A stretch of DNA of 64,000 nucleotides, taken from positions 186,001 through 250,000 of the forward strand of contig NZ_JAGTUU010000007.1 of NCBI RefSeq assembly GCF_018224955.1, in the 5' to 3' direction. The DNA comes from Thetidibacter halocola (lineage in GTDB: Bacteria; Pseudomonadota; Alphaproteobacteria; Rhodobacterales; Rhodobacteraceae). How positions within the stretch are numbered: the stretch's first letter is position 1; each line of letters opens with the position of its first letter. The position numbers and the translations under genes were made by a program. The notes under the pieces were generated by a model that had not been told where the DNA came from, did not search any database, and was given only the letters and a program-made list of their open reading frames with translations. Positions 1 through 64,000 of the stretch are shown here, piece after piece.

Positions 1-976
1 CCCCGTTGTCGCGGATCGACAGCCGGGCAAAGGGCCCGCCGGTCAGGCCGGTTTCGCGCGCCAGCGCGCTGTCGGCCGGAATATCGAGCAGGTCCGCCGA
101 CACCCCGATGCGGCCGTTTTCGCCGATCGCGTCGCGCGCGTTGATGAGGATGTTGACGAGAACCGCCTGAAGCTTGTCCCGGTCGGCGTAGATCGTGATC
201 GGGCCGACGCCCGTCTGCCGCGTCACCGGGTTCTTGAGCAGCGCGGTGCGTTCGAACAGCGTGACCGCCTGCGTCAGCTCGGCCACCAGATCCAGCCGGA
301 CCGGCTGCACATGCGCGCGCTGGGCAAAGTTCAGCAGGCTCTGCGTCAGCTTGCCGCCGCGTCGCGCCGCATCGACGATGTCGCGCAACAGGGCCTTGTC
401 CTCGTCGGACAGGTCGAGGTCGGCCAGCAGTTCGGCGTTGCCCATGACGATGGCGAGGATATTGTTGAAATCATGTGCGACTCCGGCGGTCAGTTCGCCC
501 AGCGCCTGTAACCGGGTCGTCTGCGCCTTGCGCTCTTCGTCGCGGCGGCTTTCGGTGACGTCGAGGCTGCTGCCCAGCCCGCGCACGATGGTCCCGTCCG
601 CGTCCCGGTCCGGCGATACGTTCTCGCGGATGTAGCCGATCGTGCCGTCGGGGCGGTAGAAGCGGTATTCCATCTCGATCGTTTCGCCGTTCAGCAGCCG
701 GCGATAGGCCGAGCGGATCAGGTCGCGGTCGTCGGGATGGATCATCCGCATCTCGCCCTTGAGCCCGGTCACCGTGTCGACGAACTGCTGCGGGGTGAAG
801 CCGAAGATCGCCGCGTGCCGAACCGAGCAGAGCTCGACAATTCCCTCGGGCACGTTGAACACGAAATAGCCCAGCTGCGCGATCCGCGCCGCCTGTTCCA
901 GCATGAGGGCATGCGGCTTGGTCTGCGTCCCGATGCGGGCGTAGAGCGCGTCGTCCGCGTCCTCGGGCAGAGACAT
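1..976 (-). CDS. PAS-domain sensor histidine kinase (5' part, runs off window)
   Basis: The gene starts at the ATG at 976 and runs leftward off the window; 325 residues are visible. Residues about 30-140 form a PAS sensor domain (HPDDRD near 80, and RFYRPDG near 105, the usual end of a PAS fold). The HisKA H-box GELTAGVAHDFNNIL lies at 160-174, with His168 as the predicted phosphate-accepting histidine. The N-box NILINARDAI lies at 275-284 of the start of the ATPase domain. The H-box with HDFNN is typical of hybrid kinases that carry a C-terminal receiver, but that part lies outside the window. No membrane segment is seen, so the sensing domain is probably cytoplasmic. The gene is divergent from the ribosomal operon and occupies the place where rplP would be expected. 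The signal sensed is unknown. Confidence 0.85.
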   Translation of the reverse strand, partial: MSLPEDADDALYARIGTQTKPHALMLEQAARIAQLGYFVFNVPEGIVELCSVRHAAIFGFTPQQFVDTVTGLKGEMRMIHPDDRDLIRSAYRRLLNGETIEMEYRFYRPDGTIGYIRENVSPDRDADGTIVRGLGSSLDVTESRRDEERKAQTTRLQALGELTAGVAHDFNNILAIVMGNAELLADLDLSDEDKALLRDIVDAARRGGKLTQSLLNFAQRAHVQPVRLDLVAELTQAVTLFERTALLKNPVTRQTGVGPITIYADRDKLQAVLVNILINARDAIGENGRIGVSADLLDIPADSALARETGLTGGPFARLSIRDNG

Positions 977-1093
977 GGGCCGTGGTCTCCTTGGTTTGGC
1001 GCCCGGACGATGCAATAAAACGTCCTCAGGGCGGGGCGCCTTCGACATTGTCTTTAAACGGCATGGCGCGCGATTGAAAAGATGAATTCCCAG

Positions 1094-1122
1094 TTGCCAT
1101 GCGGCGGGGAAGCGCCTATAGG
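1094..1122 (+). promoter_or_regulatory. Sigma-70-like promoter for the rpmC ribosomal operon
   Basis: TTGCCA at 1094-1099 and TATAGG at 1117-1122 are separated by exactly 17 bases. They lie about 90 bases before rpmC, in the gap between two divergent genes. A private promoter fits the break in the ribosomal gene order just upstream. Predicted from sequence only. Confidence 0.55.
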
Positions 1123-1212
1123 GGCCGCTCATCCACGGACTCCACCGGAATCAGGGTGACCTTGCGCATTGCAGGCAAGGGCCTACCGGTGATGTTGAGA
1201 AAGGAAAAGGCG

Positions 1213-1422
1213 ATGAACGCCAACGAACTCCGTGACAAGACCCCGGACCAGCTCCGGGACCAGCTTGTCCAGCTCAAGAAAGAGGCCTTCAACCTGCGTT
1301 TCCAGCAGGCCACCGGCCAGATGGAATCGACTGCCCGCATGCGTCAGGTCCGCCGTGACGTGGCCCGCGTGAAGACCATCCTGAACGAAAAGGCCGCAGC
1401 CGCGGCCAGCACGGAGGCATAA
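1213..1422 (+). CDS. rpmC: 50S ribosomal protein L29
   Basis: A 69-residue helical protein of the large subunit that sits near the peptide exit. The core [14 protein letters not shown] and the [11 protein letters not shown] helix are typical of L29, and the length is normal. I chose the ATG at 1213 over the longer in-frame extension because AAGGAAAAGG sits just before it and the protein then has the family length. It is the first gene of the ribosomal run here. The usual upstream partners (rplP, rpsC, rplV, rpsS) are absent. Confidence 0.95.
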
Positions 1423-1426
1423 GACA

Positions 1427-1657
1427 ATGCCCAAGCGTATCCTGCAAGGCACCGTGACCTCCACCGCCAACGCACAGACCGTGACGGTCCAGGTCGTCCG
1501 CCGCTTCAAGCACCCGGTTCTTCAGAAGACGATCAAGAAGTCGAAGAAGTATCGTGCGCATGACGAGCACCAGAAATTCGCCGTGGGCGACGCCGTTCGC
1601 ATCATCGAATGCGCGCCCAAGTCGAAGACAAAACGCTGGGAGGTGCTGGCCGAGTAA
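1427..1657 (+). CDS. rpsQ: 30S ribosomal protein S17
   Basis: A 76-residue primary 16S rRNA-binding protein. The opening [11 protein letters not shown] and the later [19 protein letters not shown] are family hallmarks. It follows rpmC after 4 bases, so the two are co-transcribed. A 78-base gap separates it from rplN. Confidence 0.95.
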
Positions 1658-1735
1658 GGTCAGCCCTTTCAGTTTCATCGAAACCCCCGGGTCAATGTCC
1701 CCTGCAGGGCGGTCCGGGAAGTCGGGAGAAACCAC

Positions 1736-2104
1736 ATGATCCAGATGCAGACCAATCTGGATGTCGCTGACAACTCCGGCGCACGCCGGGTGCAGTGCAT
1801 CAAGGTTCTCGGCGGGTCGCACCGTCGTTATGCATCGGTCGGCGATATCATCGTCGTCTCGGTGAAGGAGGCCATTCCGCGCGGTCGCGTGAAGAAAGGT
1901 GACGTCCGCAAGGCCGTCGTCGTGCGCACCGCCAAGGAAGTCCGCCGCGAAGATGGCACGTCGATCCGCTTCGACCGCAACGCCGCCGTGATCCTGAACA
2001 ACGCGGGCGAGCCGGTCGGCACCCGTATCTTCGGGCCGGTGGTGCGCGAACTGCGCGCCAAGAACTTCATGAAGATCATCTCGCTTGCTCCGGAGGTGCT
2101 GTAA
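1736..2104 (+). CDS. rplN: 50S ribosomal protein L14
   Basis: A 122-residue protein, exactly the usual length. The start [17 protein letters not shown] is diagnostic of L14, which lies at the subunit interface and the GTPase-factor side of the 50S. The stop codon shares one base with the rplX start (TAATG), which suggests translational coupling. Confidence 0.97.
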
Positions 2105-2415
2105 TGGCTGCCAAGCTCCGCAAGGGTGACAAGGTCGTCGTGCTGACGGGCAAGGACAAGGGCAAGACCGGCGAGATCGTCGCGGTCGACCCCAAGGCCG
2201 GCAAGGCCGTCGTCGACGGCGTGAACATCGCCATCCGCCACACGCGCCAGTCGCAGTCCGCCCAGGGCGGCCGACTGCCCAAGGCGCTGCCGATCGACCT
2301 GTCGAACCTCGCCATCGTCGACGCCAACGGCAAGCCGACCCGCGTCGGTTTCCGCATGGAAGGCGACAAGAAGGTTCGCTTCGCCAAGACCACGGGGGAC
2401 GTGATCGATGCTTGA
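2104..2415 (+). CDS. rplX: 50S ribosomal protein L24
   Basis: A 103-residue assembly-initiator protein of the 50S subunit. The KOW motif ([20 protein letters not shown]) is at residues 7-26. It overlaps rplN by one base and rplE by eight, a tightly coupled spc-operon arrangement. Confidence 0.96.
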
Positions 2416-2986
2416 TACTGCAAACTACGCCCCGCGCCTGAAGGCCGCCTATCGCGAGACGATCAAGCCCGCGATGAAGGAGGAATTCGGCTACACGAAC
2501 GACATGCAGATCCCCCGGATCGAAAAGATCGTTCTGAACATCGGCTGTGGCGCCGAGGCCGTGCGCGACTCCAAGAAGGCCAAGTCGGCCGTCGAGGATC
2601 TCGGCAAGATCGCTGGCCAGCAGGCCGTGACGACCAAGGCCAAGAAGTCGATCGCAGGTTTCCGCGTCCGTGAAGAAATGCCGATGGGCGCCAAGGTGAC
2701 CCTGCGCGGCGACCGGATGTACGAATTCCTCGACCGCCTGATCACCATCGCGATGCCGCGCATCCGCGACTTCCGCGGTGTGAAGCCCTCCTTCGACGGT
2801 CGTGGCAACTTCGCCATGGGCCTGAAAGAGCACATCGTGTTCCCGGAAATCGACTTCGACAAGGTCGACGAGGTCTGGGGCATGGACATCATCATCACCA
2901 CCGATGCGCAGCAGTATGGCGACCATTCTGCTGATGCGCAGGCCAAGGCACTGTTGAAGCATTTCAACATGCCGTTCAACGCGTAA
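2408..2986 (+). CDS. rplE: 50S ribosomal protein L5
   Basis: A 192-residue 5S rRNA-binding protein. The motifs [12 protein letters not shown] and the C-terminal region with FPEID and GMDIIITT match the family. It starts inside the end of rplX (8-base overlap) and is followed by rpsN after 14 bases. Slightly longer than the roughly 180 residues of many L5 proteins because of a short C-terminal tail. Confidence 0.96.
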
Positions 2987-3000
2987 GGAGCGAGAGACAC

Positions 3001-3306
3001 ATGGCCAAGAAATCCATGATCGAACGCGAGAAGAAGCGTCAGGCCCTGGTGGAGAAGTATGCCGCCAAGCGCGTTGCGCTGAAGCAAATCGCGAACGACG
3101 AGAGCAAGCCGATGGAAGAGCGCTTCAAGGCGCGCCTGAAGCTGGCGAAACTGCCCCGCAACTCGGCACCCTCGCGGCTGCACAACCGCTGCCAGCTGAC
3201 GGGCCGTCCGCACGCCTACTACCGCAAGCTGAAGATCAGCCGGATCATGCTGCGCGAGCTCGGCTCGAACGGTCAGCTGCCCGGCGTCGTCAAGTCGAGC
3301 TGGTAA
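3001..3306 (+). CDS. rpsN: 30S ribosomal protein S14 (zinc-independent form)
   Basis: A 101-residue S14. The C-terminal [20 protein letters not shown] is typical. It is the long, zinc-independent form: the CxxC pairs of the short zinc-binding S14 are missing. A GGAG-type site precedes the ATG, and rpsH follows after 12 bases. Confidence 0.96.
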
Positions 3307-3318
3307 GGGAGAGACACG

Positions 3319-3711
3319 ATGAACGATCCTATCGGCGATATGCTCACCCGGATCCGGAACGCGCAGATGCGTGGCAAGTCGACCGTGTCGACCCCCGCTT
3401 CCAAGCTGCGTGCCTGGGTGCTCGACGTCCTGGCGGACGAGGGCTACATCCGCGGCTACGAGAAGGGCACCGACGAGCGCGGTCACGCGACGCTGGAAAT
3501 CAGCCTGAAATACTTCGACGGCACCCCTGTCATTCGCGATGTGAAGCGGGTCTCCAAGCCCGGTCGCCGCGTCTACATGGGCGTCAATGACATCCCGCAG
3601 GTCCGTCAGGGCCTGGGCGTGTCGATTGTCTCCACCTCGAAGGGGGTGATGTCCGATGCAAATGCACGCGCAGCCAATATCGGCGGCGAAGTGCTTTGCA
3701 CGGTGTTCTGA
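3319..3711 (+). CDS. rpsH: 30S ribosomal protein S8
   Basis: A 130-residue 16S rRNA-binding protein. The start [14 protein letters not shown] and the end [20 protein letters not shown] are family signatures. In enterobacteria S8 is the autoregulator of the spc operon by binding rplE leader RNA. Whether that applies here cannot be told from sequence. Confidence 0.97.
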
Positions 3712-3721
3712 GGAGGGTTCC

Positions 3722-4255
3722 ATGTCTCGAATTGGGAAAAAACCGGTCGAGCTGCCCTCTGGCGTTTCCGCCAGCGTGTCGGGTCAGACCATCGAGGTGA
3801 AGGGGCCGAAAGGCACCCAGACCTTCACCGCGACGGACGACGTCACCATCACCGTCGACGGTGGTTCGGTGGCGGTCACCCCGCGCGGGTCGTCCAAGCG
3901 CGCACGTCAGCAGTGGGGCATGTCCCGTACGATCGTCGCGAACCTCGTCCATGGCGTCCAGAACACCTTCAAGAAGGAACTGGAAATCCAGGGCGTGGGT
4001 TACCGCGCAGCCGTGCAGGGCAATGTCCTGAAGCTGAACCTGGGCTACAGCCACGACGTGGACTTTGACATCCCCGCGGGTGTCACCGTCCAGTGCCCGA
4101 AGCCGACGGAGATCATCCTCGAAGGGCACGACAAGCAGCTGGTGGGCGAAACGGCCGCGAAGATCCGCGACTGGCGCCGTCCCGAGCCGTACAAGGGGAA
4201 GGGTATTCGCTACAAGGGCGAGTACATCTTCCAGAAGGAAGGCAAGAAGAAGTAA
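3722..4255 (+). CDS. rplF: 50S ribosomal protein L6
   Basis: A 177-residue protein, the normal length. The start [14 protein letters not shown] and the end [16 protein letters not shown] are diagnostic. The ATG at 3722 follows GAGGAGGG, a strong binding site, and this start was preferred to an upstream in-frame codon inside rpsH. L6 binds 23S rRNA near the factor-binding stalk. Confidence 0.97.
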
Positions 4256-4267
4256 GGACGCAGGGAT

Positions 4268-4627
4268 ATGGCAAACAGCAAACGTACGTTGTTCCTCAAG
4301 CGCCGCCTGCGCGTCCGGAACAAACTGCGGAAGGTCAACGCGGGTCGCGTTCGCCTTTCCGTTCATCGCTCGAACAAGAACATCAGCGTTCAGCTCATCG
4401 ACGACGTTGCCGGCCGCACGCTGGCAGCAGCCTCGTCGCTGGAACCGTCGCTGGGTGTGGTCGGCAAGAACAACGTGGAGGCCGCCGCAAAGGTGGGTGC
4501 CGCGATTGCCGAGCGGGCAAAGGCAGCCGGTGTCGAAGAGGCTTACTTCGACCGTGGCGGGTTCCTGTTCCACGGCAAGGTGAAGGCCCTGGCCGACGCC
4601 GCGCGTGAGGGCGGACTCAAGATCTGA
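4268..4627 (+). CDS. rplR: 50S ribosomal protein L18
   Basis: A 119-residue 5S rRNA-binding protein. The N-terminal [19 protein letters not shown] and the C-terminal [24 protein letters not shown] are characteristic. It is followed by an unusually long 183-base gap before rpsE. Confidence 0.97.
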
Positions 4628-4633
4628 TGGACC

Positions 4634-4699
4634 TGGGGCGCGGGAGTCATCCCCGCCCCATGGCTCGTCGCACAGGTCAGGCGGGGTTCTGCCCCGCCT
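4634..4699 (+). other. Two stem-loops in the rplR-rpsE spacer
   Basis: The first hairpin pairs 4634-4644 with about 4651-4660 (TGGGGCG against CGCCCCA plus an inner CGGG/CCC). The second pairs AGGCGGGG (4679-4686) with CCCCGCCT (4692-4699) across a 5-base loop. Neither is followed by a T run, so they do not look like intrinsic terminators. An RNA processing site or a regulatory leader for rpsE-rpmD is possible. A 65-residue reading frame crosses the region but overlaps the rpsE start and looks spurious. Confidence 0.5.
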
Positions 4700-4810
4700 T
4701 GCCATTCAAACGCAGACGGAAACGTCTCGATGATCCGGGCGACGGTCTGACCGTGACGCACCTGGATTGGACCAAAGGGCGCAGCCGCGCCGCAAAGCAA
4801 GGAATGCCAG

Positions 4811-5395
4811 ATGGCAGAACGTGAAAACCGCCGCGAAGGTGGCCGTGGGCGCCGCGACCGCGAGGACGCTGCTCCCGAATTCGCCGATCGTCTTGTCGCG
4901 ATCAACCGCGTGTCCAAGACCGTCAAGGGCGGCAAGCGGTTCGGCTTTGCCGCGCTGGTCGTCGTCGGCGACCAGAAGGGCCGCGTCGGCTTTGGCAAGG
5001 GCAAGGCCAAGGAGGTCCCCGAGGCCATCCGCAAGGCCACCGAGCAGGCCAAGCGCAAGATGATGCGCGTGCCGCTGAAAGAGGGCCGGACCCTGCACCA
5101 CGACATGGAAGGCCGCCATGGCGCGGGCCGCGTCGTGATGCGCACTGCCCCGCAGGGTACCGGGATCATTGCCGGTGGTCCGATGCGCGCCGTGTTCGAG
5201 ATGCTGGGCATCCAGGACGTGGTCGCCAAGTCGATCGGTTCGCAGAACCCCTACAACATGATCCGCGCCACGCTGGACGGTCTGACCAAGGAGCAGTCGC
5301 CGCGCAGCGTCGCGCAGCGTCGTGGCAAGAAGGTCGCCGACATCCTGCCGAAGCGCGAAGACGCCGCGGCCGAAGCCGCCACCGAGGAGGCCTGA
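4811..5395 (+). CDS. rpsE: 30S ribosomal protein S5
   Basis: A 194-residue protein with the S5 N-terminal RNA-binding fold ([21 protein letters not shown]) and the C-terminal domain ([14 protein letters not shown]). S5 acts in decoding accuracy. The start is preceded by AAGGAA. The C-terminus carries a short acidic Ala/Glu-rich tail. rpmD follows after 5 bases. Confidence 0.97.
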
Positions 5396-5400
5396 GACTC

Positions 5401-5589
5401 ATGGCAAAGACCATTGTCGTCAAGCAGATCGGCAGCCCGATCCGCCGCCCCGCCATCCAGCGCCAGACGCTGATCGGCCTGGGCCTGAACAAGATGCACA
5501 AGACCCGCGAACTCGAGGACACGCCCTCGATCCGCGGCATGATCCGCAAGATCCCGCACCTCGTCGAGATCGTCGAAGAGCGCGGTTGA
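5401..5589 (+). CDS. rpmD: 50S ribosomal protein L30
   Basis: A 62-residue protein with [12 protein letters not shown] and [15 protein letters not shown], typical of L30. It is the last gene of the ribosomal run. rplO and secY, which usually come next, are replaced by a terminator. Confidence 0.95.
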
Positions 5590-5623
5590 CGCATCCCGGC
5601 GCACCGCGCCGCAGGGCAACACC

Positions 5624-5660
5624 AAAGACCCCCCGGAGCGTCCGGGGGGTCTTTTTCTTT
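5624..5660 (+). terminator. Strong intrinsic terminator after rpmD
   Basis: A perfect 14-base-pair stem (5624-5637 with 5641-5654) with a 3-base GCG loop leads straight into a T-rich tract ending at 5660. The stem includes AAAG/CTTT ends, so it can also act on the other strand. It lies 35 bases past rpmD. Confidence 0.93.
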
Positions 5661-5771
5661 ATCCGGCTGTGCTTTGCGGCACAGATCATGCGCGATCTTC
5701 CGGACCCTCTGCGTATTGCCGGCAGTCATGGCGGATCTACCTGTTCCCCATCAAAATCAGGGAGCGACCAG

Positions 5772-6560
5772 ATGAATCAGACCCGCCGCACTTTCCTTCG
5801 GACCGCCGCCGCCGCGGCCGGTTCGATCACCGTGATCCCCTTTGCCGCCAGTGCCGGCGGCCACTCACCGCATGAATTCCCGGTCAACGGCGGTGTCGTG
5901 ACGGTAAACCCCGTGCACCATGCCTCCATCGTGCTCGAGACGCCGATGGGCGTTCTCTACATCGACCCGGTGGGCGAGGCCTCGGAATACGCCGACCTGC
6001 CCGCGCCCGACGCGATCCTTATCACGCACCAGCATGGCGACCACTACAACGCCGACCTGCTGGCCGCGATCAAGACCGCCGAGATCCCGATGGTCGTGAA
6101 CCCGGCCGTCTTCGACATGCTGACAGACGACCTGAAGGCGAACACCACCGCCATCGCCAACGGCGAGGCCGGTGAGCTGCTGGGCATCGCGATCGACGCA
6201 ATCCCGGCCTACAACATGGATCCGGAAAAGCAGAACTTTCATCCGCAGGGTCGCGACAACGGCTATGTCCTGACGATGGGCGATTTCCGCGTCTACGTCT
6301 CGGGCGACACCGAGGACATCCCCGAGATGCGCGCGCTGACCGAGATCGACCTGGCCTTCGTTTGCATGAACCTGCCCTTCACCATGTCGGCCGAGGCCGC
6401 CGCAGACGCCGTGCGCGAATTCCGGCCCGCCAACGTCTATCCCTACCACTATCGTGGCCGCGACGGCGGCACGCAGGACCCGGCGAAATTCGCCGAACTG
6501 GTGGGCGATGCCGCGACGGTCAAGATGGGCGACTGGTACAAGCCCGGCGAACTGGGCTGA
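5772..6560 (+). CDS. Tat-exported metallo-beta-lactamase-fold hydrolase
   Basis: A 262-residue protein. The N-terminus has a twin-arginine signal (TRRTFLR at 4-10) followed by an Ala-rich hydrophobic stretch ending near ASA (26-28), so it is predicted to be exported folded with its metal. THQHGDH at 85-91 is the metal-binding HxHxDH motif of the superfamily. SGDTEDI further on supplies the usual bridging Asp. The closest family by layout is the YhfI/UPF0173-like group of small hydrolases. The substrate is unknown. It stands alone between the ribosomal terminator and a P450 gene. Confidence 0.8.
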   Translation: MNQTRRTFLRTAAAAAGSITVIPFAASAGGHSPHEFPVNGGVVTVNPVHHASIVLETPMGVLYIDPVGEASEYADLPAPDAILITHQHGDHYNADLLAAIKTAEIPMVVNPAVFDMLTDDLKANTTAIANGEAGELLGIAIDAIPAYNMDPEKQNFHPQGRDNGYVLTMGDFRVYVSGDTEDIPEMRALTEIDLAFVCMNLPFTMSAEAAADAVREFRPANVYPYHYRGRDGGTQDPAKFAELVGDAATVKMGDWYKPGELG

Positions 6561-6630
6561 TCCTCGGCTGATCGCACCGGTTGAAACGATACGGCCCTTC
6601 CCGCACTCTGCCCGCGGGGAGGGCCTTTTC

Positions 6631-7839
6631 ATGCCGCTGGATATCGACGTGTTCGATCTGAACCGTATCGGGCCGGATTTCATCGAGAACCCGCATCCCA
6701 CCCTGCATGCCCTGCGGGCACGCAGCCCGATGCACCGCAATGGTGACGGGTCGGTCTACCTGACGCGGCATGACGATGTGCTCAAGGTCTACCAGAGTCG
6801 CGCCATGTCGTCAGACAAGACGGCGGCCTTCGGTGACAAGTTCGGTGCCTGCCCGCTGTTCACCCATCACACCACGAGCCTCGTCTTCAACGACCCGCCG
6901 CGTCACACGGTCGTGCGCAAGCTGATCTCGGGTGCCTTCACCCCGCGCAAGCTGACCGAGTTCGAATCGCTGATCGAGGGCATCGTCGATCGCCTTCTGG
7001 ACCAGGTCGAGGACATGGGCCGACTGGACCTGATCGACGATTTCGCCAAGGTCCTGCCGACCGAGATCATAAGCGTCATGCTGGGCATCCCGCAGGAGTT
7101 CCGGGCCCGGCTGCGCGGCTACAGCCTTGCCATTCTCGGCGCGCTCGATCCCGTGGTGACACCCGAGCGGCTGGAGGCCGGGAACCGCGCGGTCGAGGAA
7201 TTCGGCGCCATCCTGTCCGGCCTTATCGATCACCGCCGCGCCAATCCCGATGGTGGAGGGCAGGGCGAGGTGCTTGAGGCGCTCATATTTGGCGAACATG
7301 AGGGGCGTCGCCTGACGCAGGACGAGTTGATCCAGAACTGCATCTTTCTGCTGAATGCCGGGCACGAGACGACGACCTCGTTTGTCGGCAACGCCCTCGG
7401 CAGCCTGTTCGACAATCCCGACCAGCACCGCCTGTTGCGGGACGATCCCGGCCTGATTGGATCGGCGGTCGAGGAACTCCTGCGCGTGGAAAGCCCCTTG
7501 CAGATCGGCAACCGGCTGGCGCTGGAGGATATCGAGCTGTCCCACGGCACCGTGCCGAAGGGCACCTACATCCACACATCGATCGCTGCAGCGAACCGCG
7601 ACCCGGCGGTTTTCGGCGACCCCGACAGGCTTGATCTGGCGCGCAGGCCGAACCGGCACCTGGCCTTCATCACCGGGACGCATGTCTGCCTCGGCGCCAG
7701 CCTTGCGCGGGCCGAGGGGCGCATCGCCATCGGGCGGCTGGTGCGGCGCTTTCCCGGCATCGCGCAGGACGGGCCGCGGGTTCGCGTGCCGCTGGCGCGG
7801 TTCCGCGGTTTTGCCAGCCTTCCGGTCAGGGTGCGGTGA
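6631..7839 (+). CDS. Cytochrome P450 (bacterial, soluble type)
   Basis: A 402-residue haem monooxygenase of the usual bacterial class I length with no membrane anchor. The I-helix oxygen-binding motif AGHETT is near 243-248. The K-helix ExxR (ELLR) is near 287-290. The haem loop FITGTHVCLG has Cys353 as the haem ligand; it lacks the second Gly of the common FGxGxHxC form. The ATG at 6631 follows GGGGAGGG and gives a normal N-terminus; an in-frame extension upstream overlaps the previous gene and was rejected. No ferredoxin or reductase gene is adjacent, so electron donors must be elsewhere. The substrate cannot be inferred. Confidence 0.9.
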   Translation: MPLDIDVFDLNRIGPDFIENPHPTLHALRARSPMHRNGDGSVYLTRHDDVLKVYQSRAMSSDKTAAFGDKFGACPLFTHHTTSLVFNDPPRHTVVRKLISGAFTPRKLTEFESLIEGIVDRLLDQVEDMGRLDLIDDFAKVLPTEIISVMLGIPQEFRARLRGYSLAILGALDPVVTPERLEAGNRAVEEFGAILSGLIDHRRANPDGGGQGEVLEALIFGEHEGRRLTQDELIQNCIFLLNAGHETTTSFVGNALGSLFDNPDQHRLLRDDPGLIGSAVEELLRVESPLQIGNRLALEDIELSHGTVPKGTYIHTSIAAANRDPAVFGDPDRLDLARRPNRHLAFITGTHVCLGASLARAEGRIAIGRLVRRFPGIAQDGPRVRVPLARFRGFASLPVRVR

Positions 7840-8433
7840 TCAGTTGCCGGCCAGCGTGCAGCAGCCGGAAAGGACGACCGGACCCTGACCCTCGAGCCGC
7901 AGGATCAGGTCGATCCCGATCCCGAAAAGCCGATCCGACATGCCGTCGGAGCAGATCCCGGCGGCATAGACGGCGTCAAGCGTCCCGGCCCCGTCCAGCA
8001 GCAGGCCAGCCCGGTCCAGCCGCCCGGAGGCGGGCAGGATCGTGGGCGGGCCGTAGGGGATCTCGGCCTCTCCCAGGCGGTCCAGCCGCGACGCGGCCTC
8101 GCCCAAAGTCAGGGTCCAGAAAGGTTCGGTGCCAAAGCAGCGGCGCGGCACCGGCGGTGTGCCTGCCCCCGGCTGCTGGGCCATGTAGGTCAGCGAGGCC
8201 CAGCCGCTGCCCTCGCCGCTGTTCAACCGGCCCCAGTTGCCCTGCCGTTCGACCACCTCGATATCGGTGGCGTCGGGCGCCAAGGCGCCGATGATGGTGC
8301 CGCTGACAGAGGGCGCATCGCGCACGTTCAGCACGTCACCCGCCGAGACGCCGCTCACGTCATGCAGTGTCGGAAACCCCTGCGCCATCGCGGCACCGGA
8401 AAGCACCAGCCAGAGAACCGCCGCCCGGATCAT
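7840..8433 (-). CDS. SH3-domain periplasmic protein (COG3650-like)
   Basis: A 197-residue protein with a cleavable signal peptide (hydrophobic 3-16, AMAQ near 15-18). A bacterial SH3b-type region follows (LNVRDAPSVSGTIIGAL, then GNWGRLNSGEGSGWAS). After a short linker comes CFGTEPFWTLTL, the start of a second domain seen in COG3650-like proteins. Its ATG overlaps the stop of the exporter permease upstream (ATGA), so the two are translationally coupled. It ends immediately against the convergent P450 gene. Role unknown; the coupling suggests an envelope function linked to glycan export. Confidence 0.7.
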   Translation of the reverse strand: MIRAAVLWLVLSGAAMAQGFPTLHDVSGVSAGDVLNVRDAPSVSGTIIGALAPDATDIEVVERQGNWGRLNSGEGSGWASLTYMAQQPGAGTPPVPRRCFGTEPFWTLTLGEAASRLDRLGEAEIPYGPPTILPASGRLDRAGLLLDGAGTLDAVYAAGICSDGMSDRLFGIGIDLILRLEGQGPVVLSGCCTLAGN

Positions 8434-9260
8434 TGCCGCGCCCCCCACGAGGCCGAGGCATGCTTGCGTGTATAGAACTCTCCCATCAGGCCGATCATAA
8501 GCAGCGCGATGGAGACGTAAAGCGCGTATTCCCAGTCGGAATTGCGCGGGTTGTAATTGACGAAGGCATAGCCGCGCGACTGGTCGATGGTGTGGAACAG
8601 CGGGTTCCAGTCGAAGATGACCAGCATGTATCCGGGCATCGCGTTGGCCACGAACATCTTGCCCGAGGCGATCATGTTGGCCCGTTGGTAGACCGTCGAG
8701 ATGATGGACACCGGTGTCGGCGCCCAGGGCTTGATCGCCAGGAAGACCATGCCGATCGCCGCCCCCGAGAACCACGACAGCAACACCATGGAAAGGCAGC
8801 CGATCGGGTCGTGGATTTCCATCATCACGAAGGGATTGAAGGCCACGTCGTAGACGAACAGGATCGCCAGCAGCGACAGCATCTGGATATAGAGCGTGCT
8901 CAGCATGGCCGCCGCGATCGAGATCGCCGTGTTCATCGGCGCGTGCTGCATCATCGGGCTGGCCGGCCCCTCGGACGCGACCACGGCGCCCAGCGTCTTT
9001 GAATGGGTCATGTAGAGGAACACGCCGGTCATGATGTAGACCATGAAGTCGCCGCGCACCGCGGTGCCCCGCATGCCGAGCACCTTGAACATGAAATAGA
9101 AGGCGAGCACGAAGATCACCGTCTGCAACATGTTCATGAAGATCGCCATGAAGGCGTTGCCATGCGTCTTGCGCACCGCGCGGACCGCATTGTGATAGAT
9201 CAACTCCGAGATGTAGAGCGCGGAACCAAGACGCGACCGCGGTGCCGTGATATGAAACAT
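8430..9260 (-). CDS. Polysaccharide ABC exporter permease (KpsM/Wzm-like)
   Basis: A 276-residue inner-membrane protein of the ABC-2 polysaccharide export type. Several hydrophobic segments are visible (about 40-60, 70-88, 110-135, 150-175, 245-265), and the family length is about 260. The start at 9260 was chosen over an extension that would overlap the divergent cysQ side. No ATPase gene lies beside it. The matching KpsT-like ATPase and KpsE-like protein are at 48.4-50.7 kb. The stop overlaps the start of the SH3 protein gene by four bases. Confidence 0.8.
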   Translation of the reverse strand: MFHITAPRSRLGSALYISELIYHNAVRAVRKTHGNAFMAIFMNMLQTVIFVLAFYFMFKVLGMRGTAVRGDFMVYIMTGVFLYMTHSKTLGAVVASEGPASPMMQHAPMNTAISIAAAMLSTLYIQMLSLLAILFVYDVAFNPFVMMEIHDPIGCLSMVLLSWFSGAAIGMVFLAIKPWAPTPVSIISTVYQRANMIASGKMFVANAMPGYMLVIFDWNPLFHTIDQSRGYAFVNYNPRNSDWEYALYVSIALLMIGLMGEFYTRKHASASWGARQ

Positions 9261-9408
9261 GGCTCTCTGCTCCGAAAAGCGGCAGGGCGTCTGCTGCGCC
9301 TGTGTGTCCGGGATGCCCGGCTTGCCGTTCGTCCTCGAACGCAGCATAAGGCGGCGAGCGTTGCAAATCAATAAATCCGCGCGGCTGGCGCGGGCATGGA
9401 GGATTGCC

Positions 9409-10206
9409 TTGAATTATTCCGAACTGGTGACCGTGATGCGGAAACTGGCCCTGGAGGCGGGCGACAGGATCATGCAGATCTACGATGCCGATGATTTCGA
9501 TGTGAAGGTGAAATCTGATGCAAGCCCGGTGACAGAGGCCGACGAGGCCGCCGACGCGCTGATCTCGGCAGGCCTGCGAAGCGCCTTTCCGGACATGGCC
9601 CTTGTCACCGAGGAGCAGGCAGACAGCCATGATACGCAGGCGATGACCTTTCTCATTGTCGATCCATTGGACGGGACCAAGGAATTCATCAACCGTCGCG
9701 GCGACTTCACCGTAAACATCGCGCTGGTCGAGGATGGCGTGCCGACGCGCGGCGTCGTCTATGCTCCGGCCAAGGGGCGGATGTTCTACACGGATGCGCT
9801 GGGCCAGTCGGTCGAGGAGCAGGGCCCCTTCGATGCTGAGACGCCGGGCCAGACGCGACCGATCCATGTAACACGACCCGACAACGATGCGCTGATGGTG
9901 GTGGCCTCGAAATCGCACCGCGACCAGGCGACCGACGACTATATCGGGAAGTACGCGGTCAAGGACATGACCAGCGCGGGATCGTCGCTGAAGTTCTGTC
10001 TGGTGGCCACGGGCGAGGCGGATCTCTATCCTCGGCTCGGGCGGACGATGGAATGGGACACGGCGGCGGGCCACGCTGTCCTGGCCGGCGCGGGCGGGCA
10101 GGTGGTGCGTTTCGACGATCACACGCCGCTGTCCTACGGCAAGACAGGCTTCGCAAATCCGTTCTTCATCGCCTACGCGCCGGGGGTCGCTTTGAAAGGT
10201 GCGTGA
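9409..10206 (+). CDS. cysQ: 3'(2'),5'-bisphosphate nucleotidase (PAP phosphatase)
   Basis: A 265-residue inositol-monophosphatase-fold enzyme that hydrolyses 3'-phosphoadenosine 5'-phosphate to AMP, removing the inhibitory product of sulfotransfer and PAPS reduction. The metal-binding motif DPLDGTKEF begins at Asp85, with the conserved Glu pair near 68-69 and WDTAAGH at 216-222. I place the start at the TTG at 9409 because TGGAGGA precedes it; no in-frame ATG lies close, and longer frames run into the divergent permease. It sits between the exporter permease and galU, 6 kb from a sulfotransferase gene. Confidence 0.88.
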   Translation: MNYSELVTVMRKLALEAGDRIMQIYDADDFDVKVKSDASPVTEADEAADALISAGLRSAFPDMALVTEEQADSHDTQAMTFLIVDPLDGTKEFINRRGDFTVNIALVEDGVPTRGVVYAPAKGRMFYTDALGQSVEEQGPFDAETPGQTRPIHVTRPDNDALMVVASKSHRDQATDDYIGKYAVKDMTSAGSSLKFCLVATGEADLYPRLGRTMEWDTAAGHAVLAGAGGQVVRFDDHTPLSYGKTGFANPFFIAYAPGVALKGA

Positions 10207-10259
10207 CCTGCAGGCGCGACTCTGCCGGACCTGCGCTCAGCGGGCTCAAGACCGCGCCG

Positions 10260-10282
10260 CATGGCGTCAACAAAACGCCATG
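10260..10282. other. Inverted repeat in the cysQ-galU spacer
   Basis: CATGGCGT at 10260-10267 and ACGCCATG at 10275-10282 are a perfect 8-base inverted repeat with a 7-base A-rich loop. No T run follows, so a true terminator is doubtful. The 204-base spacer also holds a TATAGT box at 10352-10357 that could be the galU -10 element, without a clear -35. Confidence 0.4.
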
Positions 10283-10410
10283 AATCTGTGCATAGGTGGT
10301 GAAAAACAGGACTAAGCTTACAGTAATCCCTGCCCGGGTATGGTTTCGCGCTATAGTGGTAGGGTGGAATTCATGCCATAAGCCGTACAGCGGACCTAAA
10401 GGAGCTGGCC

Positions 10411-11301
10411 ATGCGCAAGAAGATCACCAAGGCGATTTTTCCGGTCGCGGGACTGGGAACGCGCTTTCTTCCGGCGACCAAATCTGTCCCCAAGGAAATC
10501 ATGACGCTCGTCGACCGGCCGCTGGTGCAATACGCCATCGACGAGGCACGCGCCGCCGGGATCAAGGAATTCATCTTCGTCACCTCGCGTGGCAAGGGCG
10601 CGCTGGAGGATTACTTCGACCACGCCCCGCAGCTGGAACAGGAGCTGCGCAAGAAGGGCAAGCATGACCTGCTTGAAACCCTGCGGTCGACCAACATGGA
10701 GTCGGGCGAGGTCGCCTATCTGCGGCAGCATCGTGCGCTGGGCCTTGGCCACGCGGTCTGGTGCGCCCGCCGCCTGATCCACAACGAACCCTTCGCAGTC
10801 ATGCTGCCCGACGACGTGATCGCGGCCGAAAAGCCCTGCCTGCAGCAGATGGTCGAGGCCTACGAGGAAACCGGCGGCAACATGGTCGCCGCGATGGAGG
10901 TGCCGGCCGAGCGCGCCTCGGCCTATGGCATTCTCGACGTGCGCGAGGACATGGGCTCGATCGTGTCGGTCAAGGACATGGTCGAAAAGCCCAAGGCAGG
11001 CGAGGCGCCGTCGAACCTGGCGGTGATCGGGCGCTACATCCTGACGCCCGCCGTGCTGCGCAACCTCAACAAGATGAAGGCCGGCGCGGGTGGCGAGATC
11101 CAGCTGACCGACGCCATCGCGCAGGAAATCGACGGCAACGGCGTCTATGGCTTCCGCTTCCGCGGCCAGCGCTTCGATTGCGGGTCCAAGGCGGGCTTCC
11201 TCCAGGCGACCGTGGCCTTTGGCCTGGCGCGGGACGAGTTGCGCGATGACCTCGAATCCTTCCTGCACGAGATTATCGCGGCGCGCAAAGCGGCCGAATA
11301 A
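10411..11301 (+). CDS. galU: UTP-glucose-1-phosphate uridylyltransferase
   Basis: A 296-residue cytoplasmic enzyme that makes UDP-glucose from UTP and glucose-1-phosphate. The N-terminal nucleotide loop AGLGTRFLPATKSVPKEI is at about 13-31. VEKP and the C-terminal GxRFDCGSKxG motif are present. AAAGGAGC precedes the ATG. It is followed after 3 bases by galE, forming a UDP-glucose/UDP-galactose supply module that leads into the glycosyltransferases. Confidence 0.95.
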   Translation: MRKKITKAIFPVAGLGTRFLPATKSVPKEIMTLVDRPLVQYAIDEARAAGIKEFIFVTSRGKGALEDYFDHAPQLEQELRKKGKHDLLETLRSTNMESGEVAYLRQHRALGLGHAVWCARRLIHNEPFAVMLPDDVIAAEKPCLQQMVEAYEETGGNMVAAMEVPAERASAYGILDVREDMGSIVSVKDMVEKPKAGEAPSNLAVIGRYILTPAVLRNLNKMKAGAGGEIQLTDAIAQEIDGNGVYGFRFRGQRFDCGSKAGFLQATVAFGLARDELRDDLESFLHEIIAARKAAE

Positions 11302-11304
11302 GGC

Positions 11305-12291
11305 ATGACCGACAACGTCCTCGTCACCGGCGGCGCCGGCTATATCGGCAGCCACGCCTGCAAGGCGCTGCGCGCTGCGGGATTTACCCCTGTTACCTAC
11401 GACAACCTGTCGACCGGATGGCAGGACGCTGTGAAATTCGGGCCGTTCGAACAGGGCGACCTGATGGACCGTGCCACGCTGGACGCGGTCTTTGCCCGCT
11501 GGCAGCCGGTGGCGGTCATGCATTTCGCCGCCCTCAGCCAGGTCGGCGAAGCGATGGCCAAGCCCGGCCTCTACTGGCGCAACAATGTCGAGGGCTCGCT
11601 GACCCTGATCGAGGCGGCGGTCGCGGCGGGTTGCATGAACTTCGTCTTTTCGTCAACCTGTGCCACCTATGGCGAGCACGACAATGTCGTGCTCGACGAA
11701 AACACCCTGCAGGAGCCGCTGAACGCCTATGGCGCGTCCAAGCGCGCGGTGGAAAACATCCTGCGCGATTTCGAGGGGGCCTATGGTCTGAAATCGGTGA
11801 TCTTCCGCTATTTCAATGTGGCCGGCGCCGATCCGGATGGCGAGGTGGGCGAACACCACCGCCCCGAGACGCACCTGATCCCGGTCATGCTCGAGGCGAT
11901 CGATGGCAAGCGCCCGGCGCTGACGATCCACGGCACCGACTACGATACGCCCGATGGGACCTGCATCCGCGATTACGTGCATGTCTGCGACCTGGTGGAT
12001 GCGCATGTGCTGGGCCTGAATTGGCTGGAAGAGGGCAAGGGCAGCCGCGTCTTCAACCTGGGCACCGGCACGGGCTTCAGCGTGCGCGAGGTGATCGACG
12101 CCTCGCGCGCCGTGACCAATCTCGACGTGCCGTTCTCCGAGGGGCCGCGCCGCCCCGGTGATGCGACCAAGCTGGTCTCGGGCTCGACCCGGGCGGCCGC
12201 CGAACTGGGCTGGGCGCCAAGGCGCTCGACCATGCCGCAGATGATCGGGGATGCGTGGCTCTGGCACCGCACGGGCGCGTATGAGCGCTGA
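11305..12291 (+). CDS. galE: UDP-glucose 4-epimerase
   Basis: A 328-residue short-chain dehydrogenase-type epimerase interconverting UDP-glucose and UDP-galactose. The NAD-binding loop GGAGYIGSH is at 9-17. Ser117 and the Tyr142-x3-Lys146 pair (AYGASK) are the catalytic residues. Length and motifs match true GalE. Its TGA shares a base with the ATG of the next glycosyltransferase gene (TGATG), so the module is coupled. Confidence 0.93.
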   Translation: MTDNVLVTGGAGYIGSHACKALRAAGFTPVTYDNLSTGWQDAVKFGPFEQGDLMDRATLDAVFARWQPVAVMHFAALSQVGEAMAKPGLYWRNNVEGSLTLIEAAVAAGCMNFVFSSTCATYGEHDNVVLDENTLQEPLNAYGASKRAVENILRDFEGAYGLKSVIFRYFNVAGADPDGEVGEHHRPETHLIPVMLEAIDGKRPALTIHGTDYDTPDGTCIRDYVHVCDLVDAHVLGLNWLEEGKGSRVFNLGTGTGFSVREVIDASRAVTNLDVPFSEGPRRPGDATKLVSGSTRAAAELGWAPRRSTMPQMIGDAWLWHRTGAYER

Positions 12292-13343
12292 TGCCGGGGG
12301 GCGGGCGGCTCTCTGATCTCTGGGCCGCCTACCGGGCGCGCATGGCGCGCCGTGCGCTGCTCTGGCGCAGTTTCCGCAGCCGACACCGCCTGGCGCCGGT
12401 TTCCGTCCATGAAAAGGCGATCCGCGCCGCGCCGATCCTCTGCTTCGCCGTCGTGCGGATCGAGGCGGCGCGCCTGCCCTGGTGGCTGGATCATCACAGG
12501 GCATTGGGCGTCGGACATTTCCTGGTGGTCGACAACGGCTCGACCGACGGAACGCGCGACGTGCTGGACGCGCCTGACATCTCGGTCTGGCGCACCGATG
12601 CGGTCTATCGGGAGGCGCGGTTCGGGCTGGACTGGGCCAGTTGGCTGCTCATGCGCCACGGGCACGGCAAGTGGTGCCTGACGCTGGATGCGGACGAGCT
12701 GCTGGTCTACCCGCATCACGACCGCGCCGGATTGTCGGCGTTGACAGCGGAACTGGACCGGCGCGGTCAGCCGGCCCTGGGCGCCCTGATGCTCGATCTC
12801 TATCCAAGGGGGCCGCTGGGAGCGGGGGACTATCGACCCGGAACCGATCCGGTGCAGACGATCCCCTGGTTCGACACGGCGTATCGCGCCCGGCGCGTCG
12901 GCCCGCGCCGCAAGCTGTGGGTGCAGGGCGGCGTGCGCGACCGTGCCTTTTTCGCCGAGACGCCAGAGCGCGCGCCGACCCTGAACAAGCTGCCGCTGGT
13001 CCGTTGGAACCGGCGCTTTGCCTACGACAACTCGACCCACACCGCCCTGCCGCCCCGGCTGAACATGGCCTATCCCGGCCCGCCCGGCCTGCTGGACGAG
13101 CCTGATGCGCTGTCGGGCGTCCTGCTGCACACCAAGTTCCTGCCCGAGATCGTCGGCAAGTCCGCCATCGAGAAGTCGCGGGGCCAGCATTTCCACGACC
13201 CCACCCTGTTCCACGGCTACTACGACGCCATCACCGGCGCGCCCGACCTCTGGCATCCCGGGGCACAGCGCTACTGCGACTGGCGGCAACTGGTCGACCT
13301 GGGGCTGATGTCCGCGGCGGGCTGGCAGCCGCCCGAGGGATAA
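12291..13343 (+). CDS. Glycosyltransferase, GT2-like (paralogue A)
   Basis: A 350-residue putative glycosyltransferase of the Glyco_tranf_2_4 (PF13704) kind. The fold markers are an early FAVVRIEAARLPWWLDHHRALGV region, VVDNGSTDGT at about 79-88, and the metal-binding DxD as LTLDADE (Asp133, Asp135). The C-terminal half has WVQGGVRDRAFF and a conserved LHTKFL. It is clearly paralogous to the next gene with the same length and motif order. No membrane segment is evident. Donor and acceptor are unknown. It is co-transcribed with galU-galE. Confidence 0.8.
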   Translation: MPGGGRLSDLWAAYRARMARRALLWRSFRSRHRLAPVSVHEKAIRAAPILCFAVVRIEAARLPWWLDHHRALGVGHFLVVDNGSTDGTRDVLDAPDISVWRTDAVYREARFGLDWASWLLMRHGHGKWCLTLDADELLVYPHHDRAGLSALTAELDRRGQPALGALMLDLYPRGPLGAGDYRPGTDPVQTIPWFDTAYRARRVGPRRKLWVQGGVRDRAFFAETPERAPTLNKLPLVRWNRRFAYDNSTHTALPPRLNMAYPGPPGLLDEPDALSGVLLHTKFLPEIVGKSAIEKSRGQHFHDPTLFHGYYDAITGAPDLWHPGAQRYCDWRQLVDLGLMSAAGWQPPEG

Positions 13344-13428
13344 GGGCTATGCAAGGGACGTTGTTGGGAATAATTTGTTAAAAAGAGGCGAATAGAGTGC
13401 GACCGTCGTCAGAAGGCGGCGGGACATC

Positions 13429-14481
13429 GTGGGCGGCAACGCCCCGGACAGGCAACAGGATCGGGCAGGCTTGGGTATCTGGCAGTCATATCGCATGCGC
13501 GTGCGCCGCAAGCGGCTGGGCCTGCGTGCGCTGCGCAAACGGCGTGAGCTGCGGCCCGTCGCCGATCGCACCGCCGATCTTTCCCGCCGCGACATCCTGC
13601 TGTTCTGCACCCAGCGGAACGAGGGCGCGCGCCTGCCGCATTTCCTCGATTATTACCGGGCTCTGGGCGTCAACCACTTCTTCTTCGTCGACAATGACAG
13701 CGACGACGGCTCGCTTCAGATACTGGCCCGACAGAAGGACGTGTCGGTCTGGACGACCCGCGCCAGCTACAAGCGGTCGCGCTATGGCGTGGACTGGATG
13801 AACTGGCTCTTGCGGCGCTACGGGCATGGCCATTGGTGCCTGACCGTCGACCCGGATGAGCTGTTTGTCTACCCGTTCTGCGACACGCGCCCCCTGCGGG
13901 CGCTGACCGACTGGCTGGAGGCGAGCAACGTCAAATCCTTCGGGGCCATGCTGCTGGACATGTATCCCAAGGGCCGGATCGACGCGCAGCCCTATCAGCC
14001 GGGGGATGACCCCCTGCGCATCGCCTGCTGGTTCGACGCCGGCAACTACGCGATCACGCGCAACCCCCAGCTTTGGAACCTCTGGATCCAGGGCGGGCCG
14101 CGGGCGCGGGTCTTTTTTCGCGACACGCCCGAAAAGGCGCCCGCGCTGAACAAGATCCCGCTGGTGAAATGGGACCGGCGCTATGTCTATGTCTCGTCCA
14201 CCCACAACCTGCTGCCGCGCGGGTTGAACCTGACCTATGACGAATGGGGCGGGGAAAAGACCAGCGGCATGTTGCTTCACACGAAATTCCTGTCCACCTT
14301 CCCGCAGAAGGCCGAGGAGGAGCTTGCCCGACGCCAGCATTACGGCGCTAGCCGCGAATACATCGCCTATGCCGACGGGATCCGCGACAATCCCGATCTC
14401 TGGTGCCGCTTCTCCGAGAAATACATCAATTGGCGCCAGCTTGAAATCCTCGGCCTGATGTCCAAGGGCAACTGGGCATGA
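13429..14481 (+). CDS. Glycosyltransferase, GT2-like (paralogue B)
   Basis: A 350-residue paralogue of the gene before it. It has CTQRNEGARLPHFLDYYRALGV, FVDNDSDDGS (87-96) and the DxD as LTVDPDE (Asp141, Asp143), then WIQGGPRARVFF and LHTKFL. The start is uncertain: GTG at 13429 has a purine-rich GGCGGG upstream and gives the full length; ATG at 13495 would shorten it by 22 residues. The 85-base gap before it is relatively AT-rich and might carry a promoter. Its stop overlaps the next start by four bases. It is more Lys/Asn-rich than paralogue A. Confidence 0.8.
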   Translation: MGGNAPDRQQDRAGLGIWQSYRMRVRRKRLGLRALRKRRELRPVADRTADLSRRDILLFCTQRNEGARLPHFLDYYRALGVNHFFFVDNDSDDGSLQILARQKDVSVWTTRASYKRSRYGVDWMNWLLRRYGHGHWCLTVDPDELFVYPFCDTRPLRALTDWLEASNVKSFGAMLLDMYPKGRIDAQPYQPGDDPLRIACWFDAGNYAITRNPQLWNLWIQGGPRARVFFRDTPEKAPALNKIPLVKWDRRYVYVSSTHNLLPRGLNLTYDEWGGEKTSGMLLHTKFLSTFPQKAEEELARRQHYGASREYIAYADGIRDNPDLWCRFSEKYINWRQLEILGLMSKGNWA

Positions 14482-16199
14482 GCGGCCGGCAGGGCGGCGG
14501 CCCCGTGGGCATCGTCATGCTGGTGCACACCGCCCTGCACAGGGCCGAACAGGTGGCTCGACACTGGGCACGGGCGGGGTGCCCCGTCGTGATCCATGTG
14601 GACCGGATCGTGCCCAGGGCGCGTTTCGACGCCTTCCGCCACAGCCTTGCCGACCTGGACCACGTGACGTTCTCACAGCGCCATCGCTGCGAATGGGGCT
14701 CGTGGGGGCTGGTGGCGGCCAGCCAGGACGCGTCGGACATGATGCTCGACCGCTTTCCGGACGTGCGGCATGTCTACCTCGCCTCTGGCTCCTGCCTGCC
14801 CTTGCGCCCCGTGCGCGAGTTGCAGGACTACCTGAACCGCCATCCCCGTACCGATTTCATCGAAAGCGCCACCACCCAGGACGTGCCCTGGACGGTCGAC
14901 GGGCTCAACCACGAACGGTTCACCCTGTTCTTCCCGTTCTCCTGGCGGCGCCAGCGGCGGCTCTTCGATGCCTTTGTCGAGGTGCAGCGCTCCTTGCGGG
15001 TGCGTCGGCGGATGCCCTCGGGGCTGGTGCCGCATCTGGGCAGCCAGTGGTGGTGCCTGACGCGTCAGACCCTGTCGGCCATCCTCCAGGACCCGAACCG
15101 CGCGCGGCATGACCGTTTCTTCCGGCAGGTCTGGATCCCGGACGAAGCCTATTTCCAGACGCTGGCGCGGAAGTATTCCACGCAGATCGAAAGCCGGTCG
15201 CTGACCCTGTCCAAGTTCGACTACCAGGGCAAGCCGCATGTCTTCTACGATGACCACATGCAGCTGTTGCGGCGGTCGGACTGTTTCGTGGCACGCAAGA
15301 TCTGGCCGCATGCCGACCGGCTCTATGACTTCTTCCTGTCCGACGACGGGCGCGCCGTGTCGCGGCAGGAACCGGCGCCGGGCAAGATCGACCGTCTGTT
15401 CGCCCGCGCGGTCGAGCGGCGCACGCGCGGCCGCCCCGGCCTGTTCAGCCAGAGCCGCTGGCCTAGAGCCGGCCGCACCACCGATGCCAGCGCCGCGAAA
15501 TACGCCGTCTTCCAGGGCTTCGCCGAGCTGTTCGAGGATTTCGAGGGCTGGTTGTCGCGGGCCACGGGCGCGCAGGTGCACGGCCATCTCTATGCGCCTG
15601 ACCGGGCGGAATTCGCCGGGCGTCAGGCGGTGATCGCCGGTGCTCTGTTCGACAGCGCCGCGTTGCGCGACGCCAACCCGCGCGCCTTCCTGACGAACCT
15701 GCTCTGGAACACGCGGGGCGAGCGGCAGTGTTTCCAGTATGGCCCCCGCGACACCGCCACGGCCTGCGCCATCATCGCCGCCGATCCCAATGCGCAGGTC
15801 AGCGTGATCTCGGGCGCCTGGGCCGTGCCGCTGTTCCAGTCCAATGCCAACTTCGCCGATATCCGTGCCGAGGCCGCGCGCCTGCAAGGCGTCGAGGCCA
15901 GGATGCTAAAGACCTGGCGCGATGGGCGCACCAGGGCGCGCGTCCGCATCTGGACCATGGCTGAATTCATCGAGGCACCGACAGAGGCGCTGCAACTGGT
16001 GCTCGAGGATGCGGGACCTGCCAAGGCGCCCCGCCTGTCCGAGGCGCCGCGCCTTCGCGACCTCGCGGGTTTTGGCCAGTTCCTGCAAAACCTCAAGAAC
16101 CAGGGGATGCATCCCTACCTGATGGGGGATTTCCCTGCCGATCCCATGGTGCCGGCGCCGAAAGACCCCGAACGCAAACCCTATCTCGTGCGAAAGTAG
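14478..16199 (+). CDS. Core-2/I-branching-type glycosyltransferase with extra C-terminal domain
   Basis: A 573-residue protein. Residues about 10-280 match the Branch (PF02485, GT14) family of beta-1,6-N-acetylglucosaminyl/xylosyl-type transferases: IVMLVHTALHRAEQVARHW, VIHVDRI, HRCEWGSWGLVAASQ and YLASGSCLPLRP. Residues about 320-573 form a second domain of unknown function. It lies between the GT2 pair and the sulfotransferase, overlapping the former by four bases and 3 bases from the latter. The family adds branches to glycans in eukaryotes; the bacterial substrates are mostly undefined. Function here is inferred from family and context. Confidence 0.75.
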   Translation: MSGRQGGGPVGIVMLVHTALHRAEQVARHWARAGCPVVIHVDRIVPRARFDAFRHSLADLDHVTFSQRHRCEWGSWGLVAASQDASDMMLDRFPDVRHVYLASGSCLPLRPVRELQDYLNRHPRTDFIESATTQDVPWTVDGLNHERFTLFFPFSWRRQRRLFDAFVEVQRSLRVRRRMPSGLVPHLGSQWWCLTRQTLSAILQDPNRARHDRFFRQVWIPDEAYFQTLARKYSTQIESRSLTLSKFDYQGKPHVFYDDHMQLLRRSDCFVARKIWPHADRLYDFFLSDDGRAVSRQEPAPGKIDRLFARAVERRTRGRPGLFSQSRWPRAGRTTDASAAKYAVFQGFAELFEDFEGWLSRATGAQVHGHLYAPDRAEFAGRQAVIAGALFDSAALRDANPRAFLTNLLWNTRGERQCFQYGPRDTATACAIIAADPNAQVSVISGAWAVPLFQSNANFADIRAEAARLQGVEARMLKTWRDGRTRARVRIWTMAEFIEAPTEALQLVLEDAGPAKAPRLSEAPRLRDLAGFGQFLQNLKNQGMHPYLMGDFPADPMVPAPKDPERKPYLVRK

Positions 16200-16202
16200 T
16201 CC

Positions 16203-17630
16203 ATGGACCGACACTTTGACTGTTTCGTCCTGTTTGCCGAGATGCGGACAGGCTCCAACTTTCTCGAGGCGAACCTGAACGCCTTCGACGGCATCGCCTG
16301 TCACGGCGAGGCGTTCAACCCAGCCTTCATCGGCTATCCCAAGTCCGAGGAAATCCTGACCGTCACGCTGGAAGAACGCGACCGCGATCCCTTTCGCCTG
16401 CTCGAGGCGATCCGGGCGAAGGATGACGGCATCGGCGGCTTCCGCTTTTTCCACGACCACGATCCGCGCGTGCTGGACGCGCTGCTGACCGATCCGCGCG
16501 TGGCCAAGATCGTGCTGACGCGCAACCCGGTGGACAGCTATGTGAGCTGGAAGATCGCCAGGGAAACCGGCCAATGGAAGCTGACCAACGTCAAGAAGCG
16601 CAAGGATGGCCAGGCCAGTTTCGACGCCGAGGAATTCGAGCGCTTCATGCAGGATCTCCAGGATTTCCAGGTGAAGATCCTCAACACGCTTCAGACCACC
16701 GGGCAGACCGCCTTCTACATCGCCTACGAGGATCTCCAGGACGTGGCGGTGATGAACGGGCTGGCGCAATGGCTGGGCTGTTCGGCGCGGCTGGACAGCC
16801 TGAATACCGCGCTGAAACGCCAGAACCCCGAGCCGATGGCCGAGAAGGTGGCGAATTTCGACGAAATGGAGCGCGCGCTGGCCCGGCTCGACCGGTTCAA
16901 CCTGCACCGCACACCGAATTTCGAACCGCGCCGTGGCCCTGTCGTGCGCAGCTTTGTCACCGGGGCAGGGACGCCGCTTCTGTATATGCCGATCCCCTCT
17001 GGCCCCGACCGCGCTGTGCGCAAGTGGCTGGCGGCGCTGGACGGGGTCAAGGGCGACGCCCTGCCCGCCAGGCAAAGCCAGGGAGAGTTGCGCCAATGGA
17101 TGCGCGACAATCCCGGCCATCGCAGCTTTACCGTGATCCGGCACCCGCTGGCCCGCGCGCACGAGGCCTTCTGTTCCAGGATCCTGACCACCGGGCGAGG
17201 CGCCTATGTGGGCATCCGCAAGACACTGCGCCGCGCCCACAACCTGCCCATCCCCGAGGGCGAACCCGATGGCGCCTATGATGTGAACGCCCATCGCGAG
17301 GCCTTCACCGCTTTCCTCGACTTCGTGAAGGCCAACCTGAACGGGCAGACGGCGGTGCGCGTGGACGGGCATTGGGCCAGCCAGGCGGCCTGCCTGCAAG
17401 GCATGGCAGAGTTCGTGCTGCCGGACATGATCGTGCGCGAGACAGAAATGGAAGGCTACCTGCCCGCATTGGCCGTTCAGGTGGGCCACCAGGCACCGCC
17501 AGAGCCGCAGGCGGTTGCCAACAAGGCGCCCTATTCCCTGGCGCAGATCTATGATGACCAGATCGAAAGCCTCGCCCGCGAGGCCTATCAGCGCGATTAC
17601 GGGATGTTCGGTTTCGACGACTGGGCCTGA
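16203..17630 (+). CDS. Two-headed sulfotransferase (Stf0/NodH-like plus second domain)
   Basis: A 475-residue protein. The first half (1-240) looks like a Stf0/NodH PAPS-dependent sulfotransferase: the 5'-phosphosulfate loop region FAEMRTGSNFLEANL is at 11-25 and the 3'-phosphate-binding region IVLTRNPVDSYVSW at 103-116. The second half (about 255-475) resembles a Sulfotransfer_2-type domain, with MPIPSGPDRAVRKWL at 262-276 and VIRHPLARAHEAF at 311-323. In that half the loop lacks the usual Lys-Thr-Gly-Ser residues, so it may be inactive or altered. It closes the glycosyltransferase operon, so its likely acceptor is the glycan made there. PAP produced could be removed by the nearby CysQ. Confidence 0.75.
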   Translation: MDRHFDCFVLFAEMRTGSNFLEANLNAFDGIACHGEAFNPAFIGYPKSEEILTVTLEERDRDPFRLLEAIRAKDDGIGGFRFFHDHDPRVLDALLTDPRVAKIVLTRNPVDSYVSWKIARETGQWKLTNVKKRKDGQASFDAEEFERFMQDLQDFQVKILNTLQTTGQTAFYIAYEDLQDVAVMNGLAQWLGCSARLDSLNTALKRQNPEPMAEKVANFDEMERALARLDRFNLHRTPNFEPRRGPVVRSFVTGAGTPLLYMPIPSGPDRAVRKWLAALDGVKGDALPARQSQGELRQWMRDNPGHRSFTVIRHPLARAHEAFCSRILTTGRGAYVGIRKTLRRAHNLPIPEGEPDGAYDVNAHREAFTAFLDFVKANLNGQTAVRVDGHWASQAACLQGMAEFVLPDMIVRETEMEGYLPALAVQVGHQAPPEPQAVANKAPYSLAQIYDDQIESLAREAYQRDYGMFGFDDWA

Positions 17631-17643
17631 TCCGGTTCAGGCC
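17624..17643. terminator. Short hairpin between convergent genes
   Basis: GGCCTGA (17624-17630) pairs with TCAGGCC (17637-17643) over the stop codons of the sulfotransferase and ptsN. It may act as a weak bidirectional terminator, but there is no clear T tract. Confidence 0.3.
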
Positions 17644-18101
17644 GCCTTGTCGGCCTCGGCTGCCGTCAGAATGGTATAAAGCTTGGTGGAGTCTGGATTG
17701 GCGCGCAGCTTGCTGCGCAGGGACGGCTCGCGCAGGCTGCGCGACACCAGGGCCAGGGATTTCAGGTGCTCGACCCCGGCTTCCTCGGGGGCGAACAGGG
17801 CAAAGACCAAATCGACCGGCTGGCGGTCGACCGAGTCGAAATCGACCGGCCGTTCCAGCAGGATGAACACGCCCACCACATCCTGGAGATCGGGCAGGCG
17901 CGCATGGGGCAGGGCGACGCCGTGGCCCACGCCGGTGGGCCCCAGCGACTCGCGCTCCATCAAGGCCTCGACCGTGGCGGGGGCGGAAAGGCCATAGGCC
18001 GCTTCCGCCAGGTCCGCCACGTCATGCATCAATCGCTTCTTGCTGGATGTGGCGCTCAGCACCTTGACCGCCGAAGGCTTCAGTAGATCAGAAAATTTCA
18101 T
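17637..18101 (-). CDS. ptsN: PTS IIA-like nitrogen-regulatory protein
   Basis: A 154-residue EIIA-Ntr, a phosphoryl-acceptor of the nitrogen PTS. The active-site region GPTGVGHGVALPHARL has His66 as the phosphorylated residue. It acts by protein-protein contacts in nitrogen, potassium and envelope control. It follows hpf on the same strand after about 40 bases, the conserved order in this group. Confidence 0.93.
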   Translation of the reverse strand: MKFSDLLKPSAVKVLSATSSKKRLMHDVADLAEAAYGLSAPATVEALMERESLGPTGVGHGVALPHARLPDLQDVVGVFILLERPVDFDSVDRQPVDLVFALFAPEEAGVEHLKSLALVSRSLREPSLRSKLRANPDSTKLYTILTAAEADKAA

Positions 18102-18142
18102 GCTCTGCCTGTCGTTTCAGCCGGTGCCATGCCGTCCTGCGG

Positions 18143-18709
18143 TCACGGATCGATCCAGCCGATATTCCCATCTTCACGCCGGTAGACGACGTTCACGCCA
18201 TCCTTCTTCTCGTTCCGGAACACCAGTACGGGCGCCCCTGCCAGCTCCATCTGCATCACGGCCTCGCCCACGGTGAGCGACGGGATCTTCGTCTGCATCT
18301 CGGCGACGATGATCGGCTGCAGGCTTTCGGGCTCTTCCTCTTCCGTTTCGGCAGTTCCGGCCGCGAGGATATACGAGGATGCTCCCATCAGTTCAACCGG
18401 TTCCGTCCGGTCCTTGTGATGGTCTTTCAACCGGCGCTTGTAGCGACGCAGCTGCTTGTCCATTTTTTCGGCGCAGGCGTCGAACGCGGCGTAGATCTCG
18501 GTTGCATGGGCCTTGGCGGCTGCGGTCAGCCCGGTCGACAGGTGGACCGTGGACTCGCAGACGAATTCATGTGCGCTCTTTGAAAAGATCACGACGGCTT
18601 CGGTCGGTCGCTGCGAGTACTTCGCAAGCACCGTCCCAAGCTCGTCCTTCACATGCGTCTGCAAGGCGTCGCCGATGTCGATATGCTTTCCCGTGATCTG
18701 ATAGCGCAT
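18143..18709 (-). CDS. hpf: Ribosome hibernation-promoting factor, long form
   Basis: A 188-residue protein. The N-terminal HPF/RaiA domain (about 1-100; MRYQITGKHIDIGDAL, then KMDKQLRRYKRRLKDH) is followed by a linker rich in Glu and the C-terminal dimerisation domain (about 130-188; IPSLTVGEAVMQMEL and NVVYRREDGNIGWIDP). This long form dimerises ribosomes into inactive 100S particles. The start is preceded by AAAGGA. A 257-base spacer separates it from lptB, so it probably has its own stress-responsive promoter, though I could not define one. Confidence 0.94.
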   Translation of the reverse strand: MRYQITGKHIDIGDALQTHVKDELGTVLAKYSQRPTEAVVIFSKSAHEFVCESTVHLSTGLTAAAKAHATEIYAAFDACAEKMDKQLRRYKRRLKDHHKDRTEPVELMGASSYILAAGTAETEEEEPESLQPIIVAEMQTKIPSLTVGEAVMQMELAGAPVLVFRNEKKDGVNVVYRREDGNIGWIDP

Positions 18710-18966
18710 GGATACGTCCTTTCGTTGACAACCTTCCCGGCACGGAACACGCCGATGCGTGCCCGAGATTTGGCCCGGTCAGGTTTGGGAAAACGGTCCG
18801 CCCACCGTGGTTTGACCATGTTCGGCCCCGGCGCCCTGGCGCTGGGAAGCATCGGTCAGCCGTGCGGCGATGCGTGTCGTCATGTCTTCATATGAAGGGA
18901 GCCAAGGGCCGGCTGTCAATGGAAACCAAGCGGATGGCGATGGAAACGCCCTGTTGCGGGATCGGA

Positions 18967-19728
18967 TCATCCGAACTTGAAATTCTCGCCAAGGTAGACG
19001 CGGCGCACGTTCTCGTTGCGCACCACCTCGTCGGGCGTGCCGGACATCAGCACCCTGCCGTCGTGCAGGATATAGGCGCGATCAACGATCTCGAGCGTCT
19101 CGCGCACGTTGTGATCGGTGATCAGAACGCCGATGCCGCGTTTCTTCAGATCGGCGACCAGGTGGCGGATATCGCCAACGCTGATCGGATCGACCCCGGC
19201 AAAGGGCTCGTCAAGCAACAGGTATTTCGGATTGGCGGCGAGGCAGCGCGCGATTTCGACCCGGCGGCGTTCGCCACCCGACAGAGCCAGTGCGGGGGCA
19301 CGGCGCAGATGCTCTATCGAGAAGTCGCCCAGTAATTCTTCCAGGCGCTCGCGGCGCTGGTGCCGGTCGCGGCAGGCGATGTCCAGCACGGCGGCGATGT
19401 TGTCCTCGACGCTGAGACCGCGAAAGATCGACATCTCCTGCGGCAGATAGCCGATGCCCAGCCGCGCGCGGCGATACATCGGCAGGTAGGTCGCGTCGCG
19501 GCCATCAATCAGAACCTGTCCGCCCTCGGGGTTCAGAAGGCCGGCGATGGCGTAGAAGGTCGTCGTCTTGCCGCAGCCGTTCGGGCCCAGCAGTGCGGCC
19601 ACCTCGCCCCGGTCGACGCGCAGGCTGACATCGCGGATCACCACCTTCTTGCGGTAGCTCTTGCGCAGGTGGCGAATATCCAGACCGCTGCTGCCCTCGG
19701 TCACGGTCAGGGCGGGAACAGGGGCCAT
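18967..19728 (-). CDS. lptB: Lipopolysaccharide export ATPase
   Basis: A 253-residue ABC ATPase that powers LPS transport with LptFG. Walker [10 protein letters not shown] is near 48-56, the signature [15 protein letters not shown] is in mid-protein, Walker B is [12 protein letters not shown], and the switch His is in [10 protein letters not shown], which is typical of LptB. The ATG at 19728 overlaps the lptA stop by one base; a TTG just before it is a less likely start. Confidence 0.95.
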
Positions 19729-20216
19729 CAATTGCCCCCGGACGGTTGCAGGACAGAGCGGACCCGCCCGGTCATCCGCGCGGTGCCGTCGTCGAGATTG
19801 ACGATCATGCTTTCCGAGGTCAGCGCGCTGTTGCCTTGTGTCAGCAGCACGTCGCCCGTCAGCACCAAGGTGCCGGTGTCGAAATCGTAATCTGCGCGCT
19901 GCGCCTCGGCCGCCTCTTCGGGTCCGACAAGGGTGACGCCGCCTGTCGCCTCGAGCCGTTCCAGGCGGCTTGCCGCCTCGGAGTAGACCACCAGCACGCT
20001 GGGCGCGGCGAGGCGCAGGTCGCCCTGCACCACGACCACGTTACCGGTATAAAGCGCGGTGCCTTCGGTCTGGTTGATCTGAAGGGCGTCTGCCGTCACC
20101 TCGACCGGGGCGCTCGTGTCCTGCTTGAGGCCGCCGACGGCAACCTGCGTATCCTGTGCTGCGGCACAAACGGGCAGAAGGGCCAGGAGGCCGAGAGTGG
20201 TCAGGATACGGGACAT
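19728..20216 (-). CDS. lptA: Lipopolysaccharide transport periplasmic protein
   Basis: A 162-residue periplasmic OstA-type protein that bridges LPS between the membranes. A signal peptide (hydrophobic 5-18, CAAAQ cleavage) precedes [30 protein letters not shown], the OstA/LptA repeat. It is coupled to lptB. LptC, expected just upstream, is not found: only 86 bases separate it from rnd. Confidence 0.9.
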
Positions 20217-20302
20217 GCGGCAGCTCGATCTGTTTCGCGAACCCTATACCAGCTTAGGGGCAGCGAAGGCCAGACATTGCGCGCAGCGCCTGCCAGCGCG
20301 CC

Positions 20303-20917
20303 TCAGACATGGGCAAAGATGTCGGTCTCTGGCCAGCCTTCGAGGTCGAGACGGGCCCGCATCGGCAGGAAGTCGAAGCAGGCTTGCGCCATTGCGCTGC
20401 GTCCCTCGCGTTCCAGCATCGCGTCCAGCGCCTCGCGCAGGCGGTGCAGATACAGCACGTCCGACGCGGCATAGTCGAGTTGTGCCTCGGTCAGCTCAAC
20501 CGCGCCCCAATCGCTGGTCTGCTGCTGCTTCGAGATGTCGACGCCCAGCAGTTCCTGCGTCAGTGCCTTGAGCCCGTGGCGGTCGGTGAAGGTGCGCACG
20601 AGGCGGCTGGCGATCTTGGTGCAATAGACCGGCGCGGCGAGCGCGCCGAAGGCATGATGCATCGCGGCGATGTCGAAGCGGCCGAAATGGAAGAGCTTCA
20701 GCACCGCCGGATCCTCGAGCATGCGGCAGAGATTGGGCGCCTCGGTCTGGCCGCGCGCCACCTGGATCAGATGCGCATGGCCGTCGCCGCCCGACAGCTG
20801 CACCACGCAGAGCCGGTCGCGATGCGGATTGAGTCCCATCGTCTCGCAGTCGATGGCCACGATCGGGCCGAGGTCCAGCCCGTCGGGCAGATCGCCCTGG
20901 TAAAGATGGTTGGCCAC
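20303..20917 (-). CDS. rnd: Ribonuclease D-type 3'-5' exonuclease
   Basis: A 204-residue single-domain DEDD exonuclease. The first acidic pair is in VAIDCETMGLNPHRD (Asp23, Glu25 counting from the chosen start). HFGRFDIAAM gives the second Asp and QLDYAASDVLYL the last motif. It lacks the HRDC domains of E. coli RNase D, which is usual in this group. I place the start at the GTG at 20917 because alphaproteobacterial homologues begin close to xANHLYQGDLP; a longer frame exists. Confidence 0.85.
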   Translation of the reverse strand: MANHLYQGDLPDGLDLGPIVAIDCETMGLNPHRDRLCVVQLSGGDGHAHLIQVARGQTEAPNLCRMLEDPAVLKLFHFGRFDIAAMHHAFGALAAPVYCTKIASRLVRTFTDRHGLKALTQELLGVDISKQQQTSDWGAVELTEAQLDYAASDVLYLHRLREALDAMLEREGRSAMAQACFDFLPMRARLDLEGWPETDIFAHV

Positions 20918-21796
20918 GCGCCGCTCCGTCGTTGAGGTTCCGGTTGCGCCGCTCTTATCGCCGTGCCCTGCGGCTTGCAACGGAAAGGCGGCCACAATTC
21001 GACGGAAACGCCGGTGGAATGCGGCGCGATTCTGTCGAAATGTGGCAGATGCGAGGCAAGCCTGCGGCGCGATTCGGGTCGCCGATCGGGCACTTTCAGC
21101 GGATTTGTAACATACCGTGAGAATGCGTGCTCTGCCTTGGATTGTGCCTGCCCTCCTGGCGCTCGAGGATCCGCCACTTGAACCCGGCAGCGCCTTTCAT
21201 TCCCCGGCCACGGACGGAGCCGCCACGCCCGATTGAGGCGCGCGGCCCATTGTTGCCATGCACTGCCAGTGTTTTCCGTGAAACCGCGAAGTTTTCATCT
21301 ACGAAATTCCCTGACCTCGCCAATTGTTTCCATTGAGCGGTCAATGTTTCGGGGCAATCGGTAAATTGTTTCCGTCGATCCAGGGGGGGGAAACATGGCC
21401 GGTGCGATCAGGTGACGTTGCGGAATGCCGGCTGCGACGGGCGGTCGCCGGGTCGCCCCGACCATTCGCTACAAACATTTGCAATGCATCAAAAAATCCT
21501 GCAATTCAACTTTTGATTGAGGCTGGATGTACCAGTTGACGATGAGAGCGAAAGATTGGCATAACCATGTCGTCGGGCGAATTCGGACACAAAGCCGTCT
21601 CAATTCGCGTTAAACGGCACTCGGGGGTTGGTGCTTCCATTTTGGGAGTAATTGTAAGTCTGCTGCGATCCACCTGGATCTTACACGACAGGATTGGCGT
21701 CCGGCCCGTGCCGGAAGCACCGCTTGCGGTGAACGATCTTTTTGTGCCTGGCGTCGCGACCGGCCTGCAGTTCTCCATCATCTGAAGGAGGTCAAT
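20918..21796. other. 879-base non-coding stretch with AT-rich core
   Basis: No convincing gene was found. The part from about 21250 to 21700 is clearly richer in A and T than the rest of the window. It holds three phased copies of an AATTGTTTCC-like element (annotated separately). A possible promoter is TTGACG at 21536-21541 with CATAAC at 21560-21565 (18-base spacer). A 72-residue frame at 21567-21785 has no recognisable features and ends at the ribosome binding site of the next gene, so it is not annotated. Confidence 0.5.
21322..21373 (+). repeat. Three phased direct repeats, AATTGTTTCC type
   Basis: AATTGTTTCC occurs at 21322-21331 and 21364-21373. A one-base-shorter copy, AATGTTTC, lies between them at 21343-21350. 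Start-to-start spacing is 21 and 21 bases, two DNA turns each. This is the layout of a regulator-binding array. It lies about 420-475 bases upstream of the sugar transferase gene. No regulator is assigned. Confidence 0.55.
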
Positions 21797-22486
21797 TTGA
21801 CACCTCAACTGCATCAGGCGCTCCCTCTTCCGCGCACCGAAATCCTGCTGGACGATGCTTTCCGCGCCAAGCCCGGCGCGGCGCTCTACCGCGATGGCTT
21901 CAAGCGGGCGGTCGATGTCGTTCTGGTGCTGGTCGGCGCGCTGCCCGTCCTGCTGCTGCTCGCCGTGCTTTGCGCGATGATCATGCGCGACGGCGCATCG
22001 CCCTTCTATCGGCAAAGGCGTCTGGGCCGGAACGGTCGGATCTTTCACATGTGGAAGCTGCGTTCCATGGTGCCGGATGCCGATGCGCTGCTCGAGGCGC
22101 ACCTCTCCGAGAATCCGACGGCGCGTGCCGAGTGGGCGGTGAATCAGAAGCTGCGCAACGACCCACGCATCACCCCGGTCGGTCGGATCATCCGCAAGAC
22201 CTCGCTGGATGAACTGCCGCAGTTGTGGAACGTTCTGCGGGGCGACATGTCCTTGGTCGGGCCGCGCCCGATGATGGTCAACCAGCAGGATCTTTACCCC
22301 GGCACCGCCTATTACGCGCTGCGCCCGGGCATCACCGGGCTCTGGCAGACCTCGGTCCGCAACGACTCCAGCTTTGCCGAGCGGGCGGGTTTCGACACCG
22401 AGTACCTGCGCCAGCTGTCCTTCGGCACTGACGTGGCGATCCTGCTGCGGACGGCGCGGGTCGTCCTGCGCGGCACGGGCTGCTGA
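21797..22486 (+). CDS. ExoY-like undecaprenyl-phosphate sugar transferase
   Basis: A 229-residue bacterial sugar transferase (PF02397) that would start a polysaccharide repeat unit by moving a sugar phosphate onto the lipid carrier. One membrane segment is at about 38-62. The conserved [35 protein letters not shown] and RPGITGLWQ motifs follow. The start is a TTG at 21797: AAGGAGG at 21785-21791 is an ideal ribosome binding site 5 bases before it. No other glycan gene is adjacent. The long upstream region suggests separate regulation. Confidence 0.9.
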
Positions 22487-22568
22487 CCGCCTGCCTGCTT
22501 TCGGAGTTTGACGGGCGACGGGGCGGCAGGGCATGGTGCCCGCGTCGCCGCAGCCGAAAGCCCCTGCC

Positions 22569-22967
22569 ATGTCGCCCAGCGTCGCCTCGCTCGATCATCT
22601 CGTCCTGACCGTGGCGGACATCGCCGCCAGCGTCGATTTCTACGAAACCGTTCTTGGGATGCGGGCCGAACGGTTCCAGCCCGCCGAGGGCCCGCCGCGC
22701 TGGGCGCTGAAGTTCGGCAACCAGAAGATCAACCTGCACGAAGCCGGGGCCGAGTTCCGGCCACACGCCGCGCATCCCGGGCCCGGCACCGGCGATCTGT
22801 GCTTTCTGACCGAGACGCCGGTCGCCGCCTGGCAGGCCCATCTGGCCGCGCATGGCGTGGCGATCGAGGAAGGGCCGGTGCGCCGCACGGGTGCGACGGG
22901 ACCGATCCTGTCGCTCTACCTTCGCGATCCCGACGGCACCCTGATCGAGGTGTCGAACGCGCTTTGA
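22569..22967 (+). CDS. VOC-family (glyoxalase-fold) protein
   Basis: A 132-residue single vicinal-oxygen-chelate domain: LDHLVLTVADIAASVDFYETVLGM at the start, NLHEAG in the middle and SLYLRDPDGTLIEVSN at the end. The metal ligands would be His in LDHLV, His in LHEAG and Glu in IEVSN. The length fits glyoxalase/bleomycin-resistance-like enzymes; the substrate is unknown. The ATG at 22569 was preferred to a start 12 codons earlier because the domain begins directly after it. Confidence 0.82.
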   Translation: MSPSVASLDHLVLTVADIAASVDFYETVLGMRAERFQPAEGPPRWALKFGNQKINLHEAGAEFRPHAAHPGPGTGDLCFLTETPVAAWQAHLAAHGVAIEEGPVRRTGATGPILSLYLRDPDGTLIEVSNAL

Positions 22968-22970
22968 CGG

Positions 22971-23522
22971 TCAGGGCCGGCGGGCTTCGGCCGCGCGGCG
23001 CAGATCCGTCATGAGTTCGTCCAGCAGGCCTATGCCGCGCTCGTTGGTCAGTCGGCCTTCGGGGTCCCACTGGTCGTTGGTGGCGCCGATCAGCACTTCG
23101 GGTCCGGGCAGCAGGTACGGGCGGAACGGCGTCATGCAAAGCCGCGCCATGTTCTGCGCGCGTTCACCGCCGGCGCGGCCCGCCGACGCCGAGAGCAGCG
23201 CCACGGGCTTGTCCCGCCACGGGTTGCCCTCGACCCGGCTGATCCAATCCAGCGCGTTCTTCAGGACGCCCGAGATGCCCTTGTTATATTCCGGCGTTGC
23301 GACCAGGACCGCATCCGCCCCGGCGATCGCGTCGGCGGCGGCCTGCACGGCGGGTGGAATGCCCTCGGCCGCTTGCAGGTCCTCGTCCATCAGGGGAAAG
23401 CGCAGGTCCAGTTCGGCAAAGCGGGCCGGGCCAAACCGGCGCGCGGCCTCTTGCAGCAGCAGGCGGTTGGTCGATGCGGCGCGCAGTGCACCACACAGGC
23501 CGACAAGGGTCAGGTCGGACAT
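22971..23522 (-). CDS. NADPH-dependent FMN reductase family protein
   Basis: A 183-residue flavodoxin-fold oxidoreductase (PF03358). The FMN phosphate loop is GALRAASTNRLLL at about 11-23, and ATPEYNKGISGVLKNALDW is the family hallmark. It may reduce quinones, azo compounds or metals. AAAGGAGATCC stands before the ATG. It converges on the VOC gene with a 3-base gap. Confidence 0.88.
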   Translation of the reverse strand: MSDLTLVGLCGALRAASTNRLLLQEAARRFGPARFAELDLRFPLMDEDLQAAEGIPPAVQAAADAIAGADAVLVATPEYNKGISGVLKNALDWISRVEGNPWRDKPVALLSASAGRAGGERAQNMARLCMTPFRPYLLPGPEVLIGATNDQWDPEGRLTNERGIGLLDELMTDLRRAAEARRP

Positions 23523-23570
23523 GCAGGATCTCCTTTGGCGGTTTCCGTCGCAGGGTTACCTGTAACGCAA

Positions 23571-23596
23571 CAGCGCCGCGGCAAGCCGCGGCGCTG
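23571..23596 (-). terminator. Hairpin downstream of the OmpA-like lipoprotein gene
   Basis: A perfect 11-base-pair stem (CAGCGCCGCGG at 23571-23581 with its complement at 23586-23596) has a CAAG loop. It lies 24 bases past the lipoprotein stop on the minus strand. The T run is weak, but size and place fit a terminator. Confidence 0.6.
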
Positions 23597-23619
23597 CATT
23601 CCGTCCCCGGAAGGGCGGA

Positions 23620-24285
23620 TCAGTTCGGCAGGATGACGATCTCGACCCGGCGGTTCTGGGCGCGGCCCTCGGGTGTGTAGTTCGACGCGATCGGCTGATC
23701 CTCGCCCCGTCCGATGGTCTGGAGGCGGAAGGACGGCACGCCCTCGGCGGCCAGAACGTTGGCCACGGATTGTGCCCGGCGCTGCGACAGGTTCAGGTTG
23801 TAGCCCGCGTCACCGGTGTTGTCGGTGTGGCCGATCACCTGAACCGTGGTGTCGGGATAGGACAGCAGGCTTCGCGCGACGGTGCGCAGGTCGGCCTGAA
23901 GCGCCGGACGCAGGCTGGCGCTGTCGGTGGCAAACAGGATGTCCTGCGGCATCGTCACAATCAGCCGGTCGCCGGTGTTGCGGATGTCGGTCTGGCTGCC
24001 GAGCGACTGACGCAGTTCGGCTTCCTGCCGGTCCAGCTGGTTGCCGATCGCGGCCCCCGCGGCGGCGCCCACCAGCGCGCCCGCAACGGTGGCGCGGTTG
24101 CGCTCTCCCACGTTGTCACCGCCGGCGATGCGGCCCGTGATGGCGCCCAGGCCGGCGCCGATCAGCGCGCCCTGCTTGGCCTGGCGGTTGGGGTCGTTGG
24201 GGTCGAACATGGGACCGGTGGTGCAGGCGCCAAGCAGCATCGTGCCGGCCACGGCAAGGATAAGGGGGGATTTCGCCCGGATCAT
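23620..24285 (-). CDS. OmpA-family lipoprotein with glycine zipper
   Basis: A 221-residue envelope protein. The lipobox LLGAC (17-21) marks a lipoprotein. A glycine-zipper region (about 38-85, repeats such as GALIGAGLGAI and GALVGAAAGAAIG) follows. The C-terminal OmpA-like domain (about 105-221) binds peptidoglycan: GHTDNTGDAGYNLNLSQRRAQSV and GRAQNRRVEI. It resembles YiaD-type outer-membrane anchors. Single gene with a terminator hairpin after it. Confidence 0.9.
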   Translation of the reverse strand: MIRAKSPLILAVAGTMLLGACTTGPMFDPNDPNRQAKQGALIGAGLGAITGRIAGGDNVGERNRATVAGALVGAAAGAAIGNQLDRQEAELRQSLGSQTDIRNTGDRLIVTMPQDILFATDSASLRPALQADLRTVARSLLSYPDTTVQVIGHTDNTGDAGYNLNLSQRRAQSVANVLAAEGVPSFRLQTIGRGEDQPIASNYTPEGRAQNRRVEIVILPN

Positions 24286-24439
24286 TTTCTGAGTGCCTCG
24301 AAAGTTGTTTCTGCCCCGGGAAATGGGGCCGTGTCCGCTTGATATACAATAACCATACGCGGGGAGGCACCCGTGTCACGGGAAAATCGGCAATGGACCG
24401 CCTGTCGCGCAGCATAGGCGGGGCGTTGCCGCATGCGCA

Positions 24440-25288
24440 TCAACCTGTCGTTCCGTCGAGCCGCGCCGATTCCCAGGCGAGCAGAGCACGCTTTACCGGC
24501 AGGCCCCAGTGGTACCCGCCCAGCCCGCCGGATTTGCGCAGGGCACGGTGGCAGGGGATAAGGTAGCTGATCGGGTTGCGCCCAACCGCCGTGCCCACGG
24601 CGCGCACGGCGCGCGGGTTGCCGATGCTCTGCGCGATCTCCGAATAGGTGGTGACATGCCCCGAGGGGATGCGCATCAAGGCCTCCCACACCTTGATCTG
24701 GAAGGGTGCGCCGATCAGAAACAGCGGCACCGGCCCGTCCTGCTGCCCAAAGGCGGCCTGCACCCAGGGCCGCAGCAGGGGGGCATCCTCGACGTAGTGC
24801 GCCTCGGGCCAGCGCGCCGTCATGTCGGCCATGGCCGCGTCCTCGCCGGTCTCTGCGGCAAAGGCGATGCCGCAGATGCCGCGGTCGGTGCCCATGACCA
24901 GCGCCGGGCCAAAGGGACTGTCGAACCAGCCCCAGTGGATCGTGAGGCCCGCGCCGCCCGTGGCATAGTCGCCAGGGCTCATCGCCTCCCAGCGCAGGAA
25001 GAGGTCGTGCAGGCGCCCCGGCCCAGACAGGCCTGCCTCCTGCGCGGTGGCCAGCGTGGTGAACCGGTCCTCGAGCAGCGCCTTGGCATGGCTGAGGGTC
25101 AGGTATTGCTGGTAGCGTTTCGGCGAGACGCCGACCCACTGGCTGAACAGGCGCTGGAAATGCGCGGGACTCATGTTCAGTTCGCGCGCCAACGTATCCA
25201 GCCCGGCCTGCGGGCCGAGCCGGTCCACCGCCTGAAGCGCACGGCGCATGACGTTGTAGTGATAGCTGTCTGACATGTCGTTCGGCAT
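24440..25288 (-). CDS. AraC-type HTH / O6-methylguanine-DNA methyltransferase fusion
   Basis: A 282-residue Ada-like protein. Residues about 8-110 form an AraC HTH pair (LARELNMSPAHFQRLFSQWVG). Residues 115-280 form the methyltransferase, with the active-site motif LIPCHRAL and Cys246 as methyl acceptor. The N-terminal Ada domain that takes methyl groups from phosphotriesters is missing, so a classical Ada methyl switch is not expected. It both repairs alkylated DNA and may regulate. ATGs at 25288 and 25276 are both possible starts. Confidence 0.9.
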   Translation of the reverse strand: MPNDMSDSYHYNVMRRALQAVDRLGPQAGLDTLARELNMSPAHFQRLFSQWVGVSPKRYQQYLTLSHAKALLEDRFTTLATAQEAGLSGPGRLHDLFLRWEAMSPGDYATGGAGLTIHWGWFDSPFGPALVMGTDRGICGIAFAAETGEDAAMADMTARWPEAHYVEDAPLLRPWVQAAFGQQDGPVPLFLIGAPFQIKVWEALMRIPSGHVTTYSEIAQSIGNPRAVRAVGTAVGRNPISYLIPCHRALRKSGGLGGYHWGLPVKRALLAWESARLDGTTG

Positions 25289-25369
25289 GGTCGCGCCTCC
25301 ATCAGGGTGACGCGACCATAGCCAGTCCGGGCCGCAGCCGCGACCCGGATCATGCGCAAGTGCCCCCGG

Positions 25370-26431
25370 TCAGACCGCGGGCACCGTCGTCATCTCCATC
25401 GTGTCGCCGGGGTTCGCGACCTTCTCCATCGTGTTGATCGAGACATGCGGCCATGCGATCGCGCCCGCCGTGCCGTCGCGCCGCGGGAAGAAGTCCAGCA
25501 TCACCACCTGCAGATACTGCATCACCAGCTTCGGCTCGCCGTCGAAACCCGGCTCGTCCAGCTCCATGATCCAGAAGGTCGACTCCATCAGCGAGGCATC
25601 GGCCTCGCGCACGATGAACGGAATGTTCGAGATGCCGCCATCCTGGAGGTTGGTGGTCATCGCGAGCCGCGTGGTGCGCAGGACGTTCTGTGGCATGCCC
25701 AGGGTCAGCAGTTCCGCGGGCTTCACCGGGTTGAAGCCGGGAAAGCCCGGCGTGCCCGGCGGCACGGTGCCGAAGAACGGGTTGGTGTCGAAATGCTTGT
25801 AGGGCGCGAGATAGGGATTGCCCTGCAGGTTGGGTGGCGTGCCCACGCCCACCGGCAGCCCGCTGATGGCGGGGATCGTCGGCGGGCCATTGAAAATGTC
25901 GACGGAGTCGTCGAAATGCCCCATAGCCAGCAGCGCGTTGCCATGCGGGATCGTTCCCATCCGGGCGATGTCGACCGACTTGGTGACGTGGTTCGTCATG
26001 TTCAGGAACAGGCCCGGCTCGTGATGGATGGCGAGGCCATCATTGCCGGCCTTGCCGCTGTTCGGCTCGTCGGCGGCCCGCACCTGGTTGATCGTCTGGA
26101 TGTAGTTCAGCGTCACGATGAACTGGTCCAGCGAGACCGAAGGCGACATCACGCGGTCGACGCCGCGGTTCGGCACGGCCTTGTCGACCGTCGTGAATTC
26201 GAGCTTTTCGTTGTAGTGGTTCATCAACAGCCGATAGTTGAACGGGCTGGCGGGCTCGGTTCCGAAGGGCAGGGCGATCATGTTCCAGCCCTGGGGAATC
26301 TGGGGATTGGCGTTCTGCCATGTCCCCGGAAGCAGCTTTAGCGGTCCAAGCAACGCGTCCCGTGGCTGGGCGATCTCGATGCTGCGCCCTTTCTGGCGAA
26401 AGTCTTCGGCGCGTTCGACGTTATCCATCAT
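25370..26431 (-). CDS. Conserved protein, possibly nitrobindin-like haem-binding
   Basis: A 353-residue protein with no signal peptide or membrane segment. I do not recognise it with confidence. The LGPLKLLPGTW stretch near 28-38 and the later HHEPGLFLNM and ARMGTIPHGN resemble fragments of nitrobindin/lipocalin-like haem-binding barrels. A Gly/Pro/Asn-rich middle section (about 180-235) looks like an insert or flexible loop. It stands alone between the Ada-like gene and nth. Its divergent, AT-rich upstream region has an inverted repeat. The haem-binding suggestion is a weak guess. Confidence 0.45.
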   Translation of the reverse strand: MMDNVERAEDFRQKGRSIEIAQPRDALLGPLKLLPGTWQNANPQIPQGWNMIALPFGTEPASPFNYRLLMNHYNEKLEFTTVDKAVPNRGVDRVMSPSVSLDQFIVTLNYIQTINQVRAADEPNSGKAGNDGLAIHHEPGLFLNMTNHVTKSVDIARMGTIPHGNALLAMGHFDDSVDIFNGPPTIPAISGLPVGVGTPPNLQGNPYLAPYKHFDTNPFFGTVPPGTPGFPGFNPVKPAELLTLGMPQNVLRTTRLAMTTNLQDGGISNIPFIVREADASLMESTFWIMELDEPGFDGEPKLVMQYLQVVMLDFFPRRDGTAGAIAWPHVSINTMEKVANPGDTMEMTTVPAV

Positions 26432-26535
26432 GCAAATCCTTCCTCAAATTATGATGCGGCGTGGGGAACCGCTGAACAGAAAACCGTGAAAAAAACGCCA
26501 TGATCGAAATTGCGATTCAATGATCGCCCAAAGAT

Positions 26536-26557
26536 TGTATCAAATCTGGTCGATACA
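26536..26557. promoter_or_regulatory. Inverted repeat in the spacer before nth
   Basis: TGTATC (26536-26541) and GATACA (26552-26557) form a perfect dyad with a 10-base spacer. It lies in the AT-rich 218-base gap between the divergent 353-residue protein gene and nth. It has the shape of a dimer-bound operator; which gene it serves is not clear. Confidence 0.4.
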
Positions 26558-26649
26558 CGCAAAACATCATGTCCGACATGAGTGAATCTCTGCCGCTCAC
26601 CATGCGTTCCGTGGCTTGTCCTTGGTCCGCGTGTCGGGGATAAGGCTTT

Positions 26650-27294
26650 ATGGCGCAGCAGCTTGACTATCATACGATCCGAGAGATCTTCACCCGCTTC
26701 CACGCGGCGGAGCCCGAGCCCAAGGGCGAACTGCACCATGTCAACGCCTATACCCTGGTCGTTGCCGTGGCGCTGTCGGCGCAGGCCACCGACGCGGGGG
26801 TGAACAAGGCGACCGCGCGGCTGTTCGAGATCGCCGACACGCCGGAAAAGATGCTGGCGCTCGGTGAGGCCGGGCTGATCGAGCATATCAAGACGATCGG
26901 CCTGTTCCGCAACAAGGCGAAGAACGTCATCAAGTTGTCGCAGATCCTGGTCGAGCAGTATGGTGGCGCGGTGCCGTGCAGCCGGGCGGCGTTGCAGAGC
27001 CTGCCGGGTGTCGGCCGCAAGACGGCCAACGTTGTCCTGAACATGTGGTGGCGTTACCCGGCGCAGGCGGTGGACACCCATATCTTTCGCGTGGGCAACC
27101 GCACGGGGCTCTGCCCGGGCAAGGACGTGGTGGCCGTGGAACGCGCCATCGAGGACAACGTGCCGGTGGATTTCCAGCAGCACGCACATCACTGGCTGAT
27201 CCTGCACGGCCGCTACATCTGTGTCGCGCGCAAGCCCAAATGCGGGGCCTGCCTGATCCGCGACCTGTGTCAATTCGAGGAAAAGACGGAATGA
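26650..27294 (+). CDS. nth: Endonuclease III
   Basis: A 214-residue base-excision repair glycosylase/AP lyase for oxidised pyrimidines. The helix-hairpin-helix LPGVGRKTANVVLN contains the catalytic Lys, and VDTHIFRV the catalytic Asp. The C-terminus carries the iron-sulfur ligands in the C-x6-C-x2-C-x5-C pattern. Its stop overlaps the next start by four bases. Confidence 0.96.
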   Translation: MAQQLDYHTIREIFTRFHAAEPEPKGELHHVNAYTLVVAVALSAQATDAGVNKATARLFEIADTPEKMLALGEAGLIEHIKTIGLFRNKAKNVIKLSQILVEQYGGAVPCSRAALQSLPGVGRKTANVVLNMWWRYPAQAVDTHIFRVGNRTGLCPGKDVVAVERAIEDNVPVDFQQHAHHWLILHGRYICVARKPKCGACLIRDLCQFEEKTE

Positions 27295-28280
27295 AGACCT
27301 ATCAGCTCGTGGGTATCGGCAATGCCGTGGTGGACGTGATCGCGCGGACCGAGGACGCGTTCCTCGACCGCATGGGGATCGAGAAGGGCATCATGCAACT
27401 GGTCGAACAGGACCGGGGCGAGACGCTGTATCACGCGATGGGCAACCGGGTGCAGACGCCGGGCGGCTCGGTCGCAAACACCATCGCCGGGGCGGGCAAC
27501 CTTGGCCTGCGCACGGGCTTCATCGGGCGGGTGCGCGACGACGAGTTGGGCCGGTTCTATGCCGAGGCGATGACCAACGAGGGCATCGCCTTCGTCAACG
27601 CGCCGGTCTCGGCGGCGGATCTGCCGACCTCGCGCAGCATGATCTTCGTCAGCCCGGACGGCGAACGGTCGATGAACACCTACCTCGGCATCTCGGCGGA
27701 GCTTGGCCCCGAGGACGTGGCCGAGGCCGTGGCCGGCCAGGCCGAGATCCTGTTCCTCGAAGGCTACCTGTTCGACAAGGACAAGGGCAAGGAGGCCTTC
27801 CTGAAGGCCGCACGCCTGTGCCGGGCTGCGGGTGGCCAGGCGGGAATCGCCATTTCCGACCCGTTCTGCGTCGAGCGTCACCGCGACGATTTCCTTCGGC
27901 TGATCGAGCACGAGATGGATTTCGTCATCGGCAACGAGGCCGAGATCCGCTCGCTGTACCGCAACGACGACCTGGAGGCCGACCTTGCGGCGGTCGCCGC
28001 GATCTGTCCGCTGGTGGTCTGCACGCGGTCGGGCGACGGCGTGACCATCATGCACGAGGGCGTGCGCACCGACATTCCCGTGACCAAGGTGACGCCGGTC
28101 GATGCCACTGGCGCGGGCGACCAGTTCGCCGCCGGGTTCCTGTTTGGCCTGGCCACCGGCGCCGACATGGCGCGGGCAGGCCGCATGGGCTGCACCGCCG
28201 CCGAAGAAGTGATCGGCCATATCGGCCCGCGCCCCGAGGCGGACCTGCGTGCGCTCTTCGCTGCCAGGGGCCTGATCTAG
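27291..28280 (+). CDS. PfkB-family sugar/nucleoside kinase (adenosine kinase-like)
   Basis: A 329-residue ribokinase-fold enzyme. The N-terminal substrate region VGIGNAVVDVIAR and TPGGSVANTIAG is followed by the C-terminal PfkB signature DATGAGDQFAAGFLFGL, with the catalytic Asp in GAGD. In this group it is often annotated adenosine kinase; sugar substrates cannot be excluded. It is translationally coupled to nth (ATGA overlap). Confidence 0.87.
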   Translation: MKTYQLVGIGNAVVDVIARTEDAFLDRMGIEKGIMQLVEQDRGETLYHAMGNRVQTPGGSVANTIAGAGNLGLRTGFIGRVRDDELGRFYAEAMTNEGIAFVNAPVSAADLPTSRSMIFVSPDGERSMNTYLGISAELGPEDVAEAVAGQAEILFLEGYLFDKDKGKEAFLKAARLCRAAGGQAGIAISDPFCVERHRDDFLRLIEHEMDFVIGNEAEIRSLYRNDDLEADLAAVAAICPLVVCTRSGDGVTIMHEGVRTDIPVTKVTPVDATGAGDQFAAGFLFGLATGADMARAGRMGCTAAEEVIGHIGPRPEADLRALFAARGLI

Positions 28281-28374
28281 GACTGCGTTTTTCACGCGGC
28301 GTTCACGGCGTCGTTCTTTCGCCGCCGGGCACGGGCTGGCAGGCTTGCGGCTGAATGCTGTCAAGTGGTGTGTC

Positions 28375-29466
28375 ATGGCCCGTTTCACGGTTCTCCGCGA
28401 CAAGGCGTCGGGCGGTGCAGCGCCGGGCGGGACCGAGTGCGATCCCTGTGTCGAGGTCGCAGAGATCGAGCCGCGCGACCTGCGTGACCTGGCCTGCGAC
28501 CCTGGTGTGCTGGGCATTGCCCGGTCGATTCCCATCCGGATGATAACGCCCCAACCGATGGAGGATGCCCGGCCCGAGGATGCGGTGCCGGGCTGGGGTC
28601 TGGCCGCCATAGGCGGGCGACGCACCGTGACAGAGGCGGTGCGACTGGCGCTGCTGGATACCGGGATCGACCGGGCCCATCCTGCCTTTGCAGCCGCGCG
28701 GATTACCGCGCAGGATTTCGTGGGCTCCGGGCTGGACGATGCGAACGGGCATGGCACGCACCTGGCAGGCACGGTGCTCGGGGCGCTTGAGGGGCCGATT
28801 CAGCTGGTTCTGGGCAAGGTCGTGATGGATTCGGGAGAGGGCCTGTCGGACCGGTTCCTGGCGGCCCTGGTCTGGGCGGCCGAACAGGGGGCCTGTGCCA
28901 TCGGCTATGCGCTGACGCTGGATATGGGCGCGACGGTTCGGATGCTGAGGGACGAGGGCCAGCCCGAGACGCTGGCCGCCGCCGCCGCCACCACCCTGTG
29001 CCATGAGACTCTGTGCCTGTTCGCCCGCTTGCGCGCGTTGCTCGACCGCCGGCACGCGGCACGGGGGGGCGTGCTGCTGGTCGCGGCGGCGGGCAATGAC
29101 AGCCGACGGACGATCGCGCCGGGCTTTGAGGCGGGCTGCGTCGGGCTGGCCGCCGGGGCGCAGGTGTTGGCGGTAGGCGCCGTCGGGCCGGGCCTGGCGG
29201 TCGCACCGTTTTCCAACACCCGGCCCGACCTGGTCGCGCCGGGCGTCGGGATCGTCTCGGCCGCTGCCGGTGGCGGGACGCGCGCGCTGAACGGAACCTC
29301 GATGGCGATGGCCCATGCGCTGGCCGCGGCCGGGGCGTGGATGCCCAGGGCGCGCGACGCGCAGGCGCTGCGGGAGATGCTGCTTTCGCGGGCCGATCCG
29401 CGCGGGATCGGGCCGCATCCCGGGCCGTTCGATTGCGGTGCGGGTCTGGTCCGGATGCCGGACTAG
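28375..29466 (+). CDS. Subtilisin-like serine protease without signal peptide
   Basis: A 363-residue S8 peptidase. The catalytic triad is Asp95 (ALLDTGID), His126 (NGHGTHLAGT) and Ser309 (NGTSMAMAHA), with Asn241 (AAAGND) as the oxyanion residue. No signal peptide or membrane anchor is visible, so it may act in the cytoplasm. An early Cys-x2-Cys pair (ECDPC, 21-25) is unusual. The segment between His126 and Asn241 is unusually Ala-rich and irregular. Its TAG overlaps the purK stop on the other strand. Some cyanobactin maturases share this fold, but no precursor peptide is visible here. Confidence 0.82.
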   Translation: MARFTVLRDKASGGAAPGGTECDPCVEVAEIEPRDLRDLACDPGVLGIARSIPIRMITPQPMEDARPEDAVPGWGLAAIGGRRTVTEAVRLALLDTGIDRAHPAFAAARITAQDFVGSGLDDANGHGTHLAGTVLGALEGPIQLVLGKVVMDSGEGLSDRFLAALVWAAEQGACAIGYALTLDMGATVRMLRDEGQPETLAAAAATTLCHETLCLFARLRALLDRRHAARGGVLLVAAAGNDSRRTIAPGFEAGCVGLAAGAQVLAVGAVGPGLAVAPFSNTRPDLVAPGVGIVSAAAGGGTRALNGTSMAMAHALAAAGAWMPRARDAQALREMLLSRADPRGIGPHPGPFDCGAGLVRMPD

Positions 29467-30542
29467 CCGCGGATCACGCGGTTGACATGGCCCATCTTGC
29501 GGCCGGCCTTGACCTCGGCCTTGCCATAGAGATGCAGCGCGCAGGACGGGTCGCGCGCCAGTCCCGGCACGCGGTCAAGGTCGTCGCCGATCAGGTTCTC
29601 CATCACCACGTCGGCAAAGCGGGTGCCATCGCCCAGTGGCCAGCCCGCGACGGCGCGGATGTGCTGCTCGAACTGGTCGACAGTGCAGGCGTTCTGCGTC
29701 CAGTGGCCGGAATTGTGCACGCGCGGCGCGATCTCGTTCACGATCAGGCCCTGCGGCGTCACGAACAGCTCGACCCCCATGACACCGACGTAATCGAGCG
29801 CGTTCAGGATGCGGGCCGCCAGCAGCACGGCATCGGTGCGCAGCCGTTGCGGCAGGGTGGCGGGCACGGTCGTGGTGCGCAGGATGCCCTCGCGGTGCAC
29901 GTTCTCGCCCGGATCGAAGGCCGCGACCTGCCCGTCGGCGCCGCGCGCGGCGATCACGCTCACCTCGGCGCTGAAATTCACGAAGCCCTCGAGGATGGCG
30001 GGAGCGCCGTTCATCTCGGCCAAGGCGGTCTCGGCCTGGTCGGGGGACATGATCCGGACCTGCCCCTTGCCGTCATAGCCAAAGCGGCGGGTCTTGAGGA
30101 TCGAGGGCGTGCCGATCGCTTCCAGCGCGGCCTTGAGGCTTTCTGCATCGTCCACCGCCGCATAGGGTGCGGTTTGTAGGCTGAGGCCGGTCAGGAAGTC
30201 CTTTTCGGTGACACGGTCCTGGCTGACGCGCAGCGCCTCGCGCCCCGGACGGATGACGCGATGCGCCTCGAGCCGGTCGAGCGCCTCTGTCGGGATGTTC
30301 TCGAACTCATAGGTGATGACATCGACCGAGGCGGCGAAGGCGTCGAGCGCGTCGGCATCGTCATAGGCAGCCGTCGTCACGGCGTCGGCCACGTGACCCG
30401 CGGGCGGGTTCGCGCCCGGCTCGAAGATGTGGCAGCGCAGGCCGAGGCGGCTTGCCGCGACCGACAGCATGCGGCCCAGCTGGCCGCCGCCGAGAATACC
30501 GATGGTGCTGCCCTGCGGCAGCGGGAAGAGATCCTGTGTCAT
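29463..30542 (-). CDS. purK: 5-(carboxyamino)imidazole ribonucleotide synthase
   Basis: A 359-residue ATP-grasp enzyme of purine synthesis (AIR + bicarbonate + ATP to N5-CAIR). The start GSTIGILGGGQLGRML, then KTRRFGYDGKGQ and the metal loop ELFV and NEIAPRVHNSGHW are diagnostic. It follows purE on the same strand with a 37-base gap. Its stop shares CTAG with the convergent protease gene. Confidence 0.96.
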   Translation of the reverse strand: MTQDLFPLPQGSTIGILGGGQLGRMLSVAASRLGLRCHIFEPGANPPAGHVADAVTTAAYDDADALDAFAASVDVITYEFENIPTEALDRLEAHRVIRPGREALRVSQDRVTEKDFLTGLSLQTAPYAAVDDAESLKAALEAIGTPSILKTRRFGYDGKGQVRIMSPDQAETALAEMNGAPAILEGFVNFSAEVSVIAARGADGQVAAFDPGENVHREGILRTTTVPATLPQRLRTDAVLLAARILNALDYVGVMGVELFVTPQGLIVNEIAPRVHNSGHWTQNACTVDQFEQHIRAVAGWPLGDGTRFADVVMENLIGDDLDRVPGLARDPSCALHLYGKAEVKAGRKMGHVNRVIRG

Positions 30543-30579
30543 GCGCCCCTCTTGGCGCAGCAGCGCGGCCCGCGCAAGA

Positions 30580-31068
30580 TCAACCGCGCTGTGGCTCTTC
30601 GGGGATCGAGGCCGACAGCGCCGCGCGCCAGGCGTCCAGCCGGGCTGCAACGTCAGGGTCGTGCAGGGCGAGGATCTGCGCCGCCATCAGGCCCGCATTC
30701 TTCGCGCCCGCCGCGCCGATCGCCATCGTCGCCACGGGATATCCGCGCGGCATCTGGAGGATGGAATAAAGACTGTCGACGCCCGAAAGCGCCTTGGTCT
30801 GCACCGGCACGCCGATCACCGGCACGCGTGTCTTGGAGGCCATCATGCCCGGCAGGTGCGCAGCACCACCGGCGCCCGCGATGATGACATGCAGGCCACG
30901 GTCCACCGCAGTCTTGCCATACTCCCAAAGCCGGTCAGGGGTGCGATGGGCCGAGACGATGCGCGCCTCGTAGGGAATGGCCAGCTCGTCCAGGACATCC
31001 GCCGCCTCGACCATGGTCGGCCAGTCCGACTGGCTGCCCATGATGATTCCGACCCGTGTTTGCGCCAT
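30580..31068 (-). CDS. purE: N5-carboxyaminoimidazole ribonucleotide mutase
   Basis: A 162-residue class I PurE that converts N5-CAIR to [17 protein letters not shown], the SAHRTPDRL motif with its catalytic His, and [11 protein letters not shown] match the family. It is the first gene of the purEK operon. Confidence 0.96.
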
Positions 31069-31133
31069 GCCTGCCTCCGCCGCCGATGAGGCACGGACTA
31101 TAGCCGGTTCAGGCGCGGGGGCAATTGGCCCGC

Positions 31134-31358
31134 TCAGGCAATGATGTCGGGGGTCAGCCGATCCTCGATCAGCGCGATCTTGTCCTTCAGATACAGCTTC
31201 TTCTTCTTCAGCCGCTGCAGCGTCAGCTGGTCGGCGGTGCCCTTTTCCTGGAGGGCGCGGATGGCCTCGTCGAGGTCGCGATGCTCATGCTTGAAGACTT
31301 CGAGTTCGACCCGAAGCACATCGTCCGTCTTCATCGAGATATCGGTCGGTGCGTTCAT
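31134..31358 (-). CDS. YdcH family (DUF465) small protein
   Basis: A 74-residue, highly charged helical protein: [11 protein letters not shown], then [22 protein letters not shown]. This matches the DUF465/YdcH family of unknown function. A start 8 codons later is also possible. Monocistronic, between purE and the divergent hsp20 gene. Confidence 0.8.
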
Positions 31359-31513
31359 TCCCTGTGATCCCCGAAACCGCTGACAGGCCCCTAACTTAAC
31401 GATTCTCGAGGATATCGCAAAGGTCTTGCGAATGGCGGGCCCTGTTCCCATATTTGCGACATGGGTCGCCTGACGGGGCCCATGTGACGGTCGCTTGTGC
31501 AAAGGACGTGTCG

Positions 31514-31924
31514 ATGACCAAACTGACCCTTGGGTCGCATCCGCATATGCTCGGCTTCGAACAGCTCGAGCGTCTGCTGGAGCGCACCGCAAAATCCGCC
31601 GAAGGCTATCCGCCCTTCAATATCGAACAGACGTCCGAGGCGTCCTATCGCATCACGCTTGCCGTGGCGGGGTTCTCGGAATGCGATCTGTCGATCACCG
31701 TCGAGGACCGGCAGTTGGTGATTCGCGGGCGTCAGCAGGATGACGGTGCCGGTCGAATCTTTCTGCATCGCGGCATTGCCGCCCGGCAGTTCCAGCGCAG
31801 TTTTGTCCTGGCCGATGGCGTCGAGGTTGGCGAAGCGGTGATGGAAAACGGCCTGCTGCATGTCGACCTGACCATGCAGCGTCCCGAGCCCGTCGTGCAG
31901 ACCATCCGGATAAAGAGAGGGTAA
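31514..31924 (+). CDS. Hsp20 small heat-shock chaperone (IbpA-like)
   Basis: A 136-residue small heat-shock protein. The alpha-crystallin domain runs from about 32 to 125: FNIEQTSEASYRITLAVAGFSECDLSITVEDRQLVIRG, then the conserved FVLADGVEV and ENGLLHVDL. It binds unfolding proteins without ATP. AAAGGA precedes the ATG. The DUF1150 gene follows after 3 bases. Confidence 0.9.
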   Translation: MTKLTLGSHPHMLGFEQLERLLERTAKSAEGYPPFNIEQTSEASYRITLAVAGFSECDLSITVEDRQLVIRGRQQDDGAGRIFLHRGIAARQFQRSFVLADGVEVGEAVMENGLLHVDLTMQRPEPVVQTIRIKRG

Positions 31925-31927
31925 GTC

Positions 31928-32155
31928 ATGGACACGAAACACGATCTTAGCAATCTCGGCGACGACCGCATTGTCTACGTGCGGTCCGTCAAGGCGCAGG
32001 ACCTTCCCGAGGATGTGCGCGCGCAACTGGGTGGACTGGACCACCTCTATGCCGTGCACAACTCCGATGGCGAACGCCTTGCGCTGGTCAAGGACCGCAA
32101 GCTGGCCTTTGCGCTGGCACGGCAGAATGACCTTGCGCCGGTAACGGTGCACTGA
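31928..32155 (+). CDS. DUF1150 family protein
   Basis: A 75-residue protein of unknown function with IVYVRSVKAQDLPEDVRAQL, then LYAVHNSDGERLALVKDRKLAFALAR. The family is frequent in alphaproteobacteria and regularly follows an hsp20 gene, as here, so a role in the heat-shock response is plausible. It ends 37 bases before a strong terminator. Confidence 0.82.
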   Translation: MDTKHDLSNLGDDRIVYVRSVKAQDLPEDVRAQLGGLDHLYAVHNSDGERLALVKDRKLAFALARQNDLAPVTVH

Positions 32156-32192
32156 ACGCCGGCGCCGGTTTTCGGGTGCGGCGCAGCCTGTG

Positions 32193-32234
32193 AAAAGGCC
32201 GGGGCGTTTTCACGCGCCCCGGCCTTTTGCTTTT
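32193..32234. terminator. Bidirectional terminator between DUF1150 and Sat-CysC genes
   Basis: A perfect 14-base-pair stem (32193-32206 with 32215-32228) with an 8-base loop has AAAA on one side and TTTT on the other, so it can end transcription from both converging genes. The T tract continues to 32234. Confidence 0.9.
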
Positions 32235-32247
32235 CCATCGACGGGCG

Positions 32248-34320
32248 TCAGGACGCCGCGATCAGGCCCATGCTTTCCAGCTTCAGGATCACCTGGTGGG
32301 CGCAGTTGTCCACGTCGGTGCCTTCGGTCTCGACGCGCAGCTCGGGGTTCTTGGGCTCTTCGTAGGGGTCCGAGATACCGGTGAATTCCTTGATCTTGCC
32401 TTCGCGCGCCAGCTTGTAGAGACCCTTGCGGTCGCGACGTTCGCATTCCTCCAGCGCGGTCGCAACGTGGACCTCGAGGAAGGCGCCATAGGCCTCGATC
32501 ATCTCGCGCACTGCGCGACGGGTCGCGGTATAGGGCGCGATCGGCGCGCAGATCGCGATGCCGCCGTTCTTGGTGATCTCGGACGCGACATAGCCGATCC
32601 GCTTGATGTTGATGTCGCGGTGTTCTTTCGAGAAGCCCAGTTCCGAGGACAGGTGTTTCCGCACCACGTCACCGTCCAGCAGCGTCACGGGGCGGCCACC
32701 CATTTCCATCAGCTTGACCATCAGCGCGTTGGCGATGGTCGACTTGCCCGAACCGGACAGGCCGGTGAAGAACACGGTAAAGCCCTGGTTGGAACGCGGC
32801 GGACGGGTCTTGCGCAGTTCGGTGACGACCTCGGGGAACGAGAACCATTCGGGGATCTCCAGCCCCTCGGCGAGGCGGCGGCGCAGTTCGGTGCCAGAGA
32901 TGTCGAGAACGGTGTCACCCTCGGGAACCTCGTTGGCGGGATAATACTGTGCCTTCTCCTGCACGAAGACCATGTGCTTGAAGTCGACCATCTCGATGCC
33001 GATCTCGGCGGCATGCGCGGCGAACAGTTCCTGCGCGTCATAGGGGCCGTAGAAATCCTGCCCGGCAGAGTTCTTGCCCGGGCCGGCATGGTCGCGGCCG
33101 ACGATCATGTGCGTGCAGCCGTGGTTCTTGCGGATCAGGCCGTGCCAGACCGCCTCGCGCGGGCCGGCCATGCGCATGGCGAGGTTCAGCAGGCTCATCG
33201 TCGTGGTCGAGGCCGGGTACTTGTCCAGCACGGCCTCGTAGCAGCGCACGCGAGTAAAGTGATCGACATCGCCCGGCTTGGTCATGCCGACGACGGGATG
33301 GATCAGCAGGTTTGCCTGCGCTTCCTTGGCAGCGCGGAAGGTCAGTTCCTGGTGCGCGCGGTGCAACGGGTTGCGGGTCTGGAAGGCGACGATCTTGCGC
33401 CAGCCGACCTTGCGGAAATAGGCGCGCAGTTCGTTGGGCGTGTCGCGGCGGGCGCGGAAATCGTAATGCACCGGCTGCTGGATGCCGGTCACCGGGCCGC
33501 CCAGGTAGACAGCGCCGGCCTGGTTGTGCAGGTAGTTCACCGCCGGGTGGGCCAGGTCATCGGCGCCGAACACCTTCTCGGCCTCGCGGGCCTTGTTCGG
33601 CACCCACTTGTCGGTGACGGTCATCGTGGCGAGGATCACGCCTTCCTGGTCGCGCAGGGCGATATCCTGGCCGATCTCGACCGTTTCGGCGAACTTCTCG
33701 GTCACGTCCAGCGTGATCGGCATCGGCCACAGCGTTCCGTCTGCCAGCCGCATGTTCTCGACCACACCATCGTAATCCGCCTCGGACAGGAAGCCCTTGA
33801 GCGGGTTGAAGCCGCCGTTCATCAGCAATTCCAGGTCGCAGATCTGGCGCGCGGTCAGGTCGTGCGAGGTCAGGTCGGCGGCCTCGGCCTTGAGCTTTTG
33901 CGCGCTGTCATACGACACGTAGAGTTCGGGAATCGGGGCGAGATTGTTCTGCATCAGTTCTGTCCTGTGTTTGATGGGGACGAGGCCGCTGGTCGTGCCG
34001 GTCAGTTCGGCGTGAAGCGCATCATACTCTGCGAGTTTCCGGGCCAGGAAACGGTCGGCCAGCCGGGATTTCTCGGACGCCCCGCGCAGGGTCAGCGCAT
34101 AGGCGAAACGTTGGCGCCGGTCCGGTCCGGGCCGGTCCGAGATGTTGACAAGGCCAGCCTCTGCCGCCGCCCGGAGCCAGGCGTTGAGCCGCCCGAGCGA
34201 AATGCCGAGCGCTTCGGCCGTCACCCGCTGCGAAGCCTCCGGCGTCCGGTCGAGCTGGCGCAGAAGGCGGAAGAGCTGGTCTTCTTCCGGCAGGTTGGGG
34301 GCGGGATGCGAGGCGATCAT
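32248..34320 (-). CDS. EPS-type MarR wHTH fused to ATP sulfurylase / APS kinase
   Basis: A 690-residue protein. Residues 1 to about 110 look like the EPS-associated MarR winged-helix family: RTPEASQRVTAEALGISLGRLNAWL as the helix-turn-helix, then RFLARKLAEYDALHAEL. From Met123 it is a complete bifunctional Sat-CysC of normal length (568 residues). The sulfurylase motifs QTRNPLH (314-320) and GRDHAGPG (408-415) and the APS kinase P-loop GLSGSGKS (520-527) are intact. The enzyme makes PAPS from sulfate and two ATP. No stop separates the parts. The internal ATG at 33954 has AGGA upstream, so a separate enzyme may also be made. A palindrome lies just before the first ATG. Confidence 0.88.
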   Translation of the reverse strand: MIASHPAPNLPEEDQLFRLLRQLDRTPEASQRVTAEALGISLGRLNAWLRAAAEAGLVNISDRPGPDRRQRFAYALTLRGASEKSRLADRFLARKLAEYDALHAELTGTTSGLVPIKHRTELMQNNLAPIPELYVSYDSAQKLKAEAADLTSHDLTARQICDLELLMNGGFNPLKGFLSEADYDGVVENMRLADGTLWPMPITLDVTEKFAETVEIGQDIALRDQEGVILATMTVTDKWVPNKAREAEKVFGADDLAHPAVNYLHNQAGAVYLGGPVTGIQQPVHYDFRARRDTPNELRAYFRKVGWRKIVAFQTRNPLHRAHQELTFRAAKEAQANLLIHPVVGMTKPGDVDHFTRVRCYEAVLDKYPASTTTMSLLNLAMRMAGPREAVWHGLIRKNHGCTHMIVGRDHAGPGKNSAGQDFYGPYDAQELFAAHAAEIGIEMVDFKHMVFVQEKAQYYPANEVPEGDTVLDISGTELRRRLAEGLEIPEWFSFPEVVTELRKTRPPRSNQGFTVFFTGLSGSGKSTIANALMVKLMEMGGRPVTLLDGDVVRKHLSSELGFSKEHRDINIKRIGYVASEITKNGGIAICAPIAPYTATRRAVREMIEAYGAFLEVHVATALEECERRDRKGLYKLAREGKIKEFTGISDPYEEPKNPELRVETEGTDVDNCAHQVILKLESMGLIAAS

Positions 34321-34340
34321 TTCCAGAGACTCAAAGTATG

Positions 34341-34352
34341 TTCAGCGCTGAA
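34341..34352. promoter_or_regulatory. 12-base palindrome upstream of the wHTH-Sat-CysC gene
   Basis: TTCAGCGCTGAA is a perfect palindrome, 21 bases before the start codon, next to CATACT (a possible -10 box on the minus strand). It is a candidate operator, perhaps for the fused winged-helix domain itself. Confidence 0.45.
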
Positions 34353-34449
34353 CGCTTCGCACGGATCTTGACGCCGGGAAACCCCCGAAGGCCGGTGACA
34401 AGCGGTTTGTTGCTGAAATGCTGCGTTGCAGCGGGCGCATGGCGTGCCG

Positions 34450-35781
34450 TCAGGCGCGCGGGTCCAGACGGACGGGCAGGCCGTTCTTCGGGCGCGCCGT
34501 TGGCACGCGCTGCCATTCCGGCGCATCCGTCCCGCCGCGCGCGATGCTGTGGCGGCTCAGCAGGGAGCGGGTGAAGGCCTTGACCTGCAAGGTGGCGAAA
34601 TGCAGCCCGATGCATTTGTGTGCGCCGCCGCCGAAGGGCGCCCAGGCGAACCGGTGGCTGCGATCCTCGGCGCGGTTGTCCGAGAACCGCTCGGGGTCGA
34701 AGCGGTCGGGGTCGGTAAAGTAATCCGCCGAGCGCATCACCATCGTGATGTTGGCGCTGACCGGCGTGCCTGCGGGAATCCGCATGCCCTTCCATTCGAA
34801 ATCCCGCAGCGCCACGCGCGGCACCAGCGGCACCGGCGGCATGAAGCGTAGCGCCTCACGGAACATCATGTCGGTCAGGGGCATCCGGTCCGGCATGTCG
34901 GGCGTGAACGGTCCCGGTCCCAGCGCATCGACCTCGTCGCGCAGCCGATCCTGCCAGTCGGGGTATTCGCTTAGGGCCCATGTCATGGTGGTCAGCGCGC
35001 TGGCGGTTGTGTCATGCGCGGCCAGCACCAGGAAGTTGAAATGCTCGGCGATCTCGGAATCGGTCCAGTGCCGTCCGTCCTCGTCGGTGGCGCGGCACAT
35101 CTGGGACAGGAAATCGGCCCCGTCGGAATGCCGCCGTTCCTCGACGAGGTCGTGAAACCGGGCGATCAGCGTCTCGCGCGCCTTCATGCCACGGCGGAAA
35201 AGGGTGAAGGGCAAGGGCTTGCGGACCACGGTCACGGCGGCGGCCAGCTCGTCGATGAAGGCCTGGTTGAGGCGGTCTGCCTCGGGCGTGTCGGCGGGCA
35301 GGCCCATGAAGACATGCGCACCCAGCCGCAGCGTCAGCGCCTTGATCGCGGGATAGAAGGCAAAGGTCTTGCCCGTGGGCCAGTCCTGCAACAGCCGCTC
35401 TATCTCGGGCGCCATGAGTGTCAGGTAGCTGTCCAGCGCCGGCTTGCGGAACGCCGCCTGCATGATCCGGCGGTTCACCCGGTGCTCTTCGCCGTCATGC
35501 ATGAGCAAGCCGCCGGGAAACAGTTTCGCCAGCGAGTCGGCCCAACCTCCTTTCGACGAAAACAACTTGTCCGGGTCCATCATGATGTATTCGGCGGCGT
35601 CCGCGCTGGTGAACGCAACCCGCCATCGTCCCATCATCCTGATCCGGTAGACTTCGCCGAAGGCAGCCTTGTTGCGGCTGGAAAACCCGTAGAAGTCGCG
35701 CACGACATCCAGGGTGTTGCCGATAAGCGGCGTCTGCGGCGGGTGGGGAATATGCGCAAGCGGATCAGCCGGGGCTGCCAT
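34450..35781 (-). CDS. Cytochrome P450 (CYP51/CYP26-like class)
   Basis: A 443-residue P450 unlike the first one in the window. It has an N-terminal HIPHPPQTPLIGNTLD region as in eukaryote-like bacterial P450s. The I-helix is LVLAAHDTTASAL, the K-helix ExxR is REALR, and the haem loop FGGGAHKCIG has Cys390. No membrane anchor is apparent. The ATG at 35781 starts the normal N-terminus; a longer frame is not supported. Possible substrates are sterol-, fatty acid- or terpenoid-like; none can be assigned. Confidence 0.88.
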   Translation of the reverse strand: MAAPADPLAHIPHPPQTPLIGNTLDVVRDFYGFSSRNKAAFGEVYRIRMMGRWRVAFTSADAAEYIMMDPDKLFSSKGGWADSLAKLFPGGLLMHDGEEHRVNRRIMQAAFRKPALDSYLTLMAPEIERLLQDWPTGKTFAFYPAIKALTLRLGAHVFMGLPADTPEADRLNQAFIDELAAAVTVVRKPLPFTLFRRGMKARETLIARFHDLVEERRHSDGADFLSQMCRATDEDGRHWTDSEIAEHFNFLVLAAHDTTASALTTMTWALSEYPDWQDRLRDEVDALGPGPFTPDMPDRMPLTDMMFREALRFMPPVPLVPRVALRDFEWKGMRIPAGTPVSANITMVMRSADYFTDPDRFDPERFSDNRAEDRSHRFAWAPFGGGAHKCIGLHFATLQVKAFTRSLLSRHSIARGGTDAPEWQRVPTARPKNGLPVRLDPRA

Positions 35782-35908
35782 CGGAACAATCCTTTTCCGA
35801 AAAGGTCTTTGGGAAACAACCCGGACCCTAGCACGGATGTCCCTTTGCCGATACGGAAAAGCCAGCGCGCCTGTGCGCGCCACGGGACCGGCTGCGCCGG
35901 TCCGCGTC

Positions 35909-36235
35909 TCAGGCCTCGAGACCCCAGCCGTCCGGGGCGAAGCCGTGTTCCAGCGCAAGGCGCGTCGCCACTTCCTCGCCAATCCACAGGCTTTCCGCCG
36001 ACAGCGCCTGGTCGGTCAGCGTGGCAACAAGGTAGGGGGCGCCGTCATCCTCGACGTATTGGCAGTCATAGCCCTCGCGCGACAGCGCGTCGGCCAACGG
36101 GCGCCAGTCGGCCTCGTCCGAGGTTGGGACAAGGAAATAGTCGATGTCGGCGGTGTCGGGCAGCGGCCCCTCTGCCGCCATCTCGGCATAGGCGGCGAGG
36201 GTTTCGGCCTTCTGGGTGGCCATGTCGTGAGGCAT
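35909..36235 (-). CDS. Ribonuclease E inhibitor RraB-like protein
   Basis: A 108-residue acidic protein of the RraB family (PF06877), from IDYFLVPTSDEADWRPLADALSREGYDC. In E. coli RraB binds RNase E and changes the mRNAs it cuts. It lies downstream of trxB with a hairpin between them, and upstream of the P450. Confidence 0.75.
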   Translation of the reverse strand: MPHDMATQKAETLAAYAEMAAEGPLPDTADIDYFLVPTSDEADWRPLADALSREGYDCQYVEDDGAPYLVATLTDQALSAESLWIGEEVATRLALEHGFAPDGWGLEA

Positions 36236-36260
36236 CGGAGACTCCGTTCCGAAAGAAGAG

Positions 36261-36282
36261 GCCCCGGCGCGGGGGCCGGGGC
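36261..36282 (-). terminator. GC-rich hairpin after trxB
   Basis: GCCCCGGC (36261-36268) pairs with GCCGGGGC (36275-36282). Read on the minus strand it is followed by a pyrimidine-rich CTCTTCTTTC. It lies 24 bases past the trxB stop and before the RraB-like gene. Confidence 0.6.
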
Positions 36283-36305
36283 GGTGTTCGACCTGCCGGG
36301 GCGGA

Positions 36306-37459
<1,154 letters not shown>

Positions 37460-37483
37460 ATTCGCAACAGCAGGGGGAGAGAC

Positions 37484-37984
37484 ATGGCAGCGCATCGGCT
37501 CGACGATATCGATCGGAAGATCCTGGCCGAGTTGCAGGCGGACGGTCGCATGACCAACGTCGAACTGGCAAGACGGGTGGGCATCTCGGCCCCACCATGC
37601 CTGCGCCGGGTGCGCACGCTGGAGGAGCAGGGTTTCATCCGCGGCTATCACGCCGAGGTGGATGCCCGCGCGCTGGGATTCGAGGTGCAGGTCTTTGCCC
37701 ATGTCGGGCTGCAAAGCCAGGCCGAGGCCGACCTGCGCGCCTTCGAGGACCGCTGTCGCGCCTGGCCGCTGGTGCGCGCCTGCCACATGCTGAACGGCGA
37801 AGTCGACTTCATCCTGAAATGCGTGGCGCCGGACCTGTCCACTTTCCAGAGCTTCCTGACCGGCGAGTTGCTGACCGCGCCGAACGTGTCCAGCGTCAAG
37901 ACATCGCTGGTGATCCGCGGCGCCAAGGACGAACCGGGCGTGCCCTTCGACGTTCTTGAAGAACGGCTGCGGCGCAGCGCCTGA
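37484..37984 (+). CDS. Lrp/AsnC-family transcriptional regulator
   Basis: A 166-residue regulator. The N-terminal HTH is LDDIDRKILAELQADGRMTNVELARRVGISAPPCLRRVRTLE (about 6-47). The C-terminal RAM effector domain contains NGEVDFILKCVAPDLSTFQSF. A strong GGGGGAGAG site precedes the ATG. A hairpin with T run follows. The effector is unknown, an amino acid by family. Confidence 0.92.
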   Translation: MAAHRLDDIDRKILAELQADGRMTNVELARRVGISAPPCLRRVRTLEEQGFIRGYHAEVDARALGFEVQVFAHVGLQSQAEADLRAFEDRCRAWPLVRACHMLNGEVDFILKCVAPDLSTFQSFLTGELLTAPNVSSVKTSLVIRGAKDEPGVPFDVLEERLRRSA

Positions 37985-38050
37985 CGGACGGGGGACAAAC
38001 CGGCCCGCGCAATGCCGAAAGCGTCTGCGCGGTCAGGAAGCGCTAAGGCA

Positions 38051-38075
38051 GGGCGGGTTTGCAACCGCCCTTTTT
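38051..38075 (+). terminator. Terminator after the Lrp-type gene
   Basis: GGGCGG (38051-38056) pairs with CCGCCC (38065-38070) with a partly paired loop, and TTTTT follows at 38071-38075. It lies 67 bases past the regulator's stop and next to the end of the convergent Hint gene. Confidence 0.75.
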
Positions 38076-38866
38076 CACGTGTCCAGCAGGCTGTCGATGA
38101 CTTCGCGGGTGGTCCGGCTCAGGCGCAGGGGGCCGAAATCCTCGGGCCGGGCGACATGCGGGAACATCGACAGGAACAACTGGCGCATGGCTTCGCCCCC
38201 CGCATGAACCAGGGCCTTACCGGGATGGTAGGTCTCCAGTTCGAGGCCGCCGATCCGCACCGTGCTGTGGCGCTCGACCATGAAGTGATACAACTGCACC
38301 GGCCCGCCCGGCGTGATGTCGAGAAACCGGTCGCCATCGACGTAATCCGCCACCGGCGCCAAAACCGCCTCCTGTCCCAGCAGGCGTTGCAGGCGGGGAT
38401 GGCGGACGACGCGTCGTGCGGCGGGGCCAACCAGCACATCCATGCCCGGCTGGCCAAAATCCTGCGCCTCGGCGGTAATCCGCGTGAGCGAGGTCAGCGA
38501 CGTGCCCTCGTCGCTGCGGCCGGGAATATAGGTGGTCGATCCGATCCAGAGGACGGCGTCATGCCCTTCGGCCGTCTCGACGTAATCGCCGGGTGCCAGG
38601 TCCTCGATGGCCACCGGCCCGCGCAGGGTCGGGATCAGCGTGCCGCGCGCAAAGGCGCAGGCGGATTCCTCGAACTGGGGTGTCGCCGGCGCGACCAGCG
38701 TCTTGAGCGAGACGGACAGGTCCGCACCCAGCCAGGCCACCTCGTATTTCCGCATGAGTGAGACAGTGCGGCGAGGGGCGGCCTGGCGGGCAAAATCCCG
38801 CTCTTGCGGAATCTGCAGAGAGATGGCGCGCGAGGCGCCGTGGAGACCGGGGTGGAGACTTGACAT
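38075..38866 (-). CDS. Hint-domain protein
   Basis: A 263-residue protein with a Hint_2-type module (PF13403) from about residue 75 to 235: ACAFARGTLIPTLRGPVAIEDLAPGDYVETAEG, then the VERHSTVRIGGLELETYHPG region. Hint folds belong to hedgehog/intein relatives and self-process in some proteins. Here there is no obvious toxin or C-terminal extein, only about 30 residues beyond the module. The ATG at 38866 follows GAGGTGATC. It is a common orphan gene type in this bacterial group. Function unknown. Confidence 0.75.
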   Translation of the reverse strand: MSSLHPGLHGASRAISLQIPQERDFARQAAPRRTVSLMRKYEVAWLGADLSVSLKTLVAPATPQFEESACAFARGTLIPTLRGPVAIEDLAPGDYVETAEGHDAVLWIGSTTYIPGRSDEGTSLTSLTRITAEAQDFGQPGMDVLVGPAARRVVRHPRLQRLLGQEAVLAPVADYVDGDRFLDITPGGPVQLYHFMVERHSTVRIGGLELETYHPGKALVHAGGEAMRQLFLSMFPHVARPEDFGPLRLSRTTREVIDSLLDT

Positions 38867-39111
38867 GTGATCACCTCGCAAGGTTGGTCACATCCGTGTT
38901 GGCCCCCACCAACAACGACAGACGGAGAGATTGGTTCGTCGATCTGGTGACGATAAAGCCGCAATCCGCCGTCGGGGTCAAAATTGATCGCCCGCACCCC
39001 GGCCGCAAACGAACAATCCCGGCGCGATGGCCGGGATTGTCGATCAGGGTCTCGGGGCGGCGCCACAATTCGCGCGTGGCCGCTCTGGTCGGGGGCGAAT
39101 CGCGCGTTTGG

Positions 39112-39252
39112 TCAGGCGCGCTTGCGGTCGTCGGGCTGGGCCTTGCGTGCCGCCAGCCGTGCGGCGCGGGTCTTGCCCCGCGTCCAGGGTAGTGCGGTCG
39201 TTGTCCGTGCCGCCGTTTTCAGGATGGATGCCGTAAACCGGGTCTTTGCCAT
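39112..39252 (-). CDS. Small basic protein, 46 residues
   Basis: Short open frame from the ATG at 39252 to the TGA at 39114-39112. It has a near-perfect ribosome binding site (AAGGAG, 6 bases before the start). The product is Lys/Arg/Ala-rich, starting MAKTRFTASILKTAARTT and ending RKAQPDDRKRA. It has no membrane segment and no cysteine. It may bind nucleic acid. I do not recognise the family, and its size may have kept it out of annotations. Confidence 0.6.
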   Translation of the reverse strand: MAKTRFTASILKTAARTTTALPWTRGKTRAARLAARKAQPDDRKRA

Positions 39253-39376
39253 GTCTGCTCCTTGTCGTCCCGTGCCGGGTCTCTTGCCTGTGGTTAACCA
39301 AGAACCTCGCAGCGGATTGGGGCAGAGTTTTGACGGATCGGCGACAATCAGCGGAAACCAATCGCTTTGTTCGCGC

Positions 39377-40132
39377 CTACAGCCGGATGGTCGAGATCAG
39401 CCGGCCGTAATCCGCCTCGCGTGCATGGGTCGCGCGGCGGTAGCTGTAAAAGCGGTCGGGGTCGGAATAGGTGCAGTGCCGCGTCCATTCCGCGTCGATC
39501 CCGGCCTCGCGCAGGCGGTGCAGCCCGTACGCGGGCAGGTCGAAATGCGGCCGCCCGCCCGGTCCGCCGGCGAAGAACCGCGCATTGGTCGGGTCGTCGG
39601 CAAGGAAATCCTCCATGAATTCCTCGCCGACCTCGTAGGCGCGCTGGCTGATCGAGGGGCCGATGACGGCGCGGATTGCCTCGCGCCGGGCACCCAGCGC
39701 CAGCATCGCCTCCACTGTCGCCTCGAGCACGCCGTCGCGCGCGCCGCGCCAGCCGGCATGGGCCGCGCCGATCACGCCGGCCTGGGCGTCGGCGAACAGC
39801 ACTGGCTGGCAATCGGCCGTCAGGACGCCCAGCGCGAGGCCCGGCGTGGCCGTCACCAGCGCGTCGGCGCGCGGCCGATCTCCGCTCAGCGGGGTGTCCA
39901 GCGTCACGACGTCGGCGGAATGGGTCTGGTGCAGGGTGGCCAGCGCCTCGGGCGCAACGGCCATTGCCTCGGCAACGCGCGCGCGGTTGATCGCCACGAT
40001 CTCGCTCTGGTCGCTGGAGCCGGGGCCGCAGTTCAGTCCGAAGAACACGCCCGATGAGGCGCCGCCGCGCCGGGTGAAGAACCCGTGGCGCAGGGGGGCA
40101 AGGGTATCTGCGGTGATGATCTCCAGCGTCAT
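39377..40132 (-). CDS. pgeF: Peptidoglycan editing factor / multicopper-oxidase-like PgeF
   Basis: A 251-residue protein of the DUF152 (laccase-domain) family. HQTHSADV, TADCQPVLFAD and AAHAGWRG give the conserved Cys/His metal site. In E. coli PgeF helps prevent wrong amino acids (L-Ser) in peptidoglycan. It is the last gene of lgt-midA-pgeF and overlaps midA by four bases. Confidence 0.9.
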   Translation of the reverse strand: MTLEIITADTLAPLRHGFFTRRGGASSGVFFGLNCGPGSSDQSEIVAINRARVAEAMAVAPEALATLHQTHSADVVTLDTPLSGDRPRADALVTATPGLALGVLTADCQPVLFADAQAGVIGAAHAGWRGARDGVLEATVEAMLALGARREAIRAVIGPSISQRAYEVGEEFMEDFLADDPTNARFFAGGPGGRPHFDLPAYGLHRLREAGIDAEWTRHCTYSDPDRFYSYRRATHAREADYGRLISTIRL

Positions 40133-41193
40133 GGGTCCAGTCCCGGGGGCGGATTCGCCTTTGCCGGGTAAAGCCCCAGCACCTTGAACAACGAACCCAT
40201 TTCCTCGGGATGCGTCAACCGGCGATATGCGGCGACATGGTTCTCCAGCCGGTCGCCTTGCAGGGCGCGGGCCAGTGCCTGCGCACGGGCGGCGATTCCC
40301 AGCCGTTCCAGAAACACTCCCTGCGGCGTCAGGCGGCTGTGCCGGGCCGGGAAGGCGGCCTGCGCCAGAGCCTCGAAATCCACGTGCGCCGTCAGATCGG
40401 CCAGCCCCGGTGCCGCAAAGGGATCGGCTGGCGCATGGCCTTGCAGCGCCTGAAGCGTGTCGCCCAGGCTGTGCCAGTCGCCGTAATCGACGATCAGCGC
40501 CGCGCCGCCCGCCTGTGCGATCCGCGCGCCGATCCCGGCGGCCACGGCCTGCGCGGGGGCGCAGGTCTCGACGATGTCGCCGTCGCGCGTGTCGTCCAGC
40601 CGGTGGGTCAGCGCTCCCTGCGCGGCGCGGTCTGACAGGCCGGGGCGCAGCGCGTCACCCTGAAACCCCACGACGGTCTCTCGCCAGCCGTCGCCGTCGC
40701 GGCGAAACTGCCGGATGGGCAGCGCGTCGAAGAACTCGTTCGCGATCAGGAACAGTGGACCCTCGGGCAGGTCCTCGATCCTGTCGCACCACGCAGGGGC
40801 ATGGCCTGCCAGCGTTCGCGCCTGCACGGCGCGCAAGGTGGGTGAGGCCTCGACCAGCACGACCCTCGCGGCCTCGAGTAAGCCGGGCACGCCCCGCGCC
40901 GCCCGCAGCATGTCTGCCATCAACGTGCCGCGTCCGGGGCCGAGTTCTGCCAGCACGAAAGGCGCGGGTGCACCCTGGTCCAGCCATGCCTGTGCGAGGC
41001 ACAGGCCCATGAGTTCGCCGAACATCTGACTGATTTCCGGTGCGGTGGTGAAGTCACCCGCAGCGCCCAGCGGGTCGCGGGTGCTGTAATAGCCGTGTTC
41101 GGGATGCAGCAGGCAGGCCGCCATGTAGTCGGCCAGCGTCATCGGCCCGGTGGTGGCAATCTGCCGCCGCAGGATCTGCGCCAGCGCGGTCAT
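40129..41193 (-). CDS. MidA/NDUFAF7-family SAM-dependent methyltransferase
   Basis: A 354-residue class I methyltransferase (PF02636). [19 protein letters not shown] at the start, [18 protein letters not shown] as the SAM-binding motif and [14 protein letters not shown] are typical. Its eukaryotic relative methylates an arginine of complex I subunit NDUFS2, and the bacterial one may do the same. It overlaps lgt and pgeF by four bases each. Confidence 0.88.
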
Positions 41194-42071
41194 GCCCGCC
41201 GAGACCGGACGATCAGCCAGACCCCCAGCGCGATCATCGGCAGGGTCAGGATCTGCCCCATGGTGAGGCCCCAGCCGCCGACATGCAGCGCAAGGCCCAG
41301 CGGGTTGCCCGGCCCGACGAACTGGGCGTCGGGCTGGCGTACGAATTCCACCGCGAACCGGGCGACGCCATAACCGGCAAGGAAGACGCCCACAATTCGC
41401 CCTGGCGTCCTGAGTGCCCCGCGTCGCAACAGCACCAGCAGGACAAGGCCCAGCAGCAGTCCCTCAAGCCCCGCCTCGTAGAGTTGCGAGGGATGGCGGG
41501 CGCAGGGCTCTCCCACGGGCTGGCTGCAATCCTGCGCACGGACACCCGGAAAGATCACGCCCCAGGGCAGGTCGGTTTGCCGGCCCCAGAGTTCGGCATT
41601 GATGAAATTCGCGATCCGACCCAGCATCAGGCCCAGCGGGGCCGCCAACGCCAGCATGTCGGCGACCTGGAGTTTCGGCGCCTTGATGCGGGACGAGAAC
41701 CACCACGCGCCCACCACAACGCCCAGAAGCCCGCCGTGAAAGGACATGCCGCCGCTCCAGAGCATCGGGATTTCCCAAGGGCGCGACAGGTAATAACCGG
41801 GCTGGTAGAACAGCACGTAGCCCAGCCGCCCGCCCAGGATCACGCCGAGGATGACGGCGGTCAGCAGATCCTCGACCTGTTTTGGCGTCATCGGTGGCGT
41901 GTCGCCCGGCCAGAGCGCCGGGCGCTTCACCAGCGCGACGGCGATCCGCCAGCCCGCGAGCAGGCCGGCGATATAGGCCAGCGCATACCAGCGTAGCGCG
42001 AACTCCATCCCGAAGAGCGGGATCGAGACGATTTCGGGCGATAGGTCGGGAAAGGGAATGCCTGCGCTCAT
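41190..42071 (-). CDS. lgt: Prolipoprotein diacylglyceryl transferase
   Basis: A 293-residue inner-membrane enzyme that adds diacylglyceryl to the lipobox cysteine of pre-lipoproteins. It has about seven membrane segments. The HGGLLGV segment (His essential) and the signature [18 protein letters not shown] near 150-167 are present. The ATG at 42071 is the normal start; a much longer open frame upstream runs through the divergent ubiK and is not coding. Confidence 0.95.
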
Positions 42072-42165
42072 GCCGGTTTGGTTCCTTGTCGCGACGGGGA
42101 AGTCAACCTTGAGAATGTCGGCCATGCGGGCCATATAGACAGCGAACGCAAAGGCGGAGTGACCC

Positions 42166-42414
42166 ATGCAGACGCGCAACAAGATCTTCGACGACATCAG
42201 CCAGCTGATGACCAACGCGATGGGCGTGGCGCAGGGCGCGCGCGAAGAGGCCGAGACGGCGATGAAGTCGATGATCGACCGCTGGCTGGCCGATCGCGAT
42301 TTCGTGACGCGCGAAGAATTCGACGCGGTCCGCGCCATGGCGCAGAAGGCCCGGGAAGAGAACGCGGCGCTGAAGGCCCGGCTGGACGCGCTCGAGGCCA
42401 AGGCCAACGGCTGA
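42166..42414 (+). CDS. ubiK: UbiK-type accessory protein (YqiC family)
   Basis: An 82-residue coiled-coil protein. [23 protein letters not shown] is followed by the C-terminal helix [33 protein letters not shown], matching BMFP/YqiC. The E. coli protein supports aerobic ubiquinone synthesis and binds membranes. It is divergent from lgt, a conserved pair. A 7-base-pair hairpin (42423-42439) follows. Confidence 0.85.
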
Positions 42415-42422
42415 CGGCGCTG

Positions 42423-42439
42423 TTCCGGCTGCGCCGGAA
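42423..42439 (+). terminator. Short hairpin after ubiK
   Basis: TTCCGGC (42423-42429) pairs perfectly with GCCGGAA (42433-42439) across a TGC loop, 8 bases past the stop. No T run, so termination would be weak. Confidence 0.4.
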
Positions 42440-42537
42440 TGCGCCCCGCCCGCCGTCCCATGCGCCGTGGCTTGTGGGCCCTTCCGTTACCGCTAAAGTC
42501 CGGGGCATCACTCGGATTCGCGGTGAGGGAGGAAACA

Positions 42538-43845
42538 ATGACCACCGGCTTTTTCGACGGTATCGCGCCCGTGCGCTTCGAGGGGGCGGAGAGCGACAAC
42601 CCACTGGCCTTCCACCACTATGACCCTGACGTGATGGTGCTGGGCAAGCGCATGGAGGATCACCTGCGCTTTGCCGTGGCGTGGTGGCATGCCTTTGCCT
42701 GGGAGGGCGGCGATCCGTTTGGCGGGCCGACCTTTGTCCGGCCCTGGCACCCGCAGGACAGCATGGAGGCGGCGCGGCGCAAGGCCGATGCGGCCTTCGA
42801 GATGTTCGACATCCTCGGCCAGCCGTTCTATTGCTGGCATGACGCCGACATCCGGCCCGAGCAGGGCAGTTTCGCCGACAACCTCGCCCGGCTGGACGAG
42901 ATCGTGGACTACATCGCCGACAAGACCCGCGGCGCCAAGGCGCGGTGCCTCTGGGGCACCGCCAACCTGTTCAGCCATCGCCGCTTCATGGCGGGGGCGG
43001 CGACCAACCCCGATCCCGATGTCTTTGCCTTTGCCGCCGCCACGGTGAAATCCTGCCTCGACGCGACGCACCGGCTGGGCGGGCAGAATTACGTCCTGTG
43101 GGGTGGCCGCGAAGGCTATGAGACGCTGCTCAACACCGATCTCGCCCGCGAGCAGGACCAGATGGGCCGTTTCCTGGCGATGGTGGTGGACCACAAGCAC
43201 AAGATAGGGTTCGAGGGTACGATCCTGGTCGAGCCCAAGCCGCAGGAACCCTCCAAGCACCAATACGATTACGACGTGGCAACATGCATCGGTTTCCTGC
43301 GGAAATACGGCCTGGAGGGCGAGGTGAAGCTGAACATCGAGCAGGGGCACGCGATCCTTGCCGGCCATTCCTTCGAACACGAGATCGCCCTGGCGGTGGC
43401 CGAGGGGATGTTCGGTTCGATCGACATGAACCGCAACGACTACCAGTCGGGCTGGGACACCGACCAGTTCCCCAACAACGTGCCCGAGGTGGCACTGGCC
43501 TATTATCACGTGCTGAAGGGGGGCGGTTTCACGACCGGGGGCACCAATTTCGACGCCAAGCTGCGGCGGCAGTCGCTGGATGCCGAGGACCTGATCGCAG
43601 CGCATGTGGGGGCGATGGATGTCTGCGCCCGTGGGCTGAAGGCCGCGGCTGCGATGCTGGCAGATGGCGGGCTGGAGCAGGCCTTGTCCGAACGCTATGC
43701 AGGCTGGGAGCGGGCCGAGGCGCAGGCGATGCTGCACGGCGATCTGGACAGCATCGCGCGGCGTGTGCTGGCGGAGGGGATCAACCCCGAACCGCGCTCG
43801 GGCCGGCAGGAGCGGCTGGAGAATTACGTGAACCGGTTCGTCTGA
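42538..43845 (+). CDS. xylA: Xylose isomerase
   Basis: A 435-residue class II enzyme that turns D-xylose into D-xylulose. [13 protein letters not shown]-like [10 protein letters not shown] carries the catalytic His, [12 protein letters not shown] and the EPKPQEP metal site follow, and [19 protein letters not shown] is the second metal region. GGGAGGAAACA precedes the ATG. No xylB, xylose transporter or XylR is next to it. Confidence 0.96.
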
Positions 43846-43868
43846 GCGTTGCGGCCGGGCAGGGGCTT

Positions 43869-43888
43869 CGCCGCGCCATGGCGCGGCG
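43869..43888. repeat. 20-base perfect palindrome after xylA
   Basis: CGCCGCGCC then AT then GGCGCGGCG forms an uninterrupted palindrome 24 bases past xylA. It may be a hairpin that protects the xylA mRNA end or a member of a repeat family. No T run follows. Confidence 0.5.
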
Positions 43889-44026
43889 ACCGGCTTGCGG
43901 GGCTTTGTCCCGTTCGCGACTCGGACTTGCCATTGGCCGGTCCGCCGCTGTGCGATCCGGCGCTCCCCCCGCGGTGCTTGTGAACCGGAGAAGACAAGAA
44001 CGTTTCGCGCAGGACAACGGTCAGGT

Positions 44027-44812
44027 TCAGCGCAGGCGGGGCGGTTTGTCGGGGTCGGACCCGGGCGCCTCGATCGCCCGAACCTGCGGCGCCTCGCGTT
44101 GCGGCAGGTCGAAGCGCAGGGCGACGCGGGCCAGCTCGGCGGCCAGCGGATCGCTGTCGTCGAGAAAGGTCACGTCCAGCGCTCCGGCCTCGAGCCCGGA
44201 AAACACCAGCGCCTCGTTGACCGCACCGGCCAGTGCGGCCTCTGCCTCGGATTGCGCGCCGGTGATGCCCAGCAGGTGACCGCGTGTGCCGTCGTCGTAG
44301 GTGACGCCGGCCAGGTACGCGGCGCGGGCGAGGCCCGTGGCGGTGGACAGTTTCGCGTCCAGCGCGCTTAGCAGCACCTCGGGCAGGCCGCGCGGCTTGT
44401 GCAGCGCCTGGGGCCGCGCCTCGGCCGTGCCCGGGCCGTGGTCCAGCGTTTCGACCAGCCAGGCCAGCGCCTCGGGCGGCAGCAGGATCGCCGAGGGGGC
44501 GACCTCGAGATTCAGCGCCAGCCCGATCCCCTGCGCCGCGGCCAGCCGGGCCAGGGCGCGACCCGATAGCGCCGCATAGGGAACGGGCCGCCCGGCAAAG
44601 GCGGTCAAGCGTTCCTCGAGATCGAAGGCCAGCACGAACCGCGCGTCACCCAGGTCGAAGATCTCGGGGTTGACGCTGTCGCCTACCGGCTCCTTGCCCA
44701 GCATCAGCACCAGTTCCGCATCGGCCAGCCGTTCGTAGAAGCGCAGCCGCGCGGCATCGTCCAGCGGCGCGGCTTCCATCGCGGCATGGGCACGGTCAAT
44801 CGGGGTCTGCAT
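44027..44812 (-). CDS. SseB-family protein
   Basis: A 261-residue soluble protein of the SseB N-terminal family (PF07179): RLRFYERLADAELVLML, then EIFDLGDARFVLAFDLEERLTAF and PYAALSGRALARLAA. Function is not established; some relatives are chaperone-like or sulfurtransferase-linked. It overlaps the start-side neighbour (UDG family) by 17 bases on the same strand. Confidence 0.75.
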   Translation of the reverse strand: MQTPIDRAHAAMEAAPLDDAARLRFYERLADAELVLMLGKEPVGDSVNPEIFDLGDARFVLAFDLEERLTAFAGRPVPYAALSGRALARLAAAQGIGLALNLEVAPSAILLPPEALAWLVETLDHGPGTAEARPQALHKPRGLPEVLLSALDAKLSTATGLARAAYLAGVTYDDGTRGHLLGITGAQSEAEAALAGAVNEALVFSGLEAGALDVTFLDDSDPLAAELARVALRFDLPQREAPQVRAIEAPGSDPDKPPRLR

Positions 44813-45389
44813 CCATCACCTCGCGGACATGGGCGCGAAGCACGGGCAGAAGCTCGGCCTCGAACCAGGGGTTGCGGTTCAGCCATGCGGTATTGCGCCA
44901 GGACGGGTGGGGCAAGGGGATGGCGTCGGGCAGAAAGTCGCGCCAGCGCGCAACGGTCTCGGTCACACCGCCGCGCGCGCCCAGGTGCCAGCGCTGGGCA
45001 TGGCCGCCCACCAGCAGCGTCAGGCGCAGGTCCGGCAGGCCGGCAAGCACGCGCGCGCGCCACGTCGCGGCGCAGATCGGCGGTGGCGGCAGGTCTGATC
45101 CCTTGCGGTAGCCGGGAAAGCAGAAAGCCATCGGCACGATGGCGACCCGCGTCTCGTCGTAGAAGGCCGCCTCGTCCAGCCCCAGCCAGTCGCGCAGCCG
45201 GTCGCCAGAGGGATCGAGGAAGGTCCGGCTGGCCAGGTGTGCCTTCATCCCCGGCGCCTGCCCGGCGATCAGCAGCCGGGCGGTGGGCGCGATCTGGAAG
45301 ACCGGATTGGGCGTGTGCGCCGTCTCGGTTGCGGCAAAGCGCCCGGCGCAAAGGCGGCAGGCGCGCAGGTCCATGCGCAGGTCATCCAT
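44796..45389 (-). CDS. Uracil-DNA glycosylase family protein, Fe-S type
   Basis: A 197-residue protein of the UDG superfamily. Four cysteines are placed as in iron-sulfur UDGs (Cys11, Cys14, Cys90, Cys106). Motif A is AGQAPGMKA (42-50) and the later motif LPHPSWRNT carries the conserved His-Pro-Ser. It probably removes uracil from DNA or acts on a related substrate. Starts at 45389 or 45374 are both possible. Confidence 0.8.
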   Translation of the reverse strand: MDDLRMDLRACRLCAGRFAATETAHTPNPVFQIAPTARLLIAGQAPGMKAHLASRTFLDPSGDRLRDWLGLDEAAFYDETRVAIVPMAFCFPGYRKGSDLPPPPICAATWRARVLAGLPDLRLTLLVGGHAQRWHLGARGGVTETVARWRDFLPDAIPLPHPSWRNTAWLNRNPWFEAELLPVLRAHVREVMDADPD

Positions 45390-45432
45390 GGGATGCAGAT
45401 AGGGGCGTCTTGGGCGCGGGCCAAGGGAAACA

Positions 45433-45489
45433 TTTCGACAATCGTGAAACTGTTCTTGCCCGGCGCTTATATTTCGATAACACTCGAAA
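45433..45489 (+). promoter_or_regulatory. Two dyads upstream of the ArsR-type gene
   Basis: TTTCGA (45472-45477) and TCGAAA (45484-45489) form a perfect dyad with a 6-base spacer, ending just before the ATG. A related, less perfect TTTC-N9-GAAA lies at 45433-45449. Together they are good candidates for the operator of the adjacent ArsR-type repressor. Confidence 0.55.
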
Positions 45490-45490
45490 C

Positions 45491-45835
45491 ATGAAAATGA
45501 TCGACTCACCCCTCCTGAGCCCTGAACGCGCCGCGTCGAAATTCGCGGCGCTCGGGTCCGAACAGCGATTGGCCGTGCTGCAAGCCTTGGTGCGCGCCGG
45601 ACCCGAGGGACTGACCATCGGCGCGCTGGGCGAGCGCACGGGCATCACCGGCTCGACCCTGACCCACCACCTGCGGGTCCTGGCCGCCGCCGACCTGGTG
45701 CGGCAGCAGAAACAGGGGCGGTCGATCCTGTGTGTCGGCGCGGATTACGCCGAGGTTCAGGCGCTGTCCTCGTACCTCTTGACCCAATGCTGTGCCGACG
45801 CCGCCTGCCTGCCCGAGGAGCACGATCATGGCTGA
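45491..45835 (+). CDS. ArsR-family transcriptional regulator
   Basis: A 114-residue winged-helix repressor: ALGSEQRLAVLQALVRAGPEGLTIGALGERTGITGSTLTHHLRVLAAADLVRQ covers the HTH. The C-terminus has Cys-Cys and a further Cys (TQCCADAACLPEEHDHG), a plausible metal or metalloid site. It overlaps the permease gene by eight bases. The likely role is to sense a toxic ion and control the permease. Confidence 0.88.
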   Translation: MKMIDSPLLSPERAASKFAALGSEQRLAVLQALVRAGPEGLTIGALGERTGITGSTLTHHLRVLAAADLVRQQKQGRSILCVGADYAEVQALSSYLLTQCCADAACLPEEHDHG

Positions 45836-46853
45836 TCTCAATGCCGTCCCGCAGCGGCGCCTGCCTTTACCCCCGCGCGCCTGGCTTGCGTCGCTGGCGA
45901 TCCTTGCCGGGGTCGCGCTGTTCGATCCGACGGATCTGTGGCCGACGGTGAGTTTTGCCGCCGGAGCGCTATGGCACACGGCGCCCTTCATCCTGTTCGC
46001 TGTCGTGGCGGTCGCCTGGCTCAAGGCGACCGGGGCCGAGACGATGCTGGCCCGCGCCTTCGAGGGGCGCGAGGGGCGGATGATCGTGATGGCGGCGGCG
46101 CTGGGCGGTCTTGCGCCCTTCTGTTCCTGCGAGGTAATCCCCTTCATTGCCGCGCTGCTGGCGGTGGGGGCGCCGCTATCGGCGGTGATGGCCTTCTGGC
46201 TGGCCTCGCCGCTGATGGACCCGGCGATGTTCGCGATCACCGCAGGCACGCTGGGCTTCGATTTCGCGCTGGCCAAGACGGTGGCCGCGGTGGGGCTGGG
46301 CCTGCTGGGCGGTGTCGGAACCATGCTTTTCGCGCAAAGCCCCGTGTTTCGTGATCCGCTGCGCGCAAAGCCGCAGGTGGGCGGCTGCTGCGGGGTGAAG
46401 ATGCCGTTCCGTGGCGCACCGGTGTGGCGCTTCTGGCGGGAACCGGCGCGGCGCGAGACCTTTCGCGAGACGGCGGTGCAGAACGGCCTGTTCCTGCTGA
46501 AATGGCTGACGCTCGCCTACGTGATCGAGGCGCTGATGCTGCGCCACGTCCCGGCCGAGACCATCGCCGGGCTGCTGGGCGGCACGGGCGCGTGGCCGGT
46601 GCTGCTGGGCGCGCTGCTGGGCGCCCCGGCCTACCTGAACGGCTATGCCGCCGTGCCGCTGGTCGATGCGCTGCTGGCGCAGGGCATGGCGCCGGGCGCC
46701 GCGATGAGCTTTGTCCTGGCCGGCGGGGTCAGCTGCATCCCCGCGGCTGTCGCGGTCTGGGCGCTGGTCAGGCCGCGCGTCTTTGCCGCCTATCTTGGCT
46801 TCGCGCTCATCGGATCTGTCCTCGCCGGTCTGGCCTGGGGCCTCATCGCCTGA
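45828..46853 (+). CDS. ArsP/DUF318-type permease
   Basis: A 341-residue membrane protein with about eight to ten hydrophobic segments, of PF03773. The conserved LAPFCSCEVIPFIAAL carries a Cys-x-Cys pair, and a CC in VGGCCGVKMP lies in the central loop. Members include ArsP, which exports methylated arsenicals. Here the coupled ArsR-type gene supports metal or metalloid export, but the ion is not known. The start at 45828 falls inside the ArsR gene (8-base overlap). Confidence 0.85.
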   Translation: MADLNAVPQRRLPLPPRAWLASLAILAGVALFDPTDLWPTVSFAAGALWHTAPFILFAVVAVAWLKATGAETMLARAFEGREGRMIVMAAALGGLAPFCSCEVIPFIAALLAVGAPLSAVMAFWLASPLMDPAMFAITAGTLGFDFALAKTVAAVGLGLLGGVGTMLFAQSPVFRDPLRAKPQVGGCCGVKMPFRGAPVWRFWREPARRETFRETAVQNGLFLLKWLTLAYVIEALMLRHVPAETIAGLLGGTGAWPVLLGALLGAPAYLNGYAAVPLVDALLAQGMAPGAAMSFVLAGGVSCIPAAVAVWALVRPRVFAAYLGFALIGSVLAGLAWGLIA

Positions 46854-46961
46854 GCCGTGCATTGGCACGATGCTGCATGGGGCCGGGTGAGCGGCGTCCC
46901 AACCTTTGCCCTGCCCCCGCCAATCCTTTAAGCCGACAGGAAACGGCCAAGGGGGGGCGGC

Positions 46962-48209
46962 ATGTATCGTGTCTGGAGTTTTCTGACCGACTATTCGCTG
47001 CTGCTGATCTTCGGCGCGGTGATCGCCCTGATCTGGGCCAACCTGGATGCCGACAGCTATCACCATTTCATCGCGTTCGTGATCTGGGACCATGCGCCCA
47101 TCGGCCACCTGCACGACGGCCACCGCACCCTGACGCTGCATTACCTGGTGAACGACGTGCTGATGGCGCTGTTCTTTGCCATCGCCGCCAAGGAAGTCTG
47201 GGAGGCGGTGATCCTCGGCAACGGCAGCCTGCGCGGCAAGAAGGCGGCGACGCCGCTGATCGCCACGGCGGGCGGGATGCTGGGGCCGATCAGCGTCTAC
47301 CTGGGCCTTGCGTTGCTGATGGGTTCGGACACCTACAGCGCAGTGGCGAACGGCTGGGCGATCCCCACCGCGACCGACATCGCGTTCAGCTATCTCGTCG
47401 GGCGGATCGTGTTCGGCGCGGGCCACCCGGCGGTGCGCTTTCTGCTGCTGCTGGCCATCGCCGACGATGCGGCGGGGCTCATCATCCTGGCCATCTTCTA
47501 TCCCTCGGGCGATCTCGCGCCGTCTTGGCTGCTGGTTTCTCTGGGCGCCTCGGTGGCGGTGTTCGTGCTGTTCAACTGGCTGCCGCGCACCATGGACCGG
47601 GGCAAGCAGGACCGGCCGAATTCGACCTGGGTGCGCAAGGCACTGTCCTTCTGGCCCTATGCTCTGGCGGGCTGCGTGTCGTGGTATGCCTTCATGCGTT
47701 CGGGCCTGCACCCGGCGCTGGGCCTTCTGCCGATCATCCCGGCCATTCCCCATGCCGACCGCGCCTTCGGTATCTTTTCCGCAGCCGAGCAGTATCTCGG
47801 CGACGTGCTCAACATGATGGAACATGCGCTGAAGCATCCGGTCGAGGTGATCCTGTTCTTTTTCGGCCTGCTGAATGCCGGGGTCGAGTTCTCGTCTATG
47901 GGCGATGCGACCTGGCTGGTGCTGGCGGGCCTGCTGATCGGCAAGCCGGTGGGTATCTTCCTGTTCGGCTGGGTCGCCGCCGTGCCTATGCGGCTGGGCA
48001 TCCCGCAGGCGATGCGCCTTGTCGATCTGGGGGTGATCGGCTGCGTCGCGGGGATCGGCTTTACCGTGTCGCTCTTCGTGGCCTCGGTGGCCTTCGATAC
48101 CGGCCCTGTGCAGGACGCGGCCAAGATGGGCGCGCTGTTCAGCTTCACCGCTGCCATTGTCTCGATCATGGTGGGCAAGCTGACCCGGGTGCAGAAGCAG
48201 GCACTCTGA
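46962..48209 (+). CDS. nhaA: Na+/H+ antiporter NhaA
   Basis: A 415-residue inner-membrane antiporter. The paired aspartates of IADDAAGLIILAIF are the ion-binding site, and PTATDIAFS is also typical. It is an electrogenic exchanger for sodium and pH stress, complementing the Mrp system at the end of the window. It differs from short NhaA forms by a large loop with HDGH near residue 46. Confidence 0.93.
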   Translation: MYRVWSFLTDYSLLLIFGAVIALIWANLDADSYHHFIAFVIWDHAPIGHLHDGHRTLTLHYLVNDVLMALFFAIAAKEVWEAVILGNGSLRGKKAATPLIATAGGMLGPISVYLGLALLMGSDTYSAVANGWAIPTATDIAFSYLVGRIVFGAGHPAVRFLLLLAIADDAAGLIILAIFYPSGDLAPSWLLVSLGASVAVFVLFNWLPRTMDRGKQDRPNSTWVRKALSFWPYALAGCVSWYAFMRSGLHPALGLLPIIPAIPHADRAFGIFSAAEQYLGDVLNMMEHALKHPVEVILFFFGLLNAGVEFSSMGDATWLVLAGLLIGKPVGIFLFGWVAAVPMRLGIPQAMRLVDLGVIGCVAGIGFTVSLFVASVAFDTGPVQDAAKMGALFSFTAAIVSIMVGKLTRVQKQAL

Positions 48210-48260
48210 GCTTGCACGCTCACGGATTGTTGCGCGTGGGGTCCCTGACGGTCCCTCGCG

Positions 48261-48289
48261 TTGTTTTTGTTTCCCCGCAGGGTCATAAT
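48261..48289 (+). promoter_or_regulatory. Promoter for the KpsT/KpsE-like genes
   Basis: TTGTTT (48261-48266) and CATAAT (48284-48289) are 17 bases apart, in an AT-rich patch 70-100 bases before the ATPase gene. Predicted only. Confidence 0.5.
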
Positions 48290-48360
48290 AAGGTCAGATT
48301 TGGCGCCTACGTCCAGGAGCGTCCCGAAGGCATGGGACAGGGGCAGCAGCGGGCATCGCG

Positions 48361-49020
48361 ATGCTTGAATTCGACATGGTCAGCAAGTCCTTCTGGACCG
48401 GCACCCAGCGCAAGGTGATCCTTGACCGGGTGTCCTTCCGTGTCGACCTGGGCGAAAGCCTGGGCATCCTCGCGCCCAATGGCACCGGCAAGACGACGCT
48501 GATCAAGATGATGGCCGGGCTGGAAAAACCCGACGAGGGCGAGATCCGCCGCCATTGCCGCATCTCGTTCCCGCTGGGCTACATGGGTGGCGTGGTGTCG
48601 AAGATCTCGGCGCGCGAGAACGCGCGCTACATCGCCCGGCTCTACGGGCTCGATCCCGATTACGTCGAGTCGTTCTGCCGCTGGCTTTGCGGGCTGGGCG
48701 AGTATTTCGACCAGCCGGTGGGCACCTATTCCTCGGGGATGCGGGCGCGGTTCAGCTTTTCGCTGATGCTGGCGCTTGATTTCGACGTCTACCTGATTGA
48801 CGAGGGGATGCCGAACTCGACCGACGTGGACTTCAACCGCCGGGCGGGCGAGGTCCTGGCAGAGCGTCTGCGCACCACGACCATCATCATCGTCTCTCAC
48901 CAGGCGGCGATCCTGGAAAAATTCGCGCGCAAGGCCGCTGTCCTGATGGGCGGGCGGCTGCACATGTTCGATACCTTGGAAGAGGCGAAGCAGCTTTATG
49001 ACTACGAAACCCAAGGCTAG
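48361..49020 (+). CDS. Capsular polysaccharide ABC exporter ATPase (KpsT-like)
   Basis: A 219-residue ABC ATPase. Walker A is APNGTGKTT (about 40-48), the signature is the variant YSSGMRARFSFSLML seen in KpsT, Walker B is VYLIDEG, and the switch His is in IIIVSHQ. The variant signature and short length match polysaccharide exporters of the KpsT/CtrD type. The permease is not adjacent; a matching one is at 8.4 kb. It overlaps the KpsE-like gene by 23 bases. Confidence 0.88.
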   Translation: MLEFDMVSKSFWTGTQRKVILDRVSFRVDLGESLGILAPNGTGKTTLIKMMAGLEKPDEGEIRRHCRISFPLGYMGGVVSKISARENARYIARLYGLDPDYVESFCRWLCGLGEYFDQPVGTYSSGMRARFSFSLMLALDFDVYLIDEGMPNSTDVDFNRRAGEVLAERLRTTTIIIVSHQAAILEKFARKAAVLMGGRLHMFDTLEEAKQLYDYETQG

Positions 49021-50683
49021 GAAATTCCGCATCCGCCGCGCGTCCTCGACCGATGGCGAGGAGGGCACGCGCGCCTCTGCGCCGACACGGTCCGCCGCCG
49101 CCGCGCCTGCCGCCGCCAAGGGCGCGGCAAACCCTGCACGGGATGCGGCGACGCCCAGCCCCACGACGGCCGGGGCCGCCCCCGCCGCGCAGACCGCGGC
49201 CGAGACCGATCTCGACGCGATCCGCCGCGAGGGTCTGACCGGGCGACAGCTGCGCCTCGCGCGCCGTGTCGCCGCGCGCCAGGGGCTGGCGCCGACCTCG
49301 GATTTCGATGCCGTGCGCCTGCTGCGCGCGCGCGGGATCGACCCGTTCCAGCGTTCGACCATGCTGGAACTGGTCGTGCCGCCGGGCGCCCAGCCGCCAC
49401 AGACCGCGCCAGAGCCGTCGCGCGCGCTGACCGCCGCCGCCGGGCCCGAGGCGCGGATGCAGTTGCCGCAGACCGTCCCGGTCGAAAAGCGTGCCGTCGC
49501 CGCGCCTACGCCCGACAGCCGCAGCCCGGCGGAACGCCGCGCCATCGAGATCCAGCAGATCCAGCAGGATCTCGCCCGCCGCCGCCGCCGCAAGATGGCG
49601 CTGCTGATGACGCGGCTGGCCTTCTTCGTCGGGTTGCCGACGCTGATCGCGGGGTTTTACTTCTACGTCGTTGCGACGCCGATGTATGCCACCAAGTCCG
49701 AATTCCTGATCCTCAAGGCGGAAAGCTCGGGCGGCGCGATGGGCTCGCTGTTTTCCGGCACGCAATTCGCCACCAACCAGGATGCCATCGCCGTGCAATC
49801 CTACCTGACATCCAAGGACGCCATGCTGCGGCTGGACCAGGACGAGGGGTTCAAGGCGCATTTCACCCAGTCCTGGATCGACCCGGTCCAGCGCCTGCCC
49901 GACGATCCGTCCAACGAAGAGGCCTATTCGCTTTACAAGCGCAATATCGAGATTGGCTATGACCCGACCGAGGGCGTCATCAAGATGGAGATCATGGCCG
50001 CCGATCCCGAAACCGCGGCCGGGTTCAGCCGCGCCTTGATCGGCTATGCCGAGGAACGGGTCGACAACCTGTCGATGCGCAAGCGGTCGAACGCGGTCAG
50101 CGATGCCGAACAGGGGTTGATCGAGGCAGAGCAGGGCCGCCGCACCGCACAGGAAAAGCTGGTGCGCCTGCAACAGGAAGGCGCGGTGATCGACCCCGAG
50201 GGGCGGATCGCCTCGCTTCGGGCGCAGATCAGCCAGTATGAAATCCAGTTGCAGGAAAAGCAGTTGCAACTGCAGGCGCTGCTCGACAACGCCCGCCCCA
50301 ACAGCAGCCGGGTCGACGGCGCGCAGGGCGACGTGCGGCGGCTCGAGGCGCTGCTGGCGGCCCTGAATGCCGAGATGACCTCGGCCACCAGCACGGGCGG
50401 CAACTCCCTGGCCGAGAAGGCTGTGCAGATCAAGCTGGCCGAAGCCGACCTGGCGACGCGCGACCTGATGTTGCAGACGGCGCTGGAACGGCTGGAACAG
50501 GCGCGGCGCGATGCCGACAGCCAGGCGCGCTACCTGACGACCTCGGTTCAGCCGGTGGCCTCCGAAGACCCCAGCTATCCGCGCAAGTTCGAGAACACGA
50601 TCCTGGCCTTCCTGATCTTCGGCGGGTTCTACCTGATGGTGTCGCTGACCGCGTCGATCCTGCGCGAGCAGGTGTCCAGCTGA
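48998..50683 (+). CDS. Capsule polysaccharide export co-polymerase (KpsE-like)
   Basis: A 561-residue inner-membrane protein. A long Ala/Arg/Thr-rich N-terminal cytoplasmic region (1-200) precedes a membrane segment (about 205-227) and the conserved VVATPMYATKSEFLILKAE. A periplasmic part with coiled coils (about 340-510, EAEQGRRTAQEKLVRLQQEG) follows, then a second membrane segment (about 533-552) near the C-terminus. This is the KpsE/Wzz-type layout, but it is longer than KpsE (near 380) because of the N-terminal extension, which is low in complexity. It is co-transcribed with the ATPase. Confidence 0.82.
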   Translation: MTTKPKARKFRIRRASSTDGEEGTRASAPTRSAAAAPAAAKGAANPARDAATPSPTTAGAAPAAQTAAETDLDAIRREGLTGRQLRLARRVAARQGLAPTSDFDAVRLLRARGIDPFQRSTMLELVVPPGAQPPQTAPEPSRALTAAAGPEARMQLPQTVPVEKRAVAAPTPDSRSPAERRAIEIQQIQQDLARRRRRKMALLMTRLAFFVGLPTLIAGFYFYVVATPMYATKSEFLILKAESSGGAMGSLFSGTQFATNQDAIAVQSYLTSKDAMLRLDQDEGFKAHFTQSWIDPVQRLPDDPSNEEAYSLYKRNIEIGYDPTEGVIKMEIMAADPETAAGFSRALIGYAEERVDNLSMRKRSNAVSDAEQGLIEAEQGRRTAQEKLVRLQQEGAVIDPEGRIASLRAQISQYEIQLQEKQLQLQALLDNARPNSSRVDGAQGDVRRLEALLAALNAEMTSATSTGGNSLAEKAVQIKLAEADLATRDLMLQTALERLEQARRDADSQARYLTTSVQPVASEDPSYPRKFENTILAFLIFGGFYLMVSLTASILREQVSS

Positions 50684-50693
50684 CGGGTGCCGC

Positions 50694-51656
50694 TCAGGCT
50701 GCGAGGCCCTTGGATCCCATGGCAAGGAACTTCTTGCGTCGCGCCGTGACCAGCGCCTTGCCGTCCATGGCGGAGAGGTCCTTCAGCATGACGCCTATCG
50801 CCTTGCCCACCGCGTCGATCGTCGCCTTGCGGTCGCGATGTGCACCGCCCATCGGCTCGGGGATGACCCGGTCGCAGACGCCCAGTTGCAGCAGGTCCTG
50901 CGCGGTCAGGCGCAGCGCCTCGGCGGCCTCGCGCATCTTTTCCGAGTCCTTCCACAGGATCGAAGCGCAGCCCTCGGGCGAGATGACCGAATAGACCGAG
51001 TGTTCCAGCATCGCCACGCGGTTCGCCGTGGCAAAGGCCACCGCGCCGCCCGAACCGCCCTCGCCGATCACCACGCTGACCAGCGGCACGCCGATCTGGA
51101 GGCATTTCTCCGTGCTGCGGGCGATCGCCTCGGACTGGCCGCGTTCCTCGGCGCCCTTGCCGGGATAGGCGCCGGGCGTGTCGACCAGCGTCACCACCGG
51201 CAGGCCGAACCGGTCGGCCATGTCCATCAGGCGCACCGCCTTGCGATAGCCCTCGGGGCGGGCCATGCCGAAATTGTGGGTGATGCGGGATTGCGTGTCG
51301 TGACCCTTTTCATGGCCGATGACCACCACGGGCTTGTCGTCGAACCGCGCCACTCCGCCCAGCACGGCGTGATCGTCGGCAAAGTTCCGGTCGCCGGCCA
51401 GCGGCATGTACTCGGTGAAAAGCGCATCGATGTAGTCGCGGCAATGCGGACGCTCGGGGTGGCGGGCGACCTGGCATTTCCGCCAGGGCGTCAGCTTCTT
51501 GTAGAGGTCGGCCAGCATGTCGCGCGCCTTGCGGTCCAGCGCGGCGGCTTCCTTCTCGATGTCCATTTCCTTGTTGGCCCGCGCCATGGCGCGCAGCTCT
51601 TCGGCCTTGCCTTCGATCTCGGCCAGCGGTTTCTCGAAGTCGAGGTAGTGGGTCAT
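50694..51656 (-). CDS. accA: Acetyl-CoA carboxylase carboxyltransferase subunit alpha
   Basis: A 320-residue enzyme subunit for malonyl-CoA formation with AccD. The motifs [58 protein letters not shown] and EGGSGGA match the family. GAAAGAGG precedes the ATG. It converges with the KpsE-like gene. Confidence 0.97.
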
Positions 51657-51764
51657 GGCATGCGCCTCTTTCGCAGGACGCCCGCTATATGGCGCTGTCA
51701 GGGGCGAGATGCAACAAAGCTGCGCATCCCGCCGCGATTTCGTGCCTGCGCGCGACCGGCCCGG

Positions 51765-52172
51765 TCACTGACCGGCGGCGAGTTCCAGCATCTTCGCGAA
51801 TTGCGCCTCTGTCAGCACGGCCCGCCAATGGTCCGTGCAGTCCGACCGCATCATCACCAACTGCGTCTCCAGCTTGCCCACCGCGTCGGCCAGGCTCTGG
51901 CGCTCTGCTGCCGGGGCCCCGGCGACGATGGCGTCACGCAGCGCCGCGCGGGCCGCGACGGCCTCGTTCTGCAACGCCTCGCGCTGGGCTGGCATGGTTT
52001 CGAGCCAGGCTTTGAGGTCGGCGCGCTGCGTCTCGGTCAGCTCCAGCGTATCGGCGTTCTTGGCGATCACCGGGGTGAAGGCAACGATCGGATCGGACAG
52101 TTCGCCGGGCATGGCGGCAAAGGCCGTGCTTGCGGCAAGGGCAAAGGCGCTGGCGAGGAAGAAATGTTTCAT
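51765..52172 (-). CDS. Spy/CpxP-like periplasmic protein
   Basis: A 135-residue protein with a signal peptide (hydrophobic 4-18, TAFAAM). LELTETQRADLKAWLETMPAQREAL carries the LTxxQ motif of Spy/CpxP-type chaperones and metal-stress proteins. A second LTEAQFAKMLEL is near the end. One Cys is in the mature part. The function is inferred only from the motif. Confidence 0.65.
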   Translation of the reverse strand: MKHFFLASAFALAASTAFAAMPGELSDPIVAFTPVIAKNADTLELTETQRADLKAWLETMPAQREALQNEAVAARAALRDAIVAGAPAAERQSLADAVGKLETQLVMMRSDCTDHWRAVLTEAQFAKMLELAAGQ

Positions 52173-52276
52173 GTCGGGTCACTCCTGTTCACGACGGGGC
52201 CGGTCGGCCCGCTGTGGAGTTGGTATTCTAATATTGGAATGTGACAATTGATCGAAATCAATATCCGGGATTCAGA

Positions 52277-52873
52277 TTACCGTGCCAGAAGCACCGGCAG
52301 CATGGAGGCGACCAGCAGGGCGGCCATGCTCCAGTTGAAGACGCGCAGCCGGACCGGGTTGGTCAGGAACCGGCGAATCTGCTGGCCGAGCACCGTCCAG
52401 GTGCTGGTTGAGATGACACCCATCGCGACGTAGGAGCCCGCGACCCAAAGCACCGCGCCGAAACTGCGGTCGGGCGCATAAAGCGTAATCGCCGACAGGG
52501 CCATGGACCAGGCCTTGGGGTTGACCCACTGGAACGCGGCGACCTGCGGAAAAGTCAGAGGGCGCGCGCCGGCCCTTGCCTCTTTCGGCGCGCCGGCATG
52601 GGCAATCCGCCAGGCCAGCCACAGCAGGTAGGCGACCGAAGCGACAGTCAGGATGGTGCGCAGCGGCGGCCATGCCTCGAACGCCTGCATCACGCCCACC
52701 CCCACGGGCAGGATCATCAGGGGAAAGCCCAGGCCCACGCCCAGCATGTGCGGGATCGTGCGGCGAAAGCCGAAATTCGCGCCCGAGGCCATCAGCATCA
52801 GGTTGTTCGGCCCGGGGCTGATGACGGTGGCAAAGGCAAAGCCAAGCAGGGCGATGAACTGGTCGGCGGTCAT
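52277..52873 (-). CDS. LysE/RhtB-family amino acid exporter
   Basis: A 198-residue membrane protein with about six hydrophobic segments. The start FAFATVISPGPNNLMLMASGANFGFRRTIPHMLGV holds the family's SPGPN motif. Members export amino acids or small metabolites. Substrate unknown. It lies next to a methyltransferase gene but does not overlap it. Confidence 0.88.
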   Translation of the reverse strand: MTADQFIALLGFAFATVISPGPNNLMLMASGANFGFRRTIPHMLGVGLGFPLMILPVGVGVMQAFEAWPPLRTILTVASVAYLLWLAWRIAHAGAPKEARAGARPLTFPQVAAFQWVNPKAWSMALSAITLYAPDRSFGAVLWVAGSYVAMGVISTSTWTVLGQQIRRFLTNPVRLRVFNWSMAALLVASMLPVLLAR

Positions 52874-52888
52874 GCGGGTGGTGTCCTG

Positions 52889-54274
52889 TCAGTCCGGTTG
52901 AATGCCCAGAACGGCAAGCCGTTCGGCGACTTGGGCATCGGGTGTCTCGTCGGTCAGGTGATCCTGCAGCCGGGCCGACCCGAGGGTCACGCAGCCGCCG
53001 ATGGCGGGCGAGGCGAGGCACTGGATCAGCGCGCCGTCGGTCTCGATCCGCTTGCGCACGACACGGTTGAAGCGCGCGCAGCTATCGACCGCCGCCTCGG
53101 CCTCGGCCTGCGGGCGCAGGTCGATCAGCGCGTTGGCTGCGAGCGCCATCAGGCCGGATTGCAGGCCCGCCTGGGCGTCCAGCCCAAGCGTACTCAGCAC
53201 CTCCGCCAGCGGGCGACCCTCCGTCCCGGCGGCGCCCTGTATCGAACGAAGAACAGAGGGATCGAGGTGGCGCGTCATGCGTTCCTTGGGCACGTTGTGC
53301 GTGCCGAAGCCGAACTCGGGCGACCATGCCGCAACGCGGGTCGTCAGAAGGCGGCTCATGCCCTCGCCGCCCTGAAGCAGCGGCGCGCCGCGATGGAACA
53401 GGTCGTTGCGGAAGGTGCGGGCATGCATAAGGTCGCGCGCCGTCTCGCCCCAGCCCTGGCCAACTGCCTCGCGCAGCCACGCCACCTCGTCATCCTCGAG
53501 GAAAAGCGCGTCGAGTCCCTCGACCAGAACGGCGGGACAGGCATAGGACATCTTCGCCCCGGATAGCGTCTGCCCCAGATCCTCGGGCCAGATCCCGGTG
53601 CCATTGGTGCTGCCAAGCTCGTGCGAAAGGAACTCGTCAGAGGCTTCGGACAGTTTCTTCCACAGCCGGCGAAGCGCCGGCGATTCCGTGCCGCGCAGGT
53701 CGAACCAGCGCTCGACGGCCTGGCGCGCCGGGGCAAAGCGCTGTTCGGCCGGGCCGCGGGGCGCGGCACGGAAGATGCGCCGCAGGGGCGCTGCTGCCGA
53801 CCAGCCCGCAGCAGAGTTGTAGCCGAAATAGGCCAGTGCGCCCGGGGCCAGCCATTGGTTCAGGACCGAGACGATCTGCGCCTGCACCGCCGGGTCGACC
53901 CAGGTCCAGACCCCGTGCGCGGCCGCGAAATCGAACCGCTCTGCCGGCGGATCGACAGCCATCTCTGCAAAGTCGCGTTCTTCCACCCGCACGTTGGAAA
54001 GTTCGGCCTCATCGATCAATTGGCGCGCGCGAACGACGTGCTCGGGCATGAAATCCACGCCCAGGAACTCGGCCTGGGGATAGCAGGCGGCCAGCGCGAT
54101 CAGCGTCGTGGCCGACCCGCAGCCCAGTTCAAGAAAGCGGAAGGGCCGGTTGGTCGCGGGCCCCTGCCGCTTGACCAGCAGCAGCGACCGGTTCCAGCGC
54201 GCCGGGGCGATCTCGGCCTGCGCGTTGTCGATGTAACTTGTGTCCGTCGGGTAGCCTTGCGACCAGTCGCTCAT
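52889..54274 (-). CDS. Class I methyltransferase with regulatory domain
   Basis: A 461-residue protein. The N-terminal methyltransferase (about 20-200) has FLELGCGSATTLIALAACYPQAEFLGVDF as its SAM-binding core and AAAHGVWTWV as a later motif. Residues about 215-300 match the methyltransferase regulatory domain (PF10119), and the tail to 461 is of the same group. The enzymes of this family are uncharacterised or linked to surface modification. It lies in a minus-strand run with LysE and mcl1 but with larger gaps. Confidence 0.78.
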   Translation of the reverse strand: MSDWSQGYPTDTSYIDNAQAEIAPARWNRSLLLVKRQGPATNRPFRFLELGCGSATTLIALAACYPQAEFLGVDFMPEHVVRARQLIDEAELSNVRVEERDFAEMAVDPPAERFDFAAAHGVWTWVDPAVQAQIVSVLNQWLAPGALAYFGYNSAAGWSAAAPLRRIFRAAPRGPAEQRFAPARQAVERWFDLRGTESPALRRLWKKLSEASDEFLSHELGSTNGTGIWPEDLGQTLSGAKMSYACPAVLVEGLDALFLEDDEVAWLREAVGQGWGETARDLMHARTFRNDLFHRGAPLLQGGEGMSRLLTTRVAAWSPEFGFGTHNVPKERMTRHLDPSVLRSIQGAAGTEGRPLAEVLSTLGLDAQAGLQSGLMALAANALIDLRPQAEAEAAVDSCARFNRVVRKRIETDGALIQCLASPAIGGCVTLGSARLQDHLTDETPDAQVAERLAVLGIQPD

Positions 54275-54365
54275 GACGCCGTTCCTCGTCCTGCCGCAGG
54301 AACCATGAAAGGCGGCGTCGCGAAACGCAAGAAAGCGCGACGGCCGGTCCGCCGCGCCGCCCTTG

Positions 54366-55325
54366 TCATTCCGCCGCGATCATCTCGGCCTGGCGGACGA
54401 TGACCTCGGCCTGCTTGATGCTGGCGATGTCCACCAGCCGGCCCTTGTAGACGGTCGCGCCCTCGCCCTTGGCCTTGGCGGCCTCCATCGCGGCGAGGAT
54501 CTCGCGCGCTTCGGTCACGGCGGCCTCGGACGGGGTGAAGACCTCGTTGGCGAGCGCCACCTGTTTCGGGTGAATCGCCCATTTGCCGACCATGCCCAGC
54601 GTGGCCGAGCGCAGCGCCTGCGCGCGGAACCCTTCGTCGTCGCTGAAATCGCCGAACGGGCCGTCGACCGGCAGCACGCCATGGGTGCGGCAGGCGGCGA
54701 CGATGGCGGTCTGCGCCCAGTGCCACGGATCCGACCAGTATTTCGCGCCCTCGTGTAGCATGTAGTAATTCGCCTGCGTGCCGCCGATACCGGTGGTCTG
54801 CATGCCCATCGACGCGGCGAAATCGGCGGCGCCGAGGCTCATCGCCTGAAGGCGCGGCGAGGCGGCGGCAATTTCCTCGACATGGGCGATGCCTGCGGCG
54901 GATTCGATGATGACCTCGAAGGCGATGGGCTTTGTCCGGCCCTTGGCGCGCTCGACCGCTGTCACCAGCGCGTCGACGGCATAGATGTCTGCGGCGCATC
55001 CGACCTTGGGGATCATGATCTGGTCCAGCCGCTCGGAGGCGTTTTCCAGCAGGTCGACCACGTCACGATACCAGAAGGGCGTGTCCAACCCGTTGATCCG
55101 CACCGACAGAGTCTTGTTGCCCCAGTCGATGTCGCCGATGGCCTGGATGACGTTCCTGCGCGCGCTGTCCTTGTCCGAGGGTGCGACCGAATCCTCGAGA
55201 TCGAGGTTGATCACGTCGGCGGCCGAGGCGGCCATCTTTTCGAAGATCGCGGGGCGCGAGCCGGGCCCGAACAGCTGGCAGCGGTTGGGACGGGCGGGCG
55301 GCTGGGGCTGGATGCGAAAGGACAT
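54366..55325 (-). CDS. mcl1: L-malyl-CoA/beta-methylmalyl-CoA lyase
   Basis: A 319-residue HpcH/HpaI-fold enzyme. QLFGPGSRPAIFEKMAASAADVINLDLEDSV, PKVGCAADIYAVDAL, VIIESAAGIAHVEEIA and GKWAIHPKQVALANEVF match Mcl1, and the length is close to that of Rhodobacter Mcl1 (318). It cleaves malyl-CoA and beta-methylmalyl-CoA to glyoxylate plus acetyl- or propionyl-CoA, a key step of the ethylmalonyl-CoA pathway for acetate assimilation. CGGAG precedes the ATG. The promoter region has repeats that may be operators. Confidence 0.95.
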   Translation of the reverse strand: MSFRIQPQPPARPNRCQLFGPGSRPAIFEKMAASAADVINLDLEDSVAPSDKDSARRNVIQAIGDIDWGNKTLSVRINGLDTPFWYRDVVDLLENASERLDQIMIPKVGCAADIYAVDALVTAVERAKGRTKPIAFEVIIESAAGIAHVEEIAAASPRLQAMSLGAADFAASMGMQTTGIGGTQANYYMLHEGAKYWSDPWHWAQTAIVAACRTHGVLPVDGPFGDFSDDEGFRAQALRSATLGMVGKWAIHPKQVALANEVFTPSEAAVTEAREILAAMEAAKAKGEGATVYKGRLVDIASIKQAEVIVRQAEMIAAE

Positions 55326-55378
55326 GACGCGACTCCGGGTAAGGAAATTTCGTGTTTGGCGGTGTGAGGGTTATTAAA

Positions 55379-55409
55379 TTGCGAAATGCTGCGCAAGCGA
55401 AATCCTGCG
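55379..55409. promoter_or_regulatory. Repeats in the mcl1-dgcN divergent region
   Basis: TTGCG (55379-55383) and CGCAA (55392-55396) form a dyad with an 8-base spacer. GCGAAATGCTGCG (55381-55393) is repeated with one change as GCGAAATCCTGCG (55397-55409), 16 bases on. The dyad and tandem repeat overlap. A TTGC/GCAA type of site resembles those of acyl-CoA-metabolism regulators such as RamB/ScfR, but this is only a suggestion. Confidence 0.45.
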
Positions 55410-55565
55410 GCACTGCGGCGAAAGCCCCGACGCGCCAGTGCACGATTTTTCGACAAAGCCGTGAACCCACGGTGGATTCGTGCGTTTCCGTCCCGATCTC
55501 GTCGCGCTTTGCGATGCAATCCCGCCGCAGGCTTGGCAGGGTCGGGCAAAAGACAGGAGTGAAGA

Positions 55566-56564
55566 ATGATCGAGACGCCGTATCTGCTTTTCCTCGGGGA
55601 TGCGCCGGACGGGCTTGCTGCCAAGGTAGCCCAGGGCATCCGCGACTGGCGCCCGGAAAACTGCGTTGGCCAATACCGGATGGAGAGCTGCCGCGCCGAC
55701 ATGAACCTGCCCGACGTGACGCTGGAAGAGGCGAAGGTGGCGGGCGCGAAGACCCTGGTGATCGGTGTCGCAAACCGCGGCGGCGTCATAAGCCAGGCGT
55801 GGAAGAAGGTCCTGGTGCAGGCGCTCGAGGAGGGCTTTGACCTGGCGTCGGGCCTGCACAACCTGCTGCGAAACGAGCCCGACCTGGTCGCCGTGGCGCA
55901 GGCCACGGGGCGCAGCCTGCATGACGTGCGCGTGCCCGAGGTCAGCTACCCGATCGCCGATGGCGTCAAGCGCGCGGGCAAGCGCGTGCTGGCGGTGGGC
56001 ACGGATTGCTCCGTGGGCAAGATGTACACGACGCTGGCGCTGGACGCGTCGCTGCGCGCGCGCGGCATGAAGAGCACGTTCCGCGCCACCGGGCAGACCG
56101 GCATCCTGATCACTGGCGACGGCGTGCCGTTGGACGCGGTGGTGGCCGATTTCATGGCCGGGTCCATCGAATGGCTGACGCCGCCCAATGAAGAGGACCA
56201 CTGGGACGTGATCGAGGGGCAGGGGAGCCTGTTTCACCCAAGCTTCTCCGGGGTGACACTGGCGCTGATCCATGGCGGCCAGCCGGACGCGCTGATCCTG
56301 TGCCACGAGCCGACGCGGACGCACATGCGCGGTTTGCCGGGTTATGCGCTTCCGTCGCTCGAGGACGTGCGCGATCTTTCGTTGCGCCTTGCGCAGGTGG
56401 TGAACCCGGAGTGCCGGGTGGTGGGCGTGTCGATCAACACGCAGCACATGGGCGAGGCAGAGGCCGCGCGCTATTGCGCCGAGGTCGAGGCGCGGATGGG
56501 CTTGCCCACTGTCGACCCGTTCCGACACGGCGCGGGCCGGCTGGCCGAGGCGCTGGCCGGCTGA
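55566..56564 (+). CDS. dgcN: DUF1611-type N-acetyltransferase DgcN
   Basis: A 332-residue protein of the DUF1611 family. It has a Walker-A-like loop VGTDCSVGKMYTTLAL near residues 144-159 (Gly-x4-GK). Its neighbours match the published D-glutamate catabolic set, in which DgcN acetylates D-glutamate and DgcA racemises the product; I assign it on that basis. AGGAG precedes the ATG. Confidence 0.85.
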   Translation: MIETPYLLFLGDAPDGLAAKVAQGIRDWRPENCVGQYRMESCRADMNLPDVTLEEAKVAGAKTLVIGVANRGGVISQAWKKVLVQALEEGFDLASGLHNLLRNEPDLVAVAQATGRSLHDVRVPEVSYPIADGVKRAGKRVLAVGTDCSVGKMYTTLALDASLRARGMKSTFRATGQTGILITGDGVPLDAVVADFMAGSIEWLTPPNEEDHWDVIEGQGSLFHPSFSGVTLALIHGGQPDALILCHEPTRTHMRGLPGYALPSLEDVRDLSLRLAQVVNPECRVVGVSINTQHMGEAEAARYCAEVEARMGLPTVDPFRHGAGRLAEALAG

Positions 56565-56567
56565 CGG

Positions 56568-56619
56568 CGGGACGGCGCTGTCTTGCCTGTCGGCAAGAGG
56601 CGCCTCGCCTGCCGTCCCG
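56568..56619 (+). other. Nested stem-loop in the dgcN-dgcA spacer
   Basis: Three pairings nest within one another: CGGGAC (56568-56573) with GTCCCG (56614-56619), GGCGC (56574-56578) with GCGCC (56600-56604), and CTTGCC (56582-56587) with GGCAAG (56592-56597). The structure begins just after the dgcN stop. It may stabilise the upstream mRNA or lower downstream expression. Confidence 0.55.
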
Positions 56620-56660
56620 TGCGGCTCCTGTCCCGGCCTTGCGGGGGATGGATGGTGCGG

Positions 56661-56681
56661 GAGCCTCCGGCGGGAGTTTTT
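56661..56681 (+). terminator. Terminator-like element before dgcA
   Basis: GAGCCTCCGGCGGGAG is followed by TTTTT (56677-56681). CTCC (56665-56668) pairs with GGAG (56673-56676). It has the look of an intergenic terminator motif I remember from Rhodobacterales. It lies 27 bases before the dgcA start, so it would be an attenuator or a partial stop. Confidence 0.5.
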
Positions 56682-56707
56682 CTTGCAAGATGAAGTTGGG
56701 AGCAGAC

Positions 56708-57673
56708 ATGAGCATCACCGTGACGCGGGAAACGTTCCGGCTGGCCGAGACATTCACCATCAGCCGCGGCTCTCGGACCGAGGCGCAGGTGCTGACCGTC
56801 CGGGTGACGCAAGGCGGCGTGACGGGGTGGGGTGAATGCGTGCCCTATGCACGCTATGGCGAAACGCTGGACAGCGTGGAGGCTCAGGTTGCCACCTTGG
56901 CCGGCGATCTGACGCGCCTTGCCTTGCAGCAGGCATTGCGGCCCGGTGCGGCGCGCAACGCGGTGGATTGCGCGCTGTGGGACCTGGAGGCGAAGCAGGC
57001 AGGGCGCAGGGTCTGGGACCTTGCCGGCCTGCCCGCGCCGGGGCCGGAGATCACCGCCTTTACCCTGTCCCTGGACACACCCGACCGAATGGAGGCGGCG
57101 GCGCAGCGTCATGCGCATCGCCCGCTGTTGAAGATCAAGCTGGGCACGCCTGATGACATGCCCCGGCTGGAGGCGGTGCGGCGGGGCGCGCCCGAGGCCC
57201 GGATCATCGTCGACGCCAACGAGGGGTGGAGCGCAGAGATCTACGCCGATCTCGCGCCGCACCTGGCGCGGCTGGGCGTGGCGCTGGTCGAGCAGCCCCT
57301 GCCCGCCGGGCAGGACGCGGCGCTGGACGGGATCGCGCGCCCGGTGCCGCTGTGTGCCGATGAAAGCTGTCATGACCGGGCTTCGCTGCCGGAATTGCGG
57401 GGGCGCTATGACATGGTCAACATCAAGCTGGACAAGACCGGCGGACTGACCGAGGCGCTGGCGCTGCGCGATGCGGCGCTTGCGGCGGGGTTCGGCGTGA
57501 TGGTGGGCTGCATGGTCGGCTCGTCCCTGGCGATGGCGCCGGCGGTGCTGGTGGCGCAGGGTGCGGCCGTCACGGATCTTGACGGGCCGCTGCTTCTGGC
57601 CGAAGACCGGCCTCATGCGCTGCACTATGACGCCGCCGGGGTGCATCCGCCCGAGGCCGCGCTCTGGGGATGA
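56708..57673 (+). CDS. dgcA: Enolase-superfamily racemase DgcA (N-acetyl-D-glutamate)
   Basis: A 321-residue muconate-lactonising-type enolase-superfamily enzyme. The base lysines are in LLKIKLG (Lys142, Lys144). The metal ligands are Asp169 (VDANEGW), Glu195 (VEQPL) and Asp218 (ADES), with a further Lys240 (NIKLDKTGG). All catalytic residues are present. Dipeptide epimerases share this fold, but the DgcN neighbour favours the D-glutamate role. Confidence 0.85.
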   Translation: MSITVTRETFRLAETFTISRGSRTEAQVLTVRVTQGGVTGWGECVPYARYGETLDSVEAQVATLAGDLTRLALQQALRPGAARNAVDCALWDLEAKQAGRRVWDLAGLPAPGPEITAFTLSLDTPDRMEAAAQRHAHRPLLKIKLGTPDDMPRLEAVRRGAPEARIIVDANEGWSAEIYADLAPHLARLGVALVEQPLPAGQDAALDGIARPVPLCADESCHDRASLPELRGRYDMVNIKLDKTGGLTEALALRDAALAAGFGVMVGCMVGSSLAMAPAVLVAQGAAVTDLDGPLLLAEDRPHALHYDAAGVHPPEAALWG

Positions 57674-57686
57674 GGAGAAAGCCAGA

Positions 57687-58550
57687 ATGACCCGCACCGT
57701 CTATGTCAACGGAGAGTATCTGCCCGAGCACGAGGCCAAGGTTTCGATCTTTGACCGCGCCTTCCTGATGGCGGATGGCGTCTACGAGGTGACCTCCGTC
57801 CTCGATGGCAAGCTGATCGATTTCGGCGGTCACATGGCCCGGCTGGACCGGTCGCTGTCGGAACTCGACATCCGCAAACCGGGCTGTTTCGACGACCTGC
57901 TGGAAATCCACCGTGAGCTGGTGCGCGTGAACGGGATCGACGAGGGTCTGGTCTATCTCCAGATCACCCGCGGATCGCCGGGTGACCGGGATTTCGTCTT
58001 TCCCGATCCCGAGACGACCGAACCCACGGTGGTGCTGTTCACCCAGAACAAGCCCGGACTGGCCCAGAGCCCGGCGGTGAAGACGGGGCTGAAGATCGTT
58101 TCCATTCCCGACGTGCGCTGGGGCCGGCGCGACATCAAGACGGTGCAGCTGCTGTATCCGTCGATGGGCAAGATGATGGCAAAGGCGGCAGGGGCAGACG
58201 ATGCCTGGATGGTGATGGACGGGTTTGTGACCGAGGGCACCTCGAACAACGCCTATTTCATCAAGGGCAACAAGATCGTCACCCGCGCGCTGTCGCACGA
58301 CATCCTGCACGGGATCACCCGCGCCGCCGTGCTGCGCTTTGCCGCCGAGGCGCAGATGGAGGTCGAGGAGCGGGACTTTACCGTGGCCGAGGCGCAGGAT
58401 GCGGACGAGGCCTTCATCACCTCGGCCTCGGCCTTTGTGATGCCGGTGGTCGAGATCGACGGCGTGGCGCTGGGCGGTGGCGTGCCGGGGCCGCGGGCGG
58501 CCCGCCTGCGCGAGATCTATCTCGACGAGAGCCGCAAGGCGGCGGTCTGA
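57687..58550 (+). CDS. D-amino-acid transaminase-like enzyme
   Basis: A 287-residue fold-type IV PLP enzyme. RRDIKTVQLL holds the PLP lysine (Lys151), and FVTEGTSNNAYFI the phosphate-binding region. The length fits D-alanine/D-amino-acid transaminases (about 280-290) rather than the longer branched-chain ones. It begins 13 bases after dgcA, which supports use of D-amino acids in the same pathway. Confidence 0.87.
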   Translation: MTRTVYVNGEYLPEHEAKVSIFDRAFLMADGVYEVTSVLDGKLIDFGGHMARLDRSLSELDIRKPGCFDDLLEIHRELVRVNGIDEGLVYLQITRGSPGDRDFVFPDPETTEPTVVLFTQNKPGLAQSPAVKTGLKIVSIPDVRWGRRDIKTVQLLYPSMGKMMAKAAGADDAWMVMDGFVTEGTSNNAYFIKGNKIVTRALSHDILHGITRAAVLRFAAEAQMEVEERDFTVAEAQDADEAFITSASAFVMPVVEIDGVALGGGVPGPRAARLREIYLDESRKAAV

Positions 58551-59056
58551 GCCCTGGCGGGGAACGGGGCGCTGCCCGACTGATGTTTGCAGGTCGGGTT
58601 GTTCTGGCACATGTCGACCTGTTGGTCCGATGGGCTGCCATCGGTGATGTGAGCCCGACGCGCCTGTGCTGAAGGATTGATCGGCAAGCGGGTCGGGGCA
58701 CGCACATCGGTCTGTGCCGGGCGATTTCGGTTCTTGGGCGGTGAGCGTGTGGCGACGCCCCATTCATGACGGTCGCGGCTTTCGTGGCCGCTTGGGCTGT
58801 AGCGGAAAAGATGCGCAGAAACCGGACCTATGCCGCAGACGCCTTTACATGCCAGCCCCCATCGGCCATCGACGGATGGGGGCGGATTGCCGACCCTCGC
58901 TGCGGGTGTGGAGCATTTCGCGTTTCAGCCGAATAGCCGCCGGTAGCGTATCTGAAAGACGAGGGTTCTGGACAAAAACAGTCAATTTCCCTTACGCCAT
59001 TGCCAACCTCATGCAGGTTTGTGCAGGCTGACAAATCAATCGGATCAGGAGTTCGC
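58551..59056. other. 506-base spacer before the mrp operon
   Basis: No convincing gene was found. One 62-residue minus-strand frame (58517-58705) has no family match I can recall. A hairpin at 58855-58883 (GCCCCCATC with GATGGGGGC) has an 11-base loop and no T run. The mrp promoter probably lies here, and I could not define it. The stretch could be the decayed remains of a gene. Confidence 0.4.
58855..58883. other. Hairpin upstream of the mrp operon
   Basis: GCCCCCATC (58855-58863) pairs perfectly with GATGGGGGC (58875-58883). The loop is 11 bases. It sits about 175 bases before mrpA and may be part of a leader. Confidence 0.4.
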
Positions 59057-61936
59057 GTGTCACTCTTCTTAATCGTAGCCTTACCATTCTTTGGCGCATT
59101 GCTGCCCGGCCTGATGAACTCGGCCGGTCGCTCCGCGTGTGCAGGGGTGACATTCACCGTCTCACTGGCCGCTTTTGTTGGACTGCTGACCAATCTGCCA
59201 TCCGTTCTTTCGGGCGACGTCGTCATGGCACGGGTCGACTGGATGCCGGCGCTCGGGTTGAACTTCACGCTGATGCTCGATGGGCTGGGGTTCTTCTTTG
59301 CCCTGTTGATCCTGGGAATCGGCCTTTTGATCATCGCCTATGCGCGGCACTATCTGAGCCGCGACGACAATATGGGCGAGTTCTTTACCTACCTCCTGCT
59401 TTTCCAGGGGGCGATGGTGGGTATCGTTCTCAGCGATAACATACTGCTGTTGCTGATCTTCTGGGAGTTGACGTCGCTATCTTCCTTCCTGCTCATCGGC
59501 TATTGGAAACACCTGCCAGAGGGCCGGCAAGGCGCGCGGATGGCCCTGGTGGTCACCGGCACGGGCGGCCTCGCGATGATCGGTGGCATGCTGATCCTGG
59601 GTCAGATCGTCGGCAGCTATGACCTGAGCGTGATCCTGGCGAATCGCGACCTCATCCAGGCGGATCCGCTGTACGTTCCGGCCTTGATCCTGATCCTGCT
59701 GGGATGCTTCACGAAATCGGCACAGTTTCCGTTCCATTTCTGGTTGCCGCACGCCATGGCCGCGCCGACGCCGGTGTCGGCCTATCTGCACTCGGCCACG
59801 ATGGTGAAGGCGGGCCTTTTCCTGATGGCCCGCATGTGGCCGGTCCTGTCCGGCACGCCGGAATGGTTCATGATCGTCACCACGGCCGGTTTGGTAACGA
59901 TGGTGCTGGCGGCGGTGATTGCCCTTTTCAAGCATGACCTGAAGGCGCTTCTGGCCTTTTCGACGGTCAGCCACCTTGGCCTGATCACGATGCTTCTGGG
60001 CACGGGCACGGCCTTTGGCGCGATGGCGGCGATGTTTCACATCCTGAATCACGCCACCTTCAAGGCTGCACTTTTCATGTCCGCCGGCATTGTCGACCAC
60101 GAGGCGCACACCCGCGATATCCGCCGGTTGGGCGGCCTGCGGACCCTGATGCCCGTGACGTTCGTGATCGTGACGCTGGCTGCGCTGTCGATGGCCGGGA
60201 TTCCGCTGCTCAACGGTTTCCTTTCCAAGGAAATGATGCTGGAAGAGGCGACCCACACCACGCTTTTCGGCATGCCTTGGCTTGTCCCTGCGCTGGCGAC
60301 CTTCGGCTCGCTTTTCTCGGCGGCCTATTGTTTCCGGCTGATCGGGCATGTGTTCCTCGGTCCGGTCCGGAACGACTATCCCGCCAAGCCGCATGATCCC
60401 GGTGCAGGTCTGTGGTTGCCGCCTGCGATCCTTGTCGTCTTTGTTGTGGGCATCGGCATTGCGCCCTTCCTGGCAGAGCCCTTTGTCAAGCTTGTCACCG
60501 CATCGGTTCTGGGCGGCGAGGCGGAGGTGCCCAAGGCCTATTTCAAGATCTGGCACGGATTGGTTCCGGCACTCTTCATGTCCATCGCGGCCGTCGTCGG
60601 CGGTCTGCTGTTGATGGCCGTCTATAATCCGGCGCTGCGCCTGTGGGATGCGGCACCGCGGCCCGAAGCCAAGGTGATCTTCGAAGCCATCGTCGAGGCT
60701 GTGGCCCGACTGGCCCGAAGGCTGATCCTGCCGCTGCACAATGGTGCATTCACGCGCTATGCGGTCATCGGAGCGATCGCGATCGTCGCGGCGGGCCTGC
60801 ATGCCTGGATCTCTGGTACGGCCGCTGCGCCCACGCGCACGATGCAGCCCGCAACCCCCATAGCGATCGCGGGCTGGCTGATGCTGGTCGGCGCAACCTG
60901 CGGGCTGGTCCTGATGCACCGGGACCGCCTCTTGTCGCTGATCCTGATCGGCATCGTCGGCCTCATGGTCTCGATCGGGTTTGCCTTCTTCAGCGCGCCG
61001 GATCTGGCAATGACGCAATTCACCGTCGAGGTGGTCACCATCATCCTGCTGCTGCTGGCGCTCAACTTCCTGCCAAAACGGACGCCGGTGGAAAGCTCGG
61101 TGCTGCGCCGTGTCCGTGATGCGGGCGTGGCCATCGCAGGTGGCCTGGCGACGTTCACGCTCGCCTATCACTACCTGCTGCGCGATGCGATCGGCACGCC
61201 GATCTCGGAATTCCACCTTGCCAACTCCTACAAGGGCGGCGGCGGCACGAACGTCGTCAACGTCATCCTCGTCGACTTCCGGGGCTTCGACACCTACGGC
61301 GAAATCATCGTTCTGGGAATCGCGGCCTTGCTGATCTACGCGTTGACCGAGACGCTTCTGCGCGGTCCGGTCCGCGCGCGGCTGTTGAACCGAAAGCCTG
61401 ATCAGCCGCGTGCGGGCGACATGCACCCGATGATGATGGTCGTGCTGACCCGGGTCGTGATGCCTGTCGTCCTGATGGTCGGCTTCTACATCTTCCTGCG
61501 GGGCCACAACGAACCGGGCGGCGGTTTCATCGCAGGCCTGATCGTTTCGATCGCCGTGGTGATGCAGTACATGGCAAGCGGGTTCGCCTGGACTTCCGCG
61601 CGGCTGAAGTATCCCTATCATGGGGTGATTGGTGCCGGCGTGCTGATCGCGGGGTTGACCGGGATCGGATCGTGGTTCGTGGGCAAGCCTTTCCTGACCT
61701 CGGACTTCACGTATGTCCGCATCCCACCCTTCCAGGAATTCGAACTGGCCACGGCGGCCCTGTTCGACCTGGGCGTCTTCCTGTCGGTTGTCGGCGCGGT
61801 CATGCTCTCGCTGGAGAGCTTCTCCCGACTTGCACGGCGCGCAGACGAGACGGACAGCGAGTATCCCATGGATATCGATCCATCCCGAGACAATCCGCCA
61901 CCTGACGCGGTCCAGCCCGCAAGGGAGAGTGTCTGA
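59057..61936 (+). CDS. mrpA: Mrp Na+/H+ antiporter, fused subunits A and B
   Basis: A 959-residue membrane protein, first gene of a multi-subunit cation/proton antiporter. About residues 1-780 are MrpA (complex I ND5-like, with LLIFWELTSLSSFLLIGYW and HFWLPHAMAAPTPVSAYLHSATMVKAG). The C-terminal 160 residues are MrpB-like (FYIFLRGHNEPGGGFIAGL). Fused AB is usual in alphaproteobacteria. The GTG start at 59057 has AGGAG 5 bases upstream. The ORF runs further upstream but without support. Confidence 0.92.
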   Translation: MSLFLIVALPFFGALLPGLMNSAGRSACAGVTFTVSLAAFVGLLTNLPSVLSGDVVMARVDWMPALGLNFTLMLDGLGFFFALLILGIGLLIIAYARHYLSRDDNMGEFFTYLLLFQGAMVGIVLSDNILLLLIFWELTSLSSFLLIGYWKHLPEGRQGARMALVVTGTGGLAMIGGMLILGQIVGSYDLSVILANRDLIQADPLYVPALILILLGCFTKSAQFPFHFWLPHAMAAPTPVSAYLHSATMVKAGLFLMARMWPVLSGTPEWFMIVTTAGLVTMVLAAVIALFKHDLKALLAFSTVSHLGLITMLLGTGTAFGAMAAMFHILNHATFKAALFMSAGIVDHEAHTRDIRRLGGLRTLMPVTFVIVTLAALSMAGIPLLNGFLSKEMMLEEATHTTLFGMPWLVPALATFGSLFSAAYCFRLIGHVFLGPVRNDYPAKPHDPGAGLWLPPAILVVFVVGIGIAPFLAEPFVKLVTASVLGGEAEVPKAYFKIWHGLVPALFMSIAAVVGGLLLMAVYNPALRLWDAAPRPEAKVIFEAIVEAVARLARRLILPLHNGAFTRYAVIGAIAIVAAGLHAWISGTAAAPTRTMQPATPIAIAGWLMLVGATCGLVLMHRDRLLSLILIGIVGLMVSIGFAFFSAPDLAMTQFTVEVVTIILLLLALNFLPKRTPVESSVLRRVRDAGVAIAGGLATFTLAYHYLLRDAIGTPISEFHLANSYKGGGGTNVVNVILVDFRGFDTYGEIIVLGIAALLIYALTETLLRGPVRARLLNRKPDQPRAGDMHPMMMVVLTRVVMPVVLMVGFYIFLRGHNEPGGGFIAGLIVSIAVVMQYMASGFAWTSARLKYPYHGVIGAGVLIAGLTGIGSWFVGKPFLTSDFTYVRIPPFQEFELATAALFDLGVFLSVVGAVMLSLESFSRLARRADETDSEYPMDIDPSRDNPPPDAVQPARESV

Positions 61937-61937
61937 C

Positions 61938-62294
61938 ATGGAACTGCTTGTTGCGACCGCCATCGGCATAATGACAGCCGGCGGGCTGTACCTCGTGCTG
62001 CGGCTGCGGACCTTTCCGGTGATCCTGGGCATGTCGCTGCTGACCTATGCGGTCAACGTATTCCTCTTCGCCTCAGGTCGCCTGACCGTCGGGGCACCGC
62101 CGATCCTGCGCGATGGGGTCACCACCTATACCGATCCGCTGCCGCAGGCGCTCGTTCTGACGGCAATCGTGATCTCGTTCGGGATGACGGCCGTGGTGGT
62201 CATGATCGCCCTCGGGGCCTTTCTCGGGGCTGACGACGACCATGTGGACGACCAGCCCGATACCGCTGACACGAAGCCGGAGGGCAAAGCATGA
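61938..62294 (+). CDS. mrpC: Mrp antiporter subunit C
   Basis: A 118-residue NuoK-like protein with three membrane segments. LRTFPVILGMSLLTYAVNVFLFASGR and DPLPQALVLTAIVISFGMTAVVVMIAL are diagnostic. The acidic C-terminal tail (ADDDHVDDQPD) is typical of this group. Its stop overlaps mrpD by four bases. Confidence 0.93.
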   Translation: MELLVATAIGIMTAGGLYLVLRLRTFPVILGMSLLTYAVNVFLFASGRLTVGAPPILRDGVTTYTDPLPQALVLTAIVISFGMTAVVVMIALGAFLGADDDHVDDQPDTADTKPEGKA

Positions 62295-63832
62295 ACCACT
62301 GGATCATCGCCCCCGTGGTTCTGCCCGCCGTGCTTGCGCCGTTCATCGTGCTGGCCGCGCGGTATCACATCGGGATTCAGCGTACCTTTTCCGTGGCCGG
62401 TGTGCTGGCTCTGATGGCCATCGCCCTTGGGCTTGTCGTGCAAGTGTCCGATGGGTCCATCCTGCTTTACCAGTTGAGCCATTGGGCCGCTCCCTTCGGC
62501 ATCGTTCTGGTGGGAGACAGGCTGTCGACGATGATGGTCCTGCTGACGGTGGTGCTGGCGCTGTTCGTGCTGCTTTACGCGATCGGGTCCGGCTGGGACA
62601 ACCGGGGGCGCCATTTCCACGCGCTGTTCCAGTTCCAGCTGATGGGGATCCTTGGCGCGTTCCTGACCGGCGACCTGTTCAACCTTTTCGTCTTTTTCGA
62701 GGTGCTTCTGATCGCCTCCTATGGCCTGATGATCCATGCGGGCGGCAACGCGCGGCTCAAGGCGGGGGTGCAATACGTGCTCTTCAACCTCGTCGGCTCC
62801 ACCCTCTTTCTGTTCGCGCTCGGGTCGATCTATGCCGAGACCGGCACGCTGAACATGGCCGACCTTGCCAATCGCGTCACGCTGATCGGCGCGGAGGAAA
62901 CCGTGGGCATTCGCGTCGCGGCGGTTCTTCTGCTGTTGGTCTTTGCGATCAAGGCGGCGGTCGTGCCGCTGCACTTCTGGCTGCCGTCGAGCTATGCCGA
63001 GGCGCCGGCTCCCGTCGCGGCCCTTTTTGCGATCATGACGAAGGTCGGGGCCTACGCGATCATCCGCGTCTACACGATGATTTTCCCGCCAGACCTGCAA
63101 GCCACGGCAGGGTTGCATGACCTGTGGCTGCTGCCGGCGGCGCTGGTCTCTCTTGCCATCGGGATGGTCGGCGTTCTGGCCGCCAGACGGCTGGATCGGC
63201 TGGTGGCCTTCTCTGTCATCGGATCGATGGGCATGGTGATGGTGGCGATCTCGCTGTTTACCCCGGCGGGCATTGCGGCGGCGCTTTACTACATCGTGCA
63301 TTCGACCCTGGCGGGTGCCGCCCTGTTCCTGATCTCGGATCTGGTGCGGACGGGTCGCGCAAACCTGGAACTGACGCCGCAGCCACCCTTCGGCGGACTC
63401 GCCTTGACCGCCGGGCTCTTCTTCGCGGGTGCGATTGCCATGGCGGGATTGCCGCCCTTGTCAGGGTTCCTCGGCAAACTCCTGGTGTTGGACGCCGCTA
63501 TCGGTTCAGACCTTGTCGTCTGGATCTGGGTGATCGTGCTGGTTTCAAGCCTGATCGGCATCGTGGGTTTTGCACGCGCGGGCAGCATGGTGTTCTGGAA
63601 GTCTCATGGTGAAGCGGCGTCCGAAGTCGCCTCGGCGATGACGCGTCCAGCGGTCCTGTCCTATGTCGCCGCGGGTGGTCTGATCTCGCTTCTGGTCGCA
63701 AACACGGTGTTTGCGGGACAGATGCATGCCTACACGACAACCATGGCCGCAGAGTTGTTCGCGCCGCAGCCCTATATCTCGACCGTGGTTGACACACCCG
63801 GCAAGCTCAGCAAGCCGAAGGAGGGCCTTTGA
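62291..63832 (+). CDS. mrpD: Mrp antiporter subunit D
   Basis: A 513-residue ND4/ND2-like membrane protein. DLFNLFVFFEVLLIASYGL and VPLHFWLPSSYAEAPAPVAALFAIMTKVGAYAIIRV are the conserved antiporter-like core. It overlaps mrpC and is followed one base later by mrpE. Confidence 0.94.
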   Translation: MNHWIIAPVVLPAVLAPFIVLAARYHIGIQRTFSVAGVLALMAIALGLVVQVSDGSILLYQLSHWAAPFGIVLVGDRLSTMMVLLTVVLALFVLLYAIGSGWDNRGRHFHALFQFQLMGILGAFLTGDLFNLFVFFEVLLIASYGLMIHAGGNARLKAGVQYVLFNLVGSTLFLFALGSIYAETGTLNMADLANRVTLIGAEETVGIRVAAVLLLLVFAIKAAVVPLHFWLPSSYAEAPAPVAALFAIMTKVGAYAIIRVYTMIFPPDLQATAGLHDLWLLPAALVSLAIGMVGVLAARRLDRLVAFSVIGSMGMVMVAISLFTPAGIAAALYYIVHSTLAGAALFLISDLVRTGRANLELTPQPPFGGLALTAGLFFAGAIAMAGLPPLSGFLGKLLVLDAAIGSDLVVWIWVIVLVSSLIGIVGFARAGSMVFWKSHGEAASEVASAMTRPAVLSYVAAGGLISLLVANTVFAGQMHAYTTTMAAELFAPQPYISTVVDTPGKLSKPKEGL

Positions 63833-63833
63833 T

Positions 63834-64000
63834 ATGGCACGTGCATTTCGCTGGCTGCTGCCGCACCCGTTACTGACGCTCCTTCTCACCTTGGTCTGGA
63901 CGCTCTTGCAGAATGAGGTCTCGGCCGGGATGGTGGTTTTCGGCTTGATCCTCGGGATCATCATCCCGTGGGGAACCTCGATCTGGTGGCCGGATACGCC
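63834..64000 (+). CDS. mrpE: Mrp antiporter subunit E (5' part)
   Basis: The first 55 residues of a small membrane protein: MARAFRWLLPHPLLTLLL, then WTLLQNEVSAGMVVFGLILG. This is the MrpE start. The gene is cut by the window end. mrpF and mrpG are expected next. Confidence 0.88.
   Translation, partial: MARAFRWLLPHPLLTLLLTLVWTLLQNEVSAGMVVFGLILGIIIPWGTSIWWPDT

Follow-up and report, generated by a model that had tools for sequence, protein, structure and literature searches.

A dispersed gene set, nearly universal among sampled Rhodobacteraceae, that may build, sulfate and export a capsule-like surface glycan

The 64,000-nucleotide stretch of the Thetidibacter halocola genome analysed here (the window) carries, at 8.4–17.6 kb, a block of genes in the order kpsM, cysQ, galU, galE, two GT2 genes, a GT14–DUF5927 gene and the gene for a two-headed sulfotransferase (ST). 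We consider it likely that this block provides the glycan-specific and sulfating components of a Kdo-primed, ABC transporter–dependent capsule or capsule-like surface glycan, a proposed mechanism to which gene content, synteny, concerted loss and a conserved PAPS site all point. The gene set is wider than the original prediction could see: it is family-wide and is completed by a kpsS–kpsD–kpsC locus. The capsule system is probably a nearly universal and ancestral trait of the family.

Profile matches bore out the positions that had been given for all named genes, both in the block and elsewhere in the window (Table 1). From galU to the ST gene, all genes share one strand and are separated by 3, −1, 85, −4 and 3 bp, the stop of GT2 b overlapping the start of the GT14–DUF5927 gene (ATGA), and the kpsM gene is divergent from cysQ across the family. 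Since the same gene order recurs across the family, the grouping is not due to chance. The KpsM-like permease, for which a Pfam search returned no match, is a distant relative, as judged from its NF050053 score relative to the cut-off; its homologues mostly align from around residue 31–41, so its true start is probably near 9260. The true start of CysQ is probably near 9409.

Table 1. Features of the window, with profile scores (cut-offs in parentheses) or diagnostic residues.
Feature	Position	Strand	Match or residues
KpsM-like permease of capsule ABC exporter	8430–9371	−	NF050053 34.6 bits (300)
CysQ, 3'(2'),5'-bisphosphate nucleotidase (clears PAP)	9259–10206 (ORF)	+	TIGR01331 266.2 bits (228.8)
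GalU, presumed UTP-glucose-1-phosphate uridylyltransferase (named from family knowledge)	10411–11301	+	PF00483 97 bits
GalE-like UDP-sugar 4-epimerase	11305–12291	+	PF01370 189 bits
GT2 glycosyltransferase a	12291–13343	+	PF13704 105.8 bits (27.5)
GT2 glycosyltransferase b	13429–14481	+	PF13704 122.1 bits (27.5)
GT14 (Core-2/I-branching type) fused to DUF5927	14478–16199	+	PF02485 63.0 (23.4); PF19349 482.9 (27)
Two-headed ST	16203–17630	+	Two heads: N half and C half
ST N head, Stf0/NodH-like fold	16203–16931	+	PAPS site MRTGSN 14–19, E36, R107, S115
ST C head, PF03567-type	16950–17630	+	RHPxxR and YxxDY kept, canonical PAPS 5' loop not
Bac_transf/ExoY-like sugar transferase	21797–22486		
wHTH–Sat–CysC (ATP sulfurylase + APS kinase)	32248–34320	−	PRK05537 1055.8 bits (669)
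KpsT/VexC-like ATPase of exporter	48361–49020	+	VexC model 104.6 bits (313); overlaps kpsE
KpsE-like polysaccharide co-polymerase	48998–50683	+	TIGR01010 166.9 bits (437.5), E 6.6e-49

A full-length ST was found in 142 of the 149 sampled family genomes (69 of 73 genera), with one such copy each, and six of the 142 had extra partial matches. From the loci with names (the best 80 of 580 confirmed), we take the family to be Rhodobacteraceae sensu lato. These loci include an ST-carrying one of Ruegeria pomeroyi (L172); another of the 80, L121, belongs to a MAG labelled 'Cytophagaceae' (72% identity) and was taken for a mislabelled bin. In a class-wide search scoring at most five candidates per genome, three outsiders matched the N head only, among the matches listed (27 rows of the class table). 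Among 73 fetched ST loci, GT14–DUF5927 lay directly upstream of the ST in all 73 (fragmentary in one locus and carrying a stop in another), GT2 genes were present in 72 (a and b cross-match and were pooled in this count), and KpsM and GalU were neighbors in 69 and 68, respectively. The original prediction had proposed examining whether the ST gene co-occurs with cysQ, and CysQ was indeed present in 70 of the 73 loci. GalE, found in only 35, appears to be optional. KdsB, an enzyme of CMP-Kdo synthesis identified by profile in one relative, occurred at ≥58% identity in 49 of the 73 loci, which is only suggestive of a poly-Kdo lipid-linked surface polysaccharide; no kdsB lies inside the block of the T. 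halocola genome. Gene-distance correlations, computed for the 36 of 73 loci in which six genes were well covered, were r 0.85 for ST–GT14, 0.66 for ST–LptB and 0.35 for ST–HPF; the values fit joint descent, but these genes are neighbors.

Apart from kpsM, the export genes lie outside the block. Within the window, kpsTE is 31 kb and Sat–CysC 15 kb from it, while kpsS, kpsD and kpsC form a third locus on another contig of the same genome, with kpsD between the other two, which completes the gene set of a Kdo-primed ABC capsule. KpsC and KpsS matched PF05159 with 248 and 160 bits (cut-off 20), KpsS matched NF050054 with 224 bits (under the cut-off of 600), and KpsC had no NCBIfam match. The KpsD/VexA-type protein scored 55.7 against Pfam Poly_export (over the cut-off of 28) and 113 bits against VexA (under 456). 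The NCBIfam cut-offs were thus unreached for KpsM, KpsT, KpsE and KpsS; for KpsM and KpsT, the best named models were KpsM/VexB and VexC, with scores far under the cut-offs, and for KpsE, the TIGR01010 alignment covers nearly the whole model, its score being under a subfamily cut-off. Both a KpsE orthologue (best E ≤ 4e-111) and KpsC/S-type matches (PF05159, best E ≤ 1e-44) were detected in 142 of 142 ST genomes, and the former in one of the seven ST-less genomes. KpsM was detected in all 15 ST genomes that were examined for it.

The ST-less genomes show how these genes are lost. Six of the seven have neither KpsM, nor the KpsE orthologue, nor an intact DUF5927, and four of the six also have no strong KpsC/S matches; G110 and G141 carry strong but divergent KpsC/S-type genes and no ST. 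The seventh, G059, keeps kpsM, cysQ, galU, galE, GT2, GT14, KpsE and KpsC/S and is devoid of the ST, indicating that loss of sulfation need not entail loss of the glycan machinery. These losses are not assembly gaps, because the genomes are 99–100% complete and because Sat–CysC and an ExoY-like match are kept in all seven and CysH in six (G141 gave no PF01507 match). They are scattered on the CysH tree, which omits L225 (G008, no motif match) and G141: six changes were required for six rows, at least four of them forced by well-supported branches. The proposal that the ST, glycosyltransferases, CysQ and Kps genes make up one dispersed unit was therefore upheld by synteny and by the joint loss of the ST, GT14–DUF5927, KpsM and KpsE in six of seven genomes; the Fisher tests of gene association ignore relatedness. 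We regard it as an even call that a shared, sulfated, Kdo-anchored glycan built with the family-specific GT14–DUF5927 and the two-headed ST is ancestral and a near-constant family trait, rarely lost and then mostly as a whole.

Conserved synteny by itself might account for the block, which would then be a loose collection of adjacent housekeeping sugar genes. The housekeeping genes next door, lptB, hpf and ptsN, are also conserved, each adjoining the block in 62 of 73 ST loci, and local synteny is therefore generally high. Against this reading, which we deem extremely unlikely, scattered genomes show joint loss of genes from three separate loci, and G075 retains GT2/GT14 remnants beside a kept cysQ–galU–galE.

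We then consider the ST itself. Its N half scored weakly with PF00685 (13.9 bits, under the cut-off of 22) and matched the solved 'LPS sulfotransferase NodH' (9vki, E 5e-6), the only solved match at E ≤ 0.1 when the N-head profile was compared with PDB sequences. The Stf0 profile PF09037 was matched at E ≤ 0.1 by two of 14 N-head members (best 0.022), the window's own ST not being among them. In a structure search of the predicted model (moderate confidence: pLDDT 84.9, pTM 0.53), the best N-head fold match was Stf0 (1tex, Z 12.7, rmsd 3.7, 195 aligned), with a further match to 3-OST-1 (Z 12.0, rmsd 4.6, 216 aligned). The residues R15, T16, G17, S18, E36, R107 and S115 were invariant in all 152 ST sequences; we take these positions to represent 5'-PSB and 3'-PB PAPS motifs. 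PAPS-dependent sulfotransfer is thus the predicted activity of the N head, given its invariant PAPS residues and fold. The C half matched PF03567 with 26.8 bits (cut-off 22), as did the C head in 19 of 19 members. It keeps H314–P315 in 152 of 152 sequences and R318 in 150, and a K/R directly after P263 was found in none of the 152, occurring one place later in 128. Searched against PDB sequences, the C-head profile returned nothing at E ≤ 1, and a profile comparison (28% over 43 columns) gave no support for the two heads being recent duplicates. The description of the protein as double-headed therefore holds at the level of sequence, with the qualification that the PAPS loop of the second head has degenerated. 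The N head shares its fold and PAPS motifs with Stf0 trehalose sulfotransferase and NodH-type enzymes; these are single-headed, whereas the present protein has an additional, PF03567-like head fused to it.

As the N head's closest solved relative is annotated as an LPS sulfotransferase, its acceptor could be lipid-linked. The ST might then modify LPS or another lipid-linked oligosaccharide, with the Kps genes travelling along for other reasons, and the proximity of lptB, hpf and ptsN would agree with this. We judge it decidedly unlikely, since six genomes have lost the ST and GT14 along with KpsM and KpsE, four of these also lacking strong KpsC/S matches, whereas LPS is presumably kept in all six; the lptB–hpf–ptsN neighborhood is, moreover, a housekeeping one.

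In a motif scan, 23 of the 24 CysH loci examined proved to encode an APS-reductase type of enzyme, so PAPS should be unneeded in sulfate reduction and looks reserved for sulfotransfer. Sat–CysC, which had been put forward as the PAPS source, is plausible in that role on these grounds. The N-terminal MarR_EPS-like wHTH of Sat–CysC (TIGR04176, 80.8 bits; cut-off 88) had further been read as tying sulfate activation to glycan regulation. This idea was not supported: the fusion, scored when the match began no later than query residue 13 (a diverged wHTH could be missed), was found in 56 of 149 genomes, that is, in only 56 of 142 ST genomes and none of the seven ST-less ones, a marginal association (Fisher p 0.045, uncorrected for relatedness), nine ST genomes gave no whole Sat–CysC match at all, and we rejected the fusion as a required part. 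Counting against the favored reading, three other PF00685 sulfotransferases in the same genome could be the users of PAPS and CysQ, and Sat–CysC is kept in genomes that lack the ST. The two-headed protein might alternatively have become a pseudo-enzyme with a glycan- or PAP-binding role, leaving the glycan unsulfated, and the canonical PAPS loop is indeed missing from the C head in all 152 sequences. The invariance of the N-head PAPS residues and E36, the position of the ST beside CysQ and the lack of an evident role for PAPS in sulfate reduction here all make this highly improbable.

Among the other parts, the GT14 model matched Core-2 GnT (2gam; Z 17.8, rmsd 4.1, 246 aligned); the GT14–DUF5927 model was of moderate quality (pLDDT 65.6, pTM 0.45), and its GT14 half filled the fold-match list. 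DUF5927 was present in 144 of 149 family genomes and, among the matches listed (24 of 289 rows), in four of the 289 genomes of a class-wide sample, all four being Rhodobacteraceae. Its profile had no credible match in the PDB (best E 0.93), and profile comparisons (3.3% and 1.5% probability) led us to reject it as a third sulfotransferase-like domain. No paper on DUF5927 was found among the open-access papers searched. The resemblance of the GT14 model to Core-2 GlcNAc transferases bears on another possibility, in which the same genes would make a polar adhesive (rosette- or holdfast-like) polysaccharide rather than a whole-cell capsule: the polar polysaccharide of Phaeobacter inhibens is described, in the part of the source available, as binding WGA, a GlcNAc-preferring lectin. 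Nothing that we found connects these genes directly with rosettes, and the gene set is of the KpsC/S–KpsMTED capsule type; we therefore hold this to be unlikely, if worth keeping in mind.

The ExoY-like gene, originally counted in the set, had to be set aside, since matches (paralogues pooled) occurred in all seven ST-less genomes and in 23 of 25 ST genomes tried, showing no association with the ST. It was accordingly rejected as the chain starter; a phosphosugar–undecaprenyl starter would, in addition, not fit a KpsC/S system.

In the mechanism that we favor for the capsule or capsule-like glycan, KpsS and KpsC of the third locus would place Kdo on a lipid, and the chain would be extended by the GT2s and GT14–DUF5927 with UDP-sugars from GalU/GalE. 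The ST N head would use PAPS, supplied by Sat–CysC or, in some genomes, by CysDNC-type enzymes, to sulfate the chain as it grows in the cytoplasm; binding or positioning of the glycan is probably the role of the degenerate C head. The PAP formed would be removed by CysQ, and the product would be exported by KpsMT with KpsE and a KpsD-like pore. We infer that the product is a glycan and that it is sulfated, as well as the order of steps and the roles of the C head and DUF5927.

The original prediction held that such a set had not been seen described. This does not stand, as a sulfated capsule of Cobetia marina KMM 1449 has been published, with a close parallel in Vibrio (PMC11766843, PMC11641403). 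According to the available portions of the first report, the Cobetia capsule contains sulfated rhamnose, shown by NMR, and is encoded with kpsETMD, kpsSC, cysN/C, cysD, cysQ and a sulfotransferase; the two systems share a Kps ABC exporter, kpsSC Kdo priming, PAPS genes including cysQ, a sulfotransferase and glycosyltransferases (PMC11766843). The Cobetia cluster differs in comprising about 70 genes with a strain-variable, rhamnose/mannose-based sugar region and a product that is also phosphorylated, and in having cysN/C, cysD and cysQ beside kps, whereas cysQ is the only PAPS gene inside our block; instead of that single cluster, three loci conserved across the family are found here, with kpsM and cysQ accompanying the ST. 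In the case of Vibrio sp. KMM 8419 and its sulfated capsule, the authors report, in the sections available, that the organisation was matched by no public genome; kpsD, kpsM, kpsE, kpsT, kpsS, cysNDC and sulfotransferases are in common, whereas kpsC is absent and the sugars and sulfotransferases are others (PMC11641403). Group 2-type secretion likewise uses a KpsC/KpsS Kdo linker and KpsMT–KpsE–KpsD export, but its glycan-making enzymes are described, in the excerpts at hand, as serotype-dependent, while here they are nearly constant in the family, the sulfotransferase included (PMC11041684). The GTA-receptor capsule of Rhodobacter capsulatus, also a surface polysaccharide and presumably from the same family, came into consideration because gene-transfer agents (GTAs) are studied in that species, but was dropped and set apart from our block by its description, as far as the source was available: it involves rcc01081–01086, wzc–wzb–wza and a chain-initiation gene, is apparently Wzy-type, and is absent from one natural strain (PMC10218006). 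The passages available from PMC13420450 leave sulfate unmentioned. No paper linking a Rhodobacteraceae sulfotransferase with capsular polysaccharide or the core genome was found in the open-access literature. Sulfated Kps-exported capsules are thus known, and it is the near-universal presence and the particular enzymes found here that appear to be undescribed.

The genes for building and sulfating the glycan are nearly universal in one family, and none was found elsewhere in the sampled class among the matches listed. In Kps systems, it is usually the glycan genes that vary, and a capsule is normally regarded as a fast-changing serotype trait. The capsule gene set supplies a functional context for DUF5927 and, in bacteria with a CysH resembling APS reductase, a use for the PAPS branch (APS kinase and CysQ). 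Genomes that naturally lack the ST, among them G059 with its loss of the ST alone, allow the idea of a sulfated capsule to be tested directly. Should sulfation be borne out, Rhodobacteraceae would constitute a large source of sulfated polysaccharide that has been overlooked, and, from what is generally known of the family, adhesion, the binding of phages and gene-transfer agents, and interaction with algae may be affected.

All genes named in the original prediction, which proposed that dispersed genes could make and export a sulfated glycan, were present in the window (G000:C20:186001-250000). galU, galE, two PF13704 GT2 genes, the GT14-DUF5927 gene and the two-headed sulfotransferase (ST) gene lie on one strand almost without gaps, with cysQ upstream of this run and a KpsM-like permease gene divergent from cysQ. 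Further along lie genes for a Sat-CysC protein with an N-terminal MarR_EPS-like wHTH domain, an ExoY-like transferase and a KpsT/KpsE pair. A gene for a Hint-domain (PF13403) protein was also seen amid otherwise ordinary genes.

Coordinates of the features discussed (window positions unless a locus or contig is named)
Feature	Position	Strand	Remark
kpsM-to-ST block	8430-17630		
ST	16203-17630	+	N head and C head
wHTH-Sat-CysC	32248-34320	-	
Hint-domain protein	38075-38881	-	PF13403
KpsT/KpsE pair	48-51 kb		
kpsS / kpsD-like / kpsC	L240:5227-9795		own genome, contig C18; outside window
Second relative of ST N head	L200, G000:C20:12933-13325		outside window
ST-less block of G059	L106:10700-12391 and downstream		

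A protein search of 149 genomes sampled from the order, all listed under one family, matched ST in 142 genomes and 69 of 73 genera; each best match covered about residues 1-5 to 471-475, and six of the 142 genomes had extra partial matches. DUF5927 was found in 144 of the 149, the two beyond the ST set being G059, which lacks ST, and a remnant in G075. Class-wide (289 genomes, 235 of them at least 90% complete), DUF5927 occurred in four genomes, all of the window's family, and full-length ST in the same four (up to five candidates scored per genome); three genomes outside the family matched the ST N head only. Seventy-five neighbourhoods were fetched, 73 with ST, and their common gene order was KpsM(-)/CysQ/[optional genes]/GalU/[GalE]/GT2/GT2/GT14-DUF5927/ST. 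By a stricter neighbour count (>60% of the gene covered, at least 40% identity, within 14 kb), the 73 ST loci included CysQ in 70, KpsM in 69, GalU in 68, GT14 in 71 and GalE in 35; in G004 (L037), kpsM lies at another chromosomal place. Among the best 80 of 580 named loci, 63 had enough flank, showing KpsM in 58, CysQ in 57 and GT14 in 62. Because these loci, which may share some samples with the 149-genome set, include Salipiger, Ruegeria, Roseovarius, Sulfitobacter and others, we call the family Rhodobacteraceae. The KpsM-CysQ-GalU-GT2-GT14-DUF5927-ST block is a trait of this family.

The CysQ-GalU gap holds one or two additional genes in many relatives. In L035 these encode a CMP-Kdo synthetase (KdsB) and an additional GT2-like enzyme. 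Across the 73 ST loci, 49 contain a homologue of the former and 35 a homologue of the latter; neither gene is present in the window. Several-kb insertions occupy this gap in L034 and L101; judged by eye, the one in L101 holds an ORF resembling another export protein of the KpsD type, as well as a gene similar to sugar-nucleotide epimerases. Lone in-frame stops interrupt otherwise conserved genes in G098 (ST), G133 (GT14-DUF5927, L093), and G048 and G134 (DUF5927), and could be either errors in sequencing or signs of early decay. A contig labelled 'Cytophagaceae' MAG (L121), probably a mislabelled bin, encodes an ST sharing 72% identity with that of the window.

All 142 ST genomes encoded an orthologue of the window KpsE (best E ≤ 4e-111) and KpsC/KpsS-type proteins (best E ≤ 1e-44). 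Fisher tests, which ignore relatedness and serve as a guide only, associated ST with KpsE (p 5e-10), KpsC/S (2e-6) and the KpsM subset (9e-5). In the window's genome, kpsS, a kpsD-like pore gene and kpsC are consecutive at a third locus, which was also found in all three ST-bearing relatives compared; it adjoins genes resembling nrdR, ribD and ribE (names assigned by eye). Judged by homology, these proteins and KpsM, KpsT and KpsE form a complete Kdo-primed ABC capsule set. Such sets are reported to export lipid-Kdo-linked polysaccharide (PMC11041684). KpsM, KpsT, KpsE and KpsS all score below their individual NCBIfam cut-offs and are therefore distant members.

ST was absent from seven sampled genomes (G059, G060, G075, G085, G094, G110 and G141). 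G059 retains every other gene looked for: kpsM, cysQ, galU, galE, GT2 and a diverged GT14-DUF5927 gene are followed by ptsN. With the sulfotransferase alone lost, it is a natural ST-minus strain for comparison. The other six had no KpsM at E ≤ 1e-8, no intact DUF5927 and no KpsE orthologue; three lacked any KpsE match, and G075, G110 and G141 had sub-orthologue matches (1.7e-11, 5.9e-20 and 2.6e-30). For KpsC/S, two of the six gave no match and two gave weak ones, whereas G110 and G141 had strong matches to divergent proteins; in these two, the 19 kb around the match held KpsS-like genes (30-32% identity), with neither KpsC nor KpsD matched at E ≤ 1e-3. In G075 (L107), CysQ-GalU-GalE persist beside short GT2b and GT14 remnants, KpsM being absent genome-wide; the block seems to have decayed recently, and the three other members of the genus tried retain it. 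ST-bearing members of the same genus were also sampled for G060 and G059. When presence of ST was mapped onto a CysH tree covering 23 genomes, six of them ST-less (G141 and G008 left out), six changes were required, and well-supported branches force at least four of these. Together, these results indicate that the dispersed glycan, ST and Kps genes are one system, a stronger case for uniting export genes, glycosyltransferases, CysQ and ST than originally made.

As controls, Sat-CysC and the ExoY-like protein were matched in 7/7 ST-less genomes and CysH in 6/7, mostly of the type seen in ST genomes; the ExoY-like gene, originally placed in the set, showed no association with ST. The wHTH-Sat-CysC fusion is patchy (56/149 genomes, all with ST; most others have Sat-CysC without the wHTH) and, at p 0.045 uncorrected, neither necessary nor clearly linked to ST. 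Nine ST genomes lacked a whole Sat-CysC match; each of the six examined by PF01507 had a second, stronger CysD-compatible match, about 2 kb from an APS-kinase match in four. CysH carried a CC...CxxC iron-sulfur motif, which we take to mark the APS reductase type, in 23 of 24 loci examined, including the window's genome, so APS kinase and CysQ would most plausibly serve sulfotransfer. The window's genome encodes three other PF00685 sulfotransferases above the Pfam cut-off (L001, L002 and L003), which could also use PAPS; these proteins, and the Sat-CysC and CysH of ST-less genomes, argue that PAPS is not reserved for ST alone.

We aligned 152 ST rows (151 distinct; 73 sampled loci, 78 named and the window). 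In the N head, MRTGSN, G35-E36, N39, R107, P109 and S115 were invariant (152/152), E36 presumably being the catalytic base by analogy with Stf0. The N-head model matched Stf0 (Z 12.7, rmsd 3.7, 195 aligned) and heparan 3-OST-1 (Z 12.0, rmsd 4.6, 216 aligned) equally well. A second relative of this head, in a 303 aa frame, is encoded in the same genome. The C head matched PF03567 in 19/19 members and retains RHPxxR and YxxDY. Residues of the PKxxGTS-type loop bind PAPS; in the corresponding C-head loop, K/R directly followed P263 in 0/152 rows, and S/T occurred at 268 in 1/152 and at 269 in 10/152. K or R at 265 in 128/152 rows counts against calling this head dead, and it may have a shifted, non-canonical PAPS site. 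Most likely, one head is active and the other binds glycan or plays a structural part.

The original interpretation is therefore supported in part: the case is stronger than first proposed for export, glycosyltransferases, CysQ and ST, and weaker for wHTH-Sat-CysC and ExoY; the glycan would probably be sulfated. In the open-access literature, we found no paper naming DUF5927 and none joining Rhodobacteraceae, sulfotransferase and capsular polysaccharide. A Kps-exported sulfated capsule with PAPS genes, including cysQ, and sulfotransferases is reported for Cobetia (PMC11766843); Vibrio offers a less complete parallel (PMC11641403). Both structures were solved by NMR. The R. capsulatus GTA-receptor capsule is reported to have a different, Wzy-type locus (PMC10218006). 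Kps-exported sulfated capsules are thus already known; what differs here from the Cobetia and Vibrio systems is the splitting of the set over three loci, the pairing of GT14-DUF5927 with a two-headed ST, and near-universal presence in one family.
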